The translations under genes were made by a program, and so were the position numbers. A DNA stretch of 64,000 nucleotides from Microcoleus vaginatus WJT46-NPBG5 (GTDB lineage Bacteria > Cyanobacteriota > Cyanobacteriia > Cyanobacteriales > Oscillatoriaceae), in contig JAHHHM010000007.1 in assembly GCA_019359355.1 (NCBI GenBank), positions 1 to 64,000 of the forward strand, given 5' to 3'. The first letter of the stretch is position 1; the number at the start of each line of letters is the position of its first letter. The notes beneath the pieces are model-generated. The model searched no databases, was not told the origin of the DNA, and worked only from the letters and a program-made list of their open reading frames with translations. Shown here one piece after another: positions 1-64,000 of this stretch.

Positions 1-343
1 AGAGGCGTTAATAAACAGATGTTGTATCCTTCAGGAAATGAAAGAGGAGATCAAAAACTTAACCAACTATCATTGGTTAAACAGTGGTTGATGCTTTAGT
101 TGCTTATATAAACCGGATTTGGTATCATTCATCACTTTTAGGCTACCTTCCAGTGTTGAGAAATCGTAACGAATCCATTCACCCTATCGTTACGAAATAA
201 CGTGTACAAAAGTGTTAATGGAATAGCACTTGCTTGCGAACTTTGATGTTTATAGTTGCGCCGGCAAACAATAAAAATCCCCTTAAGAGTTCTTTGCTAG
301 TCAAACTTCTCTAAGGGGTTTTTAAATTCCGTTAAATTAAGGT
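1..343. other. Gene-poor left edge of the window
   Basis: Two overlapping plus-strand frames are open from the left edge, one to the TGA at 89-91 and one to the TAG at 97-99. Either could be the last ~30 codons of a gene cut by the window, but neither gives a recognisable family. The rest is AT-rich and holds only the terminator of the leftward glutaredoxin gene. Confidence 0.4.
273..323 (-). terminator. Rho-independent terminator after the glutaredoxin gene
   Basis: The arms are AAAAATCCCCTTAAGAG at 273-289 and CTCTAAGGGGTTTTT at 309-323. They pair with two single-base bulges and leave a U-run on the minus strand. It lies about 20 bases past the stop codon of the leftward grx gene. The A/T tails on both sides mean it could act in both directions. 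Confidence 0.75.
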
Positions 344-667
344 TTAAGAAGCAAGAGCGACTTCTAGCATCTCTTGCAATTCGCCCTTTTGGTACAGCTC
401 AATCATAATATCGGAGCCGCCAACAAACTCACCATTAATGTAAACCTGGGGAATGGTTGGCCAGTTGGAATACTCTTTAATTCCCTGACGAATTTCCCAA
501 TCTTCCAGAATATCAATGGTTTCGTAGGGAACTCCCATCGCGTTGAGAATCTGCACCACATTGTTAGAAAAACCACACTGGGGCATCAACTTATTGCCCT
601 TCATAAACACCAAAATTTTGTTTTGCTGTACTAAATTATCAATTCGCTCTTTCAGTTCTGGGTTCAT
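344..667 (-). CDS. grxD: Monothiol glutaredoxin of the Grx4/GrxD (CGFS) family
   Basis: The 107-residue protein has the CGFS active site (PQCGFS, about residues 30-35), followed by the [14 protein letters not shown] block (cis-Pro TIP and GG glutathione site) typical of CGFS glutaredoxins. Members of this family bind a glutathione-ligated [2Fe-2S] cluster and act in Fe-S cluster transfer and iron sensing rather than as dithiol reductases. The length matches single-domain members. The BolA gene lies 64 bases upstream on the same strand, and BolA proteins are the known partners of CGFS glutaredoxins, so the two are probably co-transcribed. Function is inferred from the motif and the neighbour; confidence in the family is high. 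Confidence 0.95.
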
Positions 668-731
668 GGTTGCGCTTGGACTTCCTTTGTCGTCTTGTGT
701 GGATCTAGTGTTTAGTTTATCGTTCTTGAAG

Positions 732-992
732 CTAGACCGGCTGACCGGCAGCCGCCCACGACTGGGGCGTGTAAGTCTTTAAAGCAAGGGCGTGAATGGC
801 TTCTGTAGACATCGCCTCGCGCACAGCACCATAAACCAATTGATGCTGCTGTACCAATCCTTTGCCTTCAAATAGCGATGAAACGACTGTTACCTGATAG
901 TGATCGCCACTGCCAGTTAAATCTTGAACCACAACTTGGGCATCTGGCATTTGAGCCTTGATCATTGCCTCTACCCGATCGGGGCTAATCAT
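732..992 (-). CDS. bolA: BolA family protein
   Basis: This 86-residue protein shows the BolA fold pattern: an N-terminal helix (residues 1-15, with [11 protein letters not shown]), a beta strand ending in [17 protein letters not shown], and a C-terminal helix containing [22 protein letters not shown]. BolA proteins bind [2Fe-2S] clusters jointly with CGFS glutaredoxins, and that partner is the next gene downstream. The protein most likely works in iron-sulphur sensing or delivery in the cytosol. The family call is secure; the physiological role is inferred from the gene pair. Confidence 0.93.
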
Positions 993-1126
993 TGCTACTC
1001 CTGAGTTTCCTGTCGCTTCTCTATCTAATTTAACTTTAACGGGTTTATCCTGGCCGGCTCAACTGAAGTCAGACTAGAAATTGAGCGAGCTTAGGCAAAA
1101 CCCATCAAATCGTCCCATCCCGCTGA

Positions 1127-1786
1127 TTATTGCGCGGGCCCCCCAGAAGACGAGCTAGGCTCATCACTACGGGGTCTGGGGTAGGGTGAATCCACAAATC
1201 CTAGTTCAAACAACTGCTGATAGGCTTTTTGGCCTAAGTCGCGCGTGGGTTGCTGAGAGCGAATAATCTGAACCAAAAGCGGCACAGCTAATTCCGGCTT
1301 GTTTTGCGCCCGATGCACCAGCGCCAGCTGGTAAGTTGCCTGATCTCGCATCTGGGCGGTTTCTAGGGCTTTCTTGCGAAGACTGTCAGCAATCCGGCTA
1401 TCAATCCCGGAAAAGCTAGAACCCAACTCTTGATAAAAATTCGACAGCTGGTTGAAAACCTGACGAGCTTCCACAAGCTTTTTAGCCGCCCCGTCATAGT
1501 CTTGAGAGGCAACCGCATTGCTCGCTTCATCCATCAAGCGTTGCCCTCCTTGAAGACTCAGCAGGCTGGTATCGAGCACCATCGGACGAGTGGTGTCCGG
1601 TTCTGTCGAGTCCCCAGGTTCGGGAACATCAATGGGAGTTGCAGGGTTTGCCGGCTCAACGGGAATTGTATTCTCTGGCTGGGCAGATTCCTGGGCGCGG
1701 ACACTGGCCAGAGGCAGTAAAGTTAAAATTGCCGTCAGCGGGATTACAGAGGATAAACAGAGGAAGCGAATAGTTCCAGATACCAT
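1127..1786 (-). CDS. Secreted protein of unknown function with a helical repeat-like core
   Basis: A longer frame runs up to 1894, but the ATG at 1786 (residue 37 of that frame) begins a clean signal peptide: MVSGTIRF, then a hydrophobic stretch, then SVRAQ with likely cleavage after an Ala. The preferred product is therefore about 219 residues. After a Pro/Glu/Thr-rich linker the protein is helical, with a segment resembling TPR-type repeats (ASNAVASQDYDGAAKKLVEA; ATYQLALVHRAQNKPELAVP). The tail is Ser/Pro-rich. No catalytic motif was recognised. It probably acts in the periplasm or cell envelope. Confidence 0.7.
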   Translation of the reverse strand: MVSGTIRFLCLSSVIPLTAILTLLPLASVRAQESAQPENTIPVEPANPATPIDVPEPGDSTEPDTTRPMVLDTSLLSLQGGQRLMDEASNAVASQDYDGAAKKLVEARQVFNQLSNFYQELGSSFSGIDSRIADSLRKKALETAQMRDQATYQLALVHRAQNKPELAVPLLVQIIRSQQPTRDLGQKAYQQLFELGFVDSPYPRPRSDEPSSSSGGPAQ

Positions 1787-2151
1787 AAAGTACCTTGTAT
1801 GTGCGTACTTAAAAATCGGAGCGATACAAACTTCGGGTATCTTATTTAAATCCCTGAAGCGGGGTTTTTCAACTCGCCCGCCTCTACCGCCCACAGAATC
1901 GTAACACAGACATGAGCGGTTTGTAACAATCTAATAAGAACTGAAGTTAATATGGCGAAACGTCAATGGATGCGAGTCTAACACCCCACAAACTTAGCTG
2001 AAGTATTCTTCAACTGTCCGAATGTAAATCAGGCAGACTGAGAAAAACATGAGATCCGGCAAGACTCAGATAAAATCCGCCACTGTCAGCAACACATTTA
2101 AATGAGACTCAGTTTGTGAAATAACAACTGTATCACTAGAGGCACGCTTCT
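1787..2151. other. Divergent promoter region between the secreted protein and the protease
   Basis: These 365 bases separate two divergently transcribed genes and must hold both promoters. No operator motif, RNA gene or convincing ORF was recognised. Confidence 0.4.
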
Positions 2152-4269
2152 ATGACTAATCCAGTTAATTCAACCAATTCTTATCAAAACAATTTTCCCG
2201 GTGTGGGCGTCCCCGAAGAAAGCGTGGGTTTCATCTTACAACGGGGGGGAGATGAATTAGCGCTCGAAAAGGTCAGTGCTCGGTTCACTGTGCGCCCCGC
2301 CGGCACCGGCACCCTATCGGAGGATTGGGCACAACTTTGGGGGGCGGTTCGCCATAGGAGCGTGCCGCAAGCCAAGCTCGTAGAATACACCGTTGAACCG
2401 GCTCTCCTCGAACAAGCCATGCAAGCGGCGCGAAATTCAGAAGCCGTTGCCTTCGTCAGTCATGTTTACCACATCAAGAACAACCCAGAGCAACTGCTCT
2501 ACCTCACGGACGAGTTGACTATCCAGTTTAGCGATTCTGCCGATCCGGCAACGCGGGATGCCATCGCAGCGGCAGCGGGACTGCGTCAGATTCGTCTACT
2601 CGCGGGAATTGCCAACACCTTTATCTTTGAAGTCACCAAGCAAGCGACGGAAAATCCGATTAAAATTGCCAACCGGCTCACCGGCAACCGGGCGGTATTG
2701 GTTGCTGAACCGAACATTGTCGTAGAAACAGTTCCTCACTACCGGCCTCGTGACACCCTCTATCCCAAGCAATGGTATCTTTACCACGCCGGCGGCCCGG
2801 AATTAGCAGCCGGTGCTCATATTGATATTGAGAAAGCCTGGGATATCACTCGCGGCGCGCGTTCGGTCGTTGTGGCGGTTGCCGATGATTCAGTGGATCT
2901 CAACCATCCAGATTTTCAAGGCTTGGGTAAAATTGTTGCCCCCCGTGACTTTAAAGCCAAAGACTTTGTGCCGATGCCGGGGGAAGACGAAGATAACCAC
3001 GGCACCGCTTGTGCCGGCGTAGCAGTCGCGGAAGAAACCGGCAGCGGCATTGTAGGGGTTGCCCCCGGTTGTGCCTTGATGCCGTTACGCACTACAGGTT
3101 TTCTGGATGACAGTTCGATTGAGCAACTGTTTGAGTGGGCCATTGCCAAAGGGGCGGCGGTGATTTCTTGTAGCTGGGGTCCCTCTGCTGTTTATTTTCC
3201 CCTGTCCTTGCGTCAAAGCGCCGTTGTACATCGTGCCGCAACAGAAGGGCGCAACGGCAAAGGTTGCGTGATACTCTTTGCTGCCGGTAATGCCAACCGT
3301 CCTACAACCGGCACGATTAATGAACGCGGCTGGCCAAACAATATTTTGCAAGGCCAAACGAAATGGCTAGGCGGTTTTAGCGTTCACCCGGACGTGATGA
3401 CTATTTCTGCCTGCACCAGTTTGAACAAAAAAGCTGCCTACAGTAATTGGGGTCCCACCATCTCTGTTTGTGCCCCCAGCAATAATGCGCCCCCCGGAAT
3501 GTGGCTGCAAGAAACCGGCTATATCAACACAGCGCCGCAAGTGACCGTCTCTCTAGCCGGTCAAGGGGTTTTTACTGCCGATCGCATGGGTCCTCTCGGT
3601 TATGATGCGGAGGATTACACCGGCTATTTTGGCGGCACTTCTAGCTCTACCCCTGTGGTTGCCGGTGTTGCAGCTTTAGTGCTTTCTGTCAATCCTGATT
3701 TAACTGCTCAGGAAGTCAAGCAAATTCTGCAAAATACCGCAGATAAAATTACTGATAAAGAACCCGATCCGCAACTGGGTATCAACATGGGCACTTATGA
3801 CGCCAACGGACACTCCCAGTGGTTTGGCTATGGCAAAGTGAATGCTTTTAAGGCAGTACAGGCGGCACAAAAGCAAGTGACCTCCTTGAAAGTTTCCCGA
3901 CAGCTACAAGGGCGCAATGACACTAGCGTGGCGATTCCTGATTATAACTTGCGAGGTATTACCAGCCCTATCCAAATGAATGATACGGGTGCTGTGCGCG
4001 ATATTCGCGTCGGTGTAGATATTGAACACAGTTTTATGGGCGATCTGGAGATTTATTTAATCGCCCCTACCGGCAAGATCGTTTTGCTGCAAGGACGTAC
4101 CCAAGGGCGCAATAAGCGATTACAGATAGCGTATTCTCTGCAAACAACGCCAGTGCTGAAGCTGTTGATCAATCAGCCGGTAAAAGGTGTTTGGCAGTTG
4201 CGCGTTATTGACAGTGCCCTAGAAGACACCGGCAAATTGCTAAGCTGGGAATTAACTTTAGGCATCTAA
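2152..4269 (+). CDS. Subtilisin-like serine protease (peptidase S8) with C-terminal P domain
   Basis: The 705-residue protein carries the full S8 triad: Asp in VVVAVADDSVDLNHPDF (about residue 247), His in EDNHGTACAGVA (about 283) and Ser in GGTSSSTPVVAG (about 500). Residues 1-200 form a long N-terminal prodomain-like region without an evident signal peptide. The last ~130 residues match the proprotein-convertase P domain (DIRVGVDIEHSFMGDLEIYL; VKGVWQLRVIDSALEDTGKL). Cyanobacterial calcium-dependent and kexin-like proteases have this layout. The target is unknown. The gene stands alone, with a divergent neighbour upstream and a convergent one downstream. Confidence 0.92.
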   Translation: MTNPVNSTNSYQNNFPGVGVPEESVGFILQRGGDELALEKVSARFTVRPAGTGTLSEDWAQLWGAVRHRSVPQAKLVEYTVEPALLEQAMQAARNSEAVAFVSHVYHIKNNPEQLLYLTDELTIQFSDSADPATRDAIAAAAGLRQIRLLAGIANTFIFEVTKQATENPIKIANRLTGNRAVLVAEPNIVVETVPHYRPRDTLYPKQWYLYHAGGPELAAGAHIDIEKAWDITRGARSVVVAVADDSVDLNHPDFQGLGKIVAPRDFKAKDFVPMPGEDEDNHGTACAGVAVAEETGSGIVGVAPGCALMPLRTTGFLDDSSIEQLFEWAIAKGAAVISCSWGPSAVYFPLSLRQSAVVHRAATEGRNGKGCVILFAAGNANRPTTGTINERGWPNNILQGQTKWLGGFSVHPDVMTISACTSLNKKAAYSNWGPTISVCAPSNNAPPGMWLQETGYINTAPQVTVSLAGQGVFTADRMGPLGYDAEDYTGYFGGTSSSTPVVAGVAALVLSVNPDLTAQEVKQILQNTADKITDKEPDPQLGINMGTYDANGHSQWFGYGKVNAFKAVQAAQKQVTSLKVSRQLQGRNDTSVAIPDYNLRGITSPIQMNDTGAVRDIRVGVDIEHSFMGDLEIYLIAPTGKIVLLQGRTQGRNKRLQIAYSLQTTPVLKLLINQPVKGVWQLRVIDSALEDTGKLLSWELTLGI

Positions 4270-4310
4270 TCTGTATCCATCTGTATATGCCTGCCGGCAC
4301 CCTGCGCTAT

Positions 4311-4340
4311 CATCTGCGTTTATCTGCGTGCATCTGCGGT
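4311..4340. repeat. Degenerate tandem ATCTGCG repeat
   Basis: Three imperfect copies of CATCTGCGT/TATCTGCGT/CATCTGCGG follow one another, preceded by the related ATCTGTATCCATCTGTATATG at 4269-4289. The spacer 4270-4542 between the convergent protease and GGDEF genes holds nothing else recognised. Confidence 0.55.
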
Positions 4341-4542
4341 TAAAAAAAAGCCAAAACTCCACTTTTACAACAAGTCTATAAGTCTATCGGTTAGAGAAAA
4401 CTACAAAATCAATACCTACCAGCCCATCAAAAACCTTTTTGTAAAAGCTTAAAGGTGATTATGATGATGTGTAAAATCGGCACGCAATTTTTTCTGAACA
4501 GTAGCAACGAGATCAGAAAGTTTTGCGAGATTGCAACAGCCT

Positions 4543-6285
4543 TTATAAACTCTTAATTTCTCGTCGGCTCACCCGATCTCTACCCATTTTTTTTGCCTCA
4601 TAAAGTGCCTCGTCGGCCATTTTAATCAAATCCAGCGGCAAAGCTTCAAAATCTGCAATCATGCTAGCTAGCCCACAACTGAGCGTAACATACTCACTCG
4701 TTTCGGAATTGATATGAGCGATTTGTAAAGCTTTAACTTGAGAGCGGATTTGCTGAGCCAATTCCCAAGCAACTTCCGAATTTGTATTAGGCAGAATCAC
4801 TACAAATTCTTCCCCACCATACCGGGCAATTAAATCTGTCGGGCGTACAGCTTCACTAAGCGTTTTAGCAATTTGTTGTAGACACCAATCACCGGCTTGA
4901 TGACCGTAAGTATCATTATAGATTTTAAAATAATCAACATCACATAAAATTAGAGAAAGCTCTTGTTTTTCCTGTGCAGATTGCCACCATTGTTTCTCTA
5001 TATATTCGTTAAAATAACGACGATTGGCAACCTGAGTCAAACCATCTAAGGAGGCTAAACGCTGCAATTTGTGATTGTAGTAACCGACAATCACAATCCC
5101 CGATGTAATTAAAGCAACAATGGGTGCAACCACAGGAATCCACCAACCGCTCAAGAAAGCAAGATAACTGACACCAATTGGAGTAACTGCCACCCCGATT
5201 ACTGCCCCAATATTCCAGACAGGAACTACTTTTTTTCTCAAGGAATTTTGCTGTAGCAATCCCCAACTGCTTAGCGCGCCGGCAAAAGACCAAATCCCAA
5301 TCCACATCCACTCTACTCCATCCGGCCAGAATCGGATCAGGCTACGTCCTTCTAGGGCAGCACTTAAAATTTGGCTGGTTAAATTCGCGTGAATAAAAAC
5401 CCCTGGTGTGCGACTAGGGCTGCCGGTAAAACTGTTATCATAAGGAGTCAAAAAAAGGTCATTAAAACTTTGGCCGGTTGCGCCAATTAAAACAATGCGA
5501 CCTCGCAAACGATTGGATTGTATCTGATTTTCTAATACCTCTTTTAAGGATAACGTCTCGAAGTTTTCTCGCGTTCCCCGATAGTTCAGCAAAATTTGAT
5601 AACCACCGGCATCAAGACCAACATAGCCTCCCTCATTGCCTTTTAAGGGCACAAATAAAGCTTTTCCTAACTTTAAGTTCATCTTGCCGGCATCCACCAT
5701 TTCTAAGCGAATGCCCTTTTCTTTCAGATAAATCAGCGCTAAGCGCACCGCCAAGGCTAATTGCGAAGGTTCTTTTTCACTCGGCTTCACTGACAGCAAA
5801 CCCCGCCGCACTTTGCCATCTGCATCTAACACTAAATCGGCTAAACCCACTTGATCTTGTTGCTTTAAAATGGGGGATGGGGCTACAGTTTCGCCCACCA
5901 CTTTCTCAACGCCAATTAGATTTGGGGTAGATTTAAATATTTCTACTAATGCCTGATGCCCTGGTTCTACCGGCAAATTGCGATACAGATCCATGCCAAT
6001 CGCCAAGGGCTGCTGTCTTTTCAGATTTTCGATCAATTTAGCCAGCACAGCATCAGACATCGGCCATTGTCCGAGTTCATTGATATCTGACTCGTTAATC
6101 GTCACAACTACGATACGCGAGTCTGCTACTTCTCGGGGACGCCAGCGAAAAAAAGCATCAAGCGTCGCCCATTCTAGAAGCTGGAAGCAGCCCAAAGAGT
6201 TAGCAATGATCACTAATCCTGCTACAGGGACTGCAATCAGTATTTCTTTGCACTGCCCGATTCCTTTTCCAATCTGTTTCCACAT
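4543..6285 (-). CDS. CHASE2-domain diguanylate cyclase (membrane-bound)
   Basis: This 580-residue sensor starts with a transmembrane helix (about residues 12-33). An extracytoplasmic CHASE2 domain follows (about 34-330, with VVVTINESDINELGQWP), then two or three further transmembrane helices (about 335-420) and a GGDEF domain with the active motif YGGEEF. The second part of the domain begins at LASLDGLTQVANRRYF. An intact GGEEF suggests cyclic di-GMP synthesis in response to an unknown external signal. The CHASE2 half is highly similar to the next gene upstream, so the two arose by duplication. No EAL domain is present. Confidence 0.93.
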   Translation of the reverse strand: MWKQIGKGIGQCKEILIAVPVAGLVIIANSLGCFQLLEWATLDAFFRWRPREVADSRIVVVTINESDINELGQWPMSDAVLAKLIENLKRQQPLAIGMDLYRNLPVEPGHQALVEIFKSTPNLIGVEKVVGETVAPSPILKQQDQVGLADLVLDADGKVRRGLLSVKPSEKEPSQLALAVRLALIYLKEKGIRLEMVDAGKMNLKLGKALFVPLKGNEGGYVGLDAGGYQILLNYRGTRENFETLSLKEVLENQIQSNRLRGRIVLIGATGQSFNDLFLTPYDNSFTGSPSRTPGVFIHANLTSQILSAALEGRSLIRFWPDGVEWMWIGIWSFAGALSSWGLLQQNSLRKKVVPVWNIGAVIGVAVTPIGVSYLAFLSGWWIPVVAPIVALITSGIVIVGYYNHKLQRLASLDGLTQVANRRYFNEYIEKQWWQSAQEKQELSLILCDVDYFKIYNDTYGHQAGDWCLQQIAKTLSEAVRPTDLIARYGGEEFVVILPNTNSEVAWELAQQIRSQVKALQIAHINSETSEYVTLSCGLASMIADFEALPLDLIKMADEALYEAKKMGRDRVSRREIKSL

Positions 6286-6621
6286 AGAAGATAGCCCGCA
6301 CCCAAATTGACTCAGTTAACCATTTTTTTACGATACTGTTATCGAATTATTTCTACAAAAAGTTGTGAGTGCTCTCCTTGAACGCTTCGCTATTCTATGA
6401 GAACTTGTCTCCTAACCGCAATCATAAGCTCTATTCTTTGCTCTGTCTTCCCGATTCTTTAGACTTTTAACACTTCTTGTCTAGAGTAAATGTGCTGCTA
6501 AGCGTTTATTTATATCTTAAAAATATGATAAATTTTTAAAAAAACCAAGCTTTTAAAAAGTTTTACCGACACTTGCCTGAAATATACTTGTTAAGCATTT
6601 ATAAAAATTTCATCGATTTAC
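6286..6621. other. AT-rich spacer between the duplicated CHASE2 genes
   Basis: These 336 bases lie downstream of the cyclase gene and upstream of the GGDEF gene. They are very AT-rich and contain no ORF, hairpin terminator or recognised operator. The downstream gene may have its own promoter here. Confidence 0.35.
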
Positions 6622-9159
6622 TCAAATTTGCTGAGAGCTTTCGAGAATTTGCTGCCGGCAGCGTTCTAAGTAACTTTTAGCAATCCGATCTCCAGGGTAA
6701 GTTTTTAAGCAGCTTTGAAATTTTTGCGCGGCCTCCCAGAAACGTCCTAGATTGTAAAGAAGTAAAGCTTTTTCAAAACTTGTTTTAGTTTGGAGTTTAG
6801 CTTCTTTTATTTCTGCCGGATCGGCATCAAATATTTCATAAACGGTAACCATCTGGGATTTTCCTTTAACTTTAACTTTATCAATTAACCGAAACGCATA
6901 ATCAGATGGATTTTTGAGTGATAAAAAAGTTTGTCCGGAAATTAATAAAGATACGCCATAAGTTTTGGTTAAGCCTTCAATGCGGGAAGCTAAATTAACA
7001 GCATCACTGATAACCGTTCCATTCATCCGGGAATTACTGCCGACGGTGCCCAACATTAAAGAGCCGGTATTAATACCAATGCCAATTTGAATTGGTATAT
7101 AGCCCGAATTAATTCTAGTTTGGTTATATTCAGCTAGCTTAGTGAGCATAGAAATTGCCGCTCTCAGTGCGTCATCTGCTCCTTCACTAAATAAAGCCAT
7201 AATTGCATCACCAATATATTTATCAATAAACCCGTGATTTTCAGTAATTGCCGGCTCCATTCGAGATAAATAGGCATTAATAAATTTAAAATTATCTTCT
7301 GGTGTCATCGTTTCCGATAAGGTTGTAAAGTCGCGAATATCGGAAAACAACACTGACATTTCTAATTGAATATTGTCTCCTAATTTAGCATCAAGAATAC
7401 TTTCATATCCTAATAGATTGAGAAATTCATGGGGCACAAATCGCCCGTAAGCATCGGTAATTTCTAATTCAGCATCCAGAGCTTTTTCTAAATTTTGATT
7501 CAGTTCAAACAGTTGTTTGGTAAACTTTTCTCGTTCAGCTTCTGCTTGTTTGCGTTCCGTGATATCTTGAAAGGCAACAATTGCGTAAGCAACATTACCT
7601 GCGTCATCAAAAATAGGAGTTCCCCAGGTTTCGATAGGAATAATCTTGCCTTCTCGATGAATTTCGATATCATAAGCAGTTGCCCGTTCTCCCCTCAGCG
7701 CTCGCACCACGGATAATTTTTCTGAAGGATAAAGTTGATCGGTGCCGGCAATATAAAGTTGATAAACCTCTGACAATTGCTCCACGGTTGCGGAGTAAAT
7801 TACACCTTGACCGAGTAACTGCTGTGCCTTCTGATTTGTGTAGCACGGTCTGCCGCTGCTATCAAGGACGGCTACCGCAACTGACATCGCTTCTAAGAAT
7901 TGAGATAATTTTCTCTCACTTTCGCGTTGGACTCCTCGATTGTAATAACCGGCAATACTAATCGCAGATAGCAAAAAAGCAACTAATGGCGAGATTGTAG
8001 GTATCCACCAGCTAACCAAAAACGCAATATAGCTGCTGCTCATCAAAATCGTTACCGGCAGTAAAATTCCACTGCCAAGAACAGTCCATCTCAAGACTAT
8101 ATTTTGTCTGAATAGTTTGGATGCCAGTAGCGCCCAACTTACGGAAGCGCCGGCAAAAGACCAAGCTAAAACCCACAGCCACTCCACCAGCTCATGCCAA
8201 ACCTTGATAAATGGACGCCCTTCTAAGGCGGCACTTAAAATTTGGCTCGTTAAATTAGCGTGAATAAAAACCCCTGGGGTGCGAGTAGGGCTGTCGGTAA
8301 AACTATTACCGTAGGGAGTTAAAAAAAAGTCATTAAAACTTTGGCCAGTGACGCCAATCAAAACAATGCGATCTCGCAAACTATTCGGCTCTATCCGGTT
8401 TGCTAACACATCTTTTAGAGATAAGGTCTCGAAGCTCTCTCGCGTCCCCCGATAGTTCAGCAAAATTTGATACCCGCCGGGATCAAAGCCGACATAGCCT
8501 CCCTCATTGCCTTTTAAGGGTACGAATAAAGCTTTTCCTAACTTTAAGTGCTTCTTGCCGGCATCCACTATTTCTAAGCCAATGCCCTTTTCTTTCAGAT
8601 AAATCAGTGCCAAGCGCACCGCCAAGCCTAATTGCGAGGGTTCTTTTTCACTCGATTTCAGTGACAGCAAACCCCGGCGTACTTTGCCATCTGCATCTAA
8701 CACTAAATCGGCTAAACCCACTTGATCTTGCTGCTTTAATATCGAGGATGGAGCAACAGTCTCGCCCCCCACTTTCTCAACACCAATTAGATTTGGGGTA
8801 GATTTAAATATTTCTACTAATGCCTGATGCCCTGGTTCTACCGGCAAATTGCGATACAGATCCAAGCCAATCGCCAAGGGCTGCTGTCTTTTCAAATTTT
8901 CGATCAATTTAGCCAGCACAGCATCAGACATGGGCCACTGCTCAAGGCCATCAATATCTGATTCATCAATGGTGACAATCACAATGCGCGGATCGACGGG
9001 TTCGCGGGGGCGTAGGCGAAAAAATTTATCGAGCGTTGCCCATTCTAGAAGCTGAAACAAACCAAAAGAATTGGCAGCAATGACTAAACCCGCTACCGAG
9101 GGGGCGATCATCAGGACACCGCGCCATTTCCAAATTCGCTTGCTGAGCTTTCGCCCCAT
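6622..9159 (-). CDS. CHASE2-PAS class III nucleotide cyclase (predicted adenylate cyclase)
   Basis: The order is an N-terminal transmembrane helix, CHASE2 (to about residue 330), transmembrane helices (to about 420), a PAS domain with a PAC tail (about 425-550), a short coiled coil, a class III cyclase domain (about 580-770) and a TPR-like tail. Metal-binding Asp residues are visible in VLFSDIRDFTTLSE and YIGDAIMALF. The RMNGTVISDAVNLASRIE segment has Thr where many adenylate cyclases have Asp, as in cyanobacterial CyaC-type enzymes, so cAMP is the likely product. The frame extends to a GTG at 9171. The ATG at 9159 is preferred because it aligns with the start of the paralogue. A hairpin-rich leader precedes it. 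Confidence 0.92.
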   Translation of the reverse strand: MGRKLSKRIWKWRGVLMIAPSVAGLVIAANSFGLFQLLEWATLDKFFRLRPREPVDPRIVIVTIDESDIDGLEQWPMSDAVLAKLIENLKRQQPLAIGLDLYRNLPVEPGHQALVEIFKSTPNLIGVEKVGGETVAPSSILKQQDQVGLADLVLDADGKVRRGLLSLKSSEKEPSQLGLAVRLALIYLKEKGIGLEIVDAGKKHLKLGKALFVPLKGNEGGYVGFDPGGYQILLNYRGTRESFETLSLKDVLANRIEPNSLRDRIVLIGVTGQSFNDFFLTPYGNSFTDSPTRTPGVFIHANLTSQILSAALEGRPFIKVWHELVEWLWVLAWSFAGASVSWALLASKLFRQNIVLRWTVLGSGILLPVTILMSSSYIAFLVSWWIPTISPLVAFLLSAISIAGYYNRGVQRESERKLSQFLEAMSVAVAVLDSSGRPCYTNQKAQQLLGQGVIYSATVEQLSEVYQLYIAGTDQLYPSEKLSVVRALRGERATAYDIEIHREGKIIPIETWGTPIFDDAGNVAYAIVAFQDITERKQAEAEREKFTKQLFELNQNLEKALDAELEITDAYGRFVPHEFLNLLGYESILDAKLGDNIQLEMSVLFSDIRDFTTLSETMTPEDNFKFINAYLSRMEPAITENHGFIDKYIGDAIMALFSEGADDALRAAISMLTKLAEYNQTRINSGYIPIQIGIGINTGSLMLGTVGSNSRMNGTVISDAVNLASRIEGLTKTYGVSLLISGQTFLSLKNPSDYAFRLIDKVKVKGKSQMVTVYEIFDADPAEIKEAKLQTKTSFEKALLLYNLGRFWEAAQKFQSCLKTYPGDRIAKSYLERCRQQILESSQQI

Positions 9160-9182
9160 GTTCCCCGGCACCTAGAAATGAC

Positions 9183-9249
9183 ATTAAAAACTGGGTCGAT
9201 AGCCAAATTTTAATTGACTGACCCAGGGTTTGGAAATTAACCCAGTTTC
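9183..9249 (-). promoter_or_regulatory. Alternative-hairpin leader upstream of the cyclase gene
   Basis: Read on the minus strand, three segments can pair in two exclusive ways. AAACTGGGT (9248-9240) and CTGGGTC (9226-9220 complement of GACCCAG) both pair with the segment GACCCAGTTT at 9197-9188. The second pairing leaves a U-run directly after the stem, like an intrinsic terminator 25-30 bases before the start codon. The 9-bp first pairing would prevent it. This is an attenuator-like arrangement seen only by eye. Confidence 0.35.
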
Positions 9250-9350
9250 TATCACCCCTAATCTTATTTAATTTTAGCGTTGCCCTAATGAGAAGCTCGT
9301 GACAGTTATTGGCGCTCAGCAGCTTCTCCACCTGTTAACACGATCTTCCA

Positions 9351-10118
9351 TTACAGAAATGGCTGAGATGCAATTGCCTCCAAACCCACGGATGTTAACA
9401 ATTTCTTCCAGCTATCTGCGAGATTGACATCTGCTGGTTGGGATTTTCTCAGCTCGCCTAGAGTGCTGATCGTATCTATCCAAATGCCAGCTTTTCCATA
9501 CAGAGCGGCACGTTCTAGAGGGCTGGCATTGGCTAACTGGTTCTTAAGAGCTGCATCTGCTGCAATTCGTTTGATGCTTCCTTGGACGACGGGGCTATCT
9601 GGTCTGAGTCCTTGTTCGCCAACGATGATAAAAGCCCACTGATAATTTTTGCCAATTTCTAAGGCCGGCGCATTATCTGGGAGTTGGAAACTCAGAATTC
9701 CAGAATTGCCGGCAATGGGGACTTTGGTTTGGTAAATATGTTGATTATTTTCATCGACCAAACTAAAAAATACTTGTTTAGCCGAGGTTTCGGGAACGTA
9801 AACCAAAAACACAGGACGTTCTGCCACAGTTAGCCCTTCTTGAGTCGTCGGCATGAGCGGCTTGACACAAGAACTTTGCGCTGCTAACTCTTGAGAGCAT
9901 TGGCCGCCGTCTCTAGACGCTCCCCCTGCAGTATCTTTGGGCTTTCCGGGTCCAGGAGGATCAAACGTGATGCGGAGAACTGAAGCGTCAGGGAAACCCG
10001 CTACTTGGCTCGTCTGAGCTTTAGCCGATGGTTGCAGCCCAGGTATGGTGGCCATTGCCAGGAATAGGCCGGTGGATAAGATCGCGATGGGTAAAGGTTT
10101 CTTTTGTTTAGACTTCAT
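9351..10118 (-). CDS. DUF928 family secreted protein
   Basis: The 255-residue protein has a signal peptide (MKSKQKK, a hydrophobic core, cleavage near AKAQ) and the DUF928 pattern: ITFDPPGPGKPKDTAGGASR near residue 50, then PTTQEGLTVAERPVFLVYVP, with a C-terminal helical part containing NLADSWKKLL. The role of the family is unknown. It is recurrently found beside CHAT and haemagglutinin-type genes in cyanobacteria, as here. A good ribosome site (AGAGGT) precedes the ATG. It is the last gene of the leftward array and lies just past the remnant of a second CHAT gene. Confidence 0.9.
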   Translation of the reverse strand: MKSKQKKPLPIAILSTGLFLAMATIPGLQPSAKAQTSQVAGFPDASVLRITFDPPGPGKPKDTAGGASRDGGQCSQELAAQSSCVKPLMPTTQEGLTVAERPVFLVYVPETSAKQVFFSLVDENNQHIYQTKVPIAGNSGILSFQLPDNAPALEIGKNYQWAFIIVGEQGLRPDSPVVQGSIKRIAADAALKNQLANASPLERAALYGKAGIWIDTISTLGELRKSQPADVNLADSWKKLLTSVGLEAIASQPFL

Positions 10119-10190
10119 GGTGTTACCTCTTAGGGTTTGTTGTTTAAGTAGTCTCTGCTAGCACTCTTTTATAAGATTGTAAATCTTACG

Positions 10191-10356
10191 CGAGAAATAA
10201 TTTAAAGATTTATGGAATGATTTTAGCGCCAATTCCCGATTAAAACAAAAGGTGATCAGTAAAAAGAACGTTCAGACTCAGTTCTTTCTACAAAGTAAGC
10301 TGCGCTTGACGCAGAGCTTCAGCTTTGGATACACCAGATTGGTGAGTAGTCGAGAA
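10191..10356 (-). pseudogene. Remnant of a duplicated CHAT gene 3' end
   Basis: This stretch is a degenerate copy of the 3' end of the neighbouring CHAT gene and its downstream flank (about 10402-10575). Shared blocks include TTTATGGAATGATTTTA versus TTTATGGAATGATCTTA, and an identical TTTGGATACACCAGATTGG. Translated on the minus strand it gives QSGVSKAEALRQAQLTL, then an in-frame stop. The parent reads QSGVSKAEALRQAQLSLLKN. It is therefore a dead fragment, showing that a second CHAT gene once stood between the present one and the DUF928 gene. Confidence 0.85.
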
Positions 10357-10431
10357 AAGCTCGTCCTATAAACATTTTTATAGTTTTGTCAATACCTACA
10401 AAGAAATAATTTACAAATTTATGGAATGATC

Positions 10432-13140
10432 TTACTGCCAATTCCCGACCAGAATAAAAGGTGCCCAGTAAAAAGGATGCCGAGATCCAGGGTTCTTCAG
10501 TAAACTTAGTTGAGCTTGACGCAAAGCTTCTGCTTTGGATACACCAGATTGGGTGATCTTTCGGTAAAACTCACTCATTAGTTCAGCCGTGGATTCGTCT
10601 TTAACTGACCACAGGGTGGCTAGCGTACTACCGGCCCCTGATCGAACAGCCACTCCCGCCAACCCCAACGCCGCGCGTTTATCACCGGCAGCGGTTTGAC
10701 AAGCACTCAAGATCAGTAATTCGATGGGAACGCGTTCTTGTTGTTCTCTTGATCGCACCAAGCTTTCAAACTCTTTAACTTTGATTTTTTCATTCCAAGT
10801 CAAAATAAACGTCTCGTCAGAGTTAGAGCTAAACTGCCCATGAGTCGCTAAGTGAAGAACCGGATAATTCTTTGCAGTGAGCTGTTTTTGCAAGTTGGCT
10901 ACCGTAAAATCTTGATTTAAAAAAACCCTGGCCGGCACCGCAGACGAAATCTGCTGCACTTCCAACTGAACCCCCGGCAGCGCTGAAAAGCCTTGACGCG
11001 CCTCAGACAAGCCGCCGGTTAAAACCTTAATTTCCTCTTTTTGCAAAGACTGTGTTTCTAGCAGTTGCAGTCCGGGCGCGAGGGCAACACTATATTTCTC
11101 CACGAGATACTGCTTGCCATCAAAGAGGGCAGCCATTGGCAGATTTCGCAAAACCCCATCTAGCACAAACACCAGAGTTTTAATTTCACTTTGAGCTAAC
11201 TGCTTTTCTGCCGGCTCGATCAACCAAGTATAAACTTGTTGAGAAAGGCGTAACCGATCTTGATCGGCAAAAAATGGATTTAAAGATTCCAGAAACTGCC
11301 CCAAAATACTTTCCACTTCATTTTGAGGTAAAGCCGTCGCATAATTTCTTAAAGGCTGTCCCGGTAGTGAGAGAATCACTTCTAAGCGATCAGGCAAAAT
11401 AATAGGATAAATAACCGCAGCGGTTGGATCAAGCTGATCGATTTGCTGAGGCTTAACATCCAAACAAGCTTCCCGGAAAAAGTTATCTAATTCTGCCACT
11501 TGCAAAGCTTCAATCACTTCACGAGCTTGTATGAGATTTTGCTGACTCGGATTGGATTTCAAGAGCAAACTGACTAACTGCCGGTAAACAGGTTCAACAC
11601 TTTCATTAAAAGAAAACTGAACATCAGGATTAATCGCGGCTAAGTCAGTACGAAGTGATTGCAGCGTATTGACTGCTTCGGTATAAGCGGAGATCGCACC
11701 AAAAGTATCGCCTTGTTGTGTCAAAATTCGGCCTAGCTGTCCTTGCCAACGAGCCACAATATAATCAGCACTACTCGCTTGAGCCAGTACAAGGGCTTGC
11801 TCTGTCAAGCTTCTAGCTTCTTTCCACTGTGTGGAACCTTCATATAAATGTCCCAGTTGACCGAGGGCGTAAGATTGCGCTTTTGAGTCTCCCAGCATCT
11901 TCGCCTGAGCCACAGCTTTTGCTAGGGTTTGAGCGATTTGTTGGGCAAGGCTTCGCCAACCTAAAGGTAGGGGGATGGGGGATTGGGCAGTGTTTGAGTT
12001 CGATTTGCTATGCCCTGTATCCCATTTCATTAAACTTTCAGCGAAATTAACTTGAGCGTAAACACTCGCTCTGCTAGGGGGTATATTATTCAGTTGTGAT
12101 TCAATTTGGGATAACAAAGATTGAGCCTCTGACCAGTTTTTTGTCTCTAGAAGTAGACTTAATTGATTGAGCTGAGCTTCTACTTTTGTGAGGGGATGGG
12201 TAGCATTTTCAGTCGCTTTTTGATAACTTTGCAGGGCTTGCTCAGTCTGTTGCAAAGCTCTATAACTATTTCCCAGGCTCAAGAGGGTGGCACTAATCTC
12301 AGTTGGGGAATTGAGTTGTTGGGCAATGGCTAAACTTTGCGCTAATACTTCTTGAGATTTGCCCACATCTCCCACCACTTGCAAGGTGTCGCCCAAACTA
12401 CGCAATCCTGTTATTTTGATTAAGGAATCCGGTTCGGCTTGCAATTTTTGGTTGATTCGCTCTAAGGTTGTTTGTGCCCGTCGGTATAGTCCGAGGGTTT
12501 GCATGGCTTGGGCTTGGTTAATTTGGCTGCCGAGGATGCCGGCGCGATCTCCAATTTCTGTATAGGCTTTTTCTGCCTGTTTCCAGCTCTCTAGAGCGGC
12601 TTCAGTTTGGCCGGTGGCTAGAAGTAAACTGCCGTGTGTATTGAGGGCTTGGGCCAGAACTTGTGTATGACCTTTCGTCCTTTGTTTATTGCCGGCAAGT
12701 AAGTTAAGACTTTGGGTAATTGTTGTTTGCGCCGGCTCCCATTGTCCTAATTCTTGATACGCAATTGATAAATAGTTTAAACTGACCGCTTGATTAAGCT
12801 GATCACCCTGATTTTCATAATCTTTAACGGACTCTTCCCAGACAGCCGCTGCTTCAGAAAATCGTCCGGCGTCGTAGAGATTTCTGCCTTCTTCTAGAAG
12901 ATTGATTGATTGTGTTTTGGGTGAGATTCCGGCATCCCCTTGAGCAGCTAAAATCTCTACTTGTTCACGATTATTAGAGCGTAATGGAAACTCTAAACTC
13001 AAAAATTTAGAATCCGCAGGCTGTGCGGCAATACTCGGCAACATGAATGTCACCACAAAGAAAGTGAGTAATCCTAACCCAATACTGGCAGGAATCGCTC
13101 TCAAAATTTTCCAGAACTTGCCTATTATTCGCTTAATCAT
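10432..13140 (-). CDS. Secreted or membrane-anchored TPR-CHAT protein
   Basis: This 902-residue protein begins with a basic segment and a hydrophobic helix (about residues 15-40, ending SIAAQ), consistent with export. TPR repeats fill about residues 75-500. A C-terminal CHAT domain (about 600-900) keeps the caspase-like dyad: His in LHLATHGQFSSN and Cys in LLILSACQTAAGDK. CHAT domains belong to the caspase-like clan CD peptidases; the substrate here is unknown. Its start codon overlaps the stop region of the upstream exoprotein gene (ATGATTAA), indicating coupled translation. It may process or regulate the exoproteins of the array, which is inference from context. Confidence 0.92.
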   Translation of the reverse strand: MIKRIIGKFWKILRAIPASIGLGLLTFFVVTFMLPSIAAQPADSKFLSLEFPLRSNNREQVEILAAQGDAGISPKTQSINLLEEGRNLYDAGRFSEAAAVWEESVKDYENQGDQLNQAVSLNYLSIAYQELGQWEPAQTTITQSLNLLAGNKQRTKGHTQVLAQALNTHGSLLLATGQTEAALESWKQAEKAYTEIGDRAGILGSQINQAQAMQTLGLYRRAQTTLERINQKLQAEPDSLIKITGLRSLGDTLQVVGDVGKSQEVLAQSLAIAQQLNSPTEISATLLSLGNSYRALQQTEQALQSYQKATENATHPLTKVEAQLNQLSLLLETKNWSEAQSLLSQIESQLNNIPPSRASVYAQVNFAESLMKWDTGHSKSNSNTAQSPIPLPLGWRSLAQQIAQTLAKAVAQAKMLGDSKAQSYALGQLGHLYEGSTQWKEARSLTEQALVLAQASSADYIVARWQGQLGRILTQQGDTFGAISAYTEAVNTLQSLRTDLAAINPDVQFSFNESVEPVYRQLVSLLLKSNPSQQNLIQAREVIEALQVAELDNFFREACLDVKPQQIDQLDPTAAVIYPIILPDRLEVILSLPGQPLRNYATALPQNEVESILGQFLESLNPFFADQDRLRLSQQVYTWLIEPAEKQLAQSEIKTLVFVLDGVLRNLPMAALFDGKQYLVEKYSVALAPGLQLLETQSLQKEEIKVLTGGLSEARQGFSALPGVQLEVQQISSAVPARVFLNQDFTVANLQKQLTAKNYPVLHLATHGQFSSNSDETFILTWNEKIKVKEFESLVRSREQQERVPIELLILSACQTAAGDKRAALGLAGVAVRSGAGSTLATLWSVKDESTAELMSEFYRKITQSGVSKAEALRQAQLSLLKNPGSRHPFYWAPFILVGNWQ

Positions 13141-16114
13141 TGCAGTTTGCCGGCTGATTCCAAGAACTAGAAAGAGTCACATTCGGAGCGGTTGCCACCA
13201 GTTCAACGTGTCCTTTGGCATTGACTGTCCATCCAGTGGCCTCAACCAGTGGGGATGGGGGGTTGGGAACCGAGGCATTTGTGAGACTGCCTTGCTCCCT
13301 CGCTTCCCCTCTTGCGAACTCTGCTACCGGGCGCAGATCGCGCCACACTGCTTTACCTACAAGGGTTTGAGTTGGCTCGGAAGGTAAGCCGCCGCGTCCA
13401 GTAATTGTGAAGCTGTTGCCTTGTTGGCGGCAACCGGCAGATATCTGAGTGGTGGGATCGGTTGGGCGCGCCGGCAGCTCGATTACCCCAGAAGTAGGGT
13501 CAACATTGGGGGTAATAATTTCCACGGTGCCGGTAAACTGGGGGCCAAAATTAGAGGTGGCGGTGATATCACTTTGGGGGGTAAGTGCATCGCGAAACTG
13601 AATGCCAAAAATGCCTTGGGCGATAATGCTAACTCTGCCGCCAAATCCGGCTTGGGCGTTAGCAGTAATATCACTATTTTCTAAAGCAACCAAGGTCTTG
13701 GTACCAACGGTGATGTTACCGCCATCCGTACTGCCGGCATCGGTTGTAATTCGGCTGCCTTGGCGCAATTGTATGTCTTGGGTGCGAATTTGAATGTTAC
13801 CACCGGCCCCCATTGCTGTGGCGGCGTTGAGTGTGCCTTGTCTCTCTAGGCGAACGGACTGAGCGTTAATATCGAGCGTTCCCGCATTGCCGGTTGCGAA
13901 ACTCCGCACATCCAGGGCTGCCCCATCGCGCACGATGACTGAACGGGCGTTAATTTGCAAATCTCCGCCTGCCCCTGTTACCGAACGGGGGTTAATTTGC
14001 AAATCTTCTCCTGCCAATGCGCCAAGCTGCAACAAGTCTGCCCGTCCCGACGAGGTGACTAAGGTAGCGGGAAGGCCGGTTATTGCTGCTGTGCCGGCCA
14101 ACTCTAGTAACTCGGACGCATTAATCGTAATTTTTCCCCCGTTTCCAGAACCCAATGTTGCGCTTGAGACAATCGCGCCGTCGGAGATTTTTATAGTCGG
14201 GCTGTTCATAGTAAGGTTGCCGGCGGGCGAAGCGGTGAACGTGGTGGTGCCAGGGCCGCTGGTGATGCGCCCATCCGCAGAAACGCCGTTAATTTCCATA
14301 GATTCGCTGGCATTAATCACCACATTACCCCCCGGCCCGCCAGTGGTGATGATGCCGGTGCCGATCACCCCGCCGCTATTGGCGACAATTAGCCCACCGG
14401 CTCGATTGACGACTCTTTTTGTGTCGATCTTAATGTCGCCGCCTGCGCCAGTGCCGAAAAAGCTAGTATTTGTAATGCCTGTGGATAGCAGGGCACCCGG
14501 TATCGTTGTTGAAACCTCCACCGATTCAGAAGCTTTGACAATCACATCTCCAGCCGATCCACTGCCGATGGTGGCGCTAGAAAGGATTGCCCCGTCCCGG
14601 ATTGTGAGGGTGCCGGTGTTGACCGTGACGTTGCCGGTGGAACCGCTACTTCCTGGGCCGGGTGCTGTGAGAATGCCAGAGGCGACGAGATTAACAGAAC
14701 TGGCAGCCTGAATGTCAATTTTTCCGCTATCACCTTGTGCTTTTGCCGGACTGAACATCAGCGCACCATTTTGCATCATCAGCGAGTTCGTCTCAATCGC
14801 CATATTCCCGCCGGTGCCGGTGCCACTGGCGATGGAAAACAAGCCGCTAATCCGATCTTCTCTTGGGCGAAACTGCCCCAATATAGCGGCACCGATGAGC
14901 AGTTCCATCGTGTCAAATCCTGTGCCTACGAACACGGCTGAATCTGTAGCCCGCAAGGTCAAATTTCCGCCGGTGCCGCTATCGTATGTGCTGGTTGATA
15001 AGAAGGCGGTTCCTTGAAGTTGGAAATTGCCGGTTTCTACCGTCAGGTTGCCGCCGGCACCGGCACCTGCGGTATCGCTCGATAAGCTGGTAAATGCAAG
15101 GGGGTTGCTACCGGCCATCTGCACGGTTTGGCTGGCGCGAACGGTTAAATCTCCCCCTTTGCCGGCACCCAATGTTGTTGTAGATATGGAGGAATCGAGT
15201 AAATTAAATTGCCCTGCTTGAATCTCGATATCTCTGCCATTTTGATCGCCCAGCGTGTCGGAAACTACGCTTGATCCTTCTCGAATATTCACGGTTTCGC
15301 CCCGCATCCCAATCGCACCGCCGCCTGCCCCGCTGGTGTTTACCGTCGCACCGGCAGCGAGATCGATAGTGCCGAACTCGGTGATGCCGGTGTATCCGAA
15401 GTTCCAGCCGGTGACAGTTGGAGTCAGGCTAACAGTCTCCGGACTTTGTACCGCACCCAGATGCACTTCGCCCCCGCTTGCGGTTGCACTGCCGCCAGAG
15501 AAGATTACATCTCCCCCAATTAGGGCTAAGGTTTGGCCGGTTTTGACTTCTAAGCCTCTTTCATTTAAGCGAGATTGATTGACAATTGCCCCCGAATTGG
15601 TGCCAAATTGCAAACCAATCGGTACGTTAATGCTTAAAAGAGGTGAGGATTGCGGATTTTTTGCGGAAAAAAGATTCCCGTCTGCAAATTGGATGCTGTC
15701 GGCTGTGGTGCCGGCGAAGGAACCCCCAATATTTAAACGCGCATTTCGCCCAAAAATAATGCCATTGGGATTGATTAAAAATAAATTGGCGGTTCCGTTG
15801 GCGCTAACTATGCCATCTATATTGGAAATGTTGCTGCCGGTGACGCGCGTGAAAATGTTTTGAATATTGGCAGAATTGTTAAAAAATGCTTCGATATTTG
15901 TCGGCAAAGAAAATTCTTTAAAGCTATGAAAAAGATTGCTGCCGGCTTGGGTTCCCCCGTCAATCTGAATTTTATTGCCGGCTGGACTAACTTCTGTATT
16001 GTTCGGCAGCGTTGCATCTGGGACGAGTTGCGCTTGAGCAATGCCGGTAAGAGAACAAAAACTAAGGACAAACCCAACTATCCAGGCAGGGTGATACTGG
16101 AAAAGACGATACAT
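13133..16114 (-). CDS. Haemagglutinin-type (TPS-domain) exoprotein 1
   Basis: The 993-residue protein has a signal peptide ending in AQAQ, then a TPS secretion domain (about residues 30-280) with the hallmark NANLFLINPNGIIFG-type motif (here TANLFLINPNGIIFG) and IGGSFAGTTADSIQFADG. A long beta-helix-like region of repeated NLTV and GNV motifs follows. The C-terminal block contains GCRQQGNSFTITGRGGLPSEPTQ and ends in QPANCND. It should be exported by a TpsB-type pore to the cell surface, but no such gene is nearby. It is the third gene of the leftward array and overlaps the CHAT gene by 8 bases. Confidence 0.92.
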   Translation of the reverse strand: MYRLFQYHPAWIVGFVLSFCSLTGIAQAQLVPDATLPNNTEVSPAGNKIQIDGGTQAGSNLFHSFKEFSLPTNIEAFFNNSANIQNIFTRVTGSNISNIDGIVSANGTANLFLINPNGIIFGRNARLNIGGSFAGTTADSIQFADGNLFSAKNPQSSPLLSINVPIGLQFGTNSGAIVNQSRLNERGLEVKTGQTLALIGGDVIFSGGSATASGGEVHLGAVQSPETVSLTPTVTGWNFGYTGITEFGTIDLAAGATVNTSGAGGGAIGMRGETVNIREGSSVVSDTLGDQNGRDIEIQAGQFNLLDSSISTTTLGAGKGGDLTVRASQTVQMAGSNPLAFTSLSSDTAGAGAGGNLTVETGNFQLQGTAFLSTSTYDSGTGGNLTLRATDSAVFVGTGFDTMELLIGAAILGQFRPREDRISGLFSIASGTGTGGNMAIETNSLMMQNGALMFSPAKAQGDSGKIDIQAASSVNLVASGILTAPGPGSSGSTGNVTVNTGTLTIRDGAILSSATIGSGSAGDVIVKASESVEVSTTIPGALLSTGITNTSFFGTGAGGDIKIDTKRVVNRAGGLIVANSGGVIGTGIITTGGPGGNVVINASESMEINGVSADGRITSGPGTTTFTASPAGNLTMNSPTIKISDGAIVSSATLGSGNGGKITINASELLELAGTAAITGLPATLVTSSGRADLLQLGALAGEDLQINPRSVTGAGGDLQINARSVIVRDGAALDVRSFATGNAGTLDINAQSVRLERQGTLNAATAMGAGGNIQIRTQDIQLRQGSRITTDAGSTDGGNITVGTKTLVALENSDITANAQAGFGGRVSIIAQGIFGIQFRDALTPQSDITATSNFGPQFTGTVEIITPNVDPTSGVIELPARPTDPTTQISAGCRQQGNSFTITGRGGLPSEPTQTLVGKAVWRDLRPVAEFARGEAREQGSLTNASVPNPPSPLVEATGWTVNAKGHVELVATAPNVTLSSSWNQPANCND

Positions 16115-16178
16115 AAATTCTTTAATACTATCTAAAAAATTCAGCAGCGCACCCGATAACCTGACGCTTATAATTAAA

Positions 16179-18491
16179 TTAATTATGGCACGAAGTCAGC
16201 GAATGCCAAGATTTATAAAAACTTACATTAGCAGCTTTAGCCACTAATTCAACCTGTCCTTTGGCATTGATTGTCCATCCAGTTGCCTCAACCAGTGGGT
16301 ATGGAGGATTGGAGACTAATACATCTGTGATATTTGTCCTTTCTCCAACTGCCCCTCTTCCCAGATTTTCAACCGGGCGTAAATCTCGCCACACTGCTGT
16401 TCCTATAAGTGTTTGAGTTGGATCGGAGGGTAAGCCGCCGCGTCCGGTGAGGGTAAATTCACTGTTAGAAGCGATACAGCCGGTGGAAATTTGAGTGCTC
16501 GGATCGGCGAGATTTTCTTGTAACTGAACTAAGCCAGAGGCGGGATCAACATCGGGGGTATTGATTTGTACAATGCCGGTGAATTGTGCGCCGAGTTGGG
16601 AAGTGGCAGTGATATCGCTTTTAAGGGTTTGTGTTGGGCGAAATTCTGCGCCAAAAATGCCGGTGGCGTTGATAGTAACTCCTCCCCCAAAACCTGTTTC
16701 TGCATTGGCACTAATGTCGCTATTTTCGAGGGCAACTAAGTTATCCGTTTTGATCGCAATATTACCGCCATTCACTTCTTCGGCATTGGTGGGAATTTCT
16801 TGTCCAGAATCGCTAACAATTGTACTGCTGGCATTGGTTGTAATCAGGCTTTCACGACGCATTTTTAAGTTTTGAGCGCGAATTCTAATATTACCTTGCT
16901 GGCCGGCTCGTCGGGTGGCGGTAATCAGCGATTCGTTATTGAGTTCAATAGTATTAGCATTAAGTTCAATATTGCCGGCTTCTCCTGTTCCTAAACTTGC
17001 TCCATTAATCGTTGCCCCATCGCTGAGGCTTAAGGTATTGGCTGTTACGGAAACTGTGCCGGCATCTCCCGTTAATGTTGTCGCATTATTTAGAGTTGTC
17101 CGTGCATACAATCCACTGCGAATTTGACCGTTTATAGATCGACCTCGAATCGCTACTTGATCGGCTTGAATATTAATATTGCCACCTTGGCCGGCACCAA
17201 AGGTTGAGACGGAAATTACTGCTCCATTTTCTACGGTAAGTTGCTCAGTCGCAATGGTAATATTCGCTCCATTTCCTGTTGAAGTTGGCCACGGATTCGA
17301 CTGAATCGCAGTTAAACTTCCCCCATTCGCTGACAGTCCTCCCAGGCTGACTTGTCTGGCATGAAGGTTAATATTACCCGCATTGCCGGCGGCATCTGTA
17401 CCCGAAAGTAGCCCGCTACTATCTCTCAGCATCAATTGATTCGTGTTAATGCTTAATTCGCCTCCACTCCCGCTTGCTTTTGTCCAAGAAATAATGCTAC
17501 TGGGAAACTTTCCATCCGGAGTTCTGCCAATTAATTCGATTGACTCGGATATATTAAAGGTTAAATTTTTACCTAATTTTGCTCCTTCGTTAATGGAAAA
17601 GATGACTGAACCATTTTCCACCGTCAGTCGTCGCGCTTGAAATTGAAGCAAGCCGGCTGGATCGCCGCTGGTATCGACTGAAGCCGATTGAATTAAGCGA
17701 ATATCCTTAAATTGGGCAGATGTTTCAGGGGTTAAGGTGATTTGAGAAGCATTAGAATTAATGGCAACTTCGCCCCTCGATAAAGCGAGTAAATTAATCG
17801 TGCCGGCGGGGGCGATTAAATTTCCACCTTCTAAATGAATATTTCCCCCAACTAAGGCTAAGGTTTGACCGGCTTTTACACTTAAAGAGGTCGTTGGGGC
17901 TTCTCGTTCTAATCCAGTTTCTAAACTAAAACTTAAAGAGCGACCGGCACCTTGAACAACAATATCTCCTGAATTTTCACCCAGTTGCAACCCAATGGGT
18001 ATATTAACAGTTAATAAAGGAGGAGCTTGCGGATTAACCGCGCTGAAAAAAGTACCGCCGGCAAATTGAATACTATTAGCAGTTGTTCCAATAAAAGACC
18101 CACCCAGATCAAGCTTAGCATTTCGGCCAAAAATCATGCCATTGGGATTGAGCAGAAATAAATTAGCCGTTCCGTTGGCTCGAATTAATCCGTCAATGTT
18201 GGATACTTTGCTGCCGGTAACTCGGCTGAAAATATTTTGAATCGTAGAGGGATTGTTAAAGACAGCTTCGCTATTTGTCGGAACAGAAAATTCACGGAAG
18301 CTGTGAAATAAATTGTTGCCGGCTTGGGTTCCGCCTTCAATTTGGATTGTATTGCCGGCAGCATTAACGTTGCTGTTATTCGGCAGCGTTGTATCTGGAA
18401 TAATTTGAGCGCTAACAGTGCTAGTGGCTATCAAGCTCAAATAGACAGCACTGCTAATGATTGAGGCTGGCAAAGCCTGGTATTTATACAT
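16179..18491 (-). CDS. Haemagglutinin-type (TPS-domain) exoprotein 2
   Basis: This 770-residue paralogue of the flanking genes has a signal peptide (cleavage near TVSAQ), the TPS domain with NLFLLNPNGMIFGRNAKLD, and a beta-helix body of NITI and NIEL repeats. The shared C-terminal block reads STGCIASNSEFTLTGRGG, and the protein ends in SLTSCHN. It is shorter than its neighbours because the central repeat region is smaller. Export and surface exposure are inferred from the family; adhesion or biofilm roles are possible but not shown by the sequence. Confidence 0.92.
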   Translation of the reverse strand: MYKYQALPASIISSAVYLSLIATSTVSAQIIPDTTLPNNSNVNAAGNTIQIEGGTQAGNNLFHSFREFSVPTNSEAVFNNPSTIQNIFSRVTGSKVSNIDGLIRANGTANLFLLNPNGMIFGRNAKLDLGGSFIGTTANSIQFAGGTFFSAVNPQAPPLLTVNIPIGLQLGENSGDIVVQGAGRSLSFSLETGLEREAPTTSLSVKAGQTLALVGGNIHLEGGNLIAPAGTINLLALSRGEVAINSNASQITLTPETSAQFKDIRLIQSASVDTSGDPAGLLQFQARRLTVENGSVIFSINEGAKLGKNLTFNISESIELIGRTPDGKFPSSIISWTKASGSGGELSINTNQLMLRDSSGLLSGTDAAGNAGNINLHARQVSLGGLSANGGSLTAIQSNPWPTSTGNGANITIATEQLTVENGAVISVSTFGAGQGGNINIQADQVAIRGRSINGQIRSGLYARTTLNNATTLTGDAGTVSVTANTLSLSDGATINGASLGTGEAGNIELNANTIELNNESLITATRRAGQQGNIRIRAQNLKMRRESLITTNASSTIVSDSGQEIPTNAEEVNGGNIAIKTDNLVALENSDISANAETGFGGGVTINATGIFGAEFRPTQTLKSDITATSQLGAQFTGIVQINTPDVDPASGLVQLQENLADPSTQISTGCIASNSEFTLTGRGGLPSDPTQTLIGTAVWRDLRPVENLGRGAVGERTNITDVLVSNPPYPLVEATGWTINAKGQVELVAKAANVSFYKSWHSLTSCHN

Positions 18492-18560
18492 AAAATCCTG
18501 CCTTCTTAAGAGAATTAATAAATTTTTAATTCACTTGACACCCTCGTTTAGAAGAGTCAC

Positions 18561-21215
18561 TCAATTGTTACAACCAATCGGCTGATTCCAAGAATTAGAA
18601 AAAGTGAGATTGGGAGCTTTTGCTACCAACTGCATCTGACCTTGATTATTGATAATCCATCCAGTTGCTTCAATAATTGGGGGGTGGGGGTTGGCCACTG
18701 AAAATTCGGAAATCTCCCTCTCGCCTACAATCTGCCCAGCAGTCTCTAGGGGACGCAAATCCTGCCAACGCGCTGTTCCTCTGAGAGTTTGAGTCGGATC
18801 AGCCGGCAAACCGCCGCGTCCGGTAGCGGTGAAGCTACTGCCCCTCGCTGCTGTACAACCGGCAGCAATTTTCGTGTTAGAGTCAACCGGCTTTTCGGCT
18901 AACTCAACCACACCTGAAGCCGGATCGACATCGGGGGTATTCAGTTGAACCGTGCCGCTAAACTGTGCGCCAAGGCTGGAAGTGGCAGTGATATCACTTT
19001 TTACAGTAAGTGTTGGTCGAAATTCTGCGCCAAAAATGCCTTGGGCATTAATAATAACCTGACCCCCAAAACTGCCGGTGGCATTGGCAGTGATATCGCT
19101 ATTTCCCAAGGCAGCCAAGGTATCGGCATTGATGGTAATATTGCCGCCGGTGGCGCTGCCGGTGGCATTGGTGGTAATGTGGCTACCGCGTTGTAGTTGG
19201 ATATCAGAGGCGGTGAGGGTCATGTTTCCTTGATTTCCTTGGGCGGCAGCAGCGCTGAGTGTTCCTCGATCAAGGCGAATCTGGCCGGCATTCAGATTGA
19301 GGTTGCCGGCACCCCCGGTTTGATTGGAACTAACGGAGACTTGCGCCCCATTGCTAACGATCAGCCGCTGTGTCTCAAGCGTTAAGTTGCCGGCATCTCC
19401 AGTTCCCTGAGAACTTGCGAATAACCCACTGGGAAAGCGTTGTCCTGACTCATCGCGGAAAAAATCGCGCTTGATGGGAGGAACTGCCGGCACTGATCCG
19501 CTGAGTTCAATCGACTCAGACGCTTTAATATTCAGGTTTCCCCCCGCACGACTGCCTAAAGTGCCGGTGGCGATCTGTCCCCCATCCCGAACAATTAGCC
19601 TTGCGGTTTCTAGGGTTAAGTCGCCGCCTAAACCGTCAAGCGTGGTGTCAGCCGATAACGTGCTGGGACTTCCCAAAACTGAAGTGCCGGCAATTTCCAC
19701 AATATTTGCTCGCACGTCCACTTCACCGGCATTGCCAAAACTTAAGCTTTCAACGCCTACCCGTGCGCCATTAGTGATTCGCAGGCTTTCGGCTTCGATG
19801 GTGAGTTTACCGCCGTTGCCGGTTGCCCCCGGTTCGACAGACGCGGCTAAAACGCTGGCAAATATTCCCGACTCTGAAGTGCCGGTGATTTCAATTTCTC
19901 TAGCTTTTACCGTCATTTGGGCGGCATCCCCGCCACCTAGGGTAAAGGTTAAAACTTGTGCGCCATCTGTTACTAACAAGCGATCCGCTTGAATAATTAA
20001 GTTTCCGCCCTGACCTGTGGCTCCTGTATACACAGAAGTTTCTACTACGCTGCCGGCCAGAAATTCCACTAGATTTGCTTGGATCGTTAACGTGCCGGCG
20101 TTGCCCGCTCCAAAGGTATCTGCTCCAATAATCGCGCCATCTGCAACGCTCAAATGTGGGGTTTCGATCAGCAAGTTGCCGCCATTGCCGGTAGCACCGG
20201 GATCGACGCTGGCAAAGAGACTACTGGAAAAAGCACCGGGAATACTGGTTAATTCAACGGATTCGGTAGCGCGGACAATCAGGCTGCCTCCGGGTTGGTC
20301 GCCCAAGGTATCGGCTAAAATAGCTGAACCTTCACTCAGTGTAATGCGCCGGCCCATGAGTTGAACATCGCCGCCGCCGGTGCCACTACTACTAACGGAA
20401 GCCGCTTGAGCAAGACGGATATCTTGAAAATTTTGAATATCTGGATACTGAAGCGTCCAGCCTGAATTCGTGGGTGTGAGGGTGACTGTTCCACCAACAA
20501 CACTTCCCAGTTCAATTCGCCCAGATTCTGCGGTTAAATTGCCGCCCACCAGTGTAATATTACCGCCAACCAAGGCTAAGGTGTTGCCGGCGTTCACTTG
20601 AAGTCCTGCCGGTCTATCTTCTCGAAGGGTTGCTAAAGTTACTGGATCGAATGCGAGTTGATTTCCTGGCCCTTCGACTTGAATTCCGCTTGGATTTGGC
20701 CCTAATTGTAAGCCAATCGGGACATTCACGGTCAATATCGGTGGGGCAGTAGGATTAACCGCGCTGAATTCGCCCCCGCCGGCAAACTGGATACTGTTCG
20801 CCGTTGTACCCATAAAAGAACCCCCGATATTTAACCGGGCATTGGGGCCAAAAAGGATGCCATTTGGATTGAGCAAAAAAAGATTAGCGGTTCCGTTGGC
20901 GCGAATTAACCCATCAATGTTAGAAATTGTGCTGCCGGTGACGCGACTGAAGATGTTTTGAATATCGGCTGCATTGTTGAAGAATGCTTCGGTATTTGTC
21001 GGAACAGAAAATTCTCGGAAACTGTGGAATAAACTGCTGCCGGCTTGGGTTCCGCCTTCAATCTGGATGACATTGCCGGCTGGCGTGACCGTTGTATTAC
21101 GTGGCAGCGTTGTATCTGGGGTAATTTGAGCGCTGGCGGTGCCGGTGAAATTGAAGCTACAACAGATCCCACAGCCAATTACCCAGGCTACGTGAACTGG
21201 ATTTTTTAACATCAT
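18561..21215 (-). CDS. Haemagglutinin-type (TPS-domain) exoprotein 3
   Basis: The 884-residue protein is the first gene of the leftward array. A signal peptide (ending GTASAQ) leads into a TPS domain with NLFLLNPNGILFGPNARLN, then a repetitive beta-helix with strongly periodic motifs such as GNGGNLLIE and GNAGTLTIQ. The same C-terminal signature as the other two copies is present (AGCTAARGSSFTATGRGGLP; final QPIGCNN). The three copies differ mostly in the repetitive middle, as expected for tandem duplicates diverging by repeat gain and loss. The array promoter should lie upstream of 21215. Confidence 0.92.
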   Translation of the reverse strand: MMLKNPVHVAWVIGCGICCSFNFTGTASAQITPDTTLPRNTTVTPAGNVIQIEGGTQAGSSLFHSFREFSVPTNTEAFFNNAADIQNIFSRVTGSTISNIDGLIRANGTANLFLLNPNGILFGPNARLNIGGSFMGTTANSIQFAGGGEFSAVNPTAPPILTVNVPIGLQLGPNPSGIQVEGPGNQLAFDPVTLATLREDRPAGLQVNAGNTLALVGGNITLVGGNLTAESGRIELGSVVGGTVTLTPTNSGWTLQYPDIQNFQDIRLAQAASVSSSGTGGGDVQLMGRRITLSEGSAILADTLGDQPGGSLIVRATESVELTSIPGAFSSSLFASVDPGATGNGGNLLIETPHLSVADGAIIGADTFGAGNAGTLTIQANLVEFLAGSVVETSVYTGATGQGGNLIIQADRLLVTDGAQVLTFTLGGGDAAQMTVKAREIEITGTSESGIFASVLAASVEPGATGNGGKLTIEAESLRITNGARVGVESLSFGNAGEVDVRANIVEIAGTSVLGSPSTLSADTTLDGLGGDLTLETARLIVRDGGQIATGTLGSRAGGNLNIKASESIELSGSVPAVPPIKRDFFRDESGQRFPSGLFASSQGTGDAGNLTLETQRLIVSNGAQVSVSSNQTGGAGNLNLNAGQIRLDRGTLSAAAAQGNQGNMTLTASDIQLQRGSHITTNATGSATGGNITINADTLAALGNSDITANATGSFGGQVIINAQGIFGAEFRPTLTVKSDITATSSLGAQFSGTVQLNTPDVDPASGVVELAEKPVDSNTKIAAGCTAARGSSFTATGRGGLPADPTQTLRGTARWQDLRPLETAGQIVGEREISEFSVANPHPPIIEATGWIINNQGQMQLVAKAPNLTFSNSWNQPIGCNN

Positions 21216-21709
21216 AAAAAGAATAATTTGTCAATTTTATTACCAACAAATTTTAAACTGCACCCTTGACAAATTCCTGATGATGTTATCAATTATCGCA
21301 CTTCACCGGCTTATGGTAAGAATGTTGTTAAATGTAAAATTAAATCTTTACAAAAAGAGAGTTATTTGACCTGGAATTTTTAATCTAGGGAAAAACCTTG
21401 ATGCTGAAGACGAGTTTTTCTCTTTCTATAGAAACTCGGAAATACTTCTTTTAAATAAAAATCATTTTATCTATGACAAGCGAAAAATAACACTTGCGAA
21501 GAGGTATAGCGCGTTGCAAGTTGCCGCACCAAACTTGCGGCTGAGCCGGCTTGAGCGTTTGTTAGGAAATTTTACCGCAAACGCTCGCCTCAACTCGCAG
21601 TTTTAACGCTGATTGATCGGTTTAACCCACCCAAGCAAAACCTTTTTATAGAAGTGGGAAAGGGATTTTAATCAAGTGCAGGCTGCTGAGTTATTGTTGC
21701 TAAATCGCA
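21216..21709. other. Intergenic region holding the array promoter and a hairpin
   Basis: These 494 bases lie upstream of the exoprotein array and downstream of the M16 genes. The part next to the array is AT-rich and presumably carries its promoter. A stem-loop with perfect 9-bp arms, GAGCGTTTG (21553-21561) and CAAACGCTC (21578-21586), lies in a longer imperfect inverted repeat (about 21536-21602). It has no U-run, so it is not a standard terminator. No ORF was found. Confidence 0.5.
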
Positions 21710-23074
21710 CTAACAAGCTGCGGATACCGGCACCTGAGTCACCGCAGCAGCCGGCCCAACCAAAGAAATAAAAGGTTCACTAAAATATCGGCAAGCCGCT
21801 TGCTGCGCTACAGGTGCCGTCACCGCACTAATTGCTGCGGTAAAACTCGAATCAAATTCAATTCCTAACCCTAATGTCTCGTACCAACCAAACACCTGAG
21901 CGAGTTGAGCATTGGTTTGCTTACCCAAAGCGTATTGCCCCAGCAACTTATTCTTCGACGCTTGTAGTTCTTCGGCACTCAACACAGTGGTGCAGAGGCG
22001 CTCCACTTCGGTTCGCAAGCCGGCTAGCGCTGTTGCCGTATTGTCGGGTGCAGTGCCCATGTAAACCGCAAACTGGGACGTATCAAGACGCGTGGGATAC
22101 AGTGCCGAAACTTCGTAAGCCAAGCCGCGCTTCTCTCGCAATTCTACAAACAGCCGGCTGGAAAGGCCATTTCCTAAGTAAGTGTTGAGTAGCTTCAGTG
22201 CAGCATAATCGGCACTGACGGCTTTGGCGGTAGGAAAGTTTAACGGTTCACTTGAATTTTCGGGTGTTGCTGTGGTTTCTGCAATTTGTACTGAAGGCGC
22301 GAGATAGCCCAGCATAACAATTGATTGCTGCGTCTGGAGGGGAGTGACGATTTGCCGAGGTTTAGGGTTTGGCACCGGCAGCACCAGAGTCGGTAAGGGG
22401 GTTGCCGGTGCTTGCCAATCTCCAAACACTTCACTGATCAGTTCGATGGCGTATTCTGGCGCAATCCGACCGGCCAAACTAATCACCATATTATCTGGGC
22501 GGAAATACGTTTGGTGATAGTGATGCAGATCGGCACACGTCAGTTGAGAAACCGTGGCTTCGGTTCCCAGACTGGAGAACGCATAGGGATGATCGGGATA
22601 CATGGCTTGGCGCAACTGCTCGAATGCGATCGCAAACGGCTGTTCCTGCTGAGAGCGAATGCCTTGAAGCGTCAGGCATTGTTCTAGTTCCACCTCGGCT
22701 TCTGGGAAGGTTGGCGCTCTCAGCAATTGTCCTGCCAAGTCCAGCATCTGAGCAAAGTCAGAGGAAACGGTTTTCAGACTCAGTAAGAAATAATCTGGAG
22801 TGGCATCTGCACCCACGCTGGCTCCAACAGACTCTACCTGCTCAGCAATTTCTAGGGAAGAAAGCCGGCTGGTTCCTTTCGTCAGAACTGCTGCGAGTAG
22901 ATGCGCTAGCCCCGCTTGATGTCTGGGTTCGCACCGGCTGCCGGCGCGGACAAAGATGCGAGAGGCAATGATATCGGCGGCGGGATTTTCCACCAATAGC
23001 ACTACCATCCCATTGTTGAGAACAGTGCGATGAACAGTCCGGTTTTGAAAAGATTGCATCAAAGTTTGATTCAC
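21710..23074 (-). CDS. M16B peptidase-like subunit without zinc ligands (inactive partner)
   Basis: The 454-residue protein has the M16 fold signatures. The zinc motif HxxEH is replaced by HLLAA (in AGLAHLLAAVLTKGT), so it cannot bind catalytic zinc in the usual way. It keeps the C-terminal Arg/Tyr region SSRLFVELREKRGLAYEV typical of the partner subunit. M16B enzymes of the mitochondrial processing peptidase type work as a pair of one zinc subunit and one R/Y subunit, and the zinc subunit is encoded 65 bases upstream. The frame starts at a GTG; the ATG at 23059 is an equally good start. It probably acts in the cytoplasm or periplasm as half of a heterodimer. Confidence 0.9.
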   Translation of the reverse strand: MNQTLMQSFQNRTVHRTVLNNGMVVLLVENPAADIIASRIFVRAGSRCEPRHQAGLAHLLAAVLTKGTSRLSSLEIAEQVESVGASVGADATPDYFLLSLKTVSSDFAQMLDLAGQLLRAPTFPEAEVELEQCLTLQGIRSQQEQPFAIAFEQLRQAMYPDHPYAFSSLGTEATVSQLTCADLHHYHQTYFRPDNMVISLAGRIAPEYAIELISEVFGDWQAPATPLPTLVLPVPNPKPRQIVTPLQTQQSIVMLGYLAPSVQIAETTATPENSSEPLNFPTAKAVSADYAALKLLNTYLGNGLSSRLFVELREKRGLAYEVSALYPTRLDTSQFAVYMGTAPDNTATALAGLRTEVERLCTTVLSAEELQASKNKLLGQYALGKQTNAQLAQVFGWYETLGLGIEFDSSFTAAISAVTAPVAQQAACRYFSEPFISLVGPAAAVTQVPVSAAC

Positions 23075-23139
23075 GTTTGAGTTGGGGGTGAGATTTCAGA
23101 AAATATGGAGCCAGTTAAATGCCGGTGACAAGTGAAGAA

Positions 23140-24405
23140 TTAGAGAGGTTTAAGCACCGTAACTGCGTAATAGTAAGGAGAGAGATACTGAGCGGCTAAA
23201 CGCTGTAAATCTTCGGCTTGATAGGACTGAATTTTTGCCGGATACGTCACAGACATTTCCGAGCGGGCAATCGTATGGTAATAACCGTATAAACCGGCTA
23301 ACTGAATTGGGGTTTCTGTTGAAAAGGCATAGTCATTACACAGCAATCGTTTGCAGCGAGCCAGTTCTGCTTGAGAAATTGGTTTTGCCTGTAGTTGGCT
23401 GAGATGTTCGCAAATCAATGCTTCCACCGGCTCCACATTTTTTGGATCTAACCAGGCACTGATCGTTAACAAACTCGATTCCTGCTGTAGGGAGAAACTA
23501 CAGTTAACCGCTTGAACGCATCGCCGTTCTTCCCGCAAGTCCCGGACTAAGCGAGAGGTTCGCCCTTCTCCCAGCAGCACCGAGAGTAAATCCAATCCGT
23601 AAGCATCTTGTAACTGATCGACCCCTGGCCCTGTCCAAGCCATGATTAGCCGCGCCTGTTCCAACCGGGGAACATACAGTTCCCTCCGGCGGATTTCGAT
23701 CATCGGGGGTTCGGCTTCGGTTTCGATTTTGGGGCATTTTGCTGGGGCAGGAAATTGATCAAAGGCTTGATGTACCAATTCTAGGGCCGGTTCGAGTTCT
23801 ACATCACCGACTATCACAACCGCCATGTTTTCTGGTTGATAGTGCGTTCGGTGGAAACTCCGCATTTCCTGCGGTGAATGCTGCATCAATTTAGCCTCAG
23901 TTCCCAGGATTGGACGTCCGTAGGGGTGGCGAGGGTAAACAATCTCCATAAGGGCTTGAAAGGCTAACCAGTCCGGGTTATCGGCAGATTGACGGATTTC
24001 TTCTAACACGACATCGCGTTCTCGGACAAATTCATCGTCTGGGATAGCGGCGTGTAAAATAAGTTCTGCCAAAGCCGGCAGCGTATCTGTTAGATACTCG
24101 GCTGCTGTGAGCGTGAAGAAATGTGCGTAGTCGTGACTCGTGGCTGCATTTGTCATTCCGCCCCGATTTTCGATTACGCAATCAAATACTCCAGGCGGCA
24201 TCTGATCGGTGCCTTTAAAGATCATGTGTTCTAAAAAGTGCGCCATACCCGACCATTGCGCCGGTTCTGCCATTGCGCCGGCTCTTACCCAAACATCTAC
24301 AACGGCCACAGGTGTAGCCGGAACCGATTGGTGAATAACTGTTAAGCCGTTTTCCAGCCTCAAGATTTCGGCTGGGAACCCTGATAGAGTCCTCAATTGA
24401 AGCAA
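23140..24405 (-). CDS. M16B zinc peptidase, catalytic subunit
   Basis: The 421-residue protein carries the inverted zinc motif HFLEH (in GMAHFLEHMIFKGT, about residues 61-65) and the downstream Glu in the ERDVVLEEI region, so it should be catalytic. The C-terminal Arg/Tyr segment is altered (SRLVRDLREERRCVQAV, with Cys where Tyr is usual), complementing the partner gene 65 bases downstream. The pair is probably one operon. Family members process peptides or presequences; the substrate is unknown here. The open frame starts with TTG at 24405, and no better ATG start was found near the N-terminal domain. Confidence 0.92.
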   Translation of the reverse strand: MLQLRTLSGFPAEILRLENGLTVIHQSVPATPVAVVDVWVRAGAMAEPAQWSGMAHFLEHMIFKGTDQMPPGVFDCVIENRGGMTNAATSHDYAHFFTLTAAEYLTDTLPALAELILHAAIPDDEFVRERDVVLEEIRQSADNPDWLAFQALMEIVYPRHPYGRPILGTEAKLMQHSPQEMRSFHRTHYQPENMAVVIVGDVELEPALELVHQAFDQFPAPAKCPKIETEAEPPMIEIRRRELYVPRLEQARLIMAWTGPGVDQLQDAYGLDLLSVLLGEGRTSRLVRDLREERRCVQAVNCSFSLQQESSLLTISAWLDPKNVEPVEALICEHLSQLQAKPISQAELARCKRLLCNDYAFSTETPIQLAGLYGYYHTIARSEMSVTYPAKIQSYQAEDLQRLAAQYLSPYYYAVTVLKPL

Positions 24406-24561
24406 TTTGTGTAAAGACCAGTAAAAATTTAATACGATGTGACTTATCGTAACGTTTTATAGCTAAACAATTTGAATGAATTGTTACAGTCTAGCCCAAA
24501 GAGGCCACTGACTGCTGGTGGCAGGCGTTTGAGGGATTCACACACGGCAATTTAAAATTCT

Positions 24562-25008
24562 ATGACTGAGCCGCTTACGGAACGGATGAATCTGGCTGCT
24601 GAAAGCCTTTTGGATAATGAAGCTCTCACCGCTCAACTAGACGAGCCGGCAGCTAACGCTTTACTGGACTGGGGCTTAGCCTGTGTCAAACTAATTGTGC
24701 AAGAAACGGCAAATTTGGATGAGGAAGCGGCTGAAACCTTCATAGCGCCCAAACTTCGCGCCGTCCGCTTGCTGATGCGCTCAGTCAATCAGTGGGTTGC
24801 CACAGGAGGGGATGGGGATGATCGTGCCGGTGAGTCTTCACTGAATGAGATTTTAGAACAAGCAGCCAAGATTTACCCAAATTACCAACCCCCAAACAAG
24901 GCACAGCAGCAGGCATTTTTAAAGCAATCTCTGCTAGAGGAACCGTCCGAATGGATTCTCAATCTTCGCCGGCTTGTTGAAGGCTCACATGAGGAAGCCC
25001 CGTCGTAA
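24562..25008 (+). CDS. Conserved hypothetical helical protein
   Basis: The 148-residue acidic protein is predicted to be mostly helical, with no transmembrane segment or signal peptide and no catalytic motif that I recognise. It contains LDEPAANALLDWGLACVKLI and, near the end, EPSEWILNLRRLVEG. It is divergent from the M16 pair and sits 62 bases upstream of the phospholipase-D-like gene on the same strand, so the two may be co-transcribed. Function unknown. Confidence 0.75.
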   Translation: MTEPLTERMNLAAESLLDNEALTAQLDEPAANALLDWGLACVKLIVQETANLDEEAAETFIAPKLRAVRLLMRSVNQWVATGGDGDDRAGESSLNEILEQAAKIYPNYQPPNKAQQQAFLKQSLLEEPSEWILNLRRLVEGSHEEAPS

Positions 25009-25070
25009 TTTTCAGATAGAACTTTAGATTTAATCATACAAGAAAGAAAGACTCTCAAATTTTTAATGTT

Positions 25071-26270
25071 ATGAATTCATTTAATCAATCTCCCAGCAAA
25101 ATTTCAAATTCCCAACGTCAACCAAGTATTCTAAAGCGTCTTATTGACTTTGGAAAAATAACATTAAAAGCAGTCTCTAACTTCCCCAGCACTCAGCACT
25201 CAGCACTGAGCACTCAATATCACCGACACACCATCTCTGCGTTGTTAATGGCAGCTCTTATTTGCGGATTAGCCGGCTGCGGTTTATTCCAAAAATCTTG
25301 GTGGCAAACTCAGTTCACCAATCCCATCCCGCCAACTAACACGATTTTAGCCGAATTGGTTACTAATATTAACAGTAGCAAAAATAGTATCCACGTTGCC
25401 GCATTTGAATTCAATCTCGACCCAATTGCTGAGGCACTAATTGCCGCCAAGAAGCGCGGAGTCGATGTTAAATGGGTGACAGATGACGAATATGGATTGG
25501 GAGAGGATAAAGATCCGGGACACGGACAATTTGCTCAGTTAAAACGGGCAGGAATTTTTGTAAAGGCAGATAACCGACCGGATTTGATGCACAATAAATT
25601 TATTATCTTTGATAATCAAATCGTCTGGACCGGCTCCACAAATTTAACGATCAATGGCACACAAAGAAATAACAATAATGCGATTTTGTTGAATTCGCCA
25701 GAATTAGCGGTGATATTCGAGCGAGAATTTGCTGAAATGTGGGCCGGCCAATTTGGCCCTTCCTCTCCCTCAACAGTAGATTTGCAACAAGTCACCGTAA
25801 ATGGGACGCCGGTACAGGTGTTATTTGCCCCTGAAGATAAAGTCTCGAGTAAATTGATGCCGCTAATTAACAATGCGAAAAGCAGTATTCGATTTATGGC
25901 TTTTTCATTCACTCATGAACAACTGGGTGCAGCGATGCTAAGTCGCGCAAAAGCGGGAGTGGATGTGCAGGGAATTTTTGAAACGAATGGCAGTGAAACT
26001 GAGTACAGTGAACTGCCTAAGTTTTACTGTGCTAGGATGCCGGTGCGTCAAGATAGCAATCCCAGTGCCTTTCACCACAAAGTGATTGTGATTGATAATA
26101 ATACCGTAATCACCGGCTCTTATAATTTCTCGAATAATGCAGATCGGCGCAATGATGAGAATGTGGTGATTCTTAACAATGGGGCAATTGCCAAGGAGTA
26201 TTTATCTGAGTTTAATACTCGCTGGGCAGAGTCACGTCAGCCGGCCAAATCGAGAATGAAGTGCAGGTGA
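25071..26270 (+). CDS. Phospholipase-D-like (double HKD) lipoprotein
   Basis: Two complete HKD motifs are present: HNKFIIFD...GSTN from residue 174 and HHKVIVID...GSYN from residue 335. That makes a full PLD-superfamily active site, either a phosphodiesterase or a nuclease. A lipobox (GLAGC, about residues 66-70) indicates a lipoprotein. The frame is open from an ATG at 25071, but codons 40-48 are made of an intergenic-type repeat (CAGCACT CAGCACT). Translation may therefore really begin further down, for instance at the ATG at 25248. The substrate (lipid or nucleic acid) cannot be told from sequence. Confidence 0.88.
   Translation: MNSFNQSPSKISNSQRQPSILKRLIDFGKITLKAVSNFPSTQHSALSTQYHRHTISALLMAALICGLAGCGLFQKSWWQTQFTNPIPPTNTILAELVTNINSSKNSIHVAAFEFNLDPIAEALIAAKKRGVDVKWVTDDEYGLGEDKDPGHGQFAQLKRAGIFVKADNRPDLMHNKFIIFDNQIVWTGSTNLTINGTQRNNNNAILLNSPELAVIFEREFAEMWAGQFGPSSPSTVDLQQVTVNGTPVQVLFAPEDKVSSKLMPLINNAKSSIRFMAFSFTHEQLGAAMLSRAKAGVDVQGIFETNGSETEYSELPKFYCARMPVRQDSNPSAFHHKVIVIDNNTVITGSYNFSNNADRRNDENVVILNNGAIAKEYLSEFNTRWAESRQPAKSRMKCR
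25188..25216. repeat. Short tandem repeat (AGTGCTGAGTGCTG type) within the lipoprotein frame
   Basis: The plus strand reads CAGCACT-CAGCACT-CAGCACT-GAGCACT, four adjacent heptamer-like units. The same unit in opposite orientation recurs at 27580-27611, upstream of the DnaJ gene. These are cyanobacterial-style short tandem repeats, normally intergenic. Confidence 0.75.
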
Positions 26271-26453
26271 TCTATCGTTGAATCTCCTCGATTGCTATTT
26301 AGCAGTTCGTGGGGCTTTTTATTATGCCGGCAAAAACTAAGTTAAATCTAGCAGATCGTTGAATCCTAATATTTTATCTGAAGCTAAAAAGGGTTTAAAA
26401 TTGTCAGTACGAACAAAATCAACTCTTTTGTAGCCGGCCTTTGAATACCTTCA

Positions 26454-26485
26454 TAAAAAAAAAAGACGCGCTGTAGTGCCGCGTC
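26454..26485 (-). terminator. Rho-independent terminator of the DnaJ-type gene
   Basis: A perfect GACGCG/CGCGTC stem (26465-26470 and 26480-26485) with a 9-base loop is followed on the minus strand by a run of ten U residues. It lies 26 bases beyond the stop codon of the leftward dnaJ-like gene. The rest of the 26271-26510 spacer shows nothing else. Confidence 0.9.
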
Positions 26486-26510
26486 CTAATACACTTGGTG
26501 AGGAGAAGAT

Positions 26511-27521
26511 TTACAAGCGAATTTGCTGAAAATGACTGCGGGGATTAAAGCTGCGAGAATCCCGAATTTTTTCGTATAATTCGCGCTCAGTCGCACTGAT
26601 ATCTTTTGGTGGCACGATCACGATTCGCACCAGTTGGTCACTGCGACCTCCTTTTGGACGTGGCCAGCCTTTGCCACGCAGCCGTAGGGATTGACCGGAA
26701 CGAATGCCGGCGGGGACATTCATGGTGACAGTCCCATCGGGTGTAGGGATTTCAAGTTGACTGCCTAAAACAGCCTCATCAGGGGTCACCGGCACCTCAC
26801 AGACAAGATTCTCTCCATCAAATTGGAAGAAGGTGTGCGGCTGGATTTCAACAACTAAATAAAGATCGCCCCGCTGCTGGCTGTAGGCATTGAGCTGACC
26901 TTTACCCTTAACGCGAATGCGACTTCCGGGTTTAGCGCCGGCGGGAATTCGCACATCAATCATTTCATTGCCCAAACTCAAGCGTCTCTGGACACCGTGA
27001 AAGGCTTCGGAAAAGGTGAGGGTAATCGTTCCCTCTCGATCTGCAGAGGTGCCGGCTGATTGATTGCCAACCCCTGAACCATTTTCAAAGCCCCCAAAGC
27101 CGGTTGGGCCACCTGTGTTGGTGCGGTAGTTGTAATTCCAGCGAGGATTACGACCGGCAGTAGGGCCGGTGCTGCCAACGCGACCGAGTAATTCGTTAAT
27201 GAATTCGTCAAAGCTGCCGAACTGGCTAAAGTCGAAGTTATTAACATCTACACCAGGGGTAGATGACCATCCTGGCCCTGGCCCAGCTTGTTTCCAATAT
27301 TGACCGAATTGGTCATATTTTTTGCGCTTTTCTGGGTCAGATAAGACTTCATAAGCTTCAGTTACTTCTTTGAAGTGGGCTTCTGCCTCCCGATTGCCAG
27401 GATTCATGTCTGGGTGGTACTTCCGCGCCAGTTTGCGGTAAGTCTTTTTAATGTCATCCGCACTGGAAGTTTTACTGATACCCAAAATTGCATAGTAGTC
27501 TTTAAAATCGGTTGCAGCCAT
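26511..27521 (-). CDS. DnaJ/CbpA-type Hsp40 co-chaperone
   Basis: The 336-residue protein has an N-terminal J domain (residues 8-72) with the HPD motif at 36-38 that stimulates Hsp70 ATPase. A Gly/Asn-rich linker (about 75-165) follows, then the two beta-barrel substrate domains of the DnaJ C-terminal region ([40 protein letters not shown]). It has no CxxCxGxG zinc fingers, so it is a type II (CbpA-like) DnaJ. No dnaK is adjacent. It ends at a strong terminator. Confidence 0.95.
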
Positions 27522-27579
27522 TAACCAGTCACCTCTGTTTTTAATGAATAAGTTTAAAGTTTTTTTTCTACAACGTCAT

Positions 27580-27611
27580 AGTGAGTGCTGAGTGCTGAGT
27601 AGTGAGTGCTT
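27580..27611. repeat. Short tandem repeat AGTGAGTGCTGAGTGCTGAGT
   Basis: Imperfect units of GTGAGTGCTGA are arrayed in the spacer upstream of the DnaJ gene. It is the same family as the copy at 25188. In the same spacer an imperfect inverted repeat (AGAGGTGATA at 27711-27720 and TATCACTTCT at 27731-27740) could fold between the kinase and DnaJ genes. Confidence 0.7.
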
Positions 27612-27789
27612 TAGAGAGTCTCTTTAGTTGCACATAATAAAAGTTTTAGGGCGGCGCTGCCCTCAAAACGTGGAAGATCGGATACCGGCTTGGTATTATC
27701 CGGTTGATGAAGAGGTGATAGAAGAAAAATTATCACTTCTCTAGCTTCAGATTACCTAAGGTTAAGTATGGCTCTAGTTCGGTTCTTTC

Positions 27790-28284
27790 TTAGGGTGTGA
27801 TCGCAATTTCCGTACTAATGCCGGCAGGTGACCAACGGATCAGCTGCTCAAGGCCATCTTGAAGGGCTGGGGGGGCGTCACTCATCTGCCGGTGCATCCG
27901 CAAGATCACTTCTTCTGGGACTTGCCGGCCTCGCTGCCGATTGCGTTGTAAGCACTGCTTTAAGGGGGTGTCTAGCCACAAGCCGGTGATGTGGGTAAAA
28001 CCGGCCTCTCTTGCCAGCAGAATGGCTTCTCGGCGATGTTTACGGGCTGCATTGGTGGCATCATAAATGGCTGCCGGTGCGTGGATTAGGGCTTGCTGAA
28101 ACTGACGTTGTACTTCTCGCCAAACAAGCAACCACGGCCCTTGAATCGATTCATCTCCAAATAGCTTAGCCCGGATGGCGTCTGTGGAGATGAGGTGCCG
28201 GCGTGGGCAGTCTGCGATCAAGTATTGGGTTAAATAAGTTTTTCCGCTCCCAGGAAGCCCGATTAGTAAAATGAGTTTAGTCAT
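27790..28284 (-). CDS. P-loop kinase of the AAA_33/zeta-toxin-like group
   Basis: The 164-residue protein opens with a Walker A motif GLPGSGKTYL (residues 8-17). It also has a conserved Asp/Asn segment AAIYDATNAARKHRREAI and a C-terminal lid helix rich in Arg (CLQRNRQRGRQVPEEVI). This matches small predicted kinases that phosphorylate nucleic acid ends or small metabolites; the substrate is not known. It follows glgC on the same strand after 70 bases that consist mostly of heptamer repeats. Confidence 0.85.
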   Translation of the reverse strand: MTKLILLIGLPGSGKTYLTQYLIADCPRRHLISTDAIRAKLFGDESIQGPWLLVWREVQRQFQQALIHAPAAIYDATNAARKHRREAILLAREAGFTHITGLWLDTPLKQCLQRNRQRGRQVPEEVILRMHRQMSDAPPALQDGLEQLIRWSPAGISTEIAITP

Positions 28285-28290
28285 CGAAGT

Positions 28291-28345
28291 TTTAGACTTT
28301 AGATTTTAGATTTTAGAGGGTTAATCCAAAATCCAAAATCTAAAA
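28291..28345. repeat. Heptamer tandem repeats AATCCAA/TTAGATT between glgC and the kinase gene
   Basis: Repeated TTTAGA(T/C)TTTAGATTTTAG units are followed by ATCCAAA-ATCCAAA-ATCTAAA-ATCCAAA, so the two halves are nearly complementary and could fold back. The same AATCCAA heptamer occurs at the bioB-bioY junction. Confidence 0.75.
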
Positions 28346-28354
28346 TCCAAAATG

Positions 28355-29644
28355 CTAAATAACAGTTCTGTCGGCAATGACCGCATTTTTCAATACGACA
28401 ACGATGCCGCTACGGATGTAGAAACCGTCGTCTTCACGATTGGCTTCTTCTACTCTATCTTTGTTGATGATTTGGACGTGCCGGCCTATCCGAGCATTTT
28501 TGTCGATGATGGCGCGGCGAATGGTAGTGTCGGAACCAATGCCCAAAGGTACGCCGCCTTTTTGTAAGCCGGATTGACGTTCGGCGAAGGGTTCGTAGAA
28601 GTCAGAACCCATTACCAGAGAGTCTTCGATGTGGCAGCGGGCTTCCACGCGAGAACGCACGCCTAAAACCGAGTGATCGATGCGGCATTCTTTGAGGATG
28701 CAGCCTTCTCCGATCATCGATTCAGTGACTTGACAATCTAACAGTTTTGTAGGTGGCAAGTAACGGGCGCGAGTGTAGATGGGGGCTTTTTCGTCGTAGA
28801 AGCTAAAATCCGGGTGCGGTTGTTTGGTTAAGGCGAGGTTGGCTTCATAGAAAGCTTCTATGGTTCCAATGTCTTCCCAGTAATCATTGAATAAGTAGGC
28901 TTGAACGTTGTAGTCTTTTGCGGAAGCAGGAATGATTTCTTTACCAAAATCAGTCCGATCTGGGGCTTCTTCCAACAGTTTGACCATGACATCTCTGTTG
29001 AAGACATAAATCCCCATTGAGGCGATATAGGGGCTTTTCTTGGCTTGTTCCGGTGATAAGCCTAGGGTTGTGGTGTCAACCTGCATTTCTTTTAAGGCGT
29101 CGCCTTTGGGCTTTTCGCTGAAGGACATCACGCGTCCCTTATCGTCGATTTTCAACAAGCCAAAGTCGGAGGCGCGTTTCTCGTCGATGGGTAAGACGGA
29201 GAGGGTGATATCTGCGCCGGTTTCGCGGTGACGTTCGACGAATTGCCGGTAGTCCATGCGATAGAGGTGATCGCCAGAGAGAATGAGATATTCATCTACA
29301 TCCCATTCTTGCATCAGCCAGAGATACTGGCGCACGGCATCTGCAGTTCCCTGGAACCAGTTCGGGTTTTCGGCGGTTTGTTGGGCAGCAAGCACTTCCA
29401 CAAACCCTTCCGTGAAGCCAGAAAACGAGTAGGCGCGGGCAATGTGGCGGTTGAGGGAGGCTGAGTTGAATTGGGTAAGGACGTAGATTTTATAGATTTC
29501 TGAGTTGATGCAGTTACTGACGGGGATATCAATAAGGCGATATTTGCCGGCGATGGGGACTGCCGGTTTCGCCCGTAGTTTGGTGAGTGGGTAGAGGCGG
29601 GTGCCTGCGCCGCCGCCGAGGATGATCGCTAAGACTTTTTTCAC
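28355..29644 (-). CDS. glgC: Glucose-1-phosphate adenylyltransferase (ADP-glucose pyrophosphorylase)
   Basis: The 429-residue enzyme has the N-terminal nucleotidyltransferase motif [20 protein letters not shown], the substrate and regulatory segments [12 protein letters not shown] and [11 protein letters not shown], and a left-handed beta-helix C-terminal domain ending [11 protein letters not shown]. It makes ADP-glucose for glycogen synthesis, the committed step, and is expected to be activated by 3-phosphoglycerate as in other cyanobacteria. Its length is that of the full-length cyanobacterial enzyme. It may form a transcription unit with the downstream kinase-like gene. Confidence 0.97.
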
Positions 29645-29873
29645 TGAATTCCTCCCAAATGCCGGTGATCTCTCATGTCCAGTGTCGGACTGTGCGGGAT
29701 CGTTGGCAAGGGGGGAAGGCAGGATCGGAGGTTAAGAGCCGGTTATTAGAGGAGTTAGCAAACAATCTCTATCAAAGTTTTTTGACAGAGATTGAAAAGA
29801 ATTGCCTTAAATTCCGGACTGAGTCTACAATATGAAGTAAGTTCAATTGCATTATTCTTTTATCACTTTACTG

Positions 29874-30095
29874 ATGGCTGATATTCCTAAATGGCGTTCG
29901 TCCTTTCCTTCTGGAAAGCAATACAACTGTCCCCATCCTCAATGCAAGCAAGGGGGGTTGCTTTATCCAGGATTTGAAGAATATTCTAGTTCTACAGGTC
30001 AAATAATCCTTTATTGCATTGATCAGCCTTGTCCCCTAGAAGATTCATCATCAGTAACACCATCAAGAGACCACTTTTTACTCGAACATGAGTAA
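29874..30095 (+). CDS. Small Cys-rich protein, possible zinc ribbon
   Basis: From the ATG at 29874 this is 73 residues (an upstream TTG at 29847 is in frame). It has four Cys in two pairs, CPHPQC and CIDQPC, spaced by about 26 residues around GGLLYPGFEE, a spacing compatible with a small zinc-binding fold. The 3' end overlaps the convergent TPR gene by 18 bases. No ribosome-binding site is evident and I do not recognise the family, so it could be a chance frame. The amino-acid pattern argues for a real gene. Confidence 0.45.
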   Translation: MADIPKWRSSFPSGKQYNCPHPQCKQGGLLYPGFEEYSSSTGQIILYCIDQPCPLEDSSSVTPSRDHFLLEHE

Positions 30096-31523
30096 AAATG
30101 TATCGAGTTTTGATGCTGGATTTTTTTGATAAATTTCTTGCAAATCTTTAAGAATTTCTGATTGCAAATAATCTCCTTCTGCTGTTGTGGGATTATTATT
30201 TACAATCAAGTAATTTTCAAGCTTTTTGTAAGTTTCTTCAGCTTCAGAGATTTTTCCTGCTTGTAATTGTGTTCGACCGAGCCAGCGAAGACAGTCTATA
30301 TCTTCAGGTGATGCCTGGCATATTGCCTCTATATCTGGGAGAGCTTTTTCAGGTTCGTCTTTTTTAATGTGCACAAGCGCTCTATTATTAAGAGCGTACT
30401 TTACTACTGTTGCGTTAGGCTTAGAATTAAGAAGTTTTGTGTACACTTCTATAGCTTCATCGAAATTTTCTAAACGCTCGTAAAGAACGGCTTCTTTTAA
30501 AAAAGCATTATTCATCTTGGCGAGGTTTGAAGCTTTTTTATAAGCTTGCAAAGCTTTTAGGCACTCATTTCGACTTCCTTGATCGCAGCCTTTTGGAATG
30601 GGTGTCTCAATTAAAAGTCCCAAATAAAAGTAAGCTTTTCCGAGGAAACTGCCATAGTCTTCTAACTTCTTGTCAACTTCCTGTTCGGCTATTTTAAGAG
30701 TTTCCCATAGAATCTCTTGGGCCTTAGATATTTGTTTTTTACTGGAATAAATTTCACTAAAATGAAAAGCTACCATAACCGGAACTAAATTAGCCCAGTT
30801 TTGAGTTTTGAAATTAGATTTTAAGGAATTATTTAAGGGAACGAACAAAGTTTTAAAGTTGTGTACATCTATGTTAGTGGCTTCTACAGATATTTCAAGA
30901 TATTCTCTATCTGGCCGCCCCCAAATCACAACTTCTGCATTAAACTGGCTACCTATTTTTTTTGCTTCTCGAGAGGTTGAAACAATTTTCTCTGTTGAAC
31001 AAATCTCAATATTGTTCCATGAATGGCGGTCAAGTGCATCAAACAAACGTTCTTTCAAAAGAAGGTTATCTGAGCCTTGATTAAAATTAAAACTAGTAAT
31101 AACAATTTTGCTTCCTTTTGATTGATTGGCCGTATTGCATTCTTCCATTTGAGATTCTCCTATGTTTAATTTAAAACCAACTTGGGAGTAAAAAAAAGTA
31201 GCCGCACTCAATAAAGAAACAGAAGTCAAGATTGCTGAAGTGACGAAAAAAATGCTCTTAACCTGAGACGCTTCTTGACTGCTAGTATTTGGTTTGACCA
31301 CTTCAGGCTTGCTAAAAGGAGGAAATATAATAACAGTCTGTTGATCAACTTTATTGAACTGATTATTATTTCCATTGGCTAGATTAGCATCTCCATCGGC
31401 ACTCGCGCTTTGCATAGAACCTGAATTAGAAGAGCCATTATCTAACCCTTGCTGAACACCGGCTTGCTTAGCTAGCTCATTATTATCTGAATTTGAGGGC
31501 AAAGGCTGAACCATAAAAGCCAT
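30078..31523 (-). CDS. Membrane-anchored TPR protein with Asn/Gly-rich N-terminal motif
   Basis: In this 481-residue protein, residues 1-65 are Asn/Ser/Gly-rich and carry a motif (NGSSNSGSMQSASADGDANL) shared with the gene just upstream. A transmembrane helix follows at about 88-112. Then comes an alpha/beta domain (KIVITSFNFN...STEKIVSTSREAKKIGSQ...VVIWGRP) resembling the TolB/CsgG-like N-terminal fold, and a C-terminal array of four to six TPR repeats (about 255-470). It is probably a membrane-bound sensor or scaffold. The 60-base gap to the upstream gene and the shared motif suggest a two-gene operon. Function unknown. Confidence 0.8.
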   Translation of the reverse strand: MAFMVQPLPSNSDNNELAKQAGVQQGLDNGSSNSGSMQSASADGDANLANGNNNQFNKVDQQTVIIFPPFSKPEVVKPNTSSQEASQVKSIFFVTSAILTSVSLLSAATFFYSQVGFKLNIGESQMEECNTANQSKGSKIVITSFNFNQGSDNLLLKERLFDALDRHSWNNIEICSTEKIVSTSREAKKIGSQFNAEVVIWGRPDREYLEISVEATNIDVHNFKTLFVPLNNSLKSNFKTQNWANLVPVMVAFHFSEIYSSKKQISKAQEILWETLKIAEQEVDKKLEDYGSFLGKAYFYLGLLIETPIPKGCDQGSRNECLKALQAYKKASNLAKMNNAFLKEAVLYERLENFDEAIEVYTKLLNSKPNATVVKYALNNRALVHIKKDEPEKALPDIEAICQASPEDIDCLRWLGRTQLQAGKISEAEETYKKLENYLIVNNNPTTAEGDYLQSEILKDLQEIYQKNPASKLDTFLLMFE

Positions 31524-31583
31524 CCAAAGAAAGCATTATTCTGAAGAATGATAAAAATTAAGCAGCCTCTACAAATTTTTGCT

Positions 31584-32048
31584 TTAGGCAGTCCCCAGAA
31601 AAAAGCTGGCAGCTACCCCTAACCAAGGGGCCAACTTAACAAAAATTGGCGTAATGCTTTTCCAAAGCCCTTTACTTGCTGAAACTGTTTCTGTTGTTGC
31701 TTTAATTGTCTTTGTTACCCGTTCTAAATTGTTCTTGATAAAGTCCTTGTCAGGCTCAGCTTCTTTTGCTTCCTCCTTAGCGGCAGCCAAAAACTTAGTA
31801 GCTTTTCCTTTCTGATCCTCTGGCAAATTAGCGGTTTTTAGTAACTCTTCAATTTGTGCAAGCAACTCAACCGCCTCATCTTGAGTAATTTCTGGCTGGG
31901 CTGCGACAACTTGATTGGTTTGCTGAATGACGTTGGCATCACCGGCAAGCACATTGGCATTACCCCCAGCCACCCCAGCTTGCATTGCCCCTTGATTGGT
32001 GCTGCCACCTTGAATGCTTTGATTAACTCCACCAGTATTCGATGACAT
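31584..32048 (-). CDS. Small helical protein with Asn/Gly-rich N-terminal motif and C-terminal hydrophobic segment
   Basis: The 154-residue protein has the same N-terminal motif as its downstream neighbour (QGGSTNQGAMQAGVAGGNAN, then VLAGDANVIQ). A charged helical domain follows at about residues 55-125 (ELLAQIEELLKTANLPEDQK; PDKDFIKNNLERVTKTI), and a hydrophobic C-terminal segment (APWLGVAASFFLG) could insert into the membrane. The helical layout, with LPED and PDK turns followed by a hydrophobic tail, resembles small effector-like domains associated with bacterial immune and STAND proteins, but I cannot name the family with certainty. Confidence 0.75.
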   Translation of the reverse strand: MSSNTGGVNQSIQGGSTNQGAMQAGVAGGNANVLAGDANVIQQTNQVVAAQPEITQDEAVELLAQIEELLKTANLPEDQKGKATKFLAAAKEEAKEAEPDKDFIKNNLERVTKTIKATTETVSASKGLWKSITPIFVKLAPWLGVAASFFLGTA

Positions 32049-32514
32049 ATTACTGCCCTGTTTTAAATAATTGTCTGACTAAAACCTAGACGTAGAAGCG
32101 CCCTTGCTAACTGAAGCTGCCCTAGCTTGCCAGCTATATTCACAGCAGACGTTTGCTTTCCCTAAGCTATAGGTAGTCAATGATATAAAACAGCCTGCGC
32201 CGGCTCATATCCGGAAAATTTCCAAAAATAATTTTGGGCTGTAGATTTTTCTATGAGAGCAGGAACAGTCTTTAATCCTCCAATCTTGGCACAAGCCCCA
32301 ACCGATGTACAGGTGGAAATCATGCGAATTCTGCTGAGGCAAAAACCGGCACCCCTATTCCAAAAATAAAATGTAATTGTTTATACAAAAAAAACCGGCA
32401 CGCAACCCTAACCGGCACATCTTAAACCCTAAAACAGCGGCTTTCTACCTAAAGCTAGATCGACAAGCCGGCTAGACCCTTGTAGCCTAAGCGAGGAAAG
32501 GCTACTAAAAATCT
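32049..32514. other. Divergent spacer with a hairpin before the amylase gene
   Basis: These 466 bases separate the leftward two-gene module from the amylase gene. A 7-bp hairpin, GTAGCCT (32482-32488) and AGGCTAC (32499-32505), ends nine bases before the amylase ATG and holds the purine-rich GCGAGGAA in its loop, so it could affect ribosome access. GCCGGC-type words recur. No ORF was recognised. Confidence 0.4.
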
Positions 32515-33975
32515 ATGCAAATTCAAACTCCAGATTGGGTCAAGCACGCTGTATTCTACCAAATATTTCCCGACCGCTTTGCCAAAAGCCAGCAGCCTCG
32601 CAAGCAGCTATTAAAAAATGCCTCTTGGGAAGATTGGCATGAAATGCCGACACTCCAAGGCTACAAAGGCGGAGACTTATGGGGCGTGATAGAAAAGCTA
32701 GATTACTTGCAAGATTTAGGAATTAACGCGATTTACTTCACGCCCATCTTTCAATCTGCGAGTAACCACCGCTACCACACCCACGACTATTATCAAGTCG
32801 ATCCGATGTTGGGGGGAAATCCCGCGTTTAAAGAACTGCTAGATGCCGCCCATGAACGGAATATTAAGGTAGTTCTGGATGGAGTTTTTAACCACTCTAG
32901 TCGCGGATTTTTCTTTTTCCACGATGTTTTAGAAAATGGCCCTCATTCGCCTTGGCTGGATTGGTTTAAGATTGAAGGCTGGCCGTTATCTGCTTATAAT
33001 GGCGAATTCCCGGCGAATTATGTGGGTTGGGATGGCAACCGGGCGCTGCCGGCATTCAACCATGACAACCCGGAAGTGCGGGAATACATCATGGAAATTG
33101 CCGAATATTGGATTAAATTTGGCATTGATGGTTGGCGCTTAGATGTGCCGTTTGAAATTAAAACACCCGGTTTTTGGCAAGAATTTCGTGATCGCGTTAA
33201 AGCTGCTAACCCAGAAGCTTATATCGTTGGGGAAGTTTGGGGAGACTCCCGCGAGTGGCTAGATGGGACGCAATTTGATGGGGTGATGAATTATCTATTT
33301 ACTGCGCCAACCATTGCTTTTACCGCCGGCGATCGGGTTGATATTGACCAAGTTAAAGACAGATCCTACAGCCCCTACCCACCGTTATTCGCACCGGAAT
33401 ATGCAGAAAAGATTCAGTATCTTCTGGAACTTTACCCTTGGGAAATTCAACTAACACAGCTCAATTTACTCGCTAGTCACGATACGGCGCGGCTAATTTC
33501 TATTGCCGGCGGTGATAAACCGAGTGTAGAATTGGCAACCCTGCTGCTGATGACATTCCCCGGTGCTCCGAGCATTTATTATGGTGATGAAGTTGGTTTA
33601 GTAGGCAAGCTTGATCCCGACTCGCGTCGTGGCTTTCCAATGGAATCTAACTGGGAACAGGATGTTCTGGATTACCACAAACAGCTAATTGCCCTGCGTC
33701 ACCAGTATAAGTGTCTCCGCACCGGCAGCTATCAGGTTCTCTACGCTCATGCGGCAACTTACGCCTTCGCTCGCATTTTGGGCGATGAAGAATTGATTGT
33801 TATCCTGAATGTGGGAAATGCCGCCTCTCAGGTAACGTTTGAGGTGACAGGTTTGCAATCTAAACCGAATAAGTTTTTATACGGTTGTGCTGAGCTAGAG
33901 TGGACGGGTGAAGGGGAATCTCAGCTCAAATTGGATATTCCTCCCCGCAGTGGCTGCATCCTTGGTGTGGGCTAG
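32515..33975 (+). CDS. GH13 alpha-amylase family enzyme (cyclomaltodextrinase/neopullulanase-like)
   Basis: The 486-residue protein has the catalytic set of family GH13: the nucleophile Asp in DGWRLDVPFEI, the acid Glu in YIVGEVWGD and the transition-state Asp in LASHDTARL. Region I is VVLDGVFNHSSRGF. The N-terminal segment WVKHAVFYQIFPDRFAKS and the absence of a signal peptide point to an intracellular enzyme acting on maltodextrins or cyclodextrins. It lacks the extra N-terminal domain of classical neopullulanases. It probably serves glycogen or maltodextrin turnover, although glgC lies 3 kb away in another unit. Confidence 0.93.
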   Translation: MQIQTPDWVKHAVFYQIFPDRFAKSQQPRKQLLKNASWEDWHEMPTLQGYKGGDLWGVIEKLDYLQDLGINAIYFTPIFQSASNHRYHTHDYYQVDPMLGGNPAFKELLDAAHERNIKVVLDGVFNHSSRGFFFFHDVLENGPHSPWLDWFKIEGWPLSAYNGEFPANYVGWDGNRALPAFNHDNPEVREYIMEIAEYWIKFGIDGWRLDVPFEIKTPGFWQEFRDRVKAANPEAYIVGEVWGDSREWLDGTQFDGVMNYLFTAPTIAFTAGDRVDIDQVKDRSYSPYPPLFAPEYAEKIQYLLELYPWEIQLTQLNLLASHDTARLISIAGGDKPSVELATLLLMTFPGAPSIYYGDEVGLVGKLDPDSRRGFPMESNWEQDVLDYHKQLIALRHQYKCLRTGSYQVLYAHAATYAFARILGDEELIVILNVGNAASQVTFEVTGLQSKPNKFLYGCAELEWTGEGESQLKLDIPPRSGCILGVG

Positions 33976-34040
33976 ATTTAGCCGGCACCGGCACTCTTTT
34001 TTCGGGCAATCTTTGAAAGCACAAGAAGTGTAAATAACCC

Positions 34041-34075
34041 CAGAAAAACACAGAGAATCTATCTGTGTTTTTCTG
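34041..34075. terminator. Bidirectional terminator between the amylase and fasciclin genes
   Basis: A perfect 14-bp stem, CAGAAAAACACAGA (34041-34054) and TCTGTGTTTTTCTG (34062-34075), with a 7-base loop sits between the convergent stop codons. Inner A/T runs on both strands fit termination in both directions. Confidence 0.85.
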
Positions 34076-34113
34076 TTATTTGATGACAACGCTGGATTTG
34101 CTGATCTCGCTTA

Positions 34114-34530
34114 TTAAGCGGATACGAGTGCCGGCATCAGCACTGTGTCAATAATGTGGATGACGCCATTATCAGTGAGGATATCTGCTTTCAAAACCTT
34201 AGCGTCATTAATTTTGTAGCCCCCGTCAGATTTATCAATCCCAACTAAGCCACCTTCAACGGTTTCAGCGGAACTGAGTTCGGCGAGATTATCAGTTCTC
34301 ACATCCCCAAACAGGACGTGATAACTCAAAATTTGCTTCAGCTTGGGAATGTCTTCCATCAAAGATGCCACTGTTTCCGTTGGAATCTTGGCAAATGCTT
34401 CGTCGGTGGGTGCGAAGACGGTGTAAGGGCCAGGACTTTCCAAAAGCTCTAGCAAACCTGCTGCTTCAACCACAGTCATTAACGTTTTAAAAGAGCCGGC
34501 CTCGCTGGCAGTCTCGACAAGGTTAGCCAT
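34114..34530 (-). CDS. Fasciclin (FAS1) domain protein
   Basis: The 138-residue protein is a single FAS1 domain with the H1 motif (TVFAPTDEAFAKIP), the YH motif (SYHVLFGDVRTDNL) and the H2 motif (GVIHIIDTVLMP). There is no signal peptide, so this form is probably cytosolic or exported by an unknown route. FAS1 domains mediate protein or polysaccharide contacts. In cyanobacteria short forms of this kind are common, with no settled function. The gene stands alone and converges on the amylase gene. Confidence 0.95.
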   Translation of the reverse strand: MANLVETASEAGSFKTLMTVVEAAGLLELLESPGPYTVFAPTDEAFAKIPTETVASLMEDIPKLKQILSYHVLFGDVRTDNLAELSSAETVEGGLVGIDKSDGGYKINDAKVLKADILTDNGVIHIIDTVLMPALVSA

Positions 34531-34740
34531 AGTGTTTTTCCGGTTGCGAATGTATCTCCTCTTTACAAATACAAGGAGAAAGACTCATCGCGCATCTTTC
34601 ATGAGTTAGACGTTGTACAAAATCTGAGTAATTTTGCGAAAAAATGAATGTTGGCGGGGATGCTCGACGAATTTTCCGTTAAAATCTCCCAGATTTCCCT
34701 CGCTTGCCGGCACTCACGCCGATTTGGGCTGCCGGCTTAT

Positions 34741-35721
34741 TTAACGACTGGTCAAAATTCCCCGCTGTTTAAGCTGTTGCATAAAAAACTCTTCTAAAGT
34801 GGTTCGGGCTTCGGATAACGCGACAATTTGCCCACCCATAAGGTTGAGGCTGGCGAGAAAATCCTGGGGATCGCCTTTTAAATGACCTTGCCAGTATTCA
34901 TCTTGAAATTCTAAGTCGGGTAAGCGTTGTTTGATCACGTCCGGGTTGCCGCCTTTGCCTTTGATATAGTAGGTTTCTGTTGTGCCGAGGAGTTCGCTAA
35001 GTGAGCCGGTGCAAATTAATTCCCCTAAAGCAAGAATGGCGACGCGATCACAGATTTTTTCGACATCTGAAAGGATATGGCTGTTGAAAAAGATGGTTTT
35101 ACCCTGGGCTTTGAGTGAGAGAATGATTTCTCGCATCTGGTAGCGTCCCATCGGATCAAGACCGGACATCGGCTCATCGAGAAAGACGACTTCTGGATCG
35201 TTGATGAGTGCCTGTGCCATGCCAATTCGCTGCACCATGCCTTTGGAATATTGGCGCAATTGTTTTTTGCGGGCTGCGGATTGAGCAAGTCCCACAAGAT
35301 CGAGGAGTTGGGGGATGCGCTGGCGCTGCACGGCGGCAGGGATTTGGAAGAGTCCTGCAGTATATTGCAAAAATTCCCAGCCGGTGAGGGAGTCATAGTA
35401 ATAGGCGTTTTCCGGCAGATAGCCAATTCGCTGTTTGACTGTGCGATCACCTAAAGGACGCCCTAGCAGCAAACCCCGCCCAGAGGTGGGACGGGCGATT
35501 CCCAAGAGTGTTTTGAGCAAGGTAGTTTTACCGGCACCATTTGGCCCTAGCAAGCCAAAGGTTTCTCCCTGATAGACTGTGAGGGTGCAGTTTTTCAAGG
35601 ATTCGATTTTTTGGTTCATCCAGAAGCCGGTGCGGTAGACTTTGCTCAGTTCATAGGTTTGCACCACCGGCTGCCGATCACGAGCGATTATTTCCTCTGG
35701 CAAATTCGCGACAGATTCCAT
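34741..35721 (-). CDS. ABC transporter ATP-binding protein (ABC-2 type exporter)
   Basis: A frame is open to a TTG at 35745, but the ATG at 35721 gives a normal start and about 326 residues. Walker A is GLLGPNGAGKTTLLKT, the signature is QYSKGMVQRIG, and Walker B is EVVFLDEPMSGLDP. The C-terminal extension with CTGSLSELLGTTETYY is typical of ATPases of drug, polysaccharide or lipid exporters of the CcmA/NatA type. No permease gene is adjacent, so the partner and the substrate are unknown. The start region is divergent from a small membrane protein gene. Confidence 0.92.
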   Translation of the reverse strand: MESVANLPEEIIARDRQPVVQTYELSKVYRTGFWMNQKIESLKNCTLTVYQGETFGLLGPNGAGKTTLLKTLLGIARPTSGRGLLLGRPLGDRTVKQRIGYLPENAYYYDSLTGWEFLQYTAGLFQIPAAVQRQRIPQLLDLVGLAQSAARKKQLRQYSKGMVQRIGMAQALINDPEVVFLDEPMSGLDPMGRYQMREIILSLKAQGKTIFFNSHILSDVEKICDRVAILALGELICTGSLSELLGTTETYYIKGKGGNPDVIKQRLPDLEFQDEYWQGHLKGDPQDFLASLNLMGGQIVALSEARTTLEEFFMQQLKQRGILTSR

Positions 35722-35913
35722 TCCAGTAAGGGCGATAAGTGGCAACTGAGTTTATTTATTCCCTATTTTGCCGGTTTTTGTATCAATTTGAAAGAATTAA
35801 CGATTTTGCTCACCGCTATGGATGCCGGCCCAAATGAAGGTTTGCATTATTGGCGTTCGCTTGCGGTTCAACTTAAACTTTTATTAAAAGCATTCATCAA
35901 AGCAGGAAAATAC

Positions 35914-36117
35914 ATGGATCGTTCAAAAATTGTTGCGATTATCACCGGCGCGATTTCTCTCATTCTGGCGATCGCCTATCTGGTTATTGTACAGGTACTC
36001 GATTTCCGAGGCGAAATGCTGCCGGCTCCCCAAAGTCAGATAGACGTGCCGGTGCAAGTTGCGTCTATTTCACATCTCACCGCTGTTACAACACCCAGGA
36101 TTGAAATCCCTGGCTGA
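35914..36117 (+). CDS. Small single-pass membrane protein
   Basis: A longer frame begins inside the divergent ABC gene at 35611. The ATG at 35914 has a good ribosome-binding site (AGCAGGAA) and gives a compact 67-residue protein: MDRSKIVAIITG, a long hydrophobic helix (about residues 6-28), then FRGEMLPAPQSQIDVPVQV and a short tail. I know of similar small membrane proteins in cyanobacteria but not of a function. The start choice is well supported by the RBS and by the hydrophobic profile. Confidence 0.7.
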   Translation: MDRSKIVAIITGAISLILAIAYLVIVQVLDFRGEMLPAPQSQIDVPVQVASISHLTAVTTPRIEIPG

Positions 36118-36502
36118 TAGCCCAAGTCCACTTAAGGGGACTAAAACTTTTTAAGTCCGATTAAGCCGACTACTCTGTCATTGCTAGGGGTGCGATAATC
36201 TCTATTCTCTCATCCCGGCAGCCTTAATAAAACTATTTTTTTACTTGCTGCCGGTCTTATTTTCTGCCAGTTTAAGTCACCATCAATTTATAACAATCTA
36301 ATCAAAAATTTGACTTTTATCAAGGTTGAAGAAAAAATATAACTGTAGCTTGTCAATCAAACTGACAATGATACATCGGGTGGAATTACAAGACAGCGCC
36401 CTACCTGAACTGCTAGTTCTTTTATTCTTTTAACTTTGCTTCTTCCTCATTATCTTAAAATATAAAAATGCAACATTAATCAACATATTTAGGATAATAC
36501 GA
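36118..36502. other. Intergenic region before the Uma2 gene
   Basis: These 385 bases contain an imperfect palindrome AGTCCACTTAAGGGGACT at 36124-36141 followed by ACTTTTT, a weak terminator candidate for the small membrane protein gene. The rest is AT-rich promoter-like sequence with no ORF. Confidence 0.35.
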
Positions 36503-37240
36503 ATGCTCACCCAATCACAATCTCCTGAAAAACAAGACATCGTCTACCCAGAAAGTGACGGCAAGCCAATGGCAGATAATACAGAACAATTCCGCTGGAT
36601 TGTAATGATCAAGGAAAACTTAGAACTATTATTTGCTGCTGACCTTAATGTTTTTATCGCCGGCGATCTTCTCTGGTATCCTGTGGAAGGAAATAGCAGC
36701 CTTAACCGCGCACCAGATGTAATGGTGGCATTTGGCAGACCAAAAGGAAAACGCGGCTCTTATCTGCAATGGCTCGAAGATAACATTGCTCCCCAAGTCG
36801 TGTTTGAAATCCTTTCGCCTAATAACACGCTCACAGAGATGGGGAAGAAATTTCAGTTTTACGACCGCTATGGCGTTGAGGAATACTATTTATATGATCC
36901 GGCGAAAGCAGACTTGAGCGGCTGGCTACGTTCTGAATCAAAATTGCAAGTGATTGAACCCATTGCGGGTTGGATCAGTCCCCGATTAGGCATACACTTT
37001 GATTTATCTGGGGAAGAACTGCAAATTTATGGCCCAGACGGTGGCAAGTTTCTCACTTTTGTCGAATTAGATCGGCTGCGCCAACAAGAACGCCAAGAGA
37101 AAGAATTGGCTCAGCAACGTGCTGAAACTGAGCGCCAACGTGCCGAACAGGCAGAAACGGAATTGCAACAAGAACAACAGCGCCGGCAAGCAATGGAAGC
37201 GCGACTTAGAGAAATGGGAATCGATCCAAATCAACTGTGA
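36503..37240 (+). CDS. Uma2 family endonuclease (DUF820) with coiled-coil tail
   Basis: The 245-residue protein shows the PD-(D/E)xK-like core of Uma2 proteins: PDVMVAFG (about residues 72-79), VVFEILSP (about 98-105) and a downstream Lys in LTEMGKKFQFYDRYGVEEYY. Residues 190-235 form a Gln/Glu/Arg-rich coiled coil (RQQERQEKELAQQRAETE), which is common in cyanobacterial members. Uma2 genes are numerous in cyanobacteria and their function is unproven. The stop codon overlaps the GTG start of the next gene, giving coupled translation. Confidence 0.93.
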   Translation: MLTQSQSPEKQDIVYPESDGKPMADNTEQFRWIVMIKENLELLFAADLNVFIAGDLLWYPVEGNSSLNRAPDVMVAFGRPKGKRGSYLQWLEDNIAPQVVFEILSPNNTLTEMGKKFQFYDRYGVEEYYLYDPAKADLSGWLRSESKLQVIEPIAGWISPRLGIHFDLSGEELQIYGPDGGKFLTFVELDRLRQQERQEKELAQQRAETERQRAEQAETELQQEQQRRQAMEARLREMGIDPNQL

Positions 37241-38172
37241 CAGAAATTAATTTACAAGTTCAAGAAACTAGCGAACGCCTTGATCGCTACCTGGCTGAAC
37301 AACTCAGCGATTTTTCTCGCTCTCGAATTCAGCAGCTAATATCGCAAGGTCATGTAAAAGTCAATAACAAAACTTGCACCTCTAAAAAAGTGTCGGTGGC
37401 TGCCGGCGATCTCATTGAGTTAACCATTCCGCCGGCAGAACCGTTAGAACTGCAACCGGCAGATATTCCTTTAGATGTTCTCTACGAAGACGATCACCTG
37501 CTGATTCTTAACAAGCCAGCCGGCTTAGTCGTTCATCCCGCACCCGGACATGAAGCGGACACCTTAGTAAATGCCCTTCTCACCCACTGTCCGAATCTAG
37601 CCGGCATTGGCGGCGTACAGCGTCCGGGAATTGTCCACCGGCTCGATAAAGACACCACTGGCGCAATTGTCATCGCCAAAACCGACCAAGCCCACCAACA
37701 CCTGCAAGCTCAACTCAAAGCCAAAACAGCCCGCAGAGAGTATCTAGGCATCGTCTCCGGTGCCCCTAAAACACCCAACGGTACAATTGACCTACCCATC
37801 GGTCGCAACCCCGCAGATCGTAAGAAAATGGCAATCGTGCCGGTTGAGAAAGGCGGACGTCCTGCAATCACGCACTGGCGCGTCCAAGAACGCCTCAGCA
37901 ACTACACGTTGATGCACTTTCAACTGGAAACCGGGCGCACCCATCAAATTCGCGTCCACAGTGCCCAAATCGGGCATCCCATTGTGGGTGATCCAGTTTA
38001 TAGCAGCGGTCGCTCTCTAGGGGTTAATATAGCCGGTCAAGCCCTTCACGCTTGGCGACTTCAGCTACAACATCCCGTCACCGGCGAATTGATTGAGGCG
38101 ACTGCACCCCCTCCAGAAGCCTTCACAACCCTCCTGACAATTTTGCGGCGACGCGCCAACTTTGGAGAATAA
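37237..38172 (+). CDS. RluD-like 23S rRNA pseudouridine synthase
   Basis: The 311-residue enzyme has an N-terminal S4 RNA-binding domain (residues 10-60; YLAEQLSDFSRSRIQQLISQ) and an RluA-type catalytic domain with the active-site Asp in GIVHRLDKDTTGAIVIAKT. The C-terminal GRTHQIRVHSAQIGHPIVGD is typical. It should isomerise uridines in 23S rRNA, probably those assigned to RluD, but assignment among paralogues is inference. Translation starts at GTG, sharing the sequence GTGA with the stop of the Uma2 gene. Confidence 0.95.
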   Translation: MTEINLQVQETSERLDRYLAEQLSDFSRSRIQQLISQGHVKVNNKTCTSKKVSVAAGDLIELTIPPAEPLELQPADIPLDVLYEDDHLLILNKPAGLVVHPAPGHEADTLVNALLTHCPNLAGIGGVQRPGIVHRLDKDTTGAIVIAKTDQAHQHLQAQLKAKTARREYLGIVSGAPKTPNGTIDLPIGRNPADRKKMAIVPVEKGGRPAITHWRVQERLSNYTLMHFQLETGRTHQIRVHSAQIGHPIVGDPVYSSGRSLGVNIAGQALHAWRLQLQHPVTGELIEATAPPPEAFTTLLTILRRRANFGE

Positions 38173-38295
38173 ATAGTAGTTAAGGGCTAGAAACTAGGTA
38201 CTATTAACTAGAAAGTGATTCTAGCCTGTAGCATCTAATTTCTTGCCCTTAGTTAGCACTTAAAAGCCCTGATCTATTTAGTTGTCAGCACCTAA

Positions 38296-39060
38296 TTAGC
38301 GCTTGCGGTAAGGCACAGTCGTATCGATATTAATGTTGTACACAGAAACTTTCGGGATATGGGTTGTTGTGGGAGTAACTTCCCGTGCCATCCCCAAGTA
38401 CCGTGATGGATTGCCCTCTTGTGCTTGCTTCTCTTGCGGAGTAAAGCGGCGCACTTGATTCTGCCAGATGCTTTGTGGGAAGCCCAGCTGACTGCGATGA
38501 TAGGCTTCGTAACGAGGAGTCCTAAGGTTGAAGGGCACCTCGCCTTTTGTGCGCTGCGGCAAAATCCGCCGGCGTTGATAGGGAACTGTGTTGTCCCCAA
38601 AGTTGCTCAGGTATTCTTCGCTATCAAGCAAGTCATTGATGAACCCTTGCAAACCTTTGGTCACTAATACAATTGACCAAGCGATTTTCTCGCGCTCATT
38701 GTACACATCACGCCCTAAAACGCGTTGTACGCAAAGCTCAACAAATCGGTAGTTGCTGTTGGGTTCAAGATTGCGCCGGCGGAACACGTCCGAAGTCGCC
38801 AAACCCCGGATAAAATCGCGCACGCTGATCTGACCGTCTTTCAGCTGGGATTCCAAATAATCTTGGCGGCTGCTTTTCAAAATTTGGTGTTCGCTGAAAA
38901 TTTGGCGGTATGCCGCCCAGATCAAATCATCTATTTCTGTACCCGACAGGAAGTTATCGGTTGTATAAATTCTGGGTTTTTCTTCACCCGGTTGTTGCTC
39001 AAATCCAGCCACGCGCTGATTTTGGCTTGATGGCGCGTACTCTAACAAAGGAATAGCCAC
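38296..39060 (-). CDS. cpcG: Phycobilisome rod-core linker polypeptide CpcG
   Basis: The 254-residue protein begins [17 protein letters not shown] and has the PBS-linker domain to about residue 185 ([60 protein letters not shown]). The C-terminal part is polar and has no membrane helix, so it is of CpcG1 type, attaching phycocyanin rods to the allophycocyanin core, rather than the membrane-bound CpcL type. Translation starts at GTG, with GGAG nine bases upstream. Phycobilisome genes surround it. Confidence 0.96.
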
Positions 39061-39094
39061 GTCATAATCTCCGTAATCTCAAACTTTTAGCGTT

Positions 39095-39238
39095 CAGCTA
39101 GTCGCTAGTGATGTCGTTGGGCCTAGTGGCTAGTGGCCAAGTGTGAAGCGTGAAGTGTGAAGTTTGCTTTACTCTTCTCTCTTCACTCTCTAACCTTCAT
39201 CCTTTCCCCTAGTCCGTAGTCTCTAGTCCCTAGTCTGA
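39095..39238. repeat. Degenerate short tandem repeats upstream of cpcG
   Basis: Several heptamer-like units are piled up: GCTAGTGATG and CTAGTGGCTAGTGG, then GTGTGAAGCGTGAAGTGTG, then CTAGTCCGTAGTC and CTCTAGTCCCTAGTC. They fill most of the 272-base gap between the HExxH gene and cpcG, so they lie in the leader or promoter region of cpcG. Confidence 0.65.
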
Positions 39239-39332
39239 CCGCTGCCGTTTAACCAGCCAACACTCAGGGTAGGGGATTACGGTAATACACGTCTCATTTT
39301 TCTGAACGACTGCAACAATATGTAATATTATT

Positions 39333-39983
39333 TTACAAAAAACTGCAAATCTCACCTCTCCAAAAGGCCAAAGAATTGGAAGTTGAGGCACAATGAGGCC
39401 AATTGCGTAACCAAGCTTCCCGTTCTTGTTTTTCCGTACCTTCCATGCTCGGCACTTCTAATCCTAATCCTAAGCATAAATGGCCAATGACCCCCAAAAA
39501 GCGCTGTTCGTGACCGGGGGAGCGCAAATGGCCATGAGCGTATTCATGCGCGACGATACTTAACCAATCGTGCCGGTTGATGCGGCCTACATCAATGAGA
39601 ATCGTGATGGGTTCAACTAGAATATTGCAAAGGCCATCGACTCCAAACTGTTCAGCTAAAGGCGCTGCAAAAATTTGCATCAGTTGCCGATCTTGCGGAT
39701 GAAAGCAACTGTGACAAGCTTCTAGACAGGCATTGAGATCAGCATTGATCGCCTCAATATTCTGGCCAATCCAAGTACAGATACGGATGCGCTGATTAAT
39801 ATCATCCGCCACATCAATCATTGCCGGCTCTAAAAGCAGCGGACGTAGGGCATTCAGGTAATCAGCCCCCCGCAGGAACGGATCGCTTTCCATTGAGAAA
39901 TTGATATTTGAGAGTGGGGCGTTGGAACTGGCAACTTTCCCGGCTGCCGGTGTTCCTGTGTTGCCCCGTTGATGCTCTCTCAC
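39333..39983 (-). CDS. HExxH-motif protein coupled to cpcS
   Basis: The 216-residue protein has SIVAHEYAHGHLRSPGHEQR near residue 145, a zinc-metallopeptidase-like HEYAH motif followed by further His/Glu residues. The rest is helical, with PLLLEPAMIDVADDINQRIR and several Cys. No signal peptide is seen. It begins at GTG overlapping the TGA of cpcS (GTGA), so the two are translationally coupled. I recognise it as a conserved cyanobacterial hypothetical protein. A peptidase role is possible but unproven. Confidence 0.8.
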   Translation of the reverse strand: MREHQRGNTGTPAAGKVASSNAPLSNINFSMESDPFLRGADYLNALRPLLLEPAMIDVADDINQRIRICTWIGQNIEAINADLNACLEACHSCFHPQDRQLMQIFAAPLAEQFGVDGLCNILVEPITILIDVGRINRHDWLSIVAHEYAHGHLRSPGHEQRFLGVIGHLCLGLGLEVPSMEGTEKQEREAWLRNWPHCASTSNSLAFWRGEICSFL

Positions 39984-40594
39984 CAGCCTAAAGCTGAGTA
40001 GAACTGTTTGCTGTCAGAGGTTTCCTGAGCCGGCGCGGAATTCGCCTCTGAATGGCTGCCGGCACCTTCACCCGAACTCACTCGACTTTCTGTACAAAAT
40101 GAGGCTGTACTGAAGCCGCCAAAGCGCTTCACCGTACTTGTCCGCATCCGCAAGTCGGGTCCGGCAAACCAAAAGCGCTCAACAGAACTCATCGTCTCAT
40201 ATTCCGTAATCAGCACCAGCGCACCATCTTCATCAAGCAGATAGCGACCGGCAATCGGCACGATTTCAGCATAGCCCCTTTCTCGCAACATCTGGCCCTC
40301 TCTGGGATTGTCTGAATCTGGGACGATGGCAAAGACTGTTGAACCTTCGTGATTTTCATCCTCTTTATCCCACGCCATCGAGCCGTGCCACCTCACGAAT
40401 GCGCCACCGGCAGCTTTATTCGGCTCAACCTCATGCAATTGGCAAATCTCTATGACTTTTGGATGATCCGCTGCTAGCGTTTCCACTGTTATTTCGGAAT
40501 CTCCCACCTCTGTTCTTCTAAAAGGTAGATGGTGAGTTGCACGCTGGGATAGCCATTTGCCCTCACTGCGTTGAAAAAACTCCATTGCCTCCAT
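39980..40594 (-). CDS. cpcS: CpcS/CpeS-type phycobiliprotein bilin lyase
   Basis: The 204-residue protein begins MEAMEFFQRSEGKWLSQRAT and has the lipocalin-like CpcS fold, with WFAGPDLRMRTSTVKRFGGF near the C-terminus, where the family is strongly conserved. CpcS lyases attach phycocyanobilin to Cys-84-type sites of phycobiliproteins. The start at 40594 is preferred (GGGAG about 12 bases upstream); a second ATG lies nine bases in. It is followed by the coupled HExxH gene and then cpcG, and is divergent from nblA. Confidence 0.93.
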   Translation of the reverse strand: MEAMEFFQRSEGKWLSQRATHHLPFRRTEVGDSEITVETLAADHPKVIEICQLHEVEPNKAAGGAFVRWHGSMAWDKEDENHEGSTVFAIVPDSDNPREGQMLRERGYAEIVPIAGRYLLDEDGALVLITEYETMSSVERFWFAGPDLRMRTSTVKRFGGFSTASFCTESRVSSGEGAGSHSEANSAPAQETSDSKQFYSALGW

Positions 40595-40685
40595 TCGACT
40601 ATTTTTCTCCCGGTAGAATGATGCTTCCGAATTTCCACCCTTTTATGATAAGCCGTATCAGGTTTAATCAACTTTTGTCTGCTCG

Positions 40686-40699
40686 GTAACTATTGCTAC
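40686..40699. promoter_or_regulatory. NtcA-type binding site upstream of nblA
   Basis: GTA-ACTATTGC-TAC is a perfect match to the NtcA consensus GTA-N8-TAC. It is 120 bases before the nblA ATG and 92 bases before the divergent cpcS start. A weak -10-like element TAGCAGT lies about 25 bases downstream of it on the nblA side. NtcA control of nblA in nitrogen starvation is established in other cyanobacteria; control here is inferred. Confidence 0.7.
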
Positions 40700-40818
40700 G
40701 TTACATAATGAGCATTGTGTCAAGTAGCAGTTCCGATAATTTACATTTTACGGCTCTACACAGTCCACGACACGTCTTTTGCATCTGTCCCGGATTAACT
40801 AACTAACAGGAGTGAGCG

Positions 40819-40989
40819 ATGAACATCCCCACAGGTCTCAGTTTAGAGCAAGAGTTTAAGCTCCAAGTTCTGCGCGAACAAGTCCAAAGTTTATCTCAAG
40901 AGCAGGCTCAGGAATATTTGTTGGAGGTGGTGCGGCAAAATATGGTGAAGGATAACTTATTCAAGCATCTGCTTAAAAAAGCTTCCTGA
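40819..40989 (+). CDS. nblA: Phycobilisome degradation protein NblA
   Basis: The short frame encodes 56 residues: MNIPTGLSLEQEFKLQVLRE, then a Gln-rich helix, the segment AQEYLLEVVRQNMVKDNLFK, and a Lys-rich end. This matches NblA in length and in the conserved FKLQ/LREQVQ and YLLEVVRQNMVK features. NblA forms a helical dimer that delivers phycobilisomes to Clp protease during nutrient starvation. A good ribosome site (AGGAGTG) precedes the ATG, and a perfect NtcA-type site lies upstream. Confidence 0.95.
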   Translation: MNIPTGLSLEQEFKLQVLREQVQSLSQEQAQEYLLEVVRQNMVKDNLFKHLLKKAS

Positions 40990-41237
40990 TGAGATGAATG
41001 ATGAGTTTAGAGCGAATCTAGACAAAACTAAATTTCAATGGGTGCATCAGGCTGCTTTTTTTATGTGTGACGGTGTAAAGCTATAACTCAATCATTGCTC
41101 AACCGTACGCGCGGCCTTTTAAAATTTAAAAACAGCAATTTACAACACAATTTTTGCAACCATTGTCGGGGATTGCAGAGTTTTCAGCTCGAAGCAGATA
41201 ATTTATTAGTGTTGCTCAACAAGCCCATCTAAAACAT

Positions 41238-41256
41238 CTACTTTTGCAAAAAGTAG
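41238..41256. repeat. Imperfect palindrome at the end of the HTH remnant
   Basis: CTACTTTTGCAAAAAGTAG is a near-perfect palindrome ending two bases from the HTH frame. It may be a terminal repeat or a terminator. The surrounding gap 40990-41258 has no other feature. Confidence 0.4.
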
Positions 41257-41258
41257 AA

Positions 41259-41729
41259 TTACTCGGCTTGGGTTCTGGAGAGACGTTGGGACTTGAAACC
41301 CAGCTTTATTAAGTAGTTCCAACCTGTTACTGCACTGGTTTTCAGCCCCGTTTCGAGAGCGATCCACTGAGAAACCTTCGGGCCAGTCCACAAACCGCCA
41401 TCGGGAGGTGGGGACAAAAGTGCTTGTGATAGTTTGGCTTGTTGTTCTGGGGTAAGAATCGCTTTTTTACCGCCAGGATTGTAGCGGTGAAAATCTATCA
41501 ATCCCTGCGTTCCATAGTTATTATATCGATGCGCTAACTTTCGCACCCAATCTGGTGAAAAGCCTACAACTGAGGCGACTTCTTCAGCACTGAGTGGGTT
41601 ATCTGGCCGGCTCAGTAACCAAATTGCCTGCCAGCGAGACCGTTCCTTTGCATTTTTGCAAGAACGGTATCGCCCAGTAAGTTCTTCATAGCTTAAATGC
41701 GGAGTCAGCTTAATCCGAGCTTGAGCCAT
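41259..41729 (-). CDS. IS630-type helix-turn-helix protein, probably a transposase N-terminal remnant
   Basis: The 156-residue protein has a helix-turn-helix (SAEEVASVVGFSPDWVRKLA, about residues 48-67) and a second winged-helix region with GLWTGPKVSQWIALETGLK. This is the arrangement of the N-terminal DNA-binding half of IS630-family transposases. The DDE catalytic half is absent: the frame ends after SRTQAE and no continuation was found in the 260 bases downstream. It may be a truncated transposase or a stand-alone HTH protein, which also occur in cyanobacteria. Confidence 0.75.
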   Translation of the reverse strand: MAQARIKLTPHLSYEELTGRYRSCKNAKERSRWQAIWLLSRPDNPLSAEEVASVVGFSPDWVRKLAHRYNNYGTQGLIDFHRYNPGGKKAILTPEQQAKLSQALLSPPPDGGLWTGPKVSQWIALETGLKTSAVTGWNYLIKLGFKSQRLSRTQAE

Positions 41730-41881
41730 GCAAGACGATTATGCAAGTAAAATTCGCTCCTCATATTACCGCAATGCTGGCTCTAGGGACAGCGAGAGAA
41801 AAAAGAGTAAAGAAAAAAAAATGAATAAAAATTTTCAATTCTTAATTCTTGACTTCCTATTTCCCATGCCCCATTGCAGAT

Positions 41882-42688
41882 TTATCCAAAACGACCGCTG
41901 ACATATTCTTGTGTCGATTCCTTAGCGGGATTGTGGAAGATCACTTGCGTTTCGTCGTACTCGACTAGATAACCGATTCGCCCGCCCTTTTCTGTCGGCT
42001 CAACATTAAAAAAGGCCGTCATATCTGACACCCGTGATGCCTGCTGCATATTGTGAGTGACGATAACAAGCGTATACTGCTGTTTGAGTTCATGAAGAAC
42101 CTCTTCAATTCGCAGCGTTGAAATTGGGTCAAGCGCTGAGCAGGGTTCATCCATCAGAATGACATCAGGTTGAACCGCTAATGCTCTAGCAATACACAGT
42201 CGCTGTTGTTGACCTCCAGATAGTGCTAAACCACTTTGCCGGAGTTTATCTTTGACTTCATCCCAAATGGCGGCTTGCTTGAGAGATCGTTCTACCAATT
42301 CATCCATATCCCCCTTATAGCCATTAATCCGGGGGCCAAATGCCACATTGTCATAAATTGATTTGGGGAAGGGATTTGGCTTTTGAAACACCATCCCAAT
42401 CTGCCGGCGCAACTCTACCGGATCGATATTCGGTGCGTAGAGATTTTGACCGTAATAGGAAACTTTGCCTTCAGCTCGAAATACTTTAATCAGGTCGTTG
42501 AGCCGGTTATAGCACCGCAGCAAGGTACTTTTGCCGCATCCTGAAGGGCCAATGAAAGCTGTAATTTTGTTTTTGGGAATACTCAAGGAAACATTTCGCA
42601 GTGCCAGGAAGTTACCGTAATAAACACACAGATCTTCTGTGCTTAGAACCGTTTCACTTTGCTTGGAATTGTGAGAATTGGAAACCAT
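41882..42688 (-). CDS. pstB: Phosphate ABC transporter ATP-binding protein PstB
   Basis: The 268-residue ATPase has Walker [14 protein letters not shown], the signature [15 protein letters not shown] and Walker [14 protein letters not shown]. The PstB-specific segments [22 protein letters not shown] and [20 protein letters not shown] are also present. It powers the high-affinity PstSCAB phosphate importer at the cytoplasmic face. No pstS, pstC or pstA lies in the window, so it is either an extra copy or part of a split system, both of which are common in cyanobacteria. Confidence 0.95.
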
Positions 42689-43438
42689 AAAAAAGGTGCA
42701 AATTTACATTAAAGAAACCTTGCTATCTGAGAGAGATAGAAAGGGGATCGAATTACAAGGAAAGAAATGGGAAGTTAAACAGCGGATGCCTGAAGTCTCA
42801 GGGAGTTATTGAGAAAATTCTTTTTCATGAAGCTGCAAACATTCAATCGCTCCCATCCATCGTTGCCGTTGACAAATTCTTGTCCTGCAAGTCTCAGTGA
42901 TGTTGTGTTTAACCCAAGATTCGTTGGCGCAGTTAAGCCGACCCACTGAAGTTTAATTGTATCTCTTATTACATTATCAATTGCCTCTGAATAATATTCT
43001 TCATTCAGTCTGCATATATTTAACTTTTGCTAAACAGATCCCCGTGATTTTGCGGAATTCATCCTAGATTTGCCGAGGGTTGGCAGCCGATTGCTCGTTA
43101 CAGAATTATTCGCACCCAATTCTTGAAGTTACAAAGCGTGTTCTATATCCCAATGCTCAGCGATAAGGGCAATGGCTGGAAGTTCGTCAGGCAACCGAAG
43201 TATTATTTCAAACTCAATCGAGAATGACGCCACGCTTTACAAGCACTGACTTGAAAGCAGACGGTCTGTAGGGGCATGAATGCAGCCCTGTAATACTACG
43301 GTTACCTCTATCATAACGACCGACCTAGCGCACAGACGTTAAGGCTAAATTAAGGGCAAGCCAGAGTATGTTCGAGATAATACTGGGAAGTGCCAAATAA
43401 ATCAAGATAGCAGCCAGTAACTGAGTAGTCCAGAGCAA
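42689..43438. other. 750-base region without a gene between pstB and bioB
   Basis: The sequence is of mixed composition, with no frame of useful length, no tRNA, no obvious terminator and no Pho-box that I can assert (a lone TTTAACCC-like word lies near 42909). It should hold both divergent promoters. It could also contain an unannotated small RNA. Confidence 0.4.
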
Positions 43439-43483
43439 GTGATAAAATGCCAACAATTCAGTTACGCAATTAAAGGGCCAAAA

Positions 43484-44614
43484 GTGGTTCAAGCACCAGT
43501 TTCAACTTCATCCAATCCGTCGAACGCTGATTTCTCTGGTGGGGTCGCGCCACTCGCCGGCAGCAACGAGCAATTGCGAGAGTGGTTAGACAACCTCGCA
43601 CAGCGAATCATAGCCGGCGAACGCATTGGCCGAGAGGAAGCGCTCGAACTCACCCAAATCGAAGGACAAGACAATATCTTACTGCTGTGCGAAGCCGCAG
43701 ACCGAGTGCGCCAAGCGTGTTGCGGCAACACGGTGGATCTGTGCAGCATTATCAATATCAAATCTGGTAATTGTTCGGAAAACTGCGGCTATTGCTCTCA
43801 ATCAGCGCACCATCCGGGCAAAAATTCCCCGATCTATGGCTTGAAGTCTACCGAGGAGATTTTAGCGCAGGCAAAGGCGGCTGAAGCTGCCGGTGCTCGC
43901 CGGTTTTGCTTGATTTCTCAGGGACGGGGAATTAAATATAACAGCCCGAAATCCGCTGAATTTGAGGAAATTCTGGAGACTGTGCGGCAGATTATTGCCG
44001 AAACTAATATCAAACCTTGCTGCGCCCTTGGCGAAGTGACACCAGAACAGGCACAAGCGCTTTCCGAGGCGGGGGTGACGCGCTACAACCACAATCTAGA
44101 AACCTCTGAGAACTTTTTTGGGGATATCGTAACGACGCATACCTGGCGAGATCGCGTCGAGACGGTGAAGAATGTGAAAGCAGCCGGCATCCAAGCTTGC
44201 ACCGGCGGCATTATGGGCATGGGAGAAAGCTGGGAAGATCGCGTCGATCTGGCAGTGGCGCTGCGAGAATTAGAAGTGGAATCAGTCCCGCTGAACTTGC
44301 TGGATGCCCGTCCCGGCACCCCTTTAGCCGGTCGCCCCAAACTCGATCCGTATGAAGCTTTGAAAATCATCGCGATCTTTCGGCTGATCCTCCCCGAACA
44401 AATTATTCGCTATGCCGGCGGACGGGAAGCCGTTATGGGCGAACTCCAAGCCTTGGGTTTAAAAGCTGGAATTAACGCCATGTTAGTCGGAAACTACCTC
44501 ACCACAATGGGTCAACCCCCCGATCAAGACCGTGCTATGCTCGAAGCGCTTGGACTTCAGGGTGGAGAAGCACCGATTCCCGCTCAGCAACAATCCGCTA
44601 AATTGGAGATTTGA
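43484..44614 (+). CDS. bioB: Biotin synthase
   Basis: This radical-SAM enzyme has the CxxxCxxC motif in NCSENCGYCSQSAHH. It also has YNHNLETSENFFGDIVTTHT and the C-terminal GLKAGINAMLVGNYLTTMG, both typical of BioB. It inserts sulphur into dethiobiotin. The frame is open from a GTG at 43439, but the GTG at 43484, preceded by AAAGG, is the better start and gives about 376 residues. bioY follows after a repeat-filled gap, so synthesis and import of biotin are encoded together. Confidence 0.95.
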   Translation: MVQAPVSTSSNPSNADFSGGVAPLAGSNEQLREWLDNLAQRIIAGERIGREEALELTQIEGQDNILLLCEAADRVRQACCGNTVDLCSIINIKSGNCSENCGYCSQSAHHPGKNSPIYGLKSTEEILAQAKAAEAAGARRFCLISQGRGIKYNSPKSAEFEEILETVRQIIAETNIKPCCALGEVTPEQAQALSEAGVTRYNHNLETSENFFGDIVTTHTWRDRVETVKNVKAAGIQACTGGIMGMGESWEDRVDLAVALRELEVESVPLNLLDARPGTPLAGRPKLDPYEALKIIAIFRLILPEQIIRYAGGREAVMGELQALGLKAGINAMLVGNYLTTMGQPPDQDRAMLEALGLQGGEAPIPAQQQSAKLEI

Positions 44615-44668
44615 GATTTGAGATTGGTGCAAAATCCAAAATCCAAAATCCAAAATCCAGAATCCAAA
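44601..44668. repeat. Heptamer tandem repeats at the bioB-bioY junction
   Basis: Three GATTTGA-type units follow the bioB end, and their first copies form the last codons and stop of bioB. Five AATCCAA-type units (AAATCCAAAATCC...) follow. The same heptamer occurs at 28291-28345. The frame of bioY is open through the repeats, but the true start probably lies after them. Confidence 0.8.
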
Positions 44669-44674
44669 ACCGCC

Positions 44675-45244
44675 GTGGCAACTCCGCTGGAATTACTGTG
44701 GGCTTTGATAGGCTTACTGCTGACAATTGGGGGCACTTTTCTGGAAGCCTCAATCGCCAGCCCTTCATGGCCTTGGAATCCTGCTGCCATTCACGCTCAA
44801 TCCCTCGGTGTCACCTATCAAATCGGGGCAGTGCTTTTAATCGGCTGTCTGGGTGGCAAAAATGCCGGTGCGCTTTCTCAAATCGCCTACTTGGTATTGG
44901 GCTTGATGTGGCTGCCGGTTTTTACCAAAGGCGGCGGATTAGATTATCTCAAAGAGCCAACATTTGGTTATTTACTCGGGTTTATTCCTGGGGCGTGGGT
45001 GTGCGGTTGGCTGGCGCTGCAAACACCCCCGCGCTTAGAGTTTCTAGCCTTTAGTTGTATTTGTGGTTTGCTGACCGTTCATATTACAGGTTTGAGCTAT
45101 TTAGCACTGACTTACTCGTTCAATCAAGACTTGTTGCTGCCGGCAGCGATGAAGTTTTCCGTTCATCCCTTGCCCGGTCAGATGGCCGTCGTCTGTGCTG
45201 TCACAGTTCTCTCCTTTATCTTGCGGCAACTGATGTTTTATTAG
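44675..45244 (+). CDS. bioY: Biotin transporter substrate-binding protein BioY
   Basis: About 189 residues from a GTG at 44675 form six hydrophobic helices with the BioY-typical ALIGLLLTIGGTFLEAS start and the YLVLGLMWLPVFTKGGG and PTFGYLLGFIPGAWVCG segments. BioY is the S-component of the ECF-type biotin importer or works alone. The frame is open further upstream to a TTG at 44618, but that stretch is made of heptamer repeats, so the GTG start is preferred. It lies between bioB and lspA on the same strand. Confidence 0.92.
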   Translation: MATPLELLWALIGLLLTIGGTFLEASIASPSWPWNPAAIHAQSLGVTYQIGAVLLIGCLGGKNAGALSQIAYLVLGLMWLPVFTKGGGLDYLKEPTFGYLLGFIPGAWVCGWLALQTPPRLEFLAFSCICGLLTVHITGLSYLALTYSFNQDLLLPAAMKFSVHPLPGQMAVVCAVTVLSFILRQLMFY

Positions 45245-45329
45245 CCGGTTTGACTGATCTCTCGCTTGTCAGCAGCCCAAGACAAAGAATAATCGGACAC
45301 ATGACAAAACGCTAATAGCTTCCGTTACC

Positions 45330-45800
45330 ATGAGATTTAAAAATCGTCTGTTTTGGATTGCTGCTGCAATCAGTTTGCTTCTTGACCGGCTAACGAAAGC
45401 TTGGGTTGTGCAAAATTTTAAGCTCACAGAAACTTGGCCTCTGTGGCCCAATGTTTTTCACTTCACCTATGTCACGAATCCCGGTGCAGCGTTTAGTCTG
45501 TTCAGTCAAGGGGGTGGGTGGTTGCGCTGGCTATCTTTAGCCGTGAGTCTTATTTTAATTCTGTTAGCCGTATTTGGACCCAATCTCAATCGCTGGGAAC
45601 AGGCAGGGTATGGGTTAATTTTAGGAGGAGCGCTGGGCAACGGCATCGACCGATTTATTGCCGGTGAAGTCGTCGATTTTTTGGACTTCCGGCTAATTCA
45701 CTTTCCAGTATTTAACGTGGCAGATATTTGTATTAATCTAGGCATTGCCTGCTTGCTGATTGCCACATTCAAGCAAGCGCCGGCAGCATCTAAGGGCTAG
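45330..45800 (+). CDS. lspA: Lipoprotein signal peptidase (signal peptidase II)
   Basis: The 156-residue membrane protein has four hydrophobic helices and both catalytic Asp motifs: GNGIDRF (about residue 108) and FNVADICIN (about 131). The conserved VTNPGAAFSLF precedes them. It cleaves the signal peptide of diacylated prolipoproteins in the inner membrane. It is 85 bases downstream of bioY on the same strand, probably in the same transcription unit. A lipoprotein of the type it would process is the phospholipase-D-like gene in this window. Confidence 0.96.
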   Translation: MRFKNRLFWIAAAISLLLDRLTKAWVVQNFKLTETWPLWPNVFHFTYVTNPGAAFSLFSQGGGWLRWLSLAVSLILILLAVFGPNLNRWEQAGYGLILGGALGNGIDRFIAGEVVDFLDFRLIHFPVFNVADICINLGIACLLIATFKQAPAASKG

Positions 45801-45918
45801 GCAGAAAAAGAGAGGAAAAAAAGATTAGCATTACTGATGTTAAAGTTCTGCTAAATACTTTTTTTGGAATGGAATCTTAGGTGTTCTTGGCTGTGGAGTT
45901 GGATGTAATAGACCAAGG

Positions 45919-46599
45919 CTAGACGGGAATATCTAAAGACATCCGAATATCTTCTAAGGGCTTTTCCCATAAGCTATTCCATTCAATTCCAAAAAGTGGC
46001 TTCGCTTTTTTCCCCATTATCCATCCTTCTGTCAAGGCATCCATAATTACTTCACAAAGCTCTATCTCTTGAATTGCAGTCTTGAGGAGATTTTTAGAAA
46101 GAAGTGATAGAAATAAACGATCACGATATAATAACTGCGCCACATAAAATGCTTCTACTTTTACCTCACCCGGTTTATCTATACCACAACCTGTGACGAT
46201 ATGCCAAATGTCATGGGTTTCGGCAATATGAATATTTAAATAAGATGAGTCACTACATTCCATTTTATTAACCGGGATAGGCTTTAAATTATTCTTCAGC
46301 ATATGATCAGAATAAAGATAGCCTAACGTATTTTTAGGTAACTGATGAAGTTGAGAAAGATCAAGGTTACCTAGAAGGGGACGTTCTTTAAAAGCCCTTT
46401 CACATTGAGGGATTTGGCGAAGGAAATTCACAAGTTCCTCTAGAGTAGAAGCATCATTTAGCTGTTTAGAAAGTTTTCCAACCCCTAACACATCTCCATA
46501 AGGAGCTTTAACAAGATCTAAAAAACTGTCAAAAATTGCTGACTGCTGATCTGTATCCATTGTTTTGATTGATGGGTTAGAAGTGTCTAGAATATTCAT
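45919..46599 (-). CDS. Coq4 family protein
   Basis: The 226-residue protein has the Coq4 signature HDIWHIVTGCGIDKPGEVKV (HDxxH followed by a Glu further on, about residues 126-145), expected to bind zinc, and the upstream pattern YLYSDHMLKNNL. Coq4 is required for ubiquinone synthesis in eukaryotes and some bacteria. Cyanobacteria make plastoquinone instead, so the role here is unknown but may concern quinone metabolism. It is a lone gene convergent with lspA. Confidence 0.9.
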   Translation of the reverse strand: MNILDTSNPSIKTMDTDQQSAIFDSFLDLVKAPYGDVLGVGKLSKQLNDASTLEELVNFLRQIPQCERAFKERPLLGNLDLSQLHQLPKNTLGYLYSDHMLKNNLKPIPVNKMECSDSSYLNIHIAETHDIWHIVTGCGIDKPGEVKVEAFYVAQLLYRDRLFLSLLSKNLLKTAIQEIELCEVIMDALTEGWIMGKKAKPLFGIEWNSLWEKPLEDIRMSLDIPV

Positions 46600-47448
46600 A
46601 CTAACTTAGATGATTACTGTTAAATCTGTAAACAGTGTTAATTTTAATGGCTAAGAAGGAAATTGACTCTATCCAGGAGATGGGGAAAATACCTGTACTT
46701 TTGGCTAGATAAAAGTCTGCACTAAATCAGAGCATTGGGGAAAGGATAATGCTGTTTGAGCCAAAATGAAACAATTAATGCGCCCCTCCTCAGCTTGGAA
46801 ATGAAGAGTCCAAAGTGTAGCCCAACTGAGGCATCCAAGAACGGTCATCTGTTAACCCCAAACAGGCCAATGTTTTGGCATGAACAATTGAGAACCGCAG
46901 TAGCAAAACCTTTAAGTCCTTGTGGGGCATTGTCAAATGCTAGTAATACTTTTTTTATCTAACAGACGGTTGGTCGGTAAACTCCAAGTTGATTGAACAA
47001 GGAGATCACCGGCTCAGCAAGACCTATAGGACTCGTGTAGAAAGAGAAAACACAAGGCTGAGGCATTATCTGAGTCCTTGACCTGGCAAAACGCTGTGCT
47101 ACTCCAAGTCGTTTGAATGCTGAAGTGTTCACTGCGTTTACTGCTGCACTATTTGAAGTATCAAACAGTCCCTCTGCCGGCTTAAATTATTACTCTATAA
47201 GCACCGCCGAAAAATTTTTATCATAGGTGTGGGCGAAAAGGCGATGGGGAGTCTACCGTGAAAAGTGAGAATTCCTGTCTTCGCCGGCTGAGAGTATTAA
47301 AATCGGTTGAAGAAGCCGGCATATTGAAAAGCGCTTCGGGAAAGGCCCAATCGCGCAGTGTAGTGTCTGCAAAACAGATATTAACGCTCTTACGCCAGCT
47401 TTCCCCCACCTCGCCAACCCATTCCAGACCCACCTGTGTAAATTGCCA
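46600..47448. other. 849-base region without a gene between the Coq4 and PBP genes
   Basis: A direct repeat is present: ACTCCAAGTTGATTGAA at 46981 and ACTCCAAGTCGTTTGAA at 47101, exactly 120 bases apart with two differences. Short frames (for example 46756-46962) look like chance. The region presumably holds the promoters of both divergent genes and possibly an uncharacterised RNA. Confidence 0.4.
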
Positions 47449-49722
47449 ATGACTCCTCCTCAGCCTCCCCAACAGCCTAAAACCATCCTCAGCGTCCTGA
47501 CTCAAGCGGTGCAAACCGTTGCTAAAGTTAATTTTGGCCAACTGGCGCTCAAACCCAATGCCAGAGTCGCTGAACTCTGGGTTCAGGATGCCGGTGCGGC
47601 GCAGGCTGAGAAGTATCCCCTATTAGGCGAACGCTACCTTCTGGGGCGCAGTTCCAAATCGAGCGATATTGTCGTCCGCAACCCTGTTGTCAGCCAGACG
47701 CATCTATCCTTGTCGCGCGATAGCAGCAAGCCCAATGCCGCTTTCGTAATTAGAGATGAAAATTCTACGAACGGCATTTATCGGGGCAAGCGCAGGATCA
47801 CCGAAATGCCTTTGCGTCATGGCGATGTGTTTACACTAGGGCCGCCTGAACTGGCTGATGCGGTGCAGATTAAATATATCGATCCGCCACCCTGGTACGT
47901 CAATGCATTTCGCTACAGCCTTTACGGTGCAGGTGGGCTGACTGCATTGACGGTGTTGTGGGTGGGTGTTGAGTGGCAAAAATTCCGAGTACGGCCTTTG
48001 CCAACCTCTATACAAGGGCCGGTGGTCGTTTACGCGCGTGATGACCAAACGCCCCTACGCCCTCCTTTTAATAACGCTCACCGAGAACAGCGCCGGCTAT
48101 CAGACTTTTCTCGTTACCTGCCAATGGCGGTGGTTGCTTCTGAGGATAGCCGGTATTATTGGCACGTTGGGGTCGATCCGCTCGGCATTTTGCGGGCTGT
48201 AGTGGCGAATGTGCGTGGGGGTGGTATTCGTGAGGGGGCTAGTACCCTTACTCAGCAGTTGGCGCGAAGTTTATATCGAGACTATGTGGGAACGGAAGAT
48301 TCGGGAGGTCGTAAGCTGCGGGAGGCTGTCGTCGCCCTGAAGTTGGAGACGTTTTACAGCAAGGATGCTCTGCTGTTAACTTATCTAAACCGGGTGTTTT
48401 TAGGGATTGACTTGTATGGGTTTGAAGATGCGGCACAGTTCTACTTCGGCAAGTCGTCAAAGGATTTAACGCTTTCAGAGGCGGCGACGCTGGTGGGAAT
48501 TTTACCGGCTCCCAACAGTTTTAACCCGGTTCAAAATTACCAGTTGGCGGTAAAATATCGCGATGGCGTTCTCTACCGGATGCGTGCCCTTGGCATGATC
48601 AGCCAAGAGGAGGCTGATCGGGCGCGGCGATCTCGAATTGAAATTAACCCCAGAGCTCGCGAAGTTTTAGAAAGTACAATCGCCCCCTATTTCTACAGTC
48701 ATGTCTTTACTGAACTCGAGGAATTGCTGGGAGATCAGCTGGCGCGAGAAGGTAATTTTATTGTTGAAACCGGCCTTGATATTACCCTCCAACGACAGGC
48801 AGAGGCGTCCTTACGCAATACGGTGAACACTGCCGGCGCAGCCTATAACTTTTCTCAAGGGGCAATGGTTACGCTCGATTCTAGCAACGGCCAAGTTGTC
48901 GCCCTCACCGGCGGCGTAGACTACAGAGAAAGTCAGTTTAATCGTGCAACTCAAGGTCTGCGGCAGCCTGGATCGACGTTCAAAATCTTTGCTTACACTG
49001 CTGCGCTTGAGGCGGGTATCCCGCCAGAAAAGGCTTATTCCTGTGCGCCGGTAGACTGGGCCGGCCAATCCTTTGACGGCTGCGGTGGCGGCAGTTTAGA
49101 TATGTACACCGGCCTTGCGCGTTCAGCAAATGCGGTTGCTCTGCGAGTCGCGCAGGATGTGGGTTTGGATGGGGTGATACAGATGGCCCGCCGCATGGGA
49201 ATCAAATCTAAACTCGATCCGGTGCCGGCGTTGGTGCTGGGCCAAAGTGAAGTGACGGTGCTGGAGCTGACCGGCGCATTTGGTGTGCTGGCCAATGGTG
49301 GGGTGCGGCACCAGCCTCACACGATTAAGCGCATTCTCGATAGCAGTGACTGCACCGATCCCAAAAACCCGGCAACCTGTCGGTGTATTTATTCTTACTC
49401 AGCAGACGCACAATGTGAGTCACGGGGGGAAGGTGGCGTTCAAGCGATCTCGCCTGAAGTGGCAGACACGATGACGGTTCTGATGCAAGGGGTTGTAGCA
49501 CCAGGGGGTACAGGACGCAGCGCCTCGATTGGACTGGGAGAGGAGGCGGGTAAAACCGGCACTACCAACGATAATGTGGATCTGTGGTTTGTGGGTTACG
49601 TTCCCAGCCGGCAACTGGTGACGGGCATTTGGTTGGGCAATGACGATAATACTCCGACTGCCGGTAGTAGTGCTCAAGCGGCGCAGCTATGGGGCGATTA
49701 CATGAACCGAGGGACGCGTTAG
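47449..49722 (+). CDS. Class A penicillin-binding protein with N-terminal FHA domain
   Basis: An FHA domain comes first (about residues 60-130; YLLGRSSKSSDIVVRNP, then SQTHLSL), followed by a transmembrane helix at about 152-172. The GT51 transglycosylase has its catalytic Glu in VASEDSRYYWHVGVDP, with EGASTLTQQLARSLYRDY downstream. The transpeptidase has the SxxK motif in GSTFKIF, SAN in ARSANAVALRVA and KTG in EAGKTGTTND. It polymerises and crosslinks peptidoglycan. The cytoplasmic FHA domain should bind phosphothreonine, suggesting control by Ser/Thr kinases. The ATG at 47449 is preferred over the TTG six bases upstream. Confidence 0.95.
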   Translation: MTPPQPPQQPKTILSVLTQAVQTVAKVNFGQLALKPNARVAELWVQDAGAAQAEKYPLLGERYLLGRSSKSSDIVVRNPVVSQTHLSLSRDSSKPNAAFVIRDENSTNGIYRGKRRITEMPLRHGDVFTLGPPELADAVQIKYIDPPPWYVNAFRYSLYGAGGLTALTVLWVGVEWQKFRVRPLPTSIQGPVVVYARDDQTPLRPPFNNAHREQRRLSDFSRYLPMAVVASEDSRYYWHVGVDPLGILRAVVANVRGGGIREGASTLTQQLARSLYRDYVGTEDSGGRKLREAVVALKLETFYSKDALLLTYLNRVFLGIDLYGFEDAAQFYFGKSSKDLTLSEAATLVGILPAPNSFNPVQNYQLAVKYRDGVLYRMRALGMISQEEADRARRSRIEINPRAREVLESTIAPYFYSHVFTELEELLGDQLAREGNFIVETGLDITLQRQAEASLRNTVNTAGAAYNFSQGAMVTLDSSNGQVVALTGGVDYRESQFNRATQGLRQPGSTFKIFAYTAALEAGIPPEKAYSCAPVDWAGQSFDGCGGGSLDMYTGLARSANAVALRVAQDVGLDGVIQMARRMGIKSKLDPVPALVLGQSEVTVLELTGAFGVLANGGVRHQPHTIKRILDSSDCTDPKNPATCRCIYSYSADAQCESRGEGGVQAISPEVADTMTVLMQGVVAPGGTGRSASIGLGEEAGKTGTTNDNVDLWFVGYVPSRQLVTGIWLGNDDNTPTAGSSAQAAQLWGDYMNRGTR

Positions 49723-49803
49723 TTTGTGAGTTTTTAGCAGATGCAGGAGAGCATTTTTGCGAGGAGGGCCGGCATCAGGAGAGTTTGTCTGTTGAGAGTA
49801 GAG

Positions 49804-49919
49804 TTCTTGCAAAAGTCTTTTTTTAACCACAGATGATAGCACAGCGTATTGTTATACATATAGGGATGGCTTCACGGCTGTGTTGCAAATAAGTTGGCAA
49901 TTTAAGACTTTTGCAAGAA
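49804..49919. mobile_element. Candidate MITE with 16-bp terminal inverted repeats
   Basis: TTCTTGCAAAAGTCTT (49804-49819) and its exact complement AAGACTTTTGCAAGAA (49904-49919) bound a 116-base, non-coding, partly self-complementary segment (inner CACAGC and GCTGTG arms). It lies between the convergent PBP and DUF937 genes. It could be a miniature inverted-repeat element or a fold-back terminator. A target-site duplication is not obvious. Confidence 0.5.
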
Positions 49920-49926
49920 GTTGAAT

Positions 49927-50460
49927 CTAGCGATTGCCTTGACCGAGATGGCGTCCCGCTAACTGCAAGGCGTCTGCGATATCTACATCTCCATCCATAT
50001 CGGCATCTAAAAAGTTATTCAGGACTGGGTTTTGTCCTTGCTGTGGATTTTGGACGTTCGATCCTGTTTTGAGGAAGTTAAGAACGATTGGGATTAACAT
50101 CGGCAGCATCATTTGGATGGTTTGTGCGTTTAATCCAGTTCTTTGGGCGACTTCTTGAATAATATGCCCTTGCATTTGGGGGGGGAACAATGCCTGAACT
50201 GCTTGGTTGTTGGGTGTTGTACCGCCGTATTGATTGACAATTGCTTGCGCTTGTGCAGGGCCGGCGGTGGTACGTTGTTGCTGTAAGGCAGATCGCACGT
50301 AGTTGCCGACCATTGATAAGGCCATTTGGGTTGCGCCCGGATCGGCACCGTAGTTGCTTCCTAGCTGTTCTACGGTTCCCAAAATACCACCTAGTTGGTT
50401 GGGATTCGCTTGTTGATTGGGATCGCCGATGGCATTTAAGATTTGGTCAAAAAGTCCCAT
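49927..50460 (-). CDS. DUF937 family protein with C-terminal EF-hand/dockerin-like loop
   Basis: The 177-residue protein starts MGLFDQILNAIGDPNQQAN, and its body matches DUF937: a helical region with QLGGILGTVEQLGSNYGADP and TQMALSMVGNYVRSALQQ. The C-terminus has a DxDxDGDxD loop (DADMDGDVDIADAL) typical of a calcium-binding EF-hand or dockerin. There is no signal peptide. The family's role is unknown. The gene is convergent with the PBP gene and ends eight bases from the candidate MITE. Confidence 0.85.
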   Translation of the reverse strand: MGLFDQILNAIGDPNQQANPNQLGGILGTVEQLGSNYGADPGATQMALSMVGNYVRSALQQQRTTAGPAQAQAIVNQYGGTTPNNQAVQALFPPQMQGHIIQEVAQRTGLNAQTIQMMLPMLIPIVLNFLKTGSNVQNPQQGQNPVLNNFLDADMDGDVDIADALQLAGRHLGQGNR

Positions 50461-50735
50461 GATGTTTTACTCCAAAATGATCAAAAAGATCCACTCAGAC
50501 GCAGCTCAAGCACTAATTTGTAGGGGCGATGCTTTGTTAGGAATTGACTGATAGTGCTGTTGAAATGAGTGCACCGAAATGGTTGGGCTAGTTGCCGATT
50601 TAATCAGTTATTCCTTCGCTGATACTTTTTCTAGGATAAAACACCTGCGAGAATTGCCATCTAGCTTTAGACTCAACACAATCAGAGGAGACTAAGATCG
50701 TAAGCATCTGACCTACCCTTTTGCTGCTGCTGTCC

Positions 50736-52388
50736 ATGCCTCTGTCGCGCCTGTTAACACTCATTGCCGGCCTCACTTTCATCCTGGGGTTAATGCTGTG
50801 GTTGATTAATTCCCTTTACCGGCTGTACATCCAAGTTGCTTTTTCAACCCCGTTTCTGGCAAATCTGCTGCTGTTGCTGCTGATTGTGCTGCTGGTGGTT
50901 TTAATTACCGCCTTGGTGTACTATCTGCGCCTGTTTCAGCCGGCCAAAAAGCGAAAAACCGGCAGGCGCAAGCCAAGACCAAAAGTTCCGGTGCAAAAGT
51001 CTGAGGCGGCTGAGGAAACCTTAAAAGCGGTTCGCCAGCAGGTTGATCAAATTCAAGACGAGGTAGCTAAGCAGGCATTAATCAGCCGATCGCGAGAAAT
51101 TGAGACTTATTTATCGCGGGGGGATTTGCAGGTGGTGGTGTTTGGGACGGGGAGTGCCGGCAAAACTTCCCTGGTCAATGCTTTAATGGGGCGGATGGTG
51201 GGGCGAGTTTCTGCACCGATGGGGACAACGGAAGTCGGGGAAACTTACAGCCTGAAATTGAAAGGATTGGATCGTGAGATTTTAGTAACCGATACGCCGG
51301 GAATTTTAGAAGCGGGAATTGCCGGCACTCAGCGAGAAGAATTGGCACGACAATTGGCGACGGAAGCCGATTTGCTCTTGTTTGTGGTGGATAATGACTT
51401 GCGAAAGTCGGAATACAATCCTTTGCGGGCTTTAGCAGAGATTGGCAAACGTTCTATCGTCGTTCTCAATAAAACGGATCTTTATCCAGAACAAGACCGA
51501 GAAGCCATTTTAGCGAGATTGCGAGAGCGAGTGCGGGGATTTGTGGCGGCAATGGATGTAGTGGCGATTGCTGCCAATCCTCAAGCCGTGGAACTGGAAA
51601 ATGGGCAAATCTTAGAACCTGATCCCGATATTATGCCTTTAATTCGCCGCATGGCAGCGATTTTACGCGCTGAGGGGGAAGATTTGGTTGCAGATAATAT
51701 TCTGTTGCAATCCCAGCGCTTAGGAGAAGAAGCGCGACGGCTAATTGACGCGCAGCGCCGCCGGCAAGCTGAGAAAATTGTGGAACGGTTTCAGTGGATC
51801 GGTGCCGGTGTAATTGCAGTAACACCTTTGCCGGTGGTTGATTTGCTGGCAACGGCGGCGGTTAATGCCCAAATGGTGGTAGAAATCGGCAGAATTTACG
51901 GTTCTTACCTTGATATGGAAAATGGCCGGGAATTGGCGCTATCTCTGGCTAAAACTCTGGCGAGTTTGGGAATTGTTAAGGGCGCAACAAATTTGGTGTC
52001 TACAGCACTGCAAATGAATGTGGGCACACTTATCGTTGGCAAGGCCATTCAAGGGGTGACGGCGGCTTATCTAACACGAATTGCCGGCAAAAGTTTTATT
52101 GAGTATTTCCGCCACGATCAAGATTGGGGGGATGGCGGGATTACTGAGGTAGTGCAGCGACAATTCCAGCTCAATCGCAAGGATGAGTTTGTTAAGGCAT
52201 TTATTAAGGATGCGATCGCTAAGGTCGTCGAACCGTTGAAGGTGCTTTCGCCTCAGCCAGAGGAGGAGGAAGAAGAAGAGTTGGAATATGAAGAGGAAGA
52301 ACAAAATCGCCGGCAGCCTAATTGGGATGAACCCAACCAAAGTGAATCTGATTGGGATGAACCTAGACAACGCCGGGATGATTGGTAG
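50736..52388 (+). CDS. Membrane-associated GTPase with DUF697 (YcjF-like) domain
   Basis: From the ATG at 50736 (the frame opens at a TTG 15 bases before) the order is two N-terminal hydrophobic helices (about residues 6-28 and 42-65), then a GTPase domain with G1 GTGSAGKTSLVNAL (about 137-150), G3 DTPGI and G4 NKTD. A DUF697-like C-terminal helical domain follows (FQWIGAGVIAVTPLPVVDLL). The last 40 residues are very acidic with repeated NWDEP/DWDEP. It is expected at the cytoplasmic membrane; its function is not established. It is followed by a phosphoribulokinase-like gene. Confidence 0.92.
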   Translation: MPLSRLLTLIAGLTFILGLMLWLINSLYRLYIQVAFSTPFLANLLLLLLIVLLVVLITALVYYLRLFQPAKKRKTGRRKPRPKVPVQKSEAAEETLKAVRQQVDQIQDEVAKQALISRSREIETYLSRGDLQVVVFGTGSAGKTSLVNALMGRMVGRVSAPMGTTEVGETYSLKLKGLDREILVTDTPGILEAGIAGTQREELARQLATEADLLLFVVDNDLRKSEYNPLRALAEIGKRSIVVLNKTDLYPEQDREAILARLRERVRGFVAAMDVVAIAANPQAVELENGQILEPDPDIMPLIRRMAAILRAEGEDLVADNILLQSQRLGEEARRLIDAQRRRQAEKIVERFQWIGAGVIAVTPLPVVDLLATAAVNAQMVVEIGRIYGSYLDMENGRELALSLAKTLASLGIVKGATNLVSTALQMNVGTLIVGKAIQGVTAAYLTRIAGKSFIEYFRHDQDWGDGGITEVVQRQFQLNRKDEFVKAFIKDAIAKVVEPLKVLSPQPEEEEEEELEYEEEEQNRRQPNWDEPNQSESDWDEPRQRRDDW

Positions 52389-52498
52389 GATGCCGATGTG
52401 TTTTTTCTGGTGGCTTCTTTATTTTTGTTACTTTTTCAATGATCCCCATCATTTCCTCGTAAAATTGTGCCAAAAGAATTTTGGAACGAAGAGGAACT

Positions 52499-53470
52499 AT
52501 GAGCCAACGCCCCATTATCCTTGGCATCGTTGGCGACAGCGCTGCCGGTAAAACAACGCTCACTAAAGGGATTGCTCAAGTGTTGGGTCCTGAGAATGTA
52601 ACGGTGATCTGTACCGATGATTATCACCGCTACGACCGCAAGCAGCGTGCAGAAATAGGCATTACGGCACTGCACCCGGATTGCAATTACCTTGATATCA
52701 TTCAGCAGCACTTGAATTTGCTGCGAGCCGGTGAATCAATTCTCAAGCCGATTTACAACCACAAAACGGGGACTTTCGATGCACCAGAATACATCAAGCC
52801 CAGCAAATTTGTGATTGTTGAAGGGTTGCTTGGTTATTCAACCCTTAGAGCGCGAGACGCTTATGATGTGAAAGTGTATCTGGCCCCGCCAGAATCATTA
52901 CGGGCGAAGTGGAAAGTCAAGCGCGATACGATGAAGCGAGGCTATACGCCAGAACAGGTGCTTGCGGAAATCGAAAAACGTGAACCCGACTCAGAGGCTT
53001 TTATCCGTCCTCAGCGCCAATGGGCGGATGTGGTCGTCAGTTTTTATCCGCCAAGCGAAGGATCTGAGGAAGATGCCTCCCATTTAAATGTGCGTTTGGT
53101 TCTCAGACCAACGATTCCGCACCCGGATCTGCTTAAGGTTATTGATGAAAGCCAAGATGAGCCTACACCGGCAATCCGCTTGGAGTTGGATCGCGATATG
53201 GGCAAGCCGGTTGATGTTTTGGAAGTTGATAACCATGCAACTGCTGAACAGGTAAACAAGTTAGAGCGCATTTTATGTCACGAAATGCCAGACTTGTTAC
53301 CCTACTGCGGGTTGAATATTAACCCAGAAATTGGCAAACTCGTCGGTACAACGGGTGAAATGCTACAGAGTTATCCCTTAGCAATTACACAGTTATTAAT
53401 TGCTTATCATATGCTCAAGGCTGTTCACTTAGACTCTACGAAGACAGTACCGCAAAGCGCTCTCTCTTAG
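52499..53470 (+). CDS. Phosphoribulokinase-like kinase, divergent paralogue
   Basis: The ATG at 52499 has a clear RBS (GAGGAA) and gives 323 residues. The protein shares the phosphoribulokinase/uridine kinase layout: P-loop GDSAAGKTTL (residues 12-21), VICTDDYHRYDRKQR, LKPIYNHKTGTFDAPE and the catalytic-type YTPEQVLAEIEKREPD with RPQRQWADVVV. The classical cyanobacterial PRK has a Cys in the P-loop (GDSGCGKST); here it is Ala. Cys38 remains, and two more Cys sit at 260 and 270. It may be a second kinase of unknown sugar or nucleoside specificity rather than the Calvin-cycle enzyme. Confidence 0.85.
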   Translation: MSQRPIILGIVGDSAAGKTTLTKGIAQVLGPENVTVICTDDYHRYDRKQRAEIGITALHPDCNYLDIIQQHLNLLRAGESILKPIYNHKTGTFDAPEYIKPSKFVIVEGLLGYSTLRARDAYDVKVYLAPPESLRAKWKVKRDTMKRGYTPEQVLAEIEKREPDSEAFIRPQRQWADVVVSFYPPSEGSEEDASHLNVRLVLRPTIPHPDLLKVIDESQDEPTPAIRLELDRDMGKPVDVLEVDNHATAEQVNKLERILCHEMPDLLPYCGLNINPEIGKLVGTTGEMLQSYPLAITQLLIAYHMLKAVHLDSTKTVPQSALS

Positions 53471-53488
53471 AATTAGGACGTTGGCCGG

Positions 53489-54049
53489 CTATCCTAAGAC
53501 TTGGTCTACGGTTAGCGAAATCTCAGGAAACGCTTGCGGGGAAAGGCTTTGTCCCCGCCGGCACTCTTGAATATTCTGATAGCCGGCTGCTGTTGGTTGC
53601 CGGTAAATTTCGATTAATTGTTCATTAATATTGACTAGCCAAATTTCAAAAATTCCGCTGCCGGCATACAGTGGAATTTTAAGTTGCCGGTCTGATTCTA
53701 CAGTGGTGTCTGCGACTTCTACGATTAAGAAAATATCTTTTGGCTGAGGATGGCCGGCTTCATAAAAATCAGATCGCGGTTGCAGTAATGCGATGTCCGG
53801 TTGTGGTTCTGATTGATCGCTTAATTCCACTGGATTGTGAACTGAAACAATACTATTGTTGCCCAACCATTGAGAGAAAAGTCTAATCAATCGCTTCACA
53901 CACGCTGCATGGCGCGGGCTTATAGGCAACATCTGAACAATCATGCCATCGATTAGTTCTACCCGCTCATCTTCTGTGAGAATACCTGCCTCAGCCATCC
54001 GGTGATACTCTTCAACTGTGAATTGCCGCCTGAGTAATTGCACAGACAT
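53489..54049 (-). CDS. Uma2 family endonuclease (DUF820)
   Basis: From the ATG at 54049 (with GAGGGA upstream; a TTG start at 54073 is less likely) the protein is about 186 residues. It carries the Uma2 core: EPQPDIALLQP, IFLIVEVADTTVESDR and the following Lys region KIPLYAGSGIFEIWLVNI. No coiled-coil tail is present, unlike the other Uma2 gene in this window. The gene converges on the kinase gene, with only 18 bases between stops. Confidence 0.92.
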   Translation of the reverse strand: MSVQLLRRQFTVEEYHRMAEAGILTEDERVELIDGMIVQMLPISPRHAACVKRLIRLFSQWLGNNSIVSVHNPVELSDQSEPQPDIALLQPRSDFYEAGHPQPKDIFLIVEVADTTVESDRQLKIPLYAGSGIFEIWLVNINEQLIEIYRQPTAAGYQNIQECRRGQSLSPQAFPEISLTVDQVLG

Positions 54050-54338
54050 CTCAATTTCCCTCGTTTCATACAAGCCGGCTCACTCTCATTATGCTTTAAC
54101 AGGCCAATGACAATACAACGCGTTAATCATACCCAATCCGGTTCCAATAGGGTTCATACAAAGCCAAAGATATTGCGTTCTCCCAGAAGAGATGAGAGAA
54201 GAATACAAAATCTCATGGCACCGGGCTTTGGCGCGATTACACCAATGACTATTTGTGAAGAAGTTGAAAAGATTTTTACATAACCTCCCCAACATGGGAG
54301 ATATATGTAAACAGTTCACTAACCCATTGATTGAGACT

Positions 54339-57029
54339 ATGCATCGTCATCTACATCGCCTTGGCGTTATTAGTGCAACCTTGCTCATCTCTTTGAGTTG
54401 TCCGTTACCAGTGGTGAGCAATACTTGGGGAAGTGGTGCTGCTTTGGCACAGGCGCAGACAAGAGAACAACGCCGAGACGAGTCATTGCGACTAAATCAA
54501 GTAGGTCTTCAGCAGTTAAATCAAGGTCAGTTTCGAGAAGCTTTAGAGACGTTTCAAAAAGGTTTAGTGATTGTCAGAGAAATTGGTGAGCGCCAAGGTG
54601 AAGGTGCAACGCTCAACAATATTGGGTTAGTTTACGACAGCCTAGGACAGTACCCCAAAGCTTTGGAGTATTATCAACAAGCCTTAGCTATTCACCAAGA
54701 AATTGGTAATAAGGCAGGGGAGGGTACAACGCTCAACAATATTGGTGCAGTTTACGACAGCCTAGGACAGTACCCCAAAGCTTTGGAGTATTATCAACAA
54801 TCCTTAGTCATTGCTAACGAAATTGGTGACAAGGCAGGGGAAGGTACGACGCTCAACAATATTGGTGCAGTTCACCGCGACCTAGGACAGTACCCCCAAG
54901 CCTTGGAGTCTTATCAACAATCTTTAGCTATTCGCAAAGCAATTGGTGACAAGGCAGGGGAAGGTGTAACGCTCAACGGTATTGGGTTAGTTTCCGACAA
55001 CCTAGGACAGTATCCTAAAGCCTTGGAGTCTTATCAACAATCTTTAGCTATTCGCAAAGCAATTGGTGACAAGGCAGGGGAAGGTGTAACGCTCAACAAT
55101 ATTGGGTCAGTTTACGACAGCCTAGGACAGTACCCTAAAGCCTTGGAGTCTTATCAACAAGCCTTAGCTATTCACCAAGAAATTGGTAATAAGGCAGGGG
55201 AGGGTACGACGCTCAGCAATATGGGGTTAGTTTACGACAGCCTAGGACAGTATCCTAAAGCCTTGGAGTCTTATCAACAAGCCTTAGCTATTCACCAAGA
55301 AATTGGTGACAAGGCAGGGGAGGGTACGACGCTCAACAATATTGGGTCAGTTTACGACAACCTAGGACAGTACCCTAAAGCTTTGGAGTCTTATCAACAA
55401 GCCTTAGCGATTCACCAAGAAATTGGTAATAAGGCAGGGGAGGGTACGACGCTCAACAATATTGGGTCAGTTTACGACAACCTAGGACAGTACCCCAAAG
55501 CCTTGGAGTCTTATCAACAAGCCTTAGCGATTCACCAAGAAATTGGTAACAAGGCAGAAGAAGGTATGACGCTCACCAATATTGGGTCATTTTACTATAC
55601 TCAAGGTAAATATTTCCAAGCCGAAACCACCTTATTGGCAGCGATTGAAGCTTGGGAATCCCTCCGACCGCGAGAATTAAAAGATGACCAAAAAATCTCT
55701 ATCTTTGAGCGGCAAGCTACTACCTACCGATTACTGCAACAAGCTTTGGTTGCACAAAATAAATTTGACGAAGCACTCTTAATTGCCGAACGCAGTCGCG
55801 GTCGTGCTTTGGTGGAGTTATTAGACTCCAAGCTCTCACAAAACCCCAGCAATCAACCCAATATCAAACCCCCAACCCTTCCAGAAATTCAGCAAATTGC
55901 TTCTCAACAAAACGCTACCCTTGTTCAATATTCAATTATTGATGAACCTTACCAAATTCAAGGAAAACAAGAATGGCAGCAATCCAAGCTCTACATTTGG
56001 GTGATTAAACCCACAGGTGAAATTGCCTACAAGCAAGTAGACCTGAAAAAATTATTGAACACATCCCTACAAGACCTCGTTACCATCAGCCGTGATGCTA
56101 TGGATGTCAGGGGTAGAGGTCTTTTTGAAGTAACTGTTGCTAATCCCCAACCCGAAAACTCAACCGAGAAATTACAACAACTCCACCAACTCCTCATCGC
56201 ACCCATTGCCGACTTGCTCCCAAAAAACCCAGATGAGCGAGTCATCTTTATCCCGCAAGAATCGTTGTTTCTCGTCCCCTTCCCCGCACTGCAAGACGAG
56301 CAAGGCAAATACTTAATTGAAAAACATACTATCCTCACCGCACCGGCTATTCAAGTTTTGGACTTAACCCACAAGCAAAAGCACAATGGTCAAAGGTCAG
56401 TCAAGGATGTGCTAGTTGTGGGCAATCCTACCATGCCCAAAATTAAAATCGGAGAATTAGTTGCAAACTTAGATCCTCTCCGTGGTGCGGAAAGGGAAGC
56501 GATTCAAATTGCCAAACTTTTAAACACCGAAGCACTGATAGGTAGCAAAGCCACCAAAACAATGGTGATCGAGAAAATGCAACAAGCACGCATCATTCAT
56601 CTGGCTACCCACGGCTTACTTGATGATTTTAAAGGATTCGGTATACCCGGAGCAATCGCGCTTGCTCCTGCCGGCAAACCGGATGATGCGCTTGATGGTT
56701 TACTCACTGCCGGCGAAATATTCGACATGAAACTGCAAGCTGATTTAGTTGTCCTCAGCGCCTGCGACACCGGACGCGGTGACATTAAAGGCGATGGTGT
56801 CGTTGGCTTATCTCGCTCTTTAATTGCGGCGGGAGTTCCGAGCGTCCTGGTATCACTGTGGGCCGTTAATGATAATTCTACTGCCTTTTTGATGAATGAA
56901 TTTTATCGCTCTCTGCAACAAAATCCTGACAAAGCTGTTGCCCTACGTCAAGCCATGCTCACCACCATGAAAGAATATCCCAATCCTAGACAATGGGCGG
57001 CATTTACGCTGATTGGCGAGGCGAATTGA
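54339..57029 (+). CDS. Secreted TPR-CHAT protein with recently amplified TPRs
   Basis: The ATG at 54339 begins a signal peptide (MHRHLHRLG, a hydrophobic core, then AALAQAQ), preferred over the upstream GTG frame start at 54255. Ten 40-residue TPR units (LGQYPKALESYQQALAIHQE type) follow, eight of them nearly identical even at DNA level. The CHAT domain (about residues 570-890) has the His in IHLATHGLLDD and the Cys in VVLSACDTGRGD, so it should be catalytically competent. It is predicted to be exported. The target is unknown. It is the second CHAT gene in the window, not linked to an exoprotein array. Confidence 0.93.
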   Translation: MHRHLHRLGVISATLLISLSCPLPVVSNTWGSGAALAQAQTREQRRDESLRLNQVGLQQLNQGQFREALETFQKGLVIVREIGERQGEGATLNNIGLVYDSLGQYPKALEYYQQALAIHQEIGNKAGEGTTLNNIGAVYDSLGQYPKALEYYQQSLVIANEIGDKAGEGTTLNNIGAVHRDLGQYPQALESYQQSLAIRKAIGDKAGEGVTLNGIGLVSDNLGQYPKALESYQQSLAIRKAIGDKAGEGVTLNNIGSVYDSLGQYPKALESYQQALAIHQEIGNKAGEGTTLSNMGLVYDSLGQYPKALESYQQALAIHQEIGDKAGEGTTLNNIGSVYDNLGQYPKALESYQQALAIHQEIGNKAGEGTTLNNIGSVYDNLGQYPKALESYQQALAIHQEIGNKAEEGMTLTNIGSFYYTQGKYFQAETTLLAAIEAWESLRPRELKDDQKISIFERQATTYRLLQQALVAQNKFDEALLIAERSRGRALVELLDSKLSQNPSNQPNIKPPTLPEIQQIASQQNATLVQYSIIDEPYQIQGKQEWQQSKLYIWVIKPTGEIAYKQVDLKKLLNTSLQDLVTISRDAMDVRGRGLFEVTVANPQPENSTEKLQQLHQLLIAPIADLLPKNPDERVIFIPQESLFLVPFPALQDEQGKYLIEKHTILTAPAIQVLDLTHKQKHNGQRSVKDVLVVGNPTMPKIKIGELVANLDPLRGAEREAIQIAKLLNTEALIGSKATKTMVIEKMQQARIIHLATHGLLDDFKGFGIPGAIALAPAGKPDDALDGLLTAGEIFDMKLQADLVVLSACDTGRGDIKGDGVVGLSRSLIAAGVPSVLVSLWAVNDNSTAFLMNEFYRSLQQNPDKAVALRQAMLTTMKEYPNPRQWAAFTLIGEAN
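54598..55557 (+). repeat. Eight tandem 120-bp near-identical TPR-coding repeats
   Basis: Each unit encodes GEGTTLNNIGxVYDxLGQYP followed by KALESYQQALAIHQEIGxKA. Long runs are identical in every copy, for example CCTAGGACAGTA and TTATCAACAA. The low divergence at silent sites shows recent expansion or gene conversion, so copy number probably varies between strains. Confidence 0.95.
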
Positions 57030-57587
57030 AGACTTATAAATATTTCAATTAACAGCCCATAAATATCAATTTGCACCACAATTATGTCAAGGCAAAAATT
57101 AGCTTTTTCAAGACTTTTCATGATCTAATTTTGGCTTTTATTAAAAAAAATGCTTCTTTCGATAAGATTTATTCGAGTGACTTTTGAGGTATTTTTATAC
57201 TCAATCCGGTTAAACATAGCAACCTGAAATTCGGCTGTGTGAGTCACGTTCCCCACTGCGGCGCGACTAAACTATCGGGTGAGTGACTCACGCACTCTTG
57301 TGCATTGTGTCCCGCAAAAAAGTCTGCTGAATTAACTCTTTGGCATAAGTTTTCTTTAGATGATTTCTCTATAAGCGGGAGGATTTGATTCCCAGACGGG
57401 TTCTCGGCGGGGTACTCACTCCACTAGGGACTTAAGTCCCTGTCTCATAGCTTAAGTCAGTTTCATCTGTGTAAAAGCTTGAGTGCGCTGCCTCTCAAAA
57501 CCGGCTTTGGTATCAGTTCTTGACCTCGCTTGCAACTCGAAGTCATTATGATTATGATTTATAAAGAAGGACAAAAGGAGATGCAAC
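57030..57587. other. Intergenic region with two inverted repeats
   Basis: These 558 bases contain a 9-bp inverted repeat GTGAGTCAC (57239-57247)/GTGACTCAC (57283-57291) and a perfect 16-bp palindrome AGGGACTTAAGTCCCT (57426-57441). The part just before the sulfiredoxin gene has a good ribosome site (AAAGGAG). No ORF or RNA gene was recognised. Confidence 0.45.
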
Positions 57588-57848
57588 ATGAGAGTCGAAG
57601 AGATTCCCCTCGCGCAAATTCGCCGGCCTCTACCACGCAAAAACGATCCGGCTAAAGTGGAGGCGCTGATGGAGTCGATCAAAGAAATCGGTGTAAAAGA
57701 ACCCATCGACGTGTTAGAAGTTGATGGCCAATATTACGGATTCTCTGGCTGCCACCGCTACGAGGCTTGCCAGCGTTTGGGACTGGAAACGATTCCCTGC
57801 AAAATCCGCCGTGCACCCCGTTCTGTACTGCAAATGCATCTAGCCTAG
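57588..57848 (+). CDS. srxA: Sulfiredoxin
   Basis: The 86-residue ParB-like-fold protein has the catalytic FSGCHRYEA motif (Cys near residue 52) and the nucleotide-binding PLPRKNDPAKVEALMESI region of sulfiredoxins. It reduces the sulphinic form of hyperoxidised 2-Cys peroxiredoxin with ATP. A typical Shine-Dalgarno site precedes it. The Dps gene follows 125 bases downstream on the same strand, fitting a shared role in peroxide defence. Confidence 0.92.
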   Translation: MRVEEIPLAQIRRPLPRKNDPAKVEALMESIKEIGVKEPIDVLEVDGQYYGFSGCHRYEACQRLGLETIPCKIRRAPRSVLQMHLA

Positions 57849-57973
57849 AGAAGGCCGGTTTGAAATCTTCCTAGGGGGAGTTGCGCCGCAATGGCTGTAG
57901 CCCTTAAATGTAATGCAGGTTAGAGTACAGAATTAACAACCCGTTGAATTCTATAGTTAAATAAGGATGCAGT

Positions 57974-58465
57974 ATGCAAGTTCAACCCAAATCCATGAAA
58001 GTTGACATCGGAATTGACGAAAAGACCAGAAGTGAGATTGCGGAGGGACTCTCTAGACTCCTCGCTGACACCTATTCGCTATACCTCAAAACCCATAACT
58101 TTCATTGGAACGTCACCGGCCCAATGTTCCAAACGTTGCACTTGATGTTTGAGACGCAATACAACGAACTGGCTTTAGCCGTCGATCTGATTGCTGAACG
58201 CATTAGGGCATTAGGTTTTCCTGCGCCCGGTACTTACAGCGAATTTGCGAAGTTAAGCGCAATTGAAGAAACGCCTGGAGTTCCGAAAGCAGAAGAAATG
58301 ATTCGCCTGTTGGTGCAAGGTCAAGAAACTGTAGCACGAACCGCCCGTTCAATTTTCTCCGTTGTCGATCAAGCCAGTGATGAACCCACGGCAGATTTGC
58401 TGACTCAACGGCTGCAAGTCCATGAAAAAACTGCGTGGATGCTGAGAAGCTTGCTAGAGGAATAG
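57974..58465 (+). CDS. dps: Dps family ferritin-like DNA-binding protein
   Basis: The 163-residue protein has the Dps ferroxidase pattern: His in [20 protein letters not shown] (about residue 40), then an Asp/Glu region [20 protein letters not shown]. It should form a 12-mer that oxidises and stores iron using hydrogen peroxide. The N-terminal tail is short, so DNA binding is uncertain. A good RBS (AAGGA) lies six bases before the ATG. It follows the sulfiredoxin gene. Confidence 0.95.
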
Positions 58466-58499
58466 GTTCAAAGTCAGTTGTACCAATCTCTTCTAGAAG

Positions 58500-58534
58500 T
58501 AGAGGGGGAAAGAGGGAGACAGGGAGAGGGGGAA
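58500..58534. repeat. Purine-rich short repeats GGGAGACAGGGAGAGGG
   Basis: AGAGGGGGAAAGAGGGAGA is followed by CAGGGAGAGGGGGAAAA: heptamer-like units of the cyanobacterial intergenic type, between the dps and HTH-GrpE-like genes. Confidence 0.6.
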
Positions 58535-58632
58535 AATTACAGATTTCCTTCAACCAGAATCCTATCTCAATCCCCTATTTTCAGCTTTCTAGTGTCAAAA
58601 AATTATTGAGAAATTGCAAGATTTAATTTAAG

Positions 58633-59265
58633 ATGTCTGCGTCTAAAGATCAAGACTACACCCACCGGCTGCAAGCGTTGATGAAGCAGGCGGGGGTTTC
58701 TAGTTTTAAGGCACTCTCGCGGCAAGCCGGTGTTTCTGAATGGCAAGTGAGGCAACTGCGGCGAGGGCAAGTATCACAAATGCGAGTGGAGAACTTGCAA
58801 AAGCTGAGCAACGCGTTGCAAATATCGCTAAGTGAATTGCTGACAACGTTTTTAACAGATGAGCCGGCACCGGCATCAACAGCCGCATTGCAACAAGAAT
58901 ATCGGCGTTTGCAAGCGCAATTGGCAGAACAGCGAACGTCTTTGATGCAGGAATTTCAGCAAGCCGCCGTGCAAACTCTGGAACCTTGGATGCGATTTTG
59001 GCCTACGGCAGCTTATGCGGCGCAGCAAAAGCCTGATATGCCGGCAACCAAATTATTGCCGCTTGTGCGTCCAGTTGAGCAATTATTGCAGCAGTGGGGT
59101 GTAGAGGCAATTGAGCAGGTGGGTGCCGAAGTCCCTTATGATCCCCGCCGGCACCAACTCAAGCAAGGAACGGCTGAACCGGGGCAGCCGGTGAAAGTGT
59201 CTAACATTGGCTATCAGCAAGGTGATAAACTGCTTTACCGTGCTCAGGTTAGCCCTTTGGGGTAA
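58633..59265 (+). CDS. Helix-turn-helix protein with GrpE-like C-terminal domain
   Basis: The 210-residue protein has an XRE-type helix-turn-helix (SFKALSRQAGVSEWQVRQLR, about residues 24-43) in a segment up to about 78. A long helix/coiled coil follows (LQQEYRRLQAQLAEQRTSLM). The C-terminus (VPYDPRRHQLKQGT; VSNIGYQQGDKLLYRAQVS) resembles the beta domain of GrpE, the Hsp70 nucleotide-exchange factor. A fusion of a DNA-binding module with a GrpE-like fold suggests a chaperone-linked regulator. I know such cyanobacterial proteins only as uncharacterised; the function is inferred. Confidence 0.85.
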   Translation: MSASKDQDYTHRLQALMKQAGVSSFKALSRQAGVSEWQVRQLRRGQVSQMRVENLQKLSNALQISLSELLTTFLTDEPAPASTAALQQEYRRLQAQLAEQRTSLMQEFQQAAVQTLEPWMRFWPTAAYAAQQKPDMPATKLLPLVRPVEQLLQQWGVEAIEQVGAEVPYDPRRHQLKQGTAEPGQPVKVSNIGYQQGDKLLYRAQVSPLG

Positions 59266-59271
59266 GGATTG

Positions 59272-60045
59272 TCATTTCTTTCTCGGTGCCAAGGGATCAA
59301 GCCAATGGAAAATTTGTTGTTTGAGCTGATTTAAATCTCGATAAACTTCTTGCCGCATCCATTGCCCAAGGGCATCCATTGGCGTAAACACTTGGCCAAC
59401 CGGCCAACTGAGGTCTTGTCCCAAGGGCGTCAGATGGTTACCGTTGAGGGTTTGCAGCGTCACCATGTTGGGAAACATCCGCTGCAAAACCTGATTTAAA
59501 AGTAACGTTTGGTCAATATCGTCATTATTGAATTTGATCAGCAGATTGCGCCGGATTCGGTAGCCTTGGGCAATAATGTCATTGGTTTCCAAGGGCGACG
59601 GCGTAAACTCGATAGTAAAGGCCGGCCTGAACTGCTCGACTAAAGGGATCGCTCGACTGGCGGGGTAATTATTAAACGAAATCAGAATATTACCGGCGCG
59701 TTCCACCTCAAACAAGCTGCCAATCAATAAATGCAATTTACAGCCCATGCTGTGCCCAACCCCGTAAATGGGCAAATATCGCTTGCGGAGCATTCCTGTG
59801 GAGTGTAAGCGATTGAGCGTTTGCTCAAAGTTCCACAGTACAGATCGTGCGATTTCGGTATGATCTAGGGTGTTTACAAACGGTGTCGCCACCACTGCAT
59901 ACCCTTGCCGGTTTAGCTCCTCTAATAACCATCGATAGGTCAGCTGGGGTGCAGCTGCCACAAAAGCGCCCCCAAGGAAATGCACCATGCCGGTGGGCCG
60001 AGGGGGAATGAGAACCCAGCTACCCGCTACTTCCTGCCAGTCCAT
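59272..60045 (-). CDS. DUF1350 family alpha/beta-hydrolase-like protein
   Basis: About 257 residues from the ATG at 60045 (a TTG lies two codons upstream). The core MVHFLGGAFVAAAPQLTYRW and GVGHSMGCKLHLLIGSLFEV (with a GHSMG nucleophile-elbow-like Ser) match the DUF1350 family of cyanobacteria and chloroplasts, which is related to alpha/beta hydrolases. The substrate is unknown. The gene is convergent with the HTH-GrpE-like gene, whose stop lies six bases away. Confidence 0.92.
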   Translation of the reverse strand: MDWQEVAGSWVLIPPRPTGMVHFLGGAFVAAAPQLTYRWLLEELNRQGYAVVATPFVNTLDHTEIARSVLWNFEQTLNRLHSTGMLRKRYLPIYGVGHSMGCKLHLLIGSLFEVERAGNILISFNNYPASRAIPLVEQFRPAFTIEFTPSPLETNDIIAQGYRIRRNLLIKFNNDDIDQTLLLNQVLQRMFPNMVTLQTLNGNHLTPLGQDLSWPVGQVFTPMDALGQWMRQEVYRDLNQLKQQIFHWLDPLAPRKK

Positions 60046-61163
60046 GCTCAAAACAATTCAGTCGTTTTTTCTACTTCCAGTATAGGCTCGCCCAGCCTTG
60101 CATTTTTCCCAATTACCTACATCCGATCTCGTAACTTGCTGATTTTTTTTAGATTTTTTTGATATCTGCTTTTAAGCTTTTTTCTAGAGTTTGCAATCTA
60201 TCCTAGGAAAGATAAAGGCGTCAGCTATTGCCTTTCTAGCGCTGCGCTGCCCGATGATAGTTTCCAGCAATGGCGTTCAAATCCAATAATTTTAGTGTGT
60301 TCAGCTCAGCTTTGTTTTATGTTTGTAAAGTTTCTGTAAATTCTTTCTATTAAACTGCAGTACGTCAGAAAATTCTTTTTTTGAGATTTGTAAAGCTTTT
60401 GTAAATTCTCTCCCTAAAATTACTGTATCCAGGCACAAATTTTTTCGTTTTACAGTCTAAGCAAGCCCTATAATCTTGAGGGTGGGTTTCAGGAGCTTCT
60501 GAGCGGCTTTGAAATAATGTTGGTGAGTAAAACGGGCAATTCTTATGCTATGATGACTTAAAAATTTGCGGATTGGGCGACTCAGTTAGCAGTTTTTTAA
60601 AGACTCGATGAACTCTTCTTAGGGAAAGACATGAGGAGGCTGTTATCATAAGCGCTAAGTTGCTTAATCGCAAGCCGATTATAAGAAATCGTGCCTTTGC
60701 CTTTCTGGGTTTGCGCCGCTTCTTCAGTGTTTATCTACCAGAATTATAGAAATAATTGTCAATGCCGGTCTGATGCCATGTTTTAATGCTCTGGAACATC
60801 GTCATTAGCCTTAAAAAAATATTAAATAATATAAAATTGTAGTTTAGACAACAAACATAATTGGTGCTTTCGAGGAGTATATAAACTTAGGGCTAGGATA
60901 GAAAGGCTTGCCCAATCATTCAAGTCAGGGTAGCACTCAGTTTAAAGTTCTATTAATCAACGTAAAGATTTAATAGAAAACGCACTGGTAATTAGCAAAA
61001 ATTTAAGTTTAACTCGGTTTAACTTGCTGTTAATCCTTGTTTAAGGATTGAACAGTAAATTATCTAGATAAGCCAGTTATGGTGCCGGCTGATAGATAGT
61101 TTCACTAATATTTTTCATCGTTAATCAATAATATTTCTGAAAACTTACGGGGAGACTTCCAGT
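60046..61163. other. 1.1-kb gene-free region upstream of the histidine kinase
   Basis: The region is AT-rich and divergent on both sides. Besides the direct repeats listed separately I see no protein gene, tRNA or recognised riboswitch. GGGGAGACTTCC just before the kinase ATG is a fair ribosome site. Confidence 0.4.
60322..60409. promoter_or_regulatory. Two direct repeats with an 11-base period (candidate response-regulator sites)
   Basis: TTTGTAAAGTTTCTGTAAATT (60322) and TTTGTAAAGCTTTTGTAAATT (60387) match at nearly all positions. On the minus strand each contains TTTACAxA-N3-TTTACAAA, two half-sites 11 bases apart. This is the spacing of Pho-box and OmpR-family sites; the half-site resembles the RpaB/HLR1 motif, which has a 10-base period. 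It lies upstream of the DUF1350 gene and far upstream of the kinase. Confidence 0.45.
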
Positions 61164-62684
61164 ATGGTTATGACCAACAGCCACAGATTTATGAGTGTTA
61201 GCAGAAGTGAGCAAACCCAGGGCAAACATCTTACATTTAGGAAGAAAGCTACGGGGACTCACCAAGTGAAAGAGGCTAGCAGTTTACTGAATACCATTAG
61301 GCAAGCGCTTAACTGGCACCATGTGCAGCAGGATCTGCGACAGCATCAGCAGCAGTTGCAACTGCTAGAGGCTCGTTTTCGCAATGTAATTAACAAAAAC
61401 GCAGATAGCATTATCATCGTTAACTCTTTCGGACTGGTAAATTTTGCCAACCCAGCAACAGAATCTCTTTTTAACTGCAAGGTAGAAGAATTGGTTGGTC
61501 GATCACTGTTCGGCTCGTTTGTCGTAGAAAACCCGGCTTGTGAGATGGATACAGCTATTATGCCAGGTGGAGGGACAACCGGCACCGCAGATACACGAAT
61601 CGTGCAAACACAAGTGGATATTACCCCCCTCTGTGGCGACAAAGCCGTTGCAGAAATGCGAGTGGTTGAAACTGAATGGGAAGGAGAAATTGCTTTTCTA
61701 ATCTTGCTGCGCGATATTACCGCACGTTTGCGTGCAGAAGAAGCACTGCGGCAGTCGGAAAGCCGATTTAGAGAACAAGCGCAGCAGTTGCAACAAGCTT
61801 TAGATAACTTGCAGCAAACTCAAGCTCAGCTTGTTCAAACCGAAAAAATGTCAAGTTTGGGACAAATAGTTGCCGGTGTTGCCCACGAAATTAATAACCC
61901 CGTTAACTTTATTTACGGCAATCTCGCTCACGTTAGTCAGTATACAAAAGACTTACTTGAATTAGTAGAACTTTATCAGCAGAACTATCCCAACCCAGTG
62001 CAGGCTATTCAAGAAAAACGGCAAGAAATTGATGTGGATTTTATTATTCAAGATATGCCTAATTTAGTCTCTTCAATGCAGGTGGGAGCCGAGCGCATCC
62101 GTCAAATTGTCATCAGCTTACGGAATTTCTCTCGGCTGGATCAAGCCGAGAAGAAGCGGGTGAATATTCATGAAGGGCTTGACAGCACGCTGCTGATCTT
62201 GCAGAGCCGGCTCAAAGCAAACTCGGATCGCCCTGAGATTGAAATCATCAAAGAATATGGCGAACTTCCTTTAGTAGAATGTTACGCCGGCCAGATGAAT
62301 CAAGTCTTTATGAATATCCTCAGTAATGCCATTGATGCGCTTGAAGAATCTGCCGGCAGCAACCAAACCGCCCAGAAACCACAAATTCGGATTCACACAT
62401 CTGTAGAAACAGAGCATAGGGAACAGGAAACAGGACAAAAAGACCTCCCAATAATCAATTCCCATATTGTGATTCGGATTGCTGACACCGGCAATGGAAT
62501 GACCGAGGAAATTCGCAACCGATTATTTGATCCCTTCTTTACAACAAAACCCGTGGGCAAAGGAACTGGGCTGGGGCTTTCAATCAGTTATCAAATTGTC
62601 AAAGAAAAACATAGCGGTCAATTAAAATGTACTTCATCGCCGGGAGAAGGAGCTGAATTTGTCATTGAGCTGCCCCTTCACTAA
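61164..62684 (+). CDS. PAS-domain histidine kinase
   Basis: The 506-residue protein has an N-terminal helical region, a PAS domain (about residues 70-195; FRNVINKNADSIIIVNSFGL), a coiled-coil linker, an H box GVAHEINNPVNFIYGNL (His near residue 240) and a HATPase domain with N box NILSNAIDALEES and G boxes ADTGNGM and GKGTGLGLSIS. No transmembrane segment is evident, so it is a cytosolic kinase. About codons 416-425 are built of a short-repeat sequence (GGGAACAGGAAACAGG) inside the ATPase domain. No response regulator is adjacent; a GGDEF protein follows. Confidence 0.93.
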   Translation: MVMTNSHRFMSVSRSEQTQGKHLTFRKKATGTHQVKEASSLLNTIRQALNWHHVQQDLRQHQQQLQLLEARFRNVINKNADSIIIVNSFGLVNFANPATESLFNCKVEELVGRSLFGSFVVENPACEMDTAIMPGGGTTGTADTRIVQTQVDITPLCGDKAVAEMRVVETEWEGEIAFLILLRDITARLRAEEALRQSESRFREQAQQLQQALDNLQQTQAQLVQTEKMSSLGQIVAGVAHEINNPVNFIYGNLAHVSQYTKDLLELVELYQQNYPNPVQAIQEKRQEIDVDFIIQDMPNLVSSMQVGAERIRQIVISLRNFSRLDQAEKKRVNIHEGLDSTLLILQSRLKANSDRPEIEIIKEYGELPLVECYAGQMNQVFMNILSNAIDALEESAGSNQTAQKPQIRIHTSVETEHREQETGQKDLPIINSHIVIRIADTGNGMTEEIRNRLFDPFFTTKPVGKGTGLGLSISYQIVKEKHSGQLKCTSSPGEGAEFVIELPLH

Positions 62685-62852
62685 AAATCGCTTTAGGAAA
62701 GTAGTCACTTTATCTGTTAAAAAGGCAAAGAAAAGGAGAAACAAAGATGCTTTTTGTTACCTGGGGCACTTCCTAACAGCAAACACCTCTTCCAACAAAA
62801 ATTGAGTGCGGTACGCAGCAAGGGCTGGAAAACACCAAAGCAGTGCCGCCTA

Positions 62853-64000
62853 ATGTTCGGGAATAAAAATTTTATGATGCTCCAAGGGCCGAAAAACAAA
62901 GTGATTAAGAGCGATGCTGGCCGGCAGTACGATCCGGCAACAGTCTTTGCAGAAATACCGCACTTAGCGGCCCGCATTTGCGGCACATCAATGGCGTTGC
63001 TGTATTTGATCGATGGCACCCGACACGCTTTTAATTTAGAACTACTAGAAGTTTCGCTGTGGGAGGTGGACTTTTGGGCGCACACCGTTGTGCAGCCGGA
63101 TGTGTTGGTTGTTGGGGATATGTCCCAGGATGTCCGCTTTGCCAACAACCCGAAGGTGACTTCATCCCCTTACATTCGGTTTTATGCCGGCGTTCCCTTA
63201 ATCACCTCAGAGGGCCAAGCAATCGGGGCGTTATGTGTATTGGACTCAGTGCAACGAGAGTTAAGCCAGTTGCAAATAGATGCCTTGCAGGGACTTAGCC
63301 GGCAAGTGATCGCGCAAAGAGAGCTACAGCGTCATTTCAGCGATTTAACACAGACAGCTCTCCAGTGCCACCAAAGAGAAAATTCGCGCCCTCACGTTGA
63401 GGAAGAATACTTAACGGTTTTAGAGCAAGTTCAGGATGGGATTTTTATTCTTCAAGGCAGCCAACTGCTTTTCGTCAATCAGCCATTTGCCAAGATGGTG
63501 GGTTACACGGTGGCAGAATTGAAAGGAATGGATTTTTCCGCACTGGTGGCACCCGAAGATCATCGGAAGTTGGGCCAGAGCAACCGGCGCGGACGAGCTA
63601 GCGTTTCAGAATCGCAAACCTCTGATTTCCGGCTGCTGCACAAGCATCACGCCAATCCAATCCGGGTATCGGTGAAAATTGCTCCGATTTCCTATCAGGG
63701 CGGTGTGGCCAGTCTGGGACTTGTGAAGATGATTCATCCAGGCCGGCTGATTGCCGGTAGAGACGGAAGATTTGCGGTACCGGCGCTCCCCGATAGTTAT
63801 TACGATCTACTAACAGGACTGCTCAACCATGCTGGGTTGATCAAGTGCGTGGAATGCGCCATCGAGCAGTCAAAGCAACAGCCTAGGGATGGCTTTGCCG
63901 TGCTGTTTCTAAATATTGATCACTTCAAACGAATTAAGTGCAGCCTGGGATACCGACTGGCAGAACAGTTACTCGTCGCGTTTGCTCACCGGCTGCAAAC
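62853..64000 (+). CDS. GAF-PAS-GGDEF protein, cut by the window end
   Basis: The frame runs off the right edge. From the ATG at 62853 it encodes a GAF domain (about residues 28-160; IRFYAGVPLITSEGQAIGAL), a PAS domain (about 195-310; DGIFILQGSQLLFVNQPFAK) and the start of a GGDEF domain (YDLLTGLLNHAGLI; FAVLFLNIDHFKRIKCSLGY). The open frame reaches back to 62721 with a possible TTG start at 62754. A strong ribosome site and ATG at 62747 lie in another frame. The conserved FLDIDxFKxxND segment is altered, so cyclase activity is uncertain. It is probably linked to the kinase 168 bases upstream. Confidence 0.88.
   Translation, partial: MFGNKNFMMLQGPKNKVIKSDAGRQYDPATVFAEIPHLAARICGTSMALLYLIDGTRHAFNLELLEVSLWEVDFWAHTVVQPDVLVVGDMSQDVRFANNPKVTSSPYIRFYAGVPLITSEGQAIGALCVLDSVQRELSQLQIDALQGLSRQVIAQRELQRHFSDLTQTALQCHQRENSRPHVEEEYLTVLEQVQDGIFILQGSQLLFVNQPFAKMVGYTVAELKGMDFSALVAPEDHRKLGQSNRRGRASVSESQTSDFRLLHKHHANPIRVSVKIAPISYQGGVASLGLVKMIHPGRLIAGRDGRFAVPALPDSYYDLLTGLLNHAGLIKCVECAIEQSKQQPRDGFAVLFLNIDHFKRIKCSLGYRLAEQLLVAFAHRLQ

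Follow-up and report, generated by a model that had tools for sequence, protein, structure and literature searches.

The gene array and its layout

The window, a stretch of 64,000 nucleotides from a Microcoleus vaginatus genome, carries on its minus strand genes for three two-partner-secretion (TPS) exoproteins, a TPR-CHAT protein and a DUF928 protein (Table 1). Coordinates and Pfam domains confirm the arrangement of these five open reading frames in the original prediction, each of which lies at the place assigned to it, but the unit drawn there, although real, was too small: It reaches left to position 4543, with two CHASE2 sensor genes (one cyclase, one GGDEF) following DUF928 on the same strand. 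Because this CHASE2 half is present, the system looks like surface-protein control coupled to signalling, and not only like secretion or processing. The array is one case of a recurrent cyanobacterial gene system.

Table 1. Features of the array in the window
Feature	Position	Strand	Remarks
TPS exoprotein 3, 884 aa	18561..21215	-	TPS domain, beta-helix, Cys-pair tail
Exoprotein 3, conserved C-terminal tail	18564..18935	-	Cys787, Cys882
TPS exoprotein 2, 770 aa	16179..18491	-	Pfam, AlphaFold model, Foldseek
Exoprotein 2, conserved C-terminal tail	16182..16553	-	Cys672, GRGGLP 683-688, Cys768
TPS exoprotein 1, 993 aa	13133..16114	-	Stop shares 8 nt with CHAT start
Exoprotein 1, conserved C-terminal tail	13136..13507	-	Cys895, Cys991
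TPR-CHAT protein, clade A, 902 aa	10432..13140	-	Signal-like N-terminus
CHAT domain of TPR-CHAT protein	10441..11250	-	His767, Cys814
DUF928 protein, 255 aa	9351..10118	-	Ig-like and helical domain; signal-like N-terminus by eye
CHASE2-PAS-adenylate/guanylate cyclase, 849 aa	6622..9171	-	Pfam domains
CHASE2-GGDEF, 580 aa	4543..6285	-	Pfam domains; likely paralogous second sensor

The overlap noted between the CHAT start (an ATG) and the stop of exoprotein 1 is present, and conserved translational coupling was rejected as its meaning, the gaps in relatives ranging from -52 to 835 bases. No TpsB gene lies in the cluster, and the earlier proposal of an export pore encoded elsewhere is right for the source genome, in which a search recovered two ShlB/FhaC-type (ShlB/POTRA_2) proteins on other contigs (L019 and L020). 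In relatives such as L096, L143, L166, L187 and L188, a TpsB gene adjoins the array.

The survey comprised 40 CHAT places, hand-picked down the score ranking and more densely at its lower end, and 40 TPS places from among the best-scoring TPS matches; the profiles behind survey-locus annotation and the CHAT tree were built from the survey loci themselves. Alignments joined the window protein to 54 of 56 survey DUF928 proteins (A2) and to 52 of 56 survey CHASE2 proteins (A4), and the three window exoproteins to 24 survey exoproteins of 700-1000 aa (A3). Alignments A5, A6 and A7 hold 22 of 23, 24 of 25 and 21 of 25 chosen pieces, including pieces from genomes later searched, which match by construction.

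Exoprotein tails and the TPR-CHAT protein

All three exoproteins match the Pfam TPS domain (PF05860; 239.5, 230.3 and 235.6 bits) and TIGR01901 above the respective cut-offs. In the AlphaFold model of exoprotein 2, the helix spans about residues 30-645 and residues 647-770 have pLDDT below 50; a Foldseek search with this model returned HxuA, HMW1 and EtpA (E below 1e-4) and, more weakly, FHA. As modelled, the exoproteins are two-partner-secretion beta-helices with a conserved, predicted-disordered tail containing two cysteines. The shared C-terminal block of the original prediction is borne out, the three proteins being far more alike in the tail (54-58% identity) and in the last helix turns (63-80%) than in the mid beta-helix (33-38%). 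Their supposed common ending of Cys-Asn-x holds for two (CND and CNN) but not for the third (CHN), and it was rejected as a motif: In relatives the cysteine alone is conserved and the residues after it vary. With a tail profile built from 27 sequences only, two tail cysteines, 66-157 residues apart and with a conserved GRGGLP motif between them, were found in all 93 uncut tail-bearing exoproteins, in 83 of which the stretch from TPS domain to tail is free of cysteine. These two cysteines, the only conserved ones, are probably joined by a disulfide.

The TPR-CHAT protein matches CHAT (218 bits) and TPR at Pfam curated cut-offs. In the CHAT tree, which was re-rooted on a distant TPR-CHAT after midpoint rooting had been uninformative, its clade A (n = 118) is sister to clade F (n = 12, of which 9 are fusions) with a node support of 0.97. 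A DVQFSF-like regular expression found only 73 of the 118 clade-A members and was too insensitive, so it was replaced by profile A7. Members of other CHAT clades occur in the same kind of array at survey loci L125 and L122 and, within the source genome, at L014.

The His/Cys pair, described earlier as intact, is present and is kept in 118 of 118 clade-A members, in 12 of 12 clade-F members and in 39 other aligned CHATs. Since those 39 keep it too, the dyad is a family trait; its retention throughout clade A fits catalysis by CHAT. Alternatively, CHAT might have no proteolytic role and serve as a TPR scaffold or as a chaperone in export, keeping the tail of the exoprotein at the outer membrane. 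Extended peptides are ligands of TPR domains, and such a role would suit a tail predicted to be disordered, as well as the near exclusion of tail by fused CHAT described below; with the dyad kept throughout clades A and F, even as a family trait, we regard this alternative as improbable. The proposed export of CHAT is borne out in part: Its N-terminus passes a hydrophobicity heuristic, as do 111 of the 116 clade-A CHATs with an uncut start, but so do most unrelated TPR-CHATs (19 of 21). Tail and CHAT would both be located in the periplasm.

Two other assignments of the TPR-CHAT protein were rejected. Identity with Csx29 is contradicted by a score of 18.7 bits for NF041237 against a cut-off of 300, and anti-phage defence by PADLOC, in which CHAT matched a generic TPR model and, weakly and over a stretch, BovA, while DUF928 and the three exoproteins matched nothing. 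Several Pycsar-cyclase models match the CHASE2-PAS-cyclase, and because these matches cover the cyclase domain only, they were not counted as defence.

Coupling of tail and CHAT across genomes

For the exoprotein tail and the clade-A CHAT protein, presence or absence agrees in 123 of 126 genomes (both in 65, neither in 58, CHAT only in 2, tail only in 1). Copy numbers are correlated (rho 0.90, and 0.85 after ranking out genome size), and at least eight families among the listed rows (f6, f17, f18, f23, f24, f28, f30 and f31) mix genomes with and without the pair, the searches being concordant within them. Proximity was counted in 24 genomes, from which 99 of the 104 tail matches and the best 130 CHAT matches were taken. 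Of these 99 tails, 49 have an unfused clade-A-like CHAT no more than 10 kb away, against 1.8 expected. For the other 50, no clade-A-like CHAT lies within 10 kb among the matches listed, so that pairing is often in trans.

A TPS or tail gene is found in the available stretch of only 44 of 80 clade-A loci, and 12 of the 80 have none of TPS/tail, DUF928 and CHASE2, for some of which short contigs account; among loci with at least 6 kb on both sides, 5 of 45 lack all three. The recurrent neighbours of unfused CHAT are CHASE2, DUF928 and TPS. Among the matches listed for the 24 genomes, only 29 of 64 clade-A-like CHATs are within 10 kb of DUF928 and 27 of 64 within 10 kb of CHASE2, while 15 of 64 have no tail, TPS, DUF928 or CHASE2 in that range. 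The source genome itself encodes a clade-A protein (L012) with no TPS/tail, DUF928 or CHASE2 in its 19-kb stretch.

CHAT is also joined to TPS in single open reading frames. Judged from coordinates and open-frame lengths among the matches listed, 17 of the 24 genomes have such fusions, 36 in all. The tail is missing from 34 of them, whereas 80 of 116 unfused TPS proteins have it; among all 152 TPS, 36 carry no tail and no fused CHAT, contig ends having cut some. Two clade-A members (L186 and L176) are TPS-tail-TPR-CHAT fusions, and a GRGG string occurs in one of nine clade-F fusions (L119). The joining of a TPS stick to a C-terminal enzymatic domain might suggest a contact-dependent toxin, which would deliver the protease into neighbouring cells in the manner of CdiA. 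In such a system the C-terminal end would be swapped, but the CHAT end is strongly conserved, with 39 columns invariant across 24 sequences. The genes that recur beside unfused CHAT also argue against this explanation, which we consider extremely improbable.

A more general explanation is that envelope genes merely cluster in gene-rich cyanobacteria, with no direct interaction among their products. All of these families are indeed multi-copy in large genomes (31 CHAT, 13 TPS and 8 DUF928 matches in the source genome); but proximity exceeds expectation about 9 to 48 fold, and the concordance of presence and absence, the copy-number correlation that survives genome size, and the existence of TPS-CHAT gene fusions make ordinary clustering very improbable. 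The comparative evidence demonstrates coupling of tail and CHAT, and co-occurrence, copy number, adjacency and natural fusions together give strong support to the original suggestion that CHAT works with the exoproteins, as a functional pairing. What CHAT would do to its partner, we infer, is to cleave the exoprotein, or its tail.

DUF928, CHASE2 and relation to known systems

DUF928 (Pfam match 206.2 bits, above the curated cut-off) had been given no role in the original prediction, which did not mention its clustering with CHASE2. This is the strongest association that we measured for DUF928: At least 67 of 141 lie within 3 kb of a CHASE2 gene, against 1.4 expected (proximity counts used the best 141 of 146 DUF928, 150 of 193 CHASE2 and 152 of 166 TPS matches, and are lower bounds). 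CHASE2 is present in 53 of 53 scanned proteins (that of the window and 52 from survey loci), with 26 HATPase_c, 18 cyclase and 3 GGDEF outputs. Among the 24 genomes, DUF928 occurs in 20, CHASE2 in 22 and tails in 17, and three (G013, G014 and G016) have DUF928 and CHASE2 with neither tail nor clade-A CHAT. At L014 in the source genome, a CHAT-cyclase-CHASE2 fusion adjoins DUF928 and TPS.

The structural model of DUF928 resembles MtxA of Magnetospirillum (Z 9.9 over 150 residues, rmsd 4.2), the only one of the 50 matches listed to reach the DUF928 C terminus; by Foldseek the likeness is moderate (E 1.9e-5, TM 0.36/0.49). MtxA shares a signal peptide and an Ig-like plus helical fold, and the report on it describes a CHASE2-adenylate cyclase gene following mtxA and a deletion with no phenotype under standard conditions (PMC4439547). 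The DUF928 profile, by comparison, has no sequence match to any PDB chain at E up to 10. In the literature searched, as far as its text was accessible, mention of DUF928 was found only in work on WD40 proteins.

We think it somewhat probable that the array is a surface-protein control system, in which CHAT, probably a protease, is directed to the tail, and DUF928 and CHASE2 form a signalling arm. The three exoproteins would be exported through a TpsB pore encoded elsewhere, and the flexible tail, probably closed by its cysteines, would, like that of HMW1 and HxuA, stay behind inside the outer membrane or at it. There the exported TPR-CHAT protein encoded with it, a putative caspase-fold cysteine protease, would dock on the tail and probably cut it, such that the surface beta-helix would be released or matured once the tail is cut and held on the cell while it is not. 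DUF928, predicted to be secreted, may connect what happens in the envelope with the periplasmic side of the CHASE2 sensors, whose cytoplasmic outputs vary among histidine kinase, cyclase and GGDEF; a signal through DUF928 and CHASE2 might run in either direction.

One could also read the array as a relay from outside to inside, the exoprotein being a surface sensor or trigger and not a substrate: Contact or damage would lead TPR-CHAT to cleave DUF928 or the CHASE2 ectodomain, and second messengers or phosphorylation would change inside the cell. Such a relay would suit a CHASE2 domain that is constant while outputs vary, the closeness of DUF928 to CHASE2, the likeness of DUF928 to MtxA, whose gene also adjoins a CHASE2-cyclase gene, and the L014 fusion; and it would follow the logic of Csx29, a TPR-CHAT protein that cleaves Csx30, a sigma-factor inhibitor (PMC10028731). 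CHAT is, however, coupled most tightly to the exoprotein tail and not to DUF928 or CHASE2, and we consider the relay rather unlikely.

That the tail is paired with a putatively exported, caspase-like protease suggests a switch, so far undescribed, by which surface proteins would be held, cut or sensed. It is possible, if short of probable, that the switch is a previously undescribed, cyanobacteria-wide adhesin system, with a CHAT protease for the Cys-looped TPS tail and DUF928 as an MtxA-type periplasmic adaptor to CHASE2, so that signalling by cyclic nucleotide, c-di-GMP or phosphorelay would govern surface attachment or be informed of it. Searches combining CHAT with DUF928, CHASE2, filamentous hemagglutinin, or two-partner secretion and cyanobacteria found no publication in a literature that left most subscription journals outside, and work on CHAT domains or two-partner secretion in cyanobacteria contained, by title and abstract opening, nothing on tail-CHAT pairing. 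Many cyanobacteria have dozens of CHAT domains, one clade of which is now tied to a testable partner motif. If the proposal is true, regulated release of two-partner adhesins would extend to a new protease class; DUF928, CHASE2 and one CHAT clade would gain functions and CHASE2 sensors a ligand side; and DUF928 would have a role as periplasmic CHASE2 partner in common with MtxA, an orphan protein of magnetotactic bacteria. The proposal bears on attachment, aggregation and dispersal of filamentous and mat-forming cyanobacteria.

Parts of the array have counterparts in known systems. Csx29 of type III-E CRISPR (craspase) likewise joins TPR to CHAT with His/Cys, but differs from the present protein, which has a signal-like N-terminus and scores far below the Csx29 cut-off. 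The adhesins HMW1 and HxuA share the TPS domain, the beta-helix and a C-terminal cysteine pair in an otherwise Cys-poor protein; whereas the pair in type V proteins is described as "few residues apart" (PMC8151025), the loop here is much longer, encloses GRGGLP and has a CHAT partner in nearly every genome. A dedicated protease for exoprotein maturation, as proposed here, would resemble that of FHA in Bordetella; there the protease, SphB1, is an autotransporter of the subtilisin type, and its gene lies outside fhaB-fhaC (PMC5422565).

The whole system would be most like CdrA-LapG-LapD of Pseudomonas, with an unrelated protease and sensor. No LapG- or LapD-type Pfam domains occur in the nine window proteins scanned; the protease here is a CHAT (caspase fold) with TPR, whereas LapG is transglutaminase-like, the sensor is CHASE2 and not LapD, DUF928 is additional, and cleavage is putative. 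According to PMC4694147 and PMC5422565, CdrA is a TPS adhesin released by a cut in its periplasmic C-terminal tail, and the present system would share with it the TPS adhesin, the proposed cleavage of the tail by a separate periplasmic cysteine protease, and an inner-membrane receptor whose periplasmic part is tied to a second messenger (c-di-GMP for LapD).

Composition of the array

The five open reading frames described in the original prediction were recovered in place, on the minus strand (see table), and Pfam backs the types of their products (one DUF928 protein, one TPR-CHAT protein and three exoproteins with TPS domains); the predicted overlap between the CHAT start and the stop of the last exoprotein amounts to eight bases. 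Two CHASE2 genes on the same strand, absent from that set of five, are also part of the array picture. A subtilase gene lies nearby, and long open reading frames antisense to the exoproteins are probably by-products of repetitive coding sequence. A second TPR-CHAT gene in the window belongs to a different clade and, within the window, is flanked by neither TPS nor DUF928 nor CHASE2.

Coordinates of the array and related features (unprefixed, window; L, surveyed locus)
Feature	Coordinates	Strand	Remark
Subtilase, C-terminal proprotein-convertase P domain	2152-4269	+	Pfam
CHASE2-GGDEF	4543-6285	-	Pfam
CHASE2-PAS-cyclase	6622-9171	-	Pfam
DUF928	9351-10118	-	
CHAT	10432-13140	-	
Exoprotein 1	13133-16114	-	
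Exoprotein 2	16179-18491	-	
Exoprotein 3	18561-21215	-	
Antisense ORF	13887-14711	+	similar ORFs present
Second TPR-CHAT	54255-57029	+	924 aa
TPS+CHAT single ORF, own genome	L015:4943-15691		3582 aa; domains
TPS+CHAT single ORF, own genome	L016:7265-13729		2154 aa; domains
TPS+CHAT single ORF, own genome	L017:7167-11330		1387 aa; domains
CHAT+cyclase+CHASE2	L014:13473-16388		971 aa; adjoins DUF928 and TPS gene
Further recurrent family	L057:5240-6673		family median 477 aa

Pairing of clade-A CHAT proteins with tail-bearing exoproteins

In a tree of 169 distinct CHAT domains, rooted on a distant TPR-CHAT, the window protein belongs to a clade of 118 (clade A) with a sister clade of 12 (clade F; local support for the grouping, 0.97). 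The His/Cys dyad, predicted to be intact, is present in the window protein, throughout clade A (118/118) and in the remaining 51 aligned CHATs; with export called from a hydrophobic-stretch heuristic, the CHAT protein is probably an exported cysteine protease.

A tabulation of co-occurrence revealed close agreement. Across 126 genomes, profiles of the clade-A linker and of the exoproteins' conserved C-terminal block (the tail) agree in 123 (both in 65, neither in 58), the three discordant assemblies being in 1230, 350 and 300 contigs; copy numbers correlate at 0.90, or 0.85 after genome size. At least eight families hold genomes of both states, with searches agreeing within families, so the pattern does not trace to the descent of a single clade, on counts uncorrected for phylogeny. 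DUF928, CHASE2 and CHATs taken as a whole are more widely distributed (20, 22 and 22 of 24 genomes, respectively, vs. 17 for tails), such that tail and clade-A CHAT form a near-obligate pair, and DUF928 and CHASE2 a shared arm.

Among the matches listed for these 24 genomes, 49 of 99 tails have an unfused clade-A-like CHAT (64 in all) no more than 10 kb away, vs. 1.8 expected (expectations here and below assume uniform gene placement). Of those 64 CHATs, 41 have a tail, 34 TPS, 29 DUF928 and 27 CHASE2 at that distance or less, and 49 have at least one of the four. We also examined the sequence stretches around the best 80 of 513 confirmed relatives of the CHAT protein, 78 of them cyanobacterial and two (L057, L077) labelled Gracilibacteria, which we assume to be mis-binning. 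TPS or tail occurred in 44, DUF928 in 58, CHASE2 in 57 and TpsB in 4; leaving TpsB aside, 68 loci had one or more of these features and 33 had every one. For the 45 loci flanked by 6 kb or more at either end, the corresponding counts were 28, 37, 37 and 3, then 40 and 25. The nearest annotated upstream neighbor of CHAT (same strand, within 1 kb) was a TPS/tail ORF in 29 of the 80. A family that was named ABC-permease-like by eye is found repeatedly, in 19 of these loci, and a further family in 10.

A second sample, of 40 CHAT and 40 TPS places, was taken from family searches to avoid choosing by neighbor, and was partly hand-picked. By-eye counts gave separate TPS/tail genes in 8 of 10 clade-A regions vs. 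2 of 23 other-CHAT regions (the remaining seven CHAT anchors are clade F), and a clade-A CHAT in 22 of 40 TPS regions, L186 among these as a fusion only. TpsB adjoins exoprotein and CHAT, or separates them, in L143, L152, L155, L166, L171, L185, L187 and L188, and immediately before CHAT in L096. That clade-A CHATs and tail-bearing exoproteins are functionally paired we regard as nearly certain.

Among the TPS proteins listed in the 24 genomes, 80 have a tail without CHAT, 34 are CHAT-fused without a tail, 2 have both and 36 neither; this near-exclusivity suggests that the tail serves to bring CHAT to the exoprotein. By coordinates, TPS-CHAT fusions occur in 17 of the 24 genomes; they make up 9 of the 12 clade-F members, and a CHAT unrelated to clade A (L117) is likewise fused to TPS. 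Two clade-A proteins of other genomes join TPS, tail, TPR and CHAT in a single ORF (L186, 1640 aa, GRGGLP kept; L176, 1339 aa, tail shortened).

The window's own genome (6.46 Mb in 44 contigs) has 31 CHAT matches, 3 to the clade-A linker profile, and 7 tails, so most CHATs have other partners. Two close paralogues of the window CHAT (L010, L013) adjoin tail-bearing exoproteins, and a more distant clade-A CHAT (L012) has none beside it; L014 carries the array in a second form that is not orthologous. Contig C8 (end of L009) breaks off, and C9 (start of L013) opens, within tail-bearing exoprotein repeats that resemble each other; the two probably belong to a single interrupted array, CHASE2-DUF928-TPS-TPS-CHAT.

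The exoprotein tail

The predicted common C-terminal block is borne out: among the three paralogues, identity is 54-58% in the tail, 58-65% in the TPS domain, 63-80% in the last helix turns ahead of the tail and 33-38% in the middle. In the exoprotein 2 model, built with 27 sequences (mean pLDDT 78.1), residues 30 to about 645 form a mostly confident beta-helix that best matches HxuA, HMW1 and EtpA (FHA is weaker), and disorder is predicted for the tail (residues 647-770). Judged from sequence, tail conservation is close to that of the TPS domain although disorder is predicted, the middle having diverged. Among 111 aligned tails, i.e., only sequences already having the block, one Cys is found in 100% and the terminal Cys in 99%, with 84-99% keeping the GRGG positions. 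The tail has exactly two Cys in all 93 uncut tail-bearing exoproteins, 83 of which are Cys-free between TPS domain and tail. Since passages of PMC5422565 describe a disulfide-closed C terminus of HMW1 and HxuA that stays in the pore, a retention role for the tail there is plausible by analogy, although its Cys loop is longer.

DUF928, CHASE2 and likeness to known systems

At least 67 of 141 listed DUF928 genes lie within 3 kb of CHASE2 (1.4 expected) and at least 41 within 10 kb of TPS (4.7 expected); at least 31, in 13 genomes, have both within 10 kb. A CHASE2-DUF928 neighborhood with WD40 genes was noted earlier for one cyanobacterium in a section of PMC5587647. The CHASE2 domain is kept in all 53 scanned proteins (the window's and 52 from the survey), whose outputs include HATPase_c (26), cyclase (18), GGDEF (3) and CHAT (2).

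The window DUF928 model (mean pLDDT 81.7; every ten-residue block from residue 81 on at least 82) is Ig-like with helices. Its best structural match is the C-terminal domain of MtxA of magnetotactic bacteria (Z 9.9 over 150 residues at rmsd 4.2; next rows, Z at most 8.0). Of 50 listed matches, it alone is aligned as far as the C terminus. MtxA also leads the Foldseek results, with a moderate match (E 1.9e-5, TM 0.36/0.49). Portions of PMC4439547 describe MtxA as having a signal peptide, mtxA as followed by a gene similar to adenylate cyclase plus CHASE2, and its deletion as giving no phenotype under standard conditions. Fold and CHASE2-cyclase gene context are thus alike, whereas a search with a DUF928 profile gave no match to any PDB chain at the sequence level; on the modeled fold, a common family is possible.

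Excerpts of PMC5422565 and PMC4694147 describe how, when c-di-GMP is low, LapG cleaves the C-terminal tail that the Pseudomonas TPS adhesin CdrA has in the periplasm and so sets CdrA free. The tail has a somewhat better than even chance of being the CHAT substrate; that control runs through DUF928/CHASE2 we propose only tentatively, and the signal could pass either way, the sensor controlling the protease or cleavage informing the sensor. The protease is not related to LapG, nor the sensor to LapD, so we claim likeness to the CdrA system rather than membership in it. The array has a tail, a cysteine protease that is probably exported, and membrane sensors whose outputs are cyclase or GGDEF; by this anatomy it resembles the CdrA system and would most likely work in a similar way.
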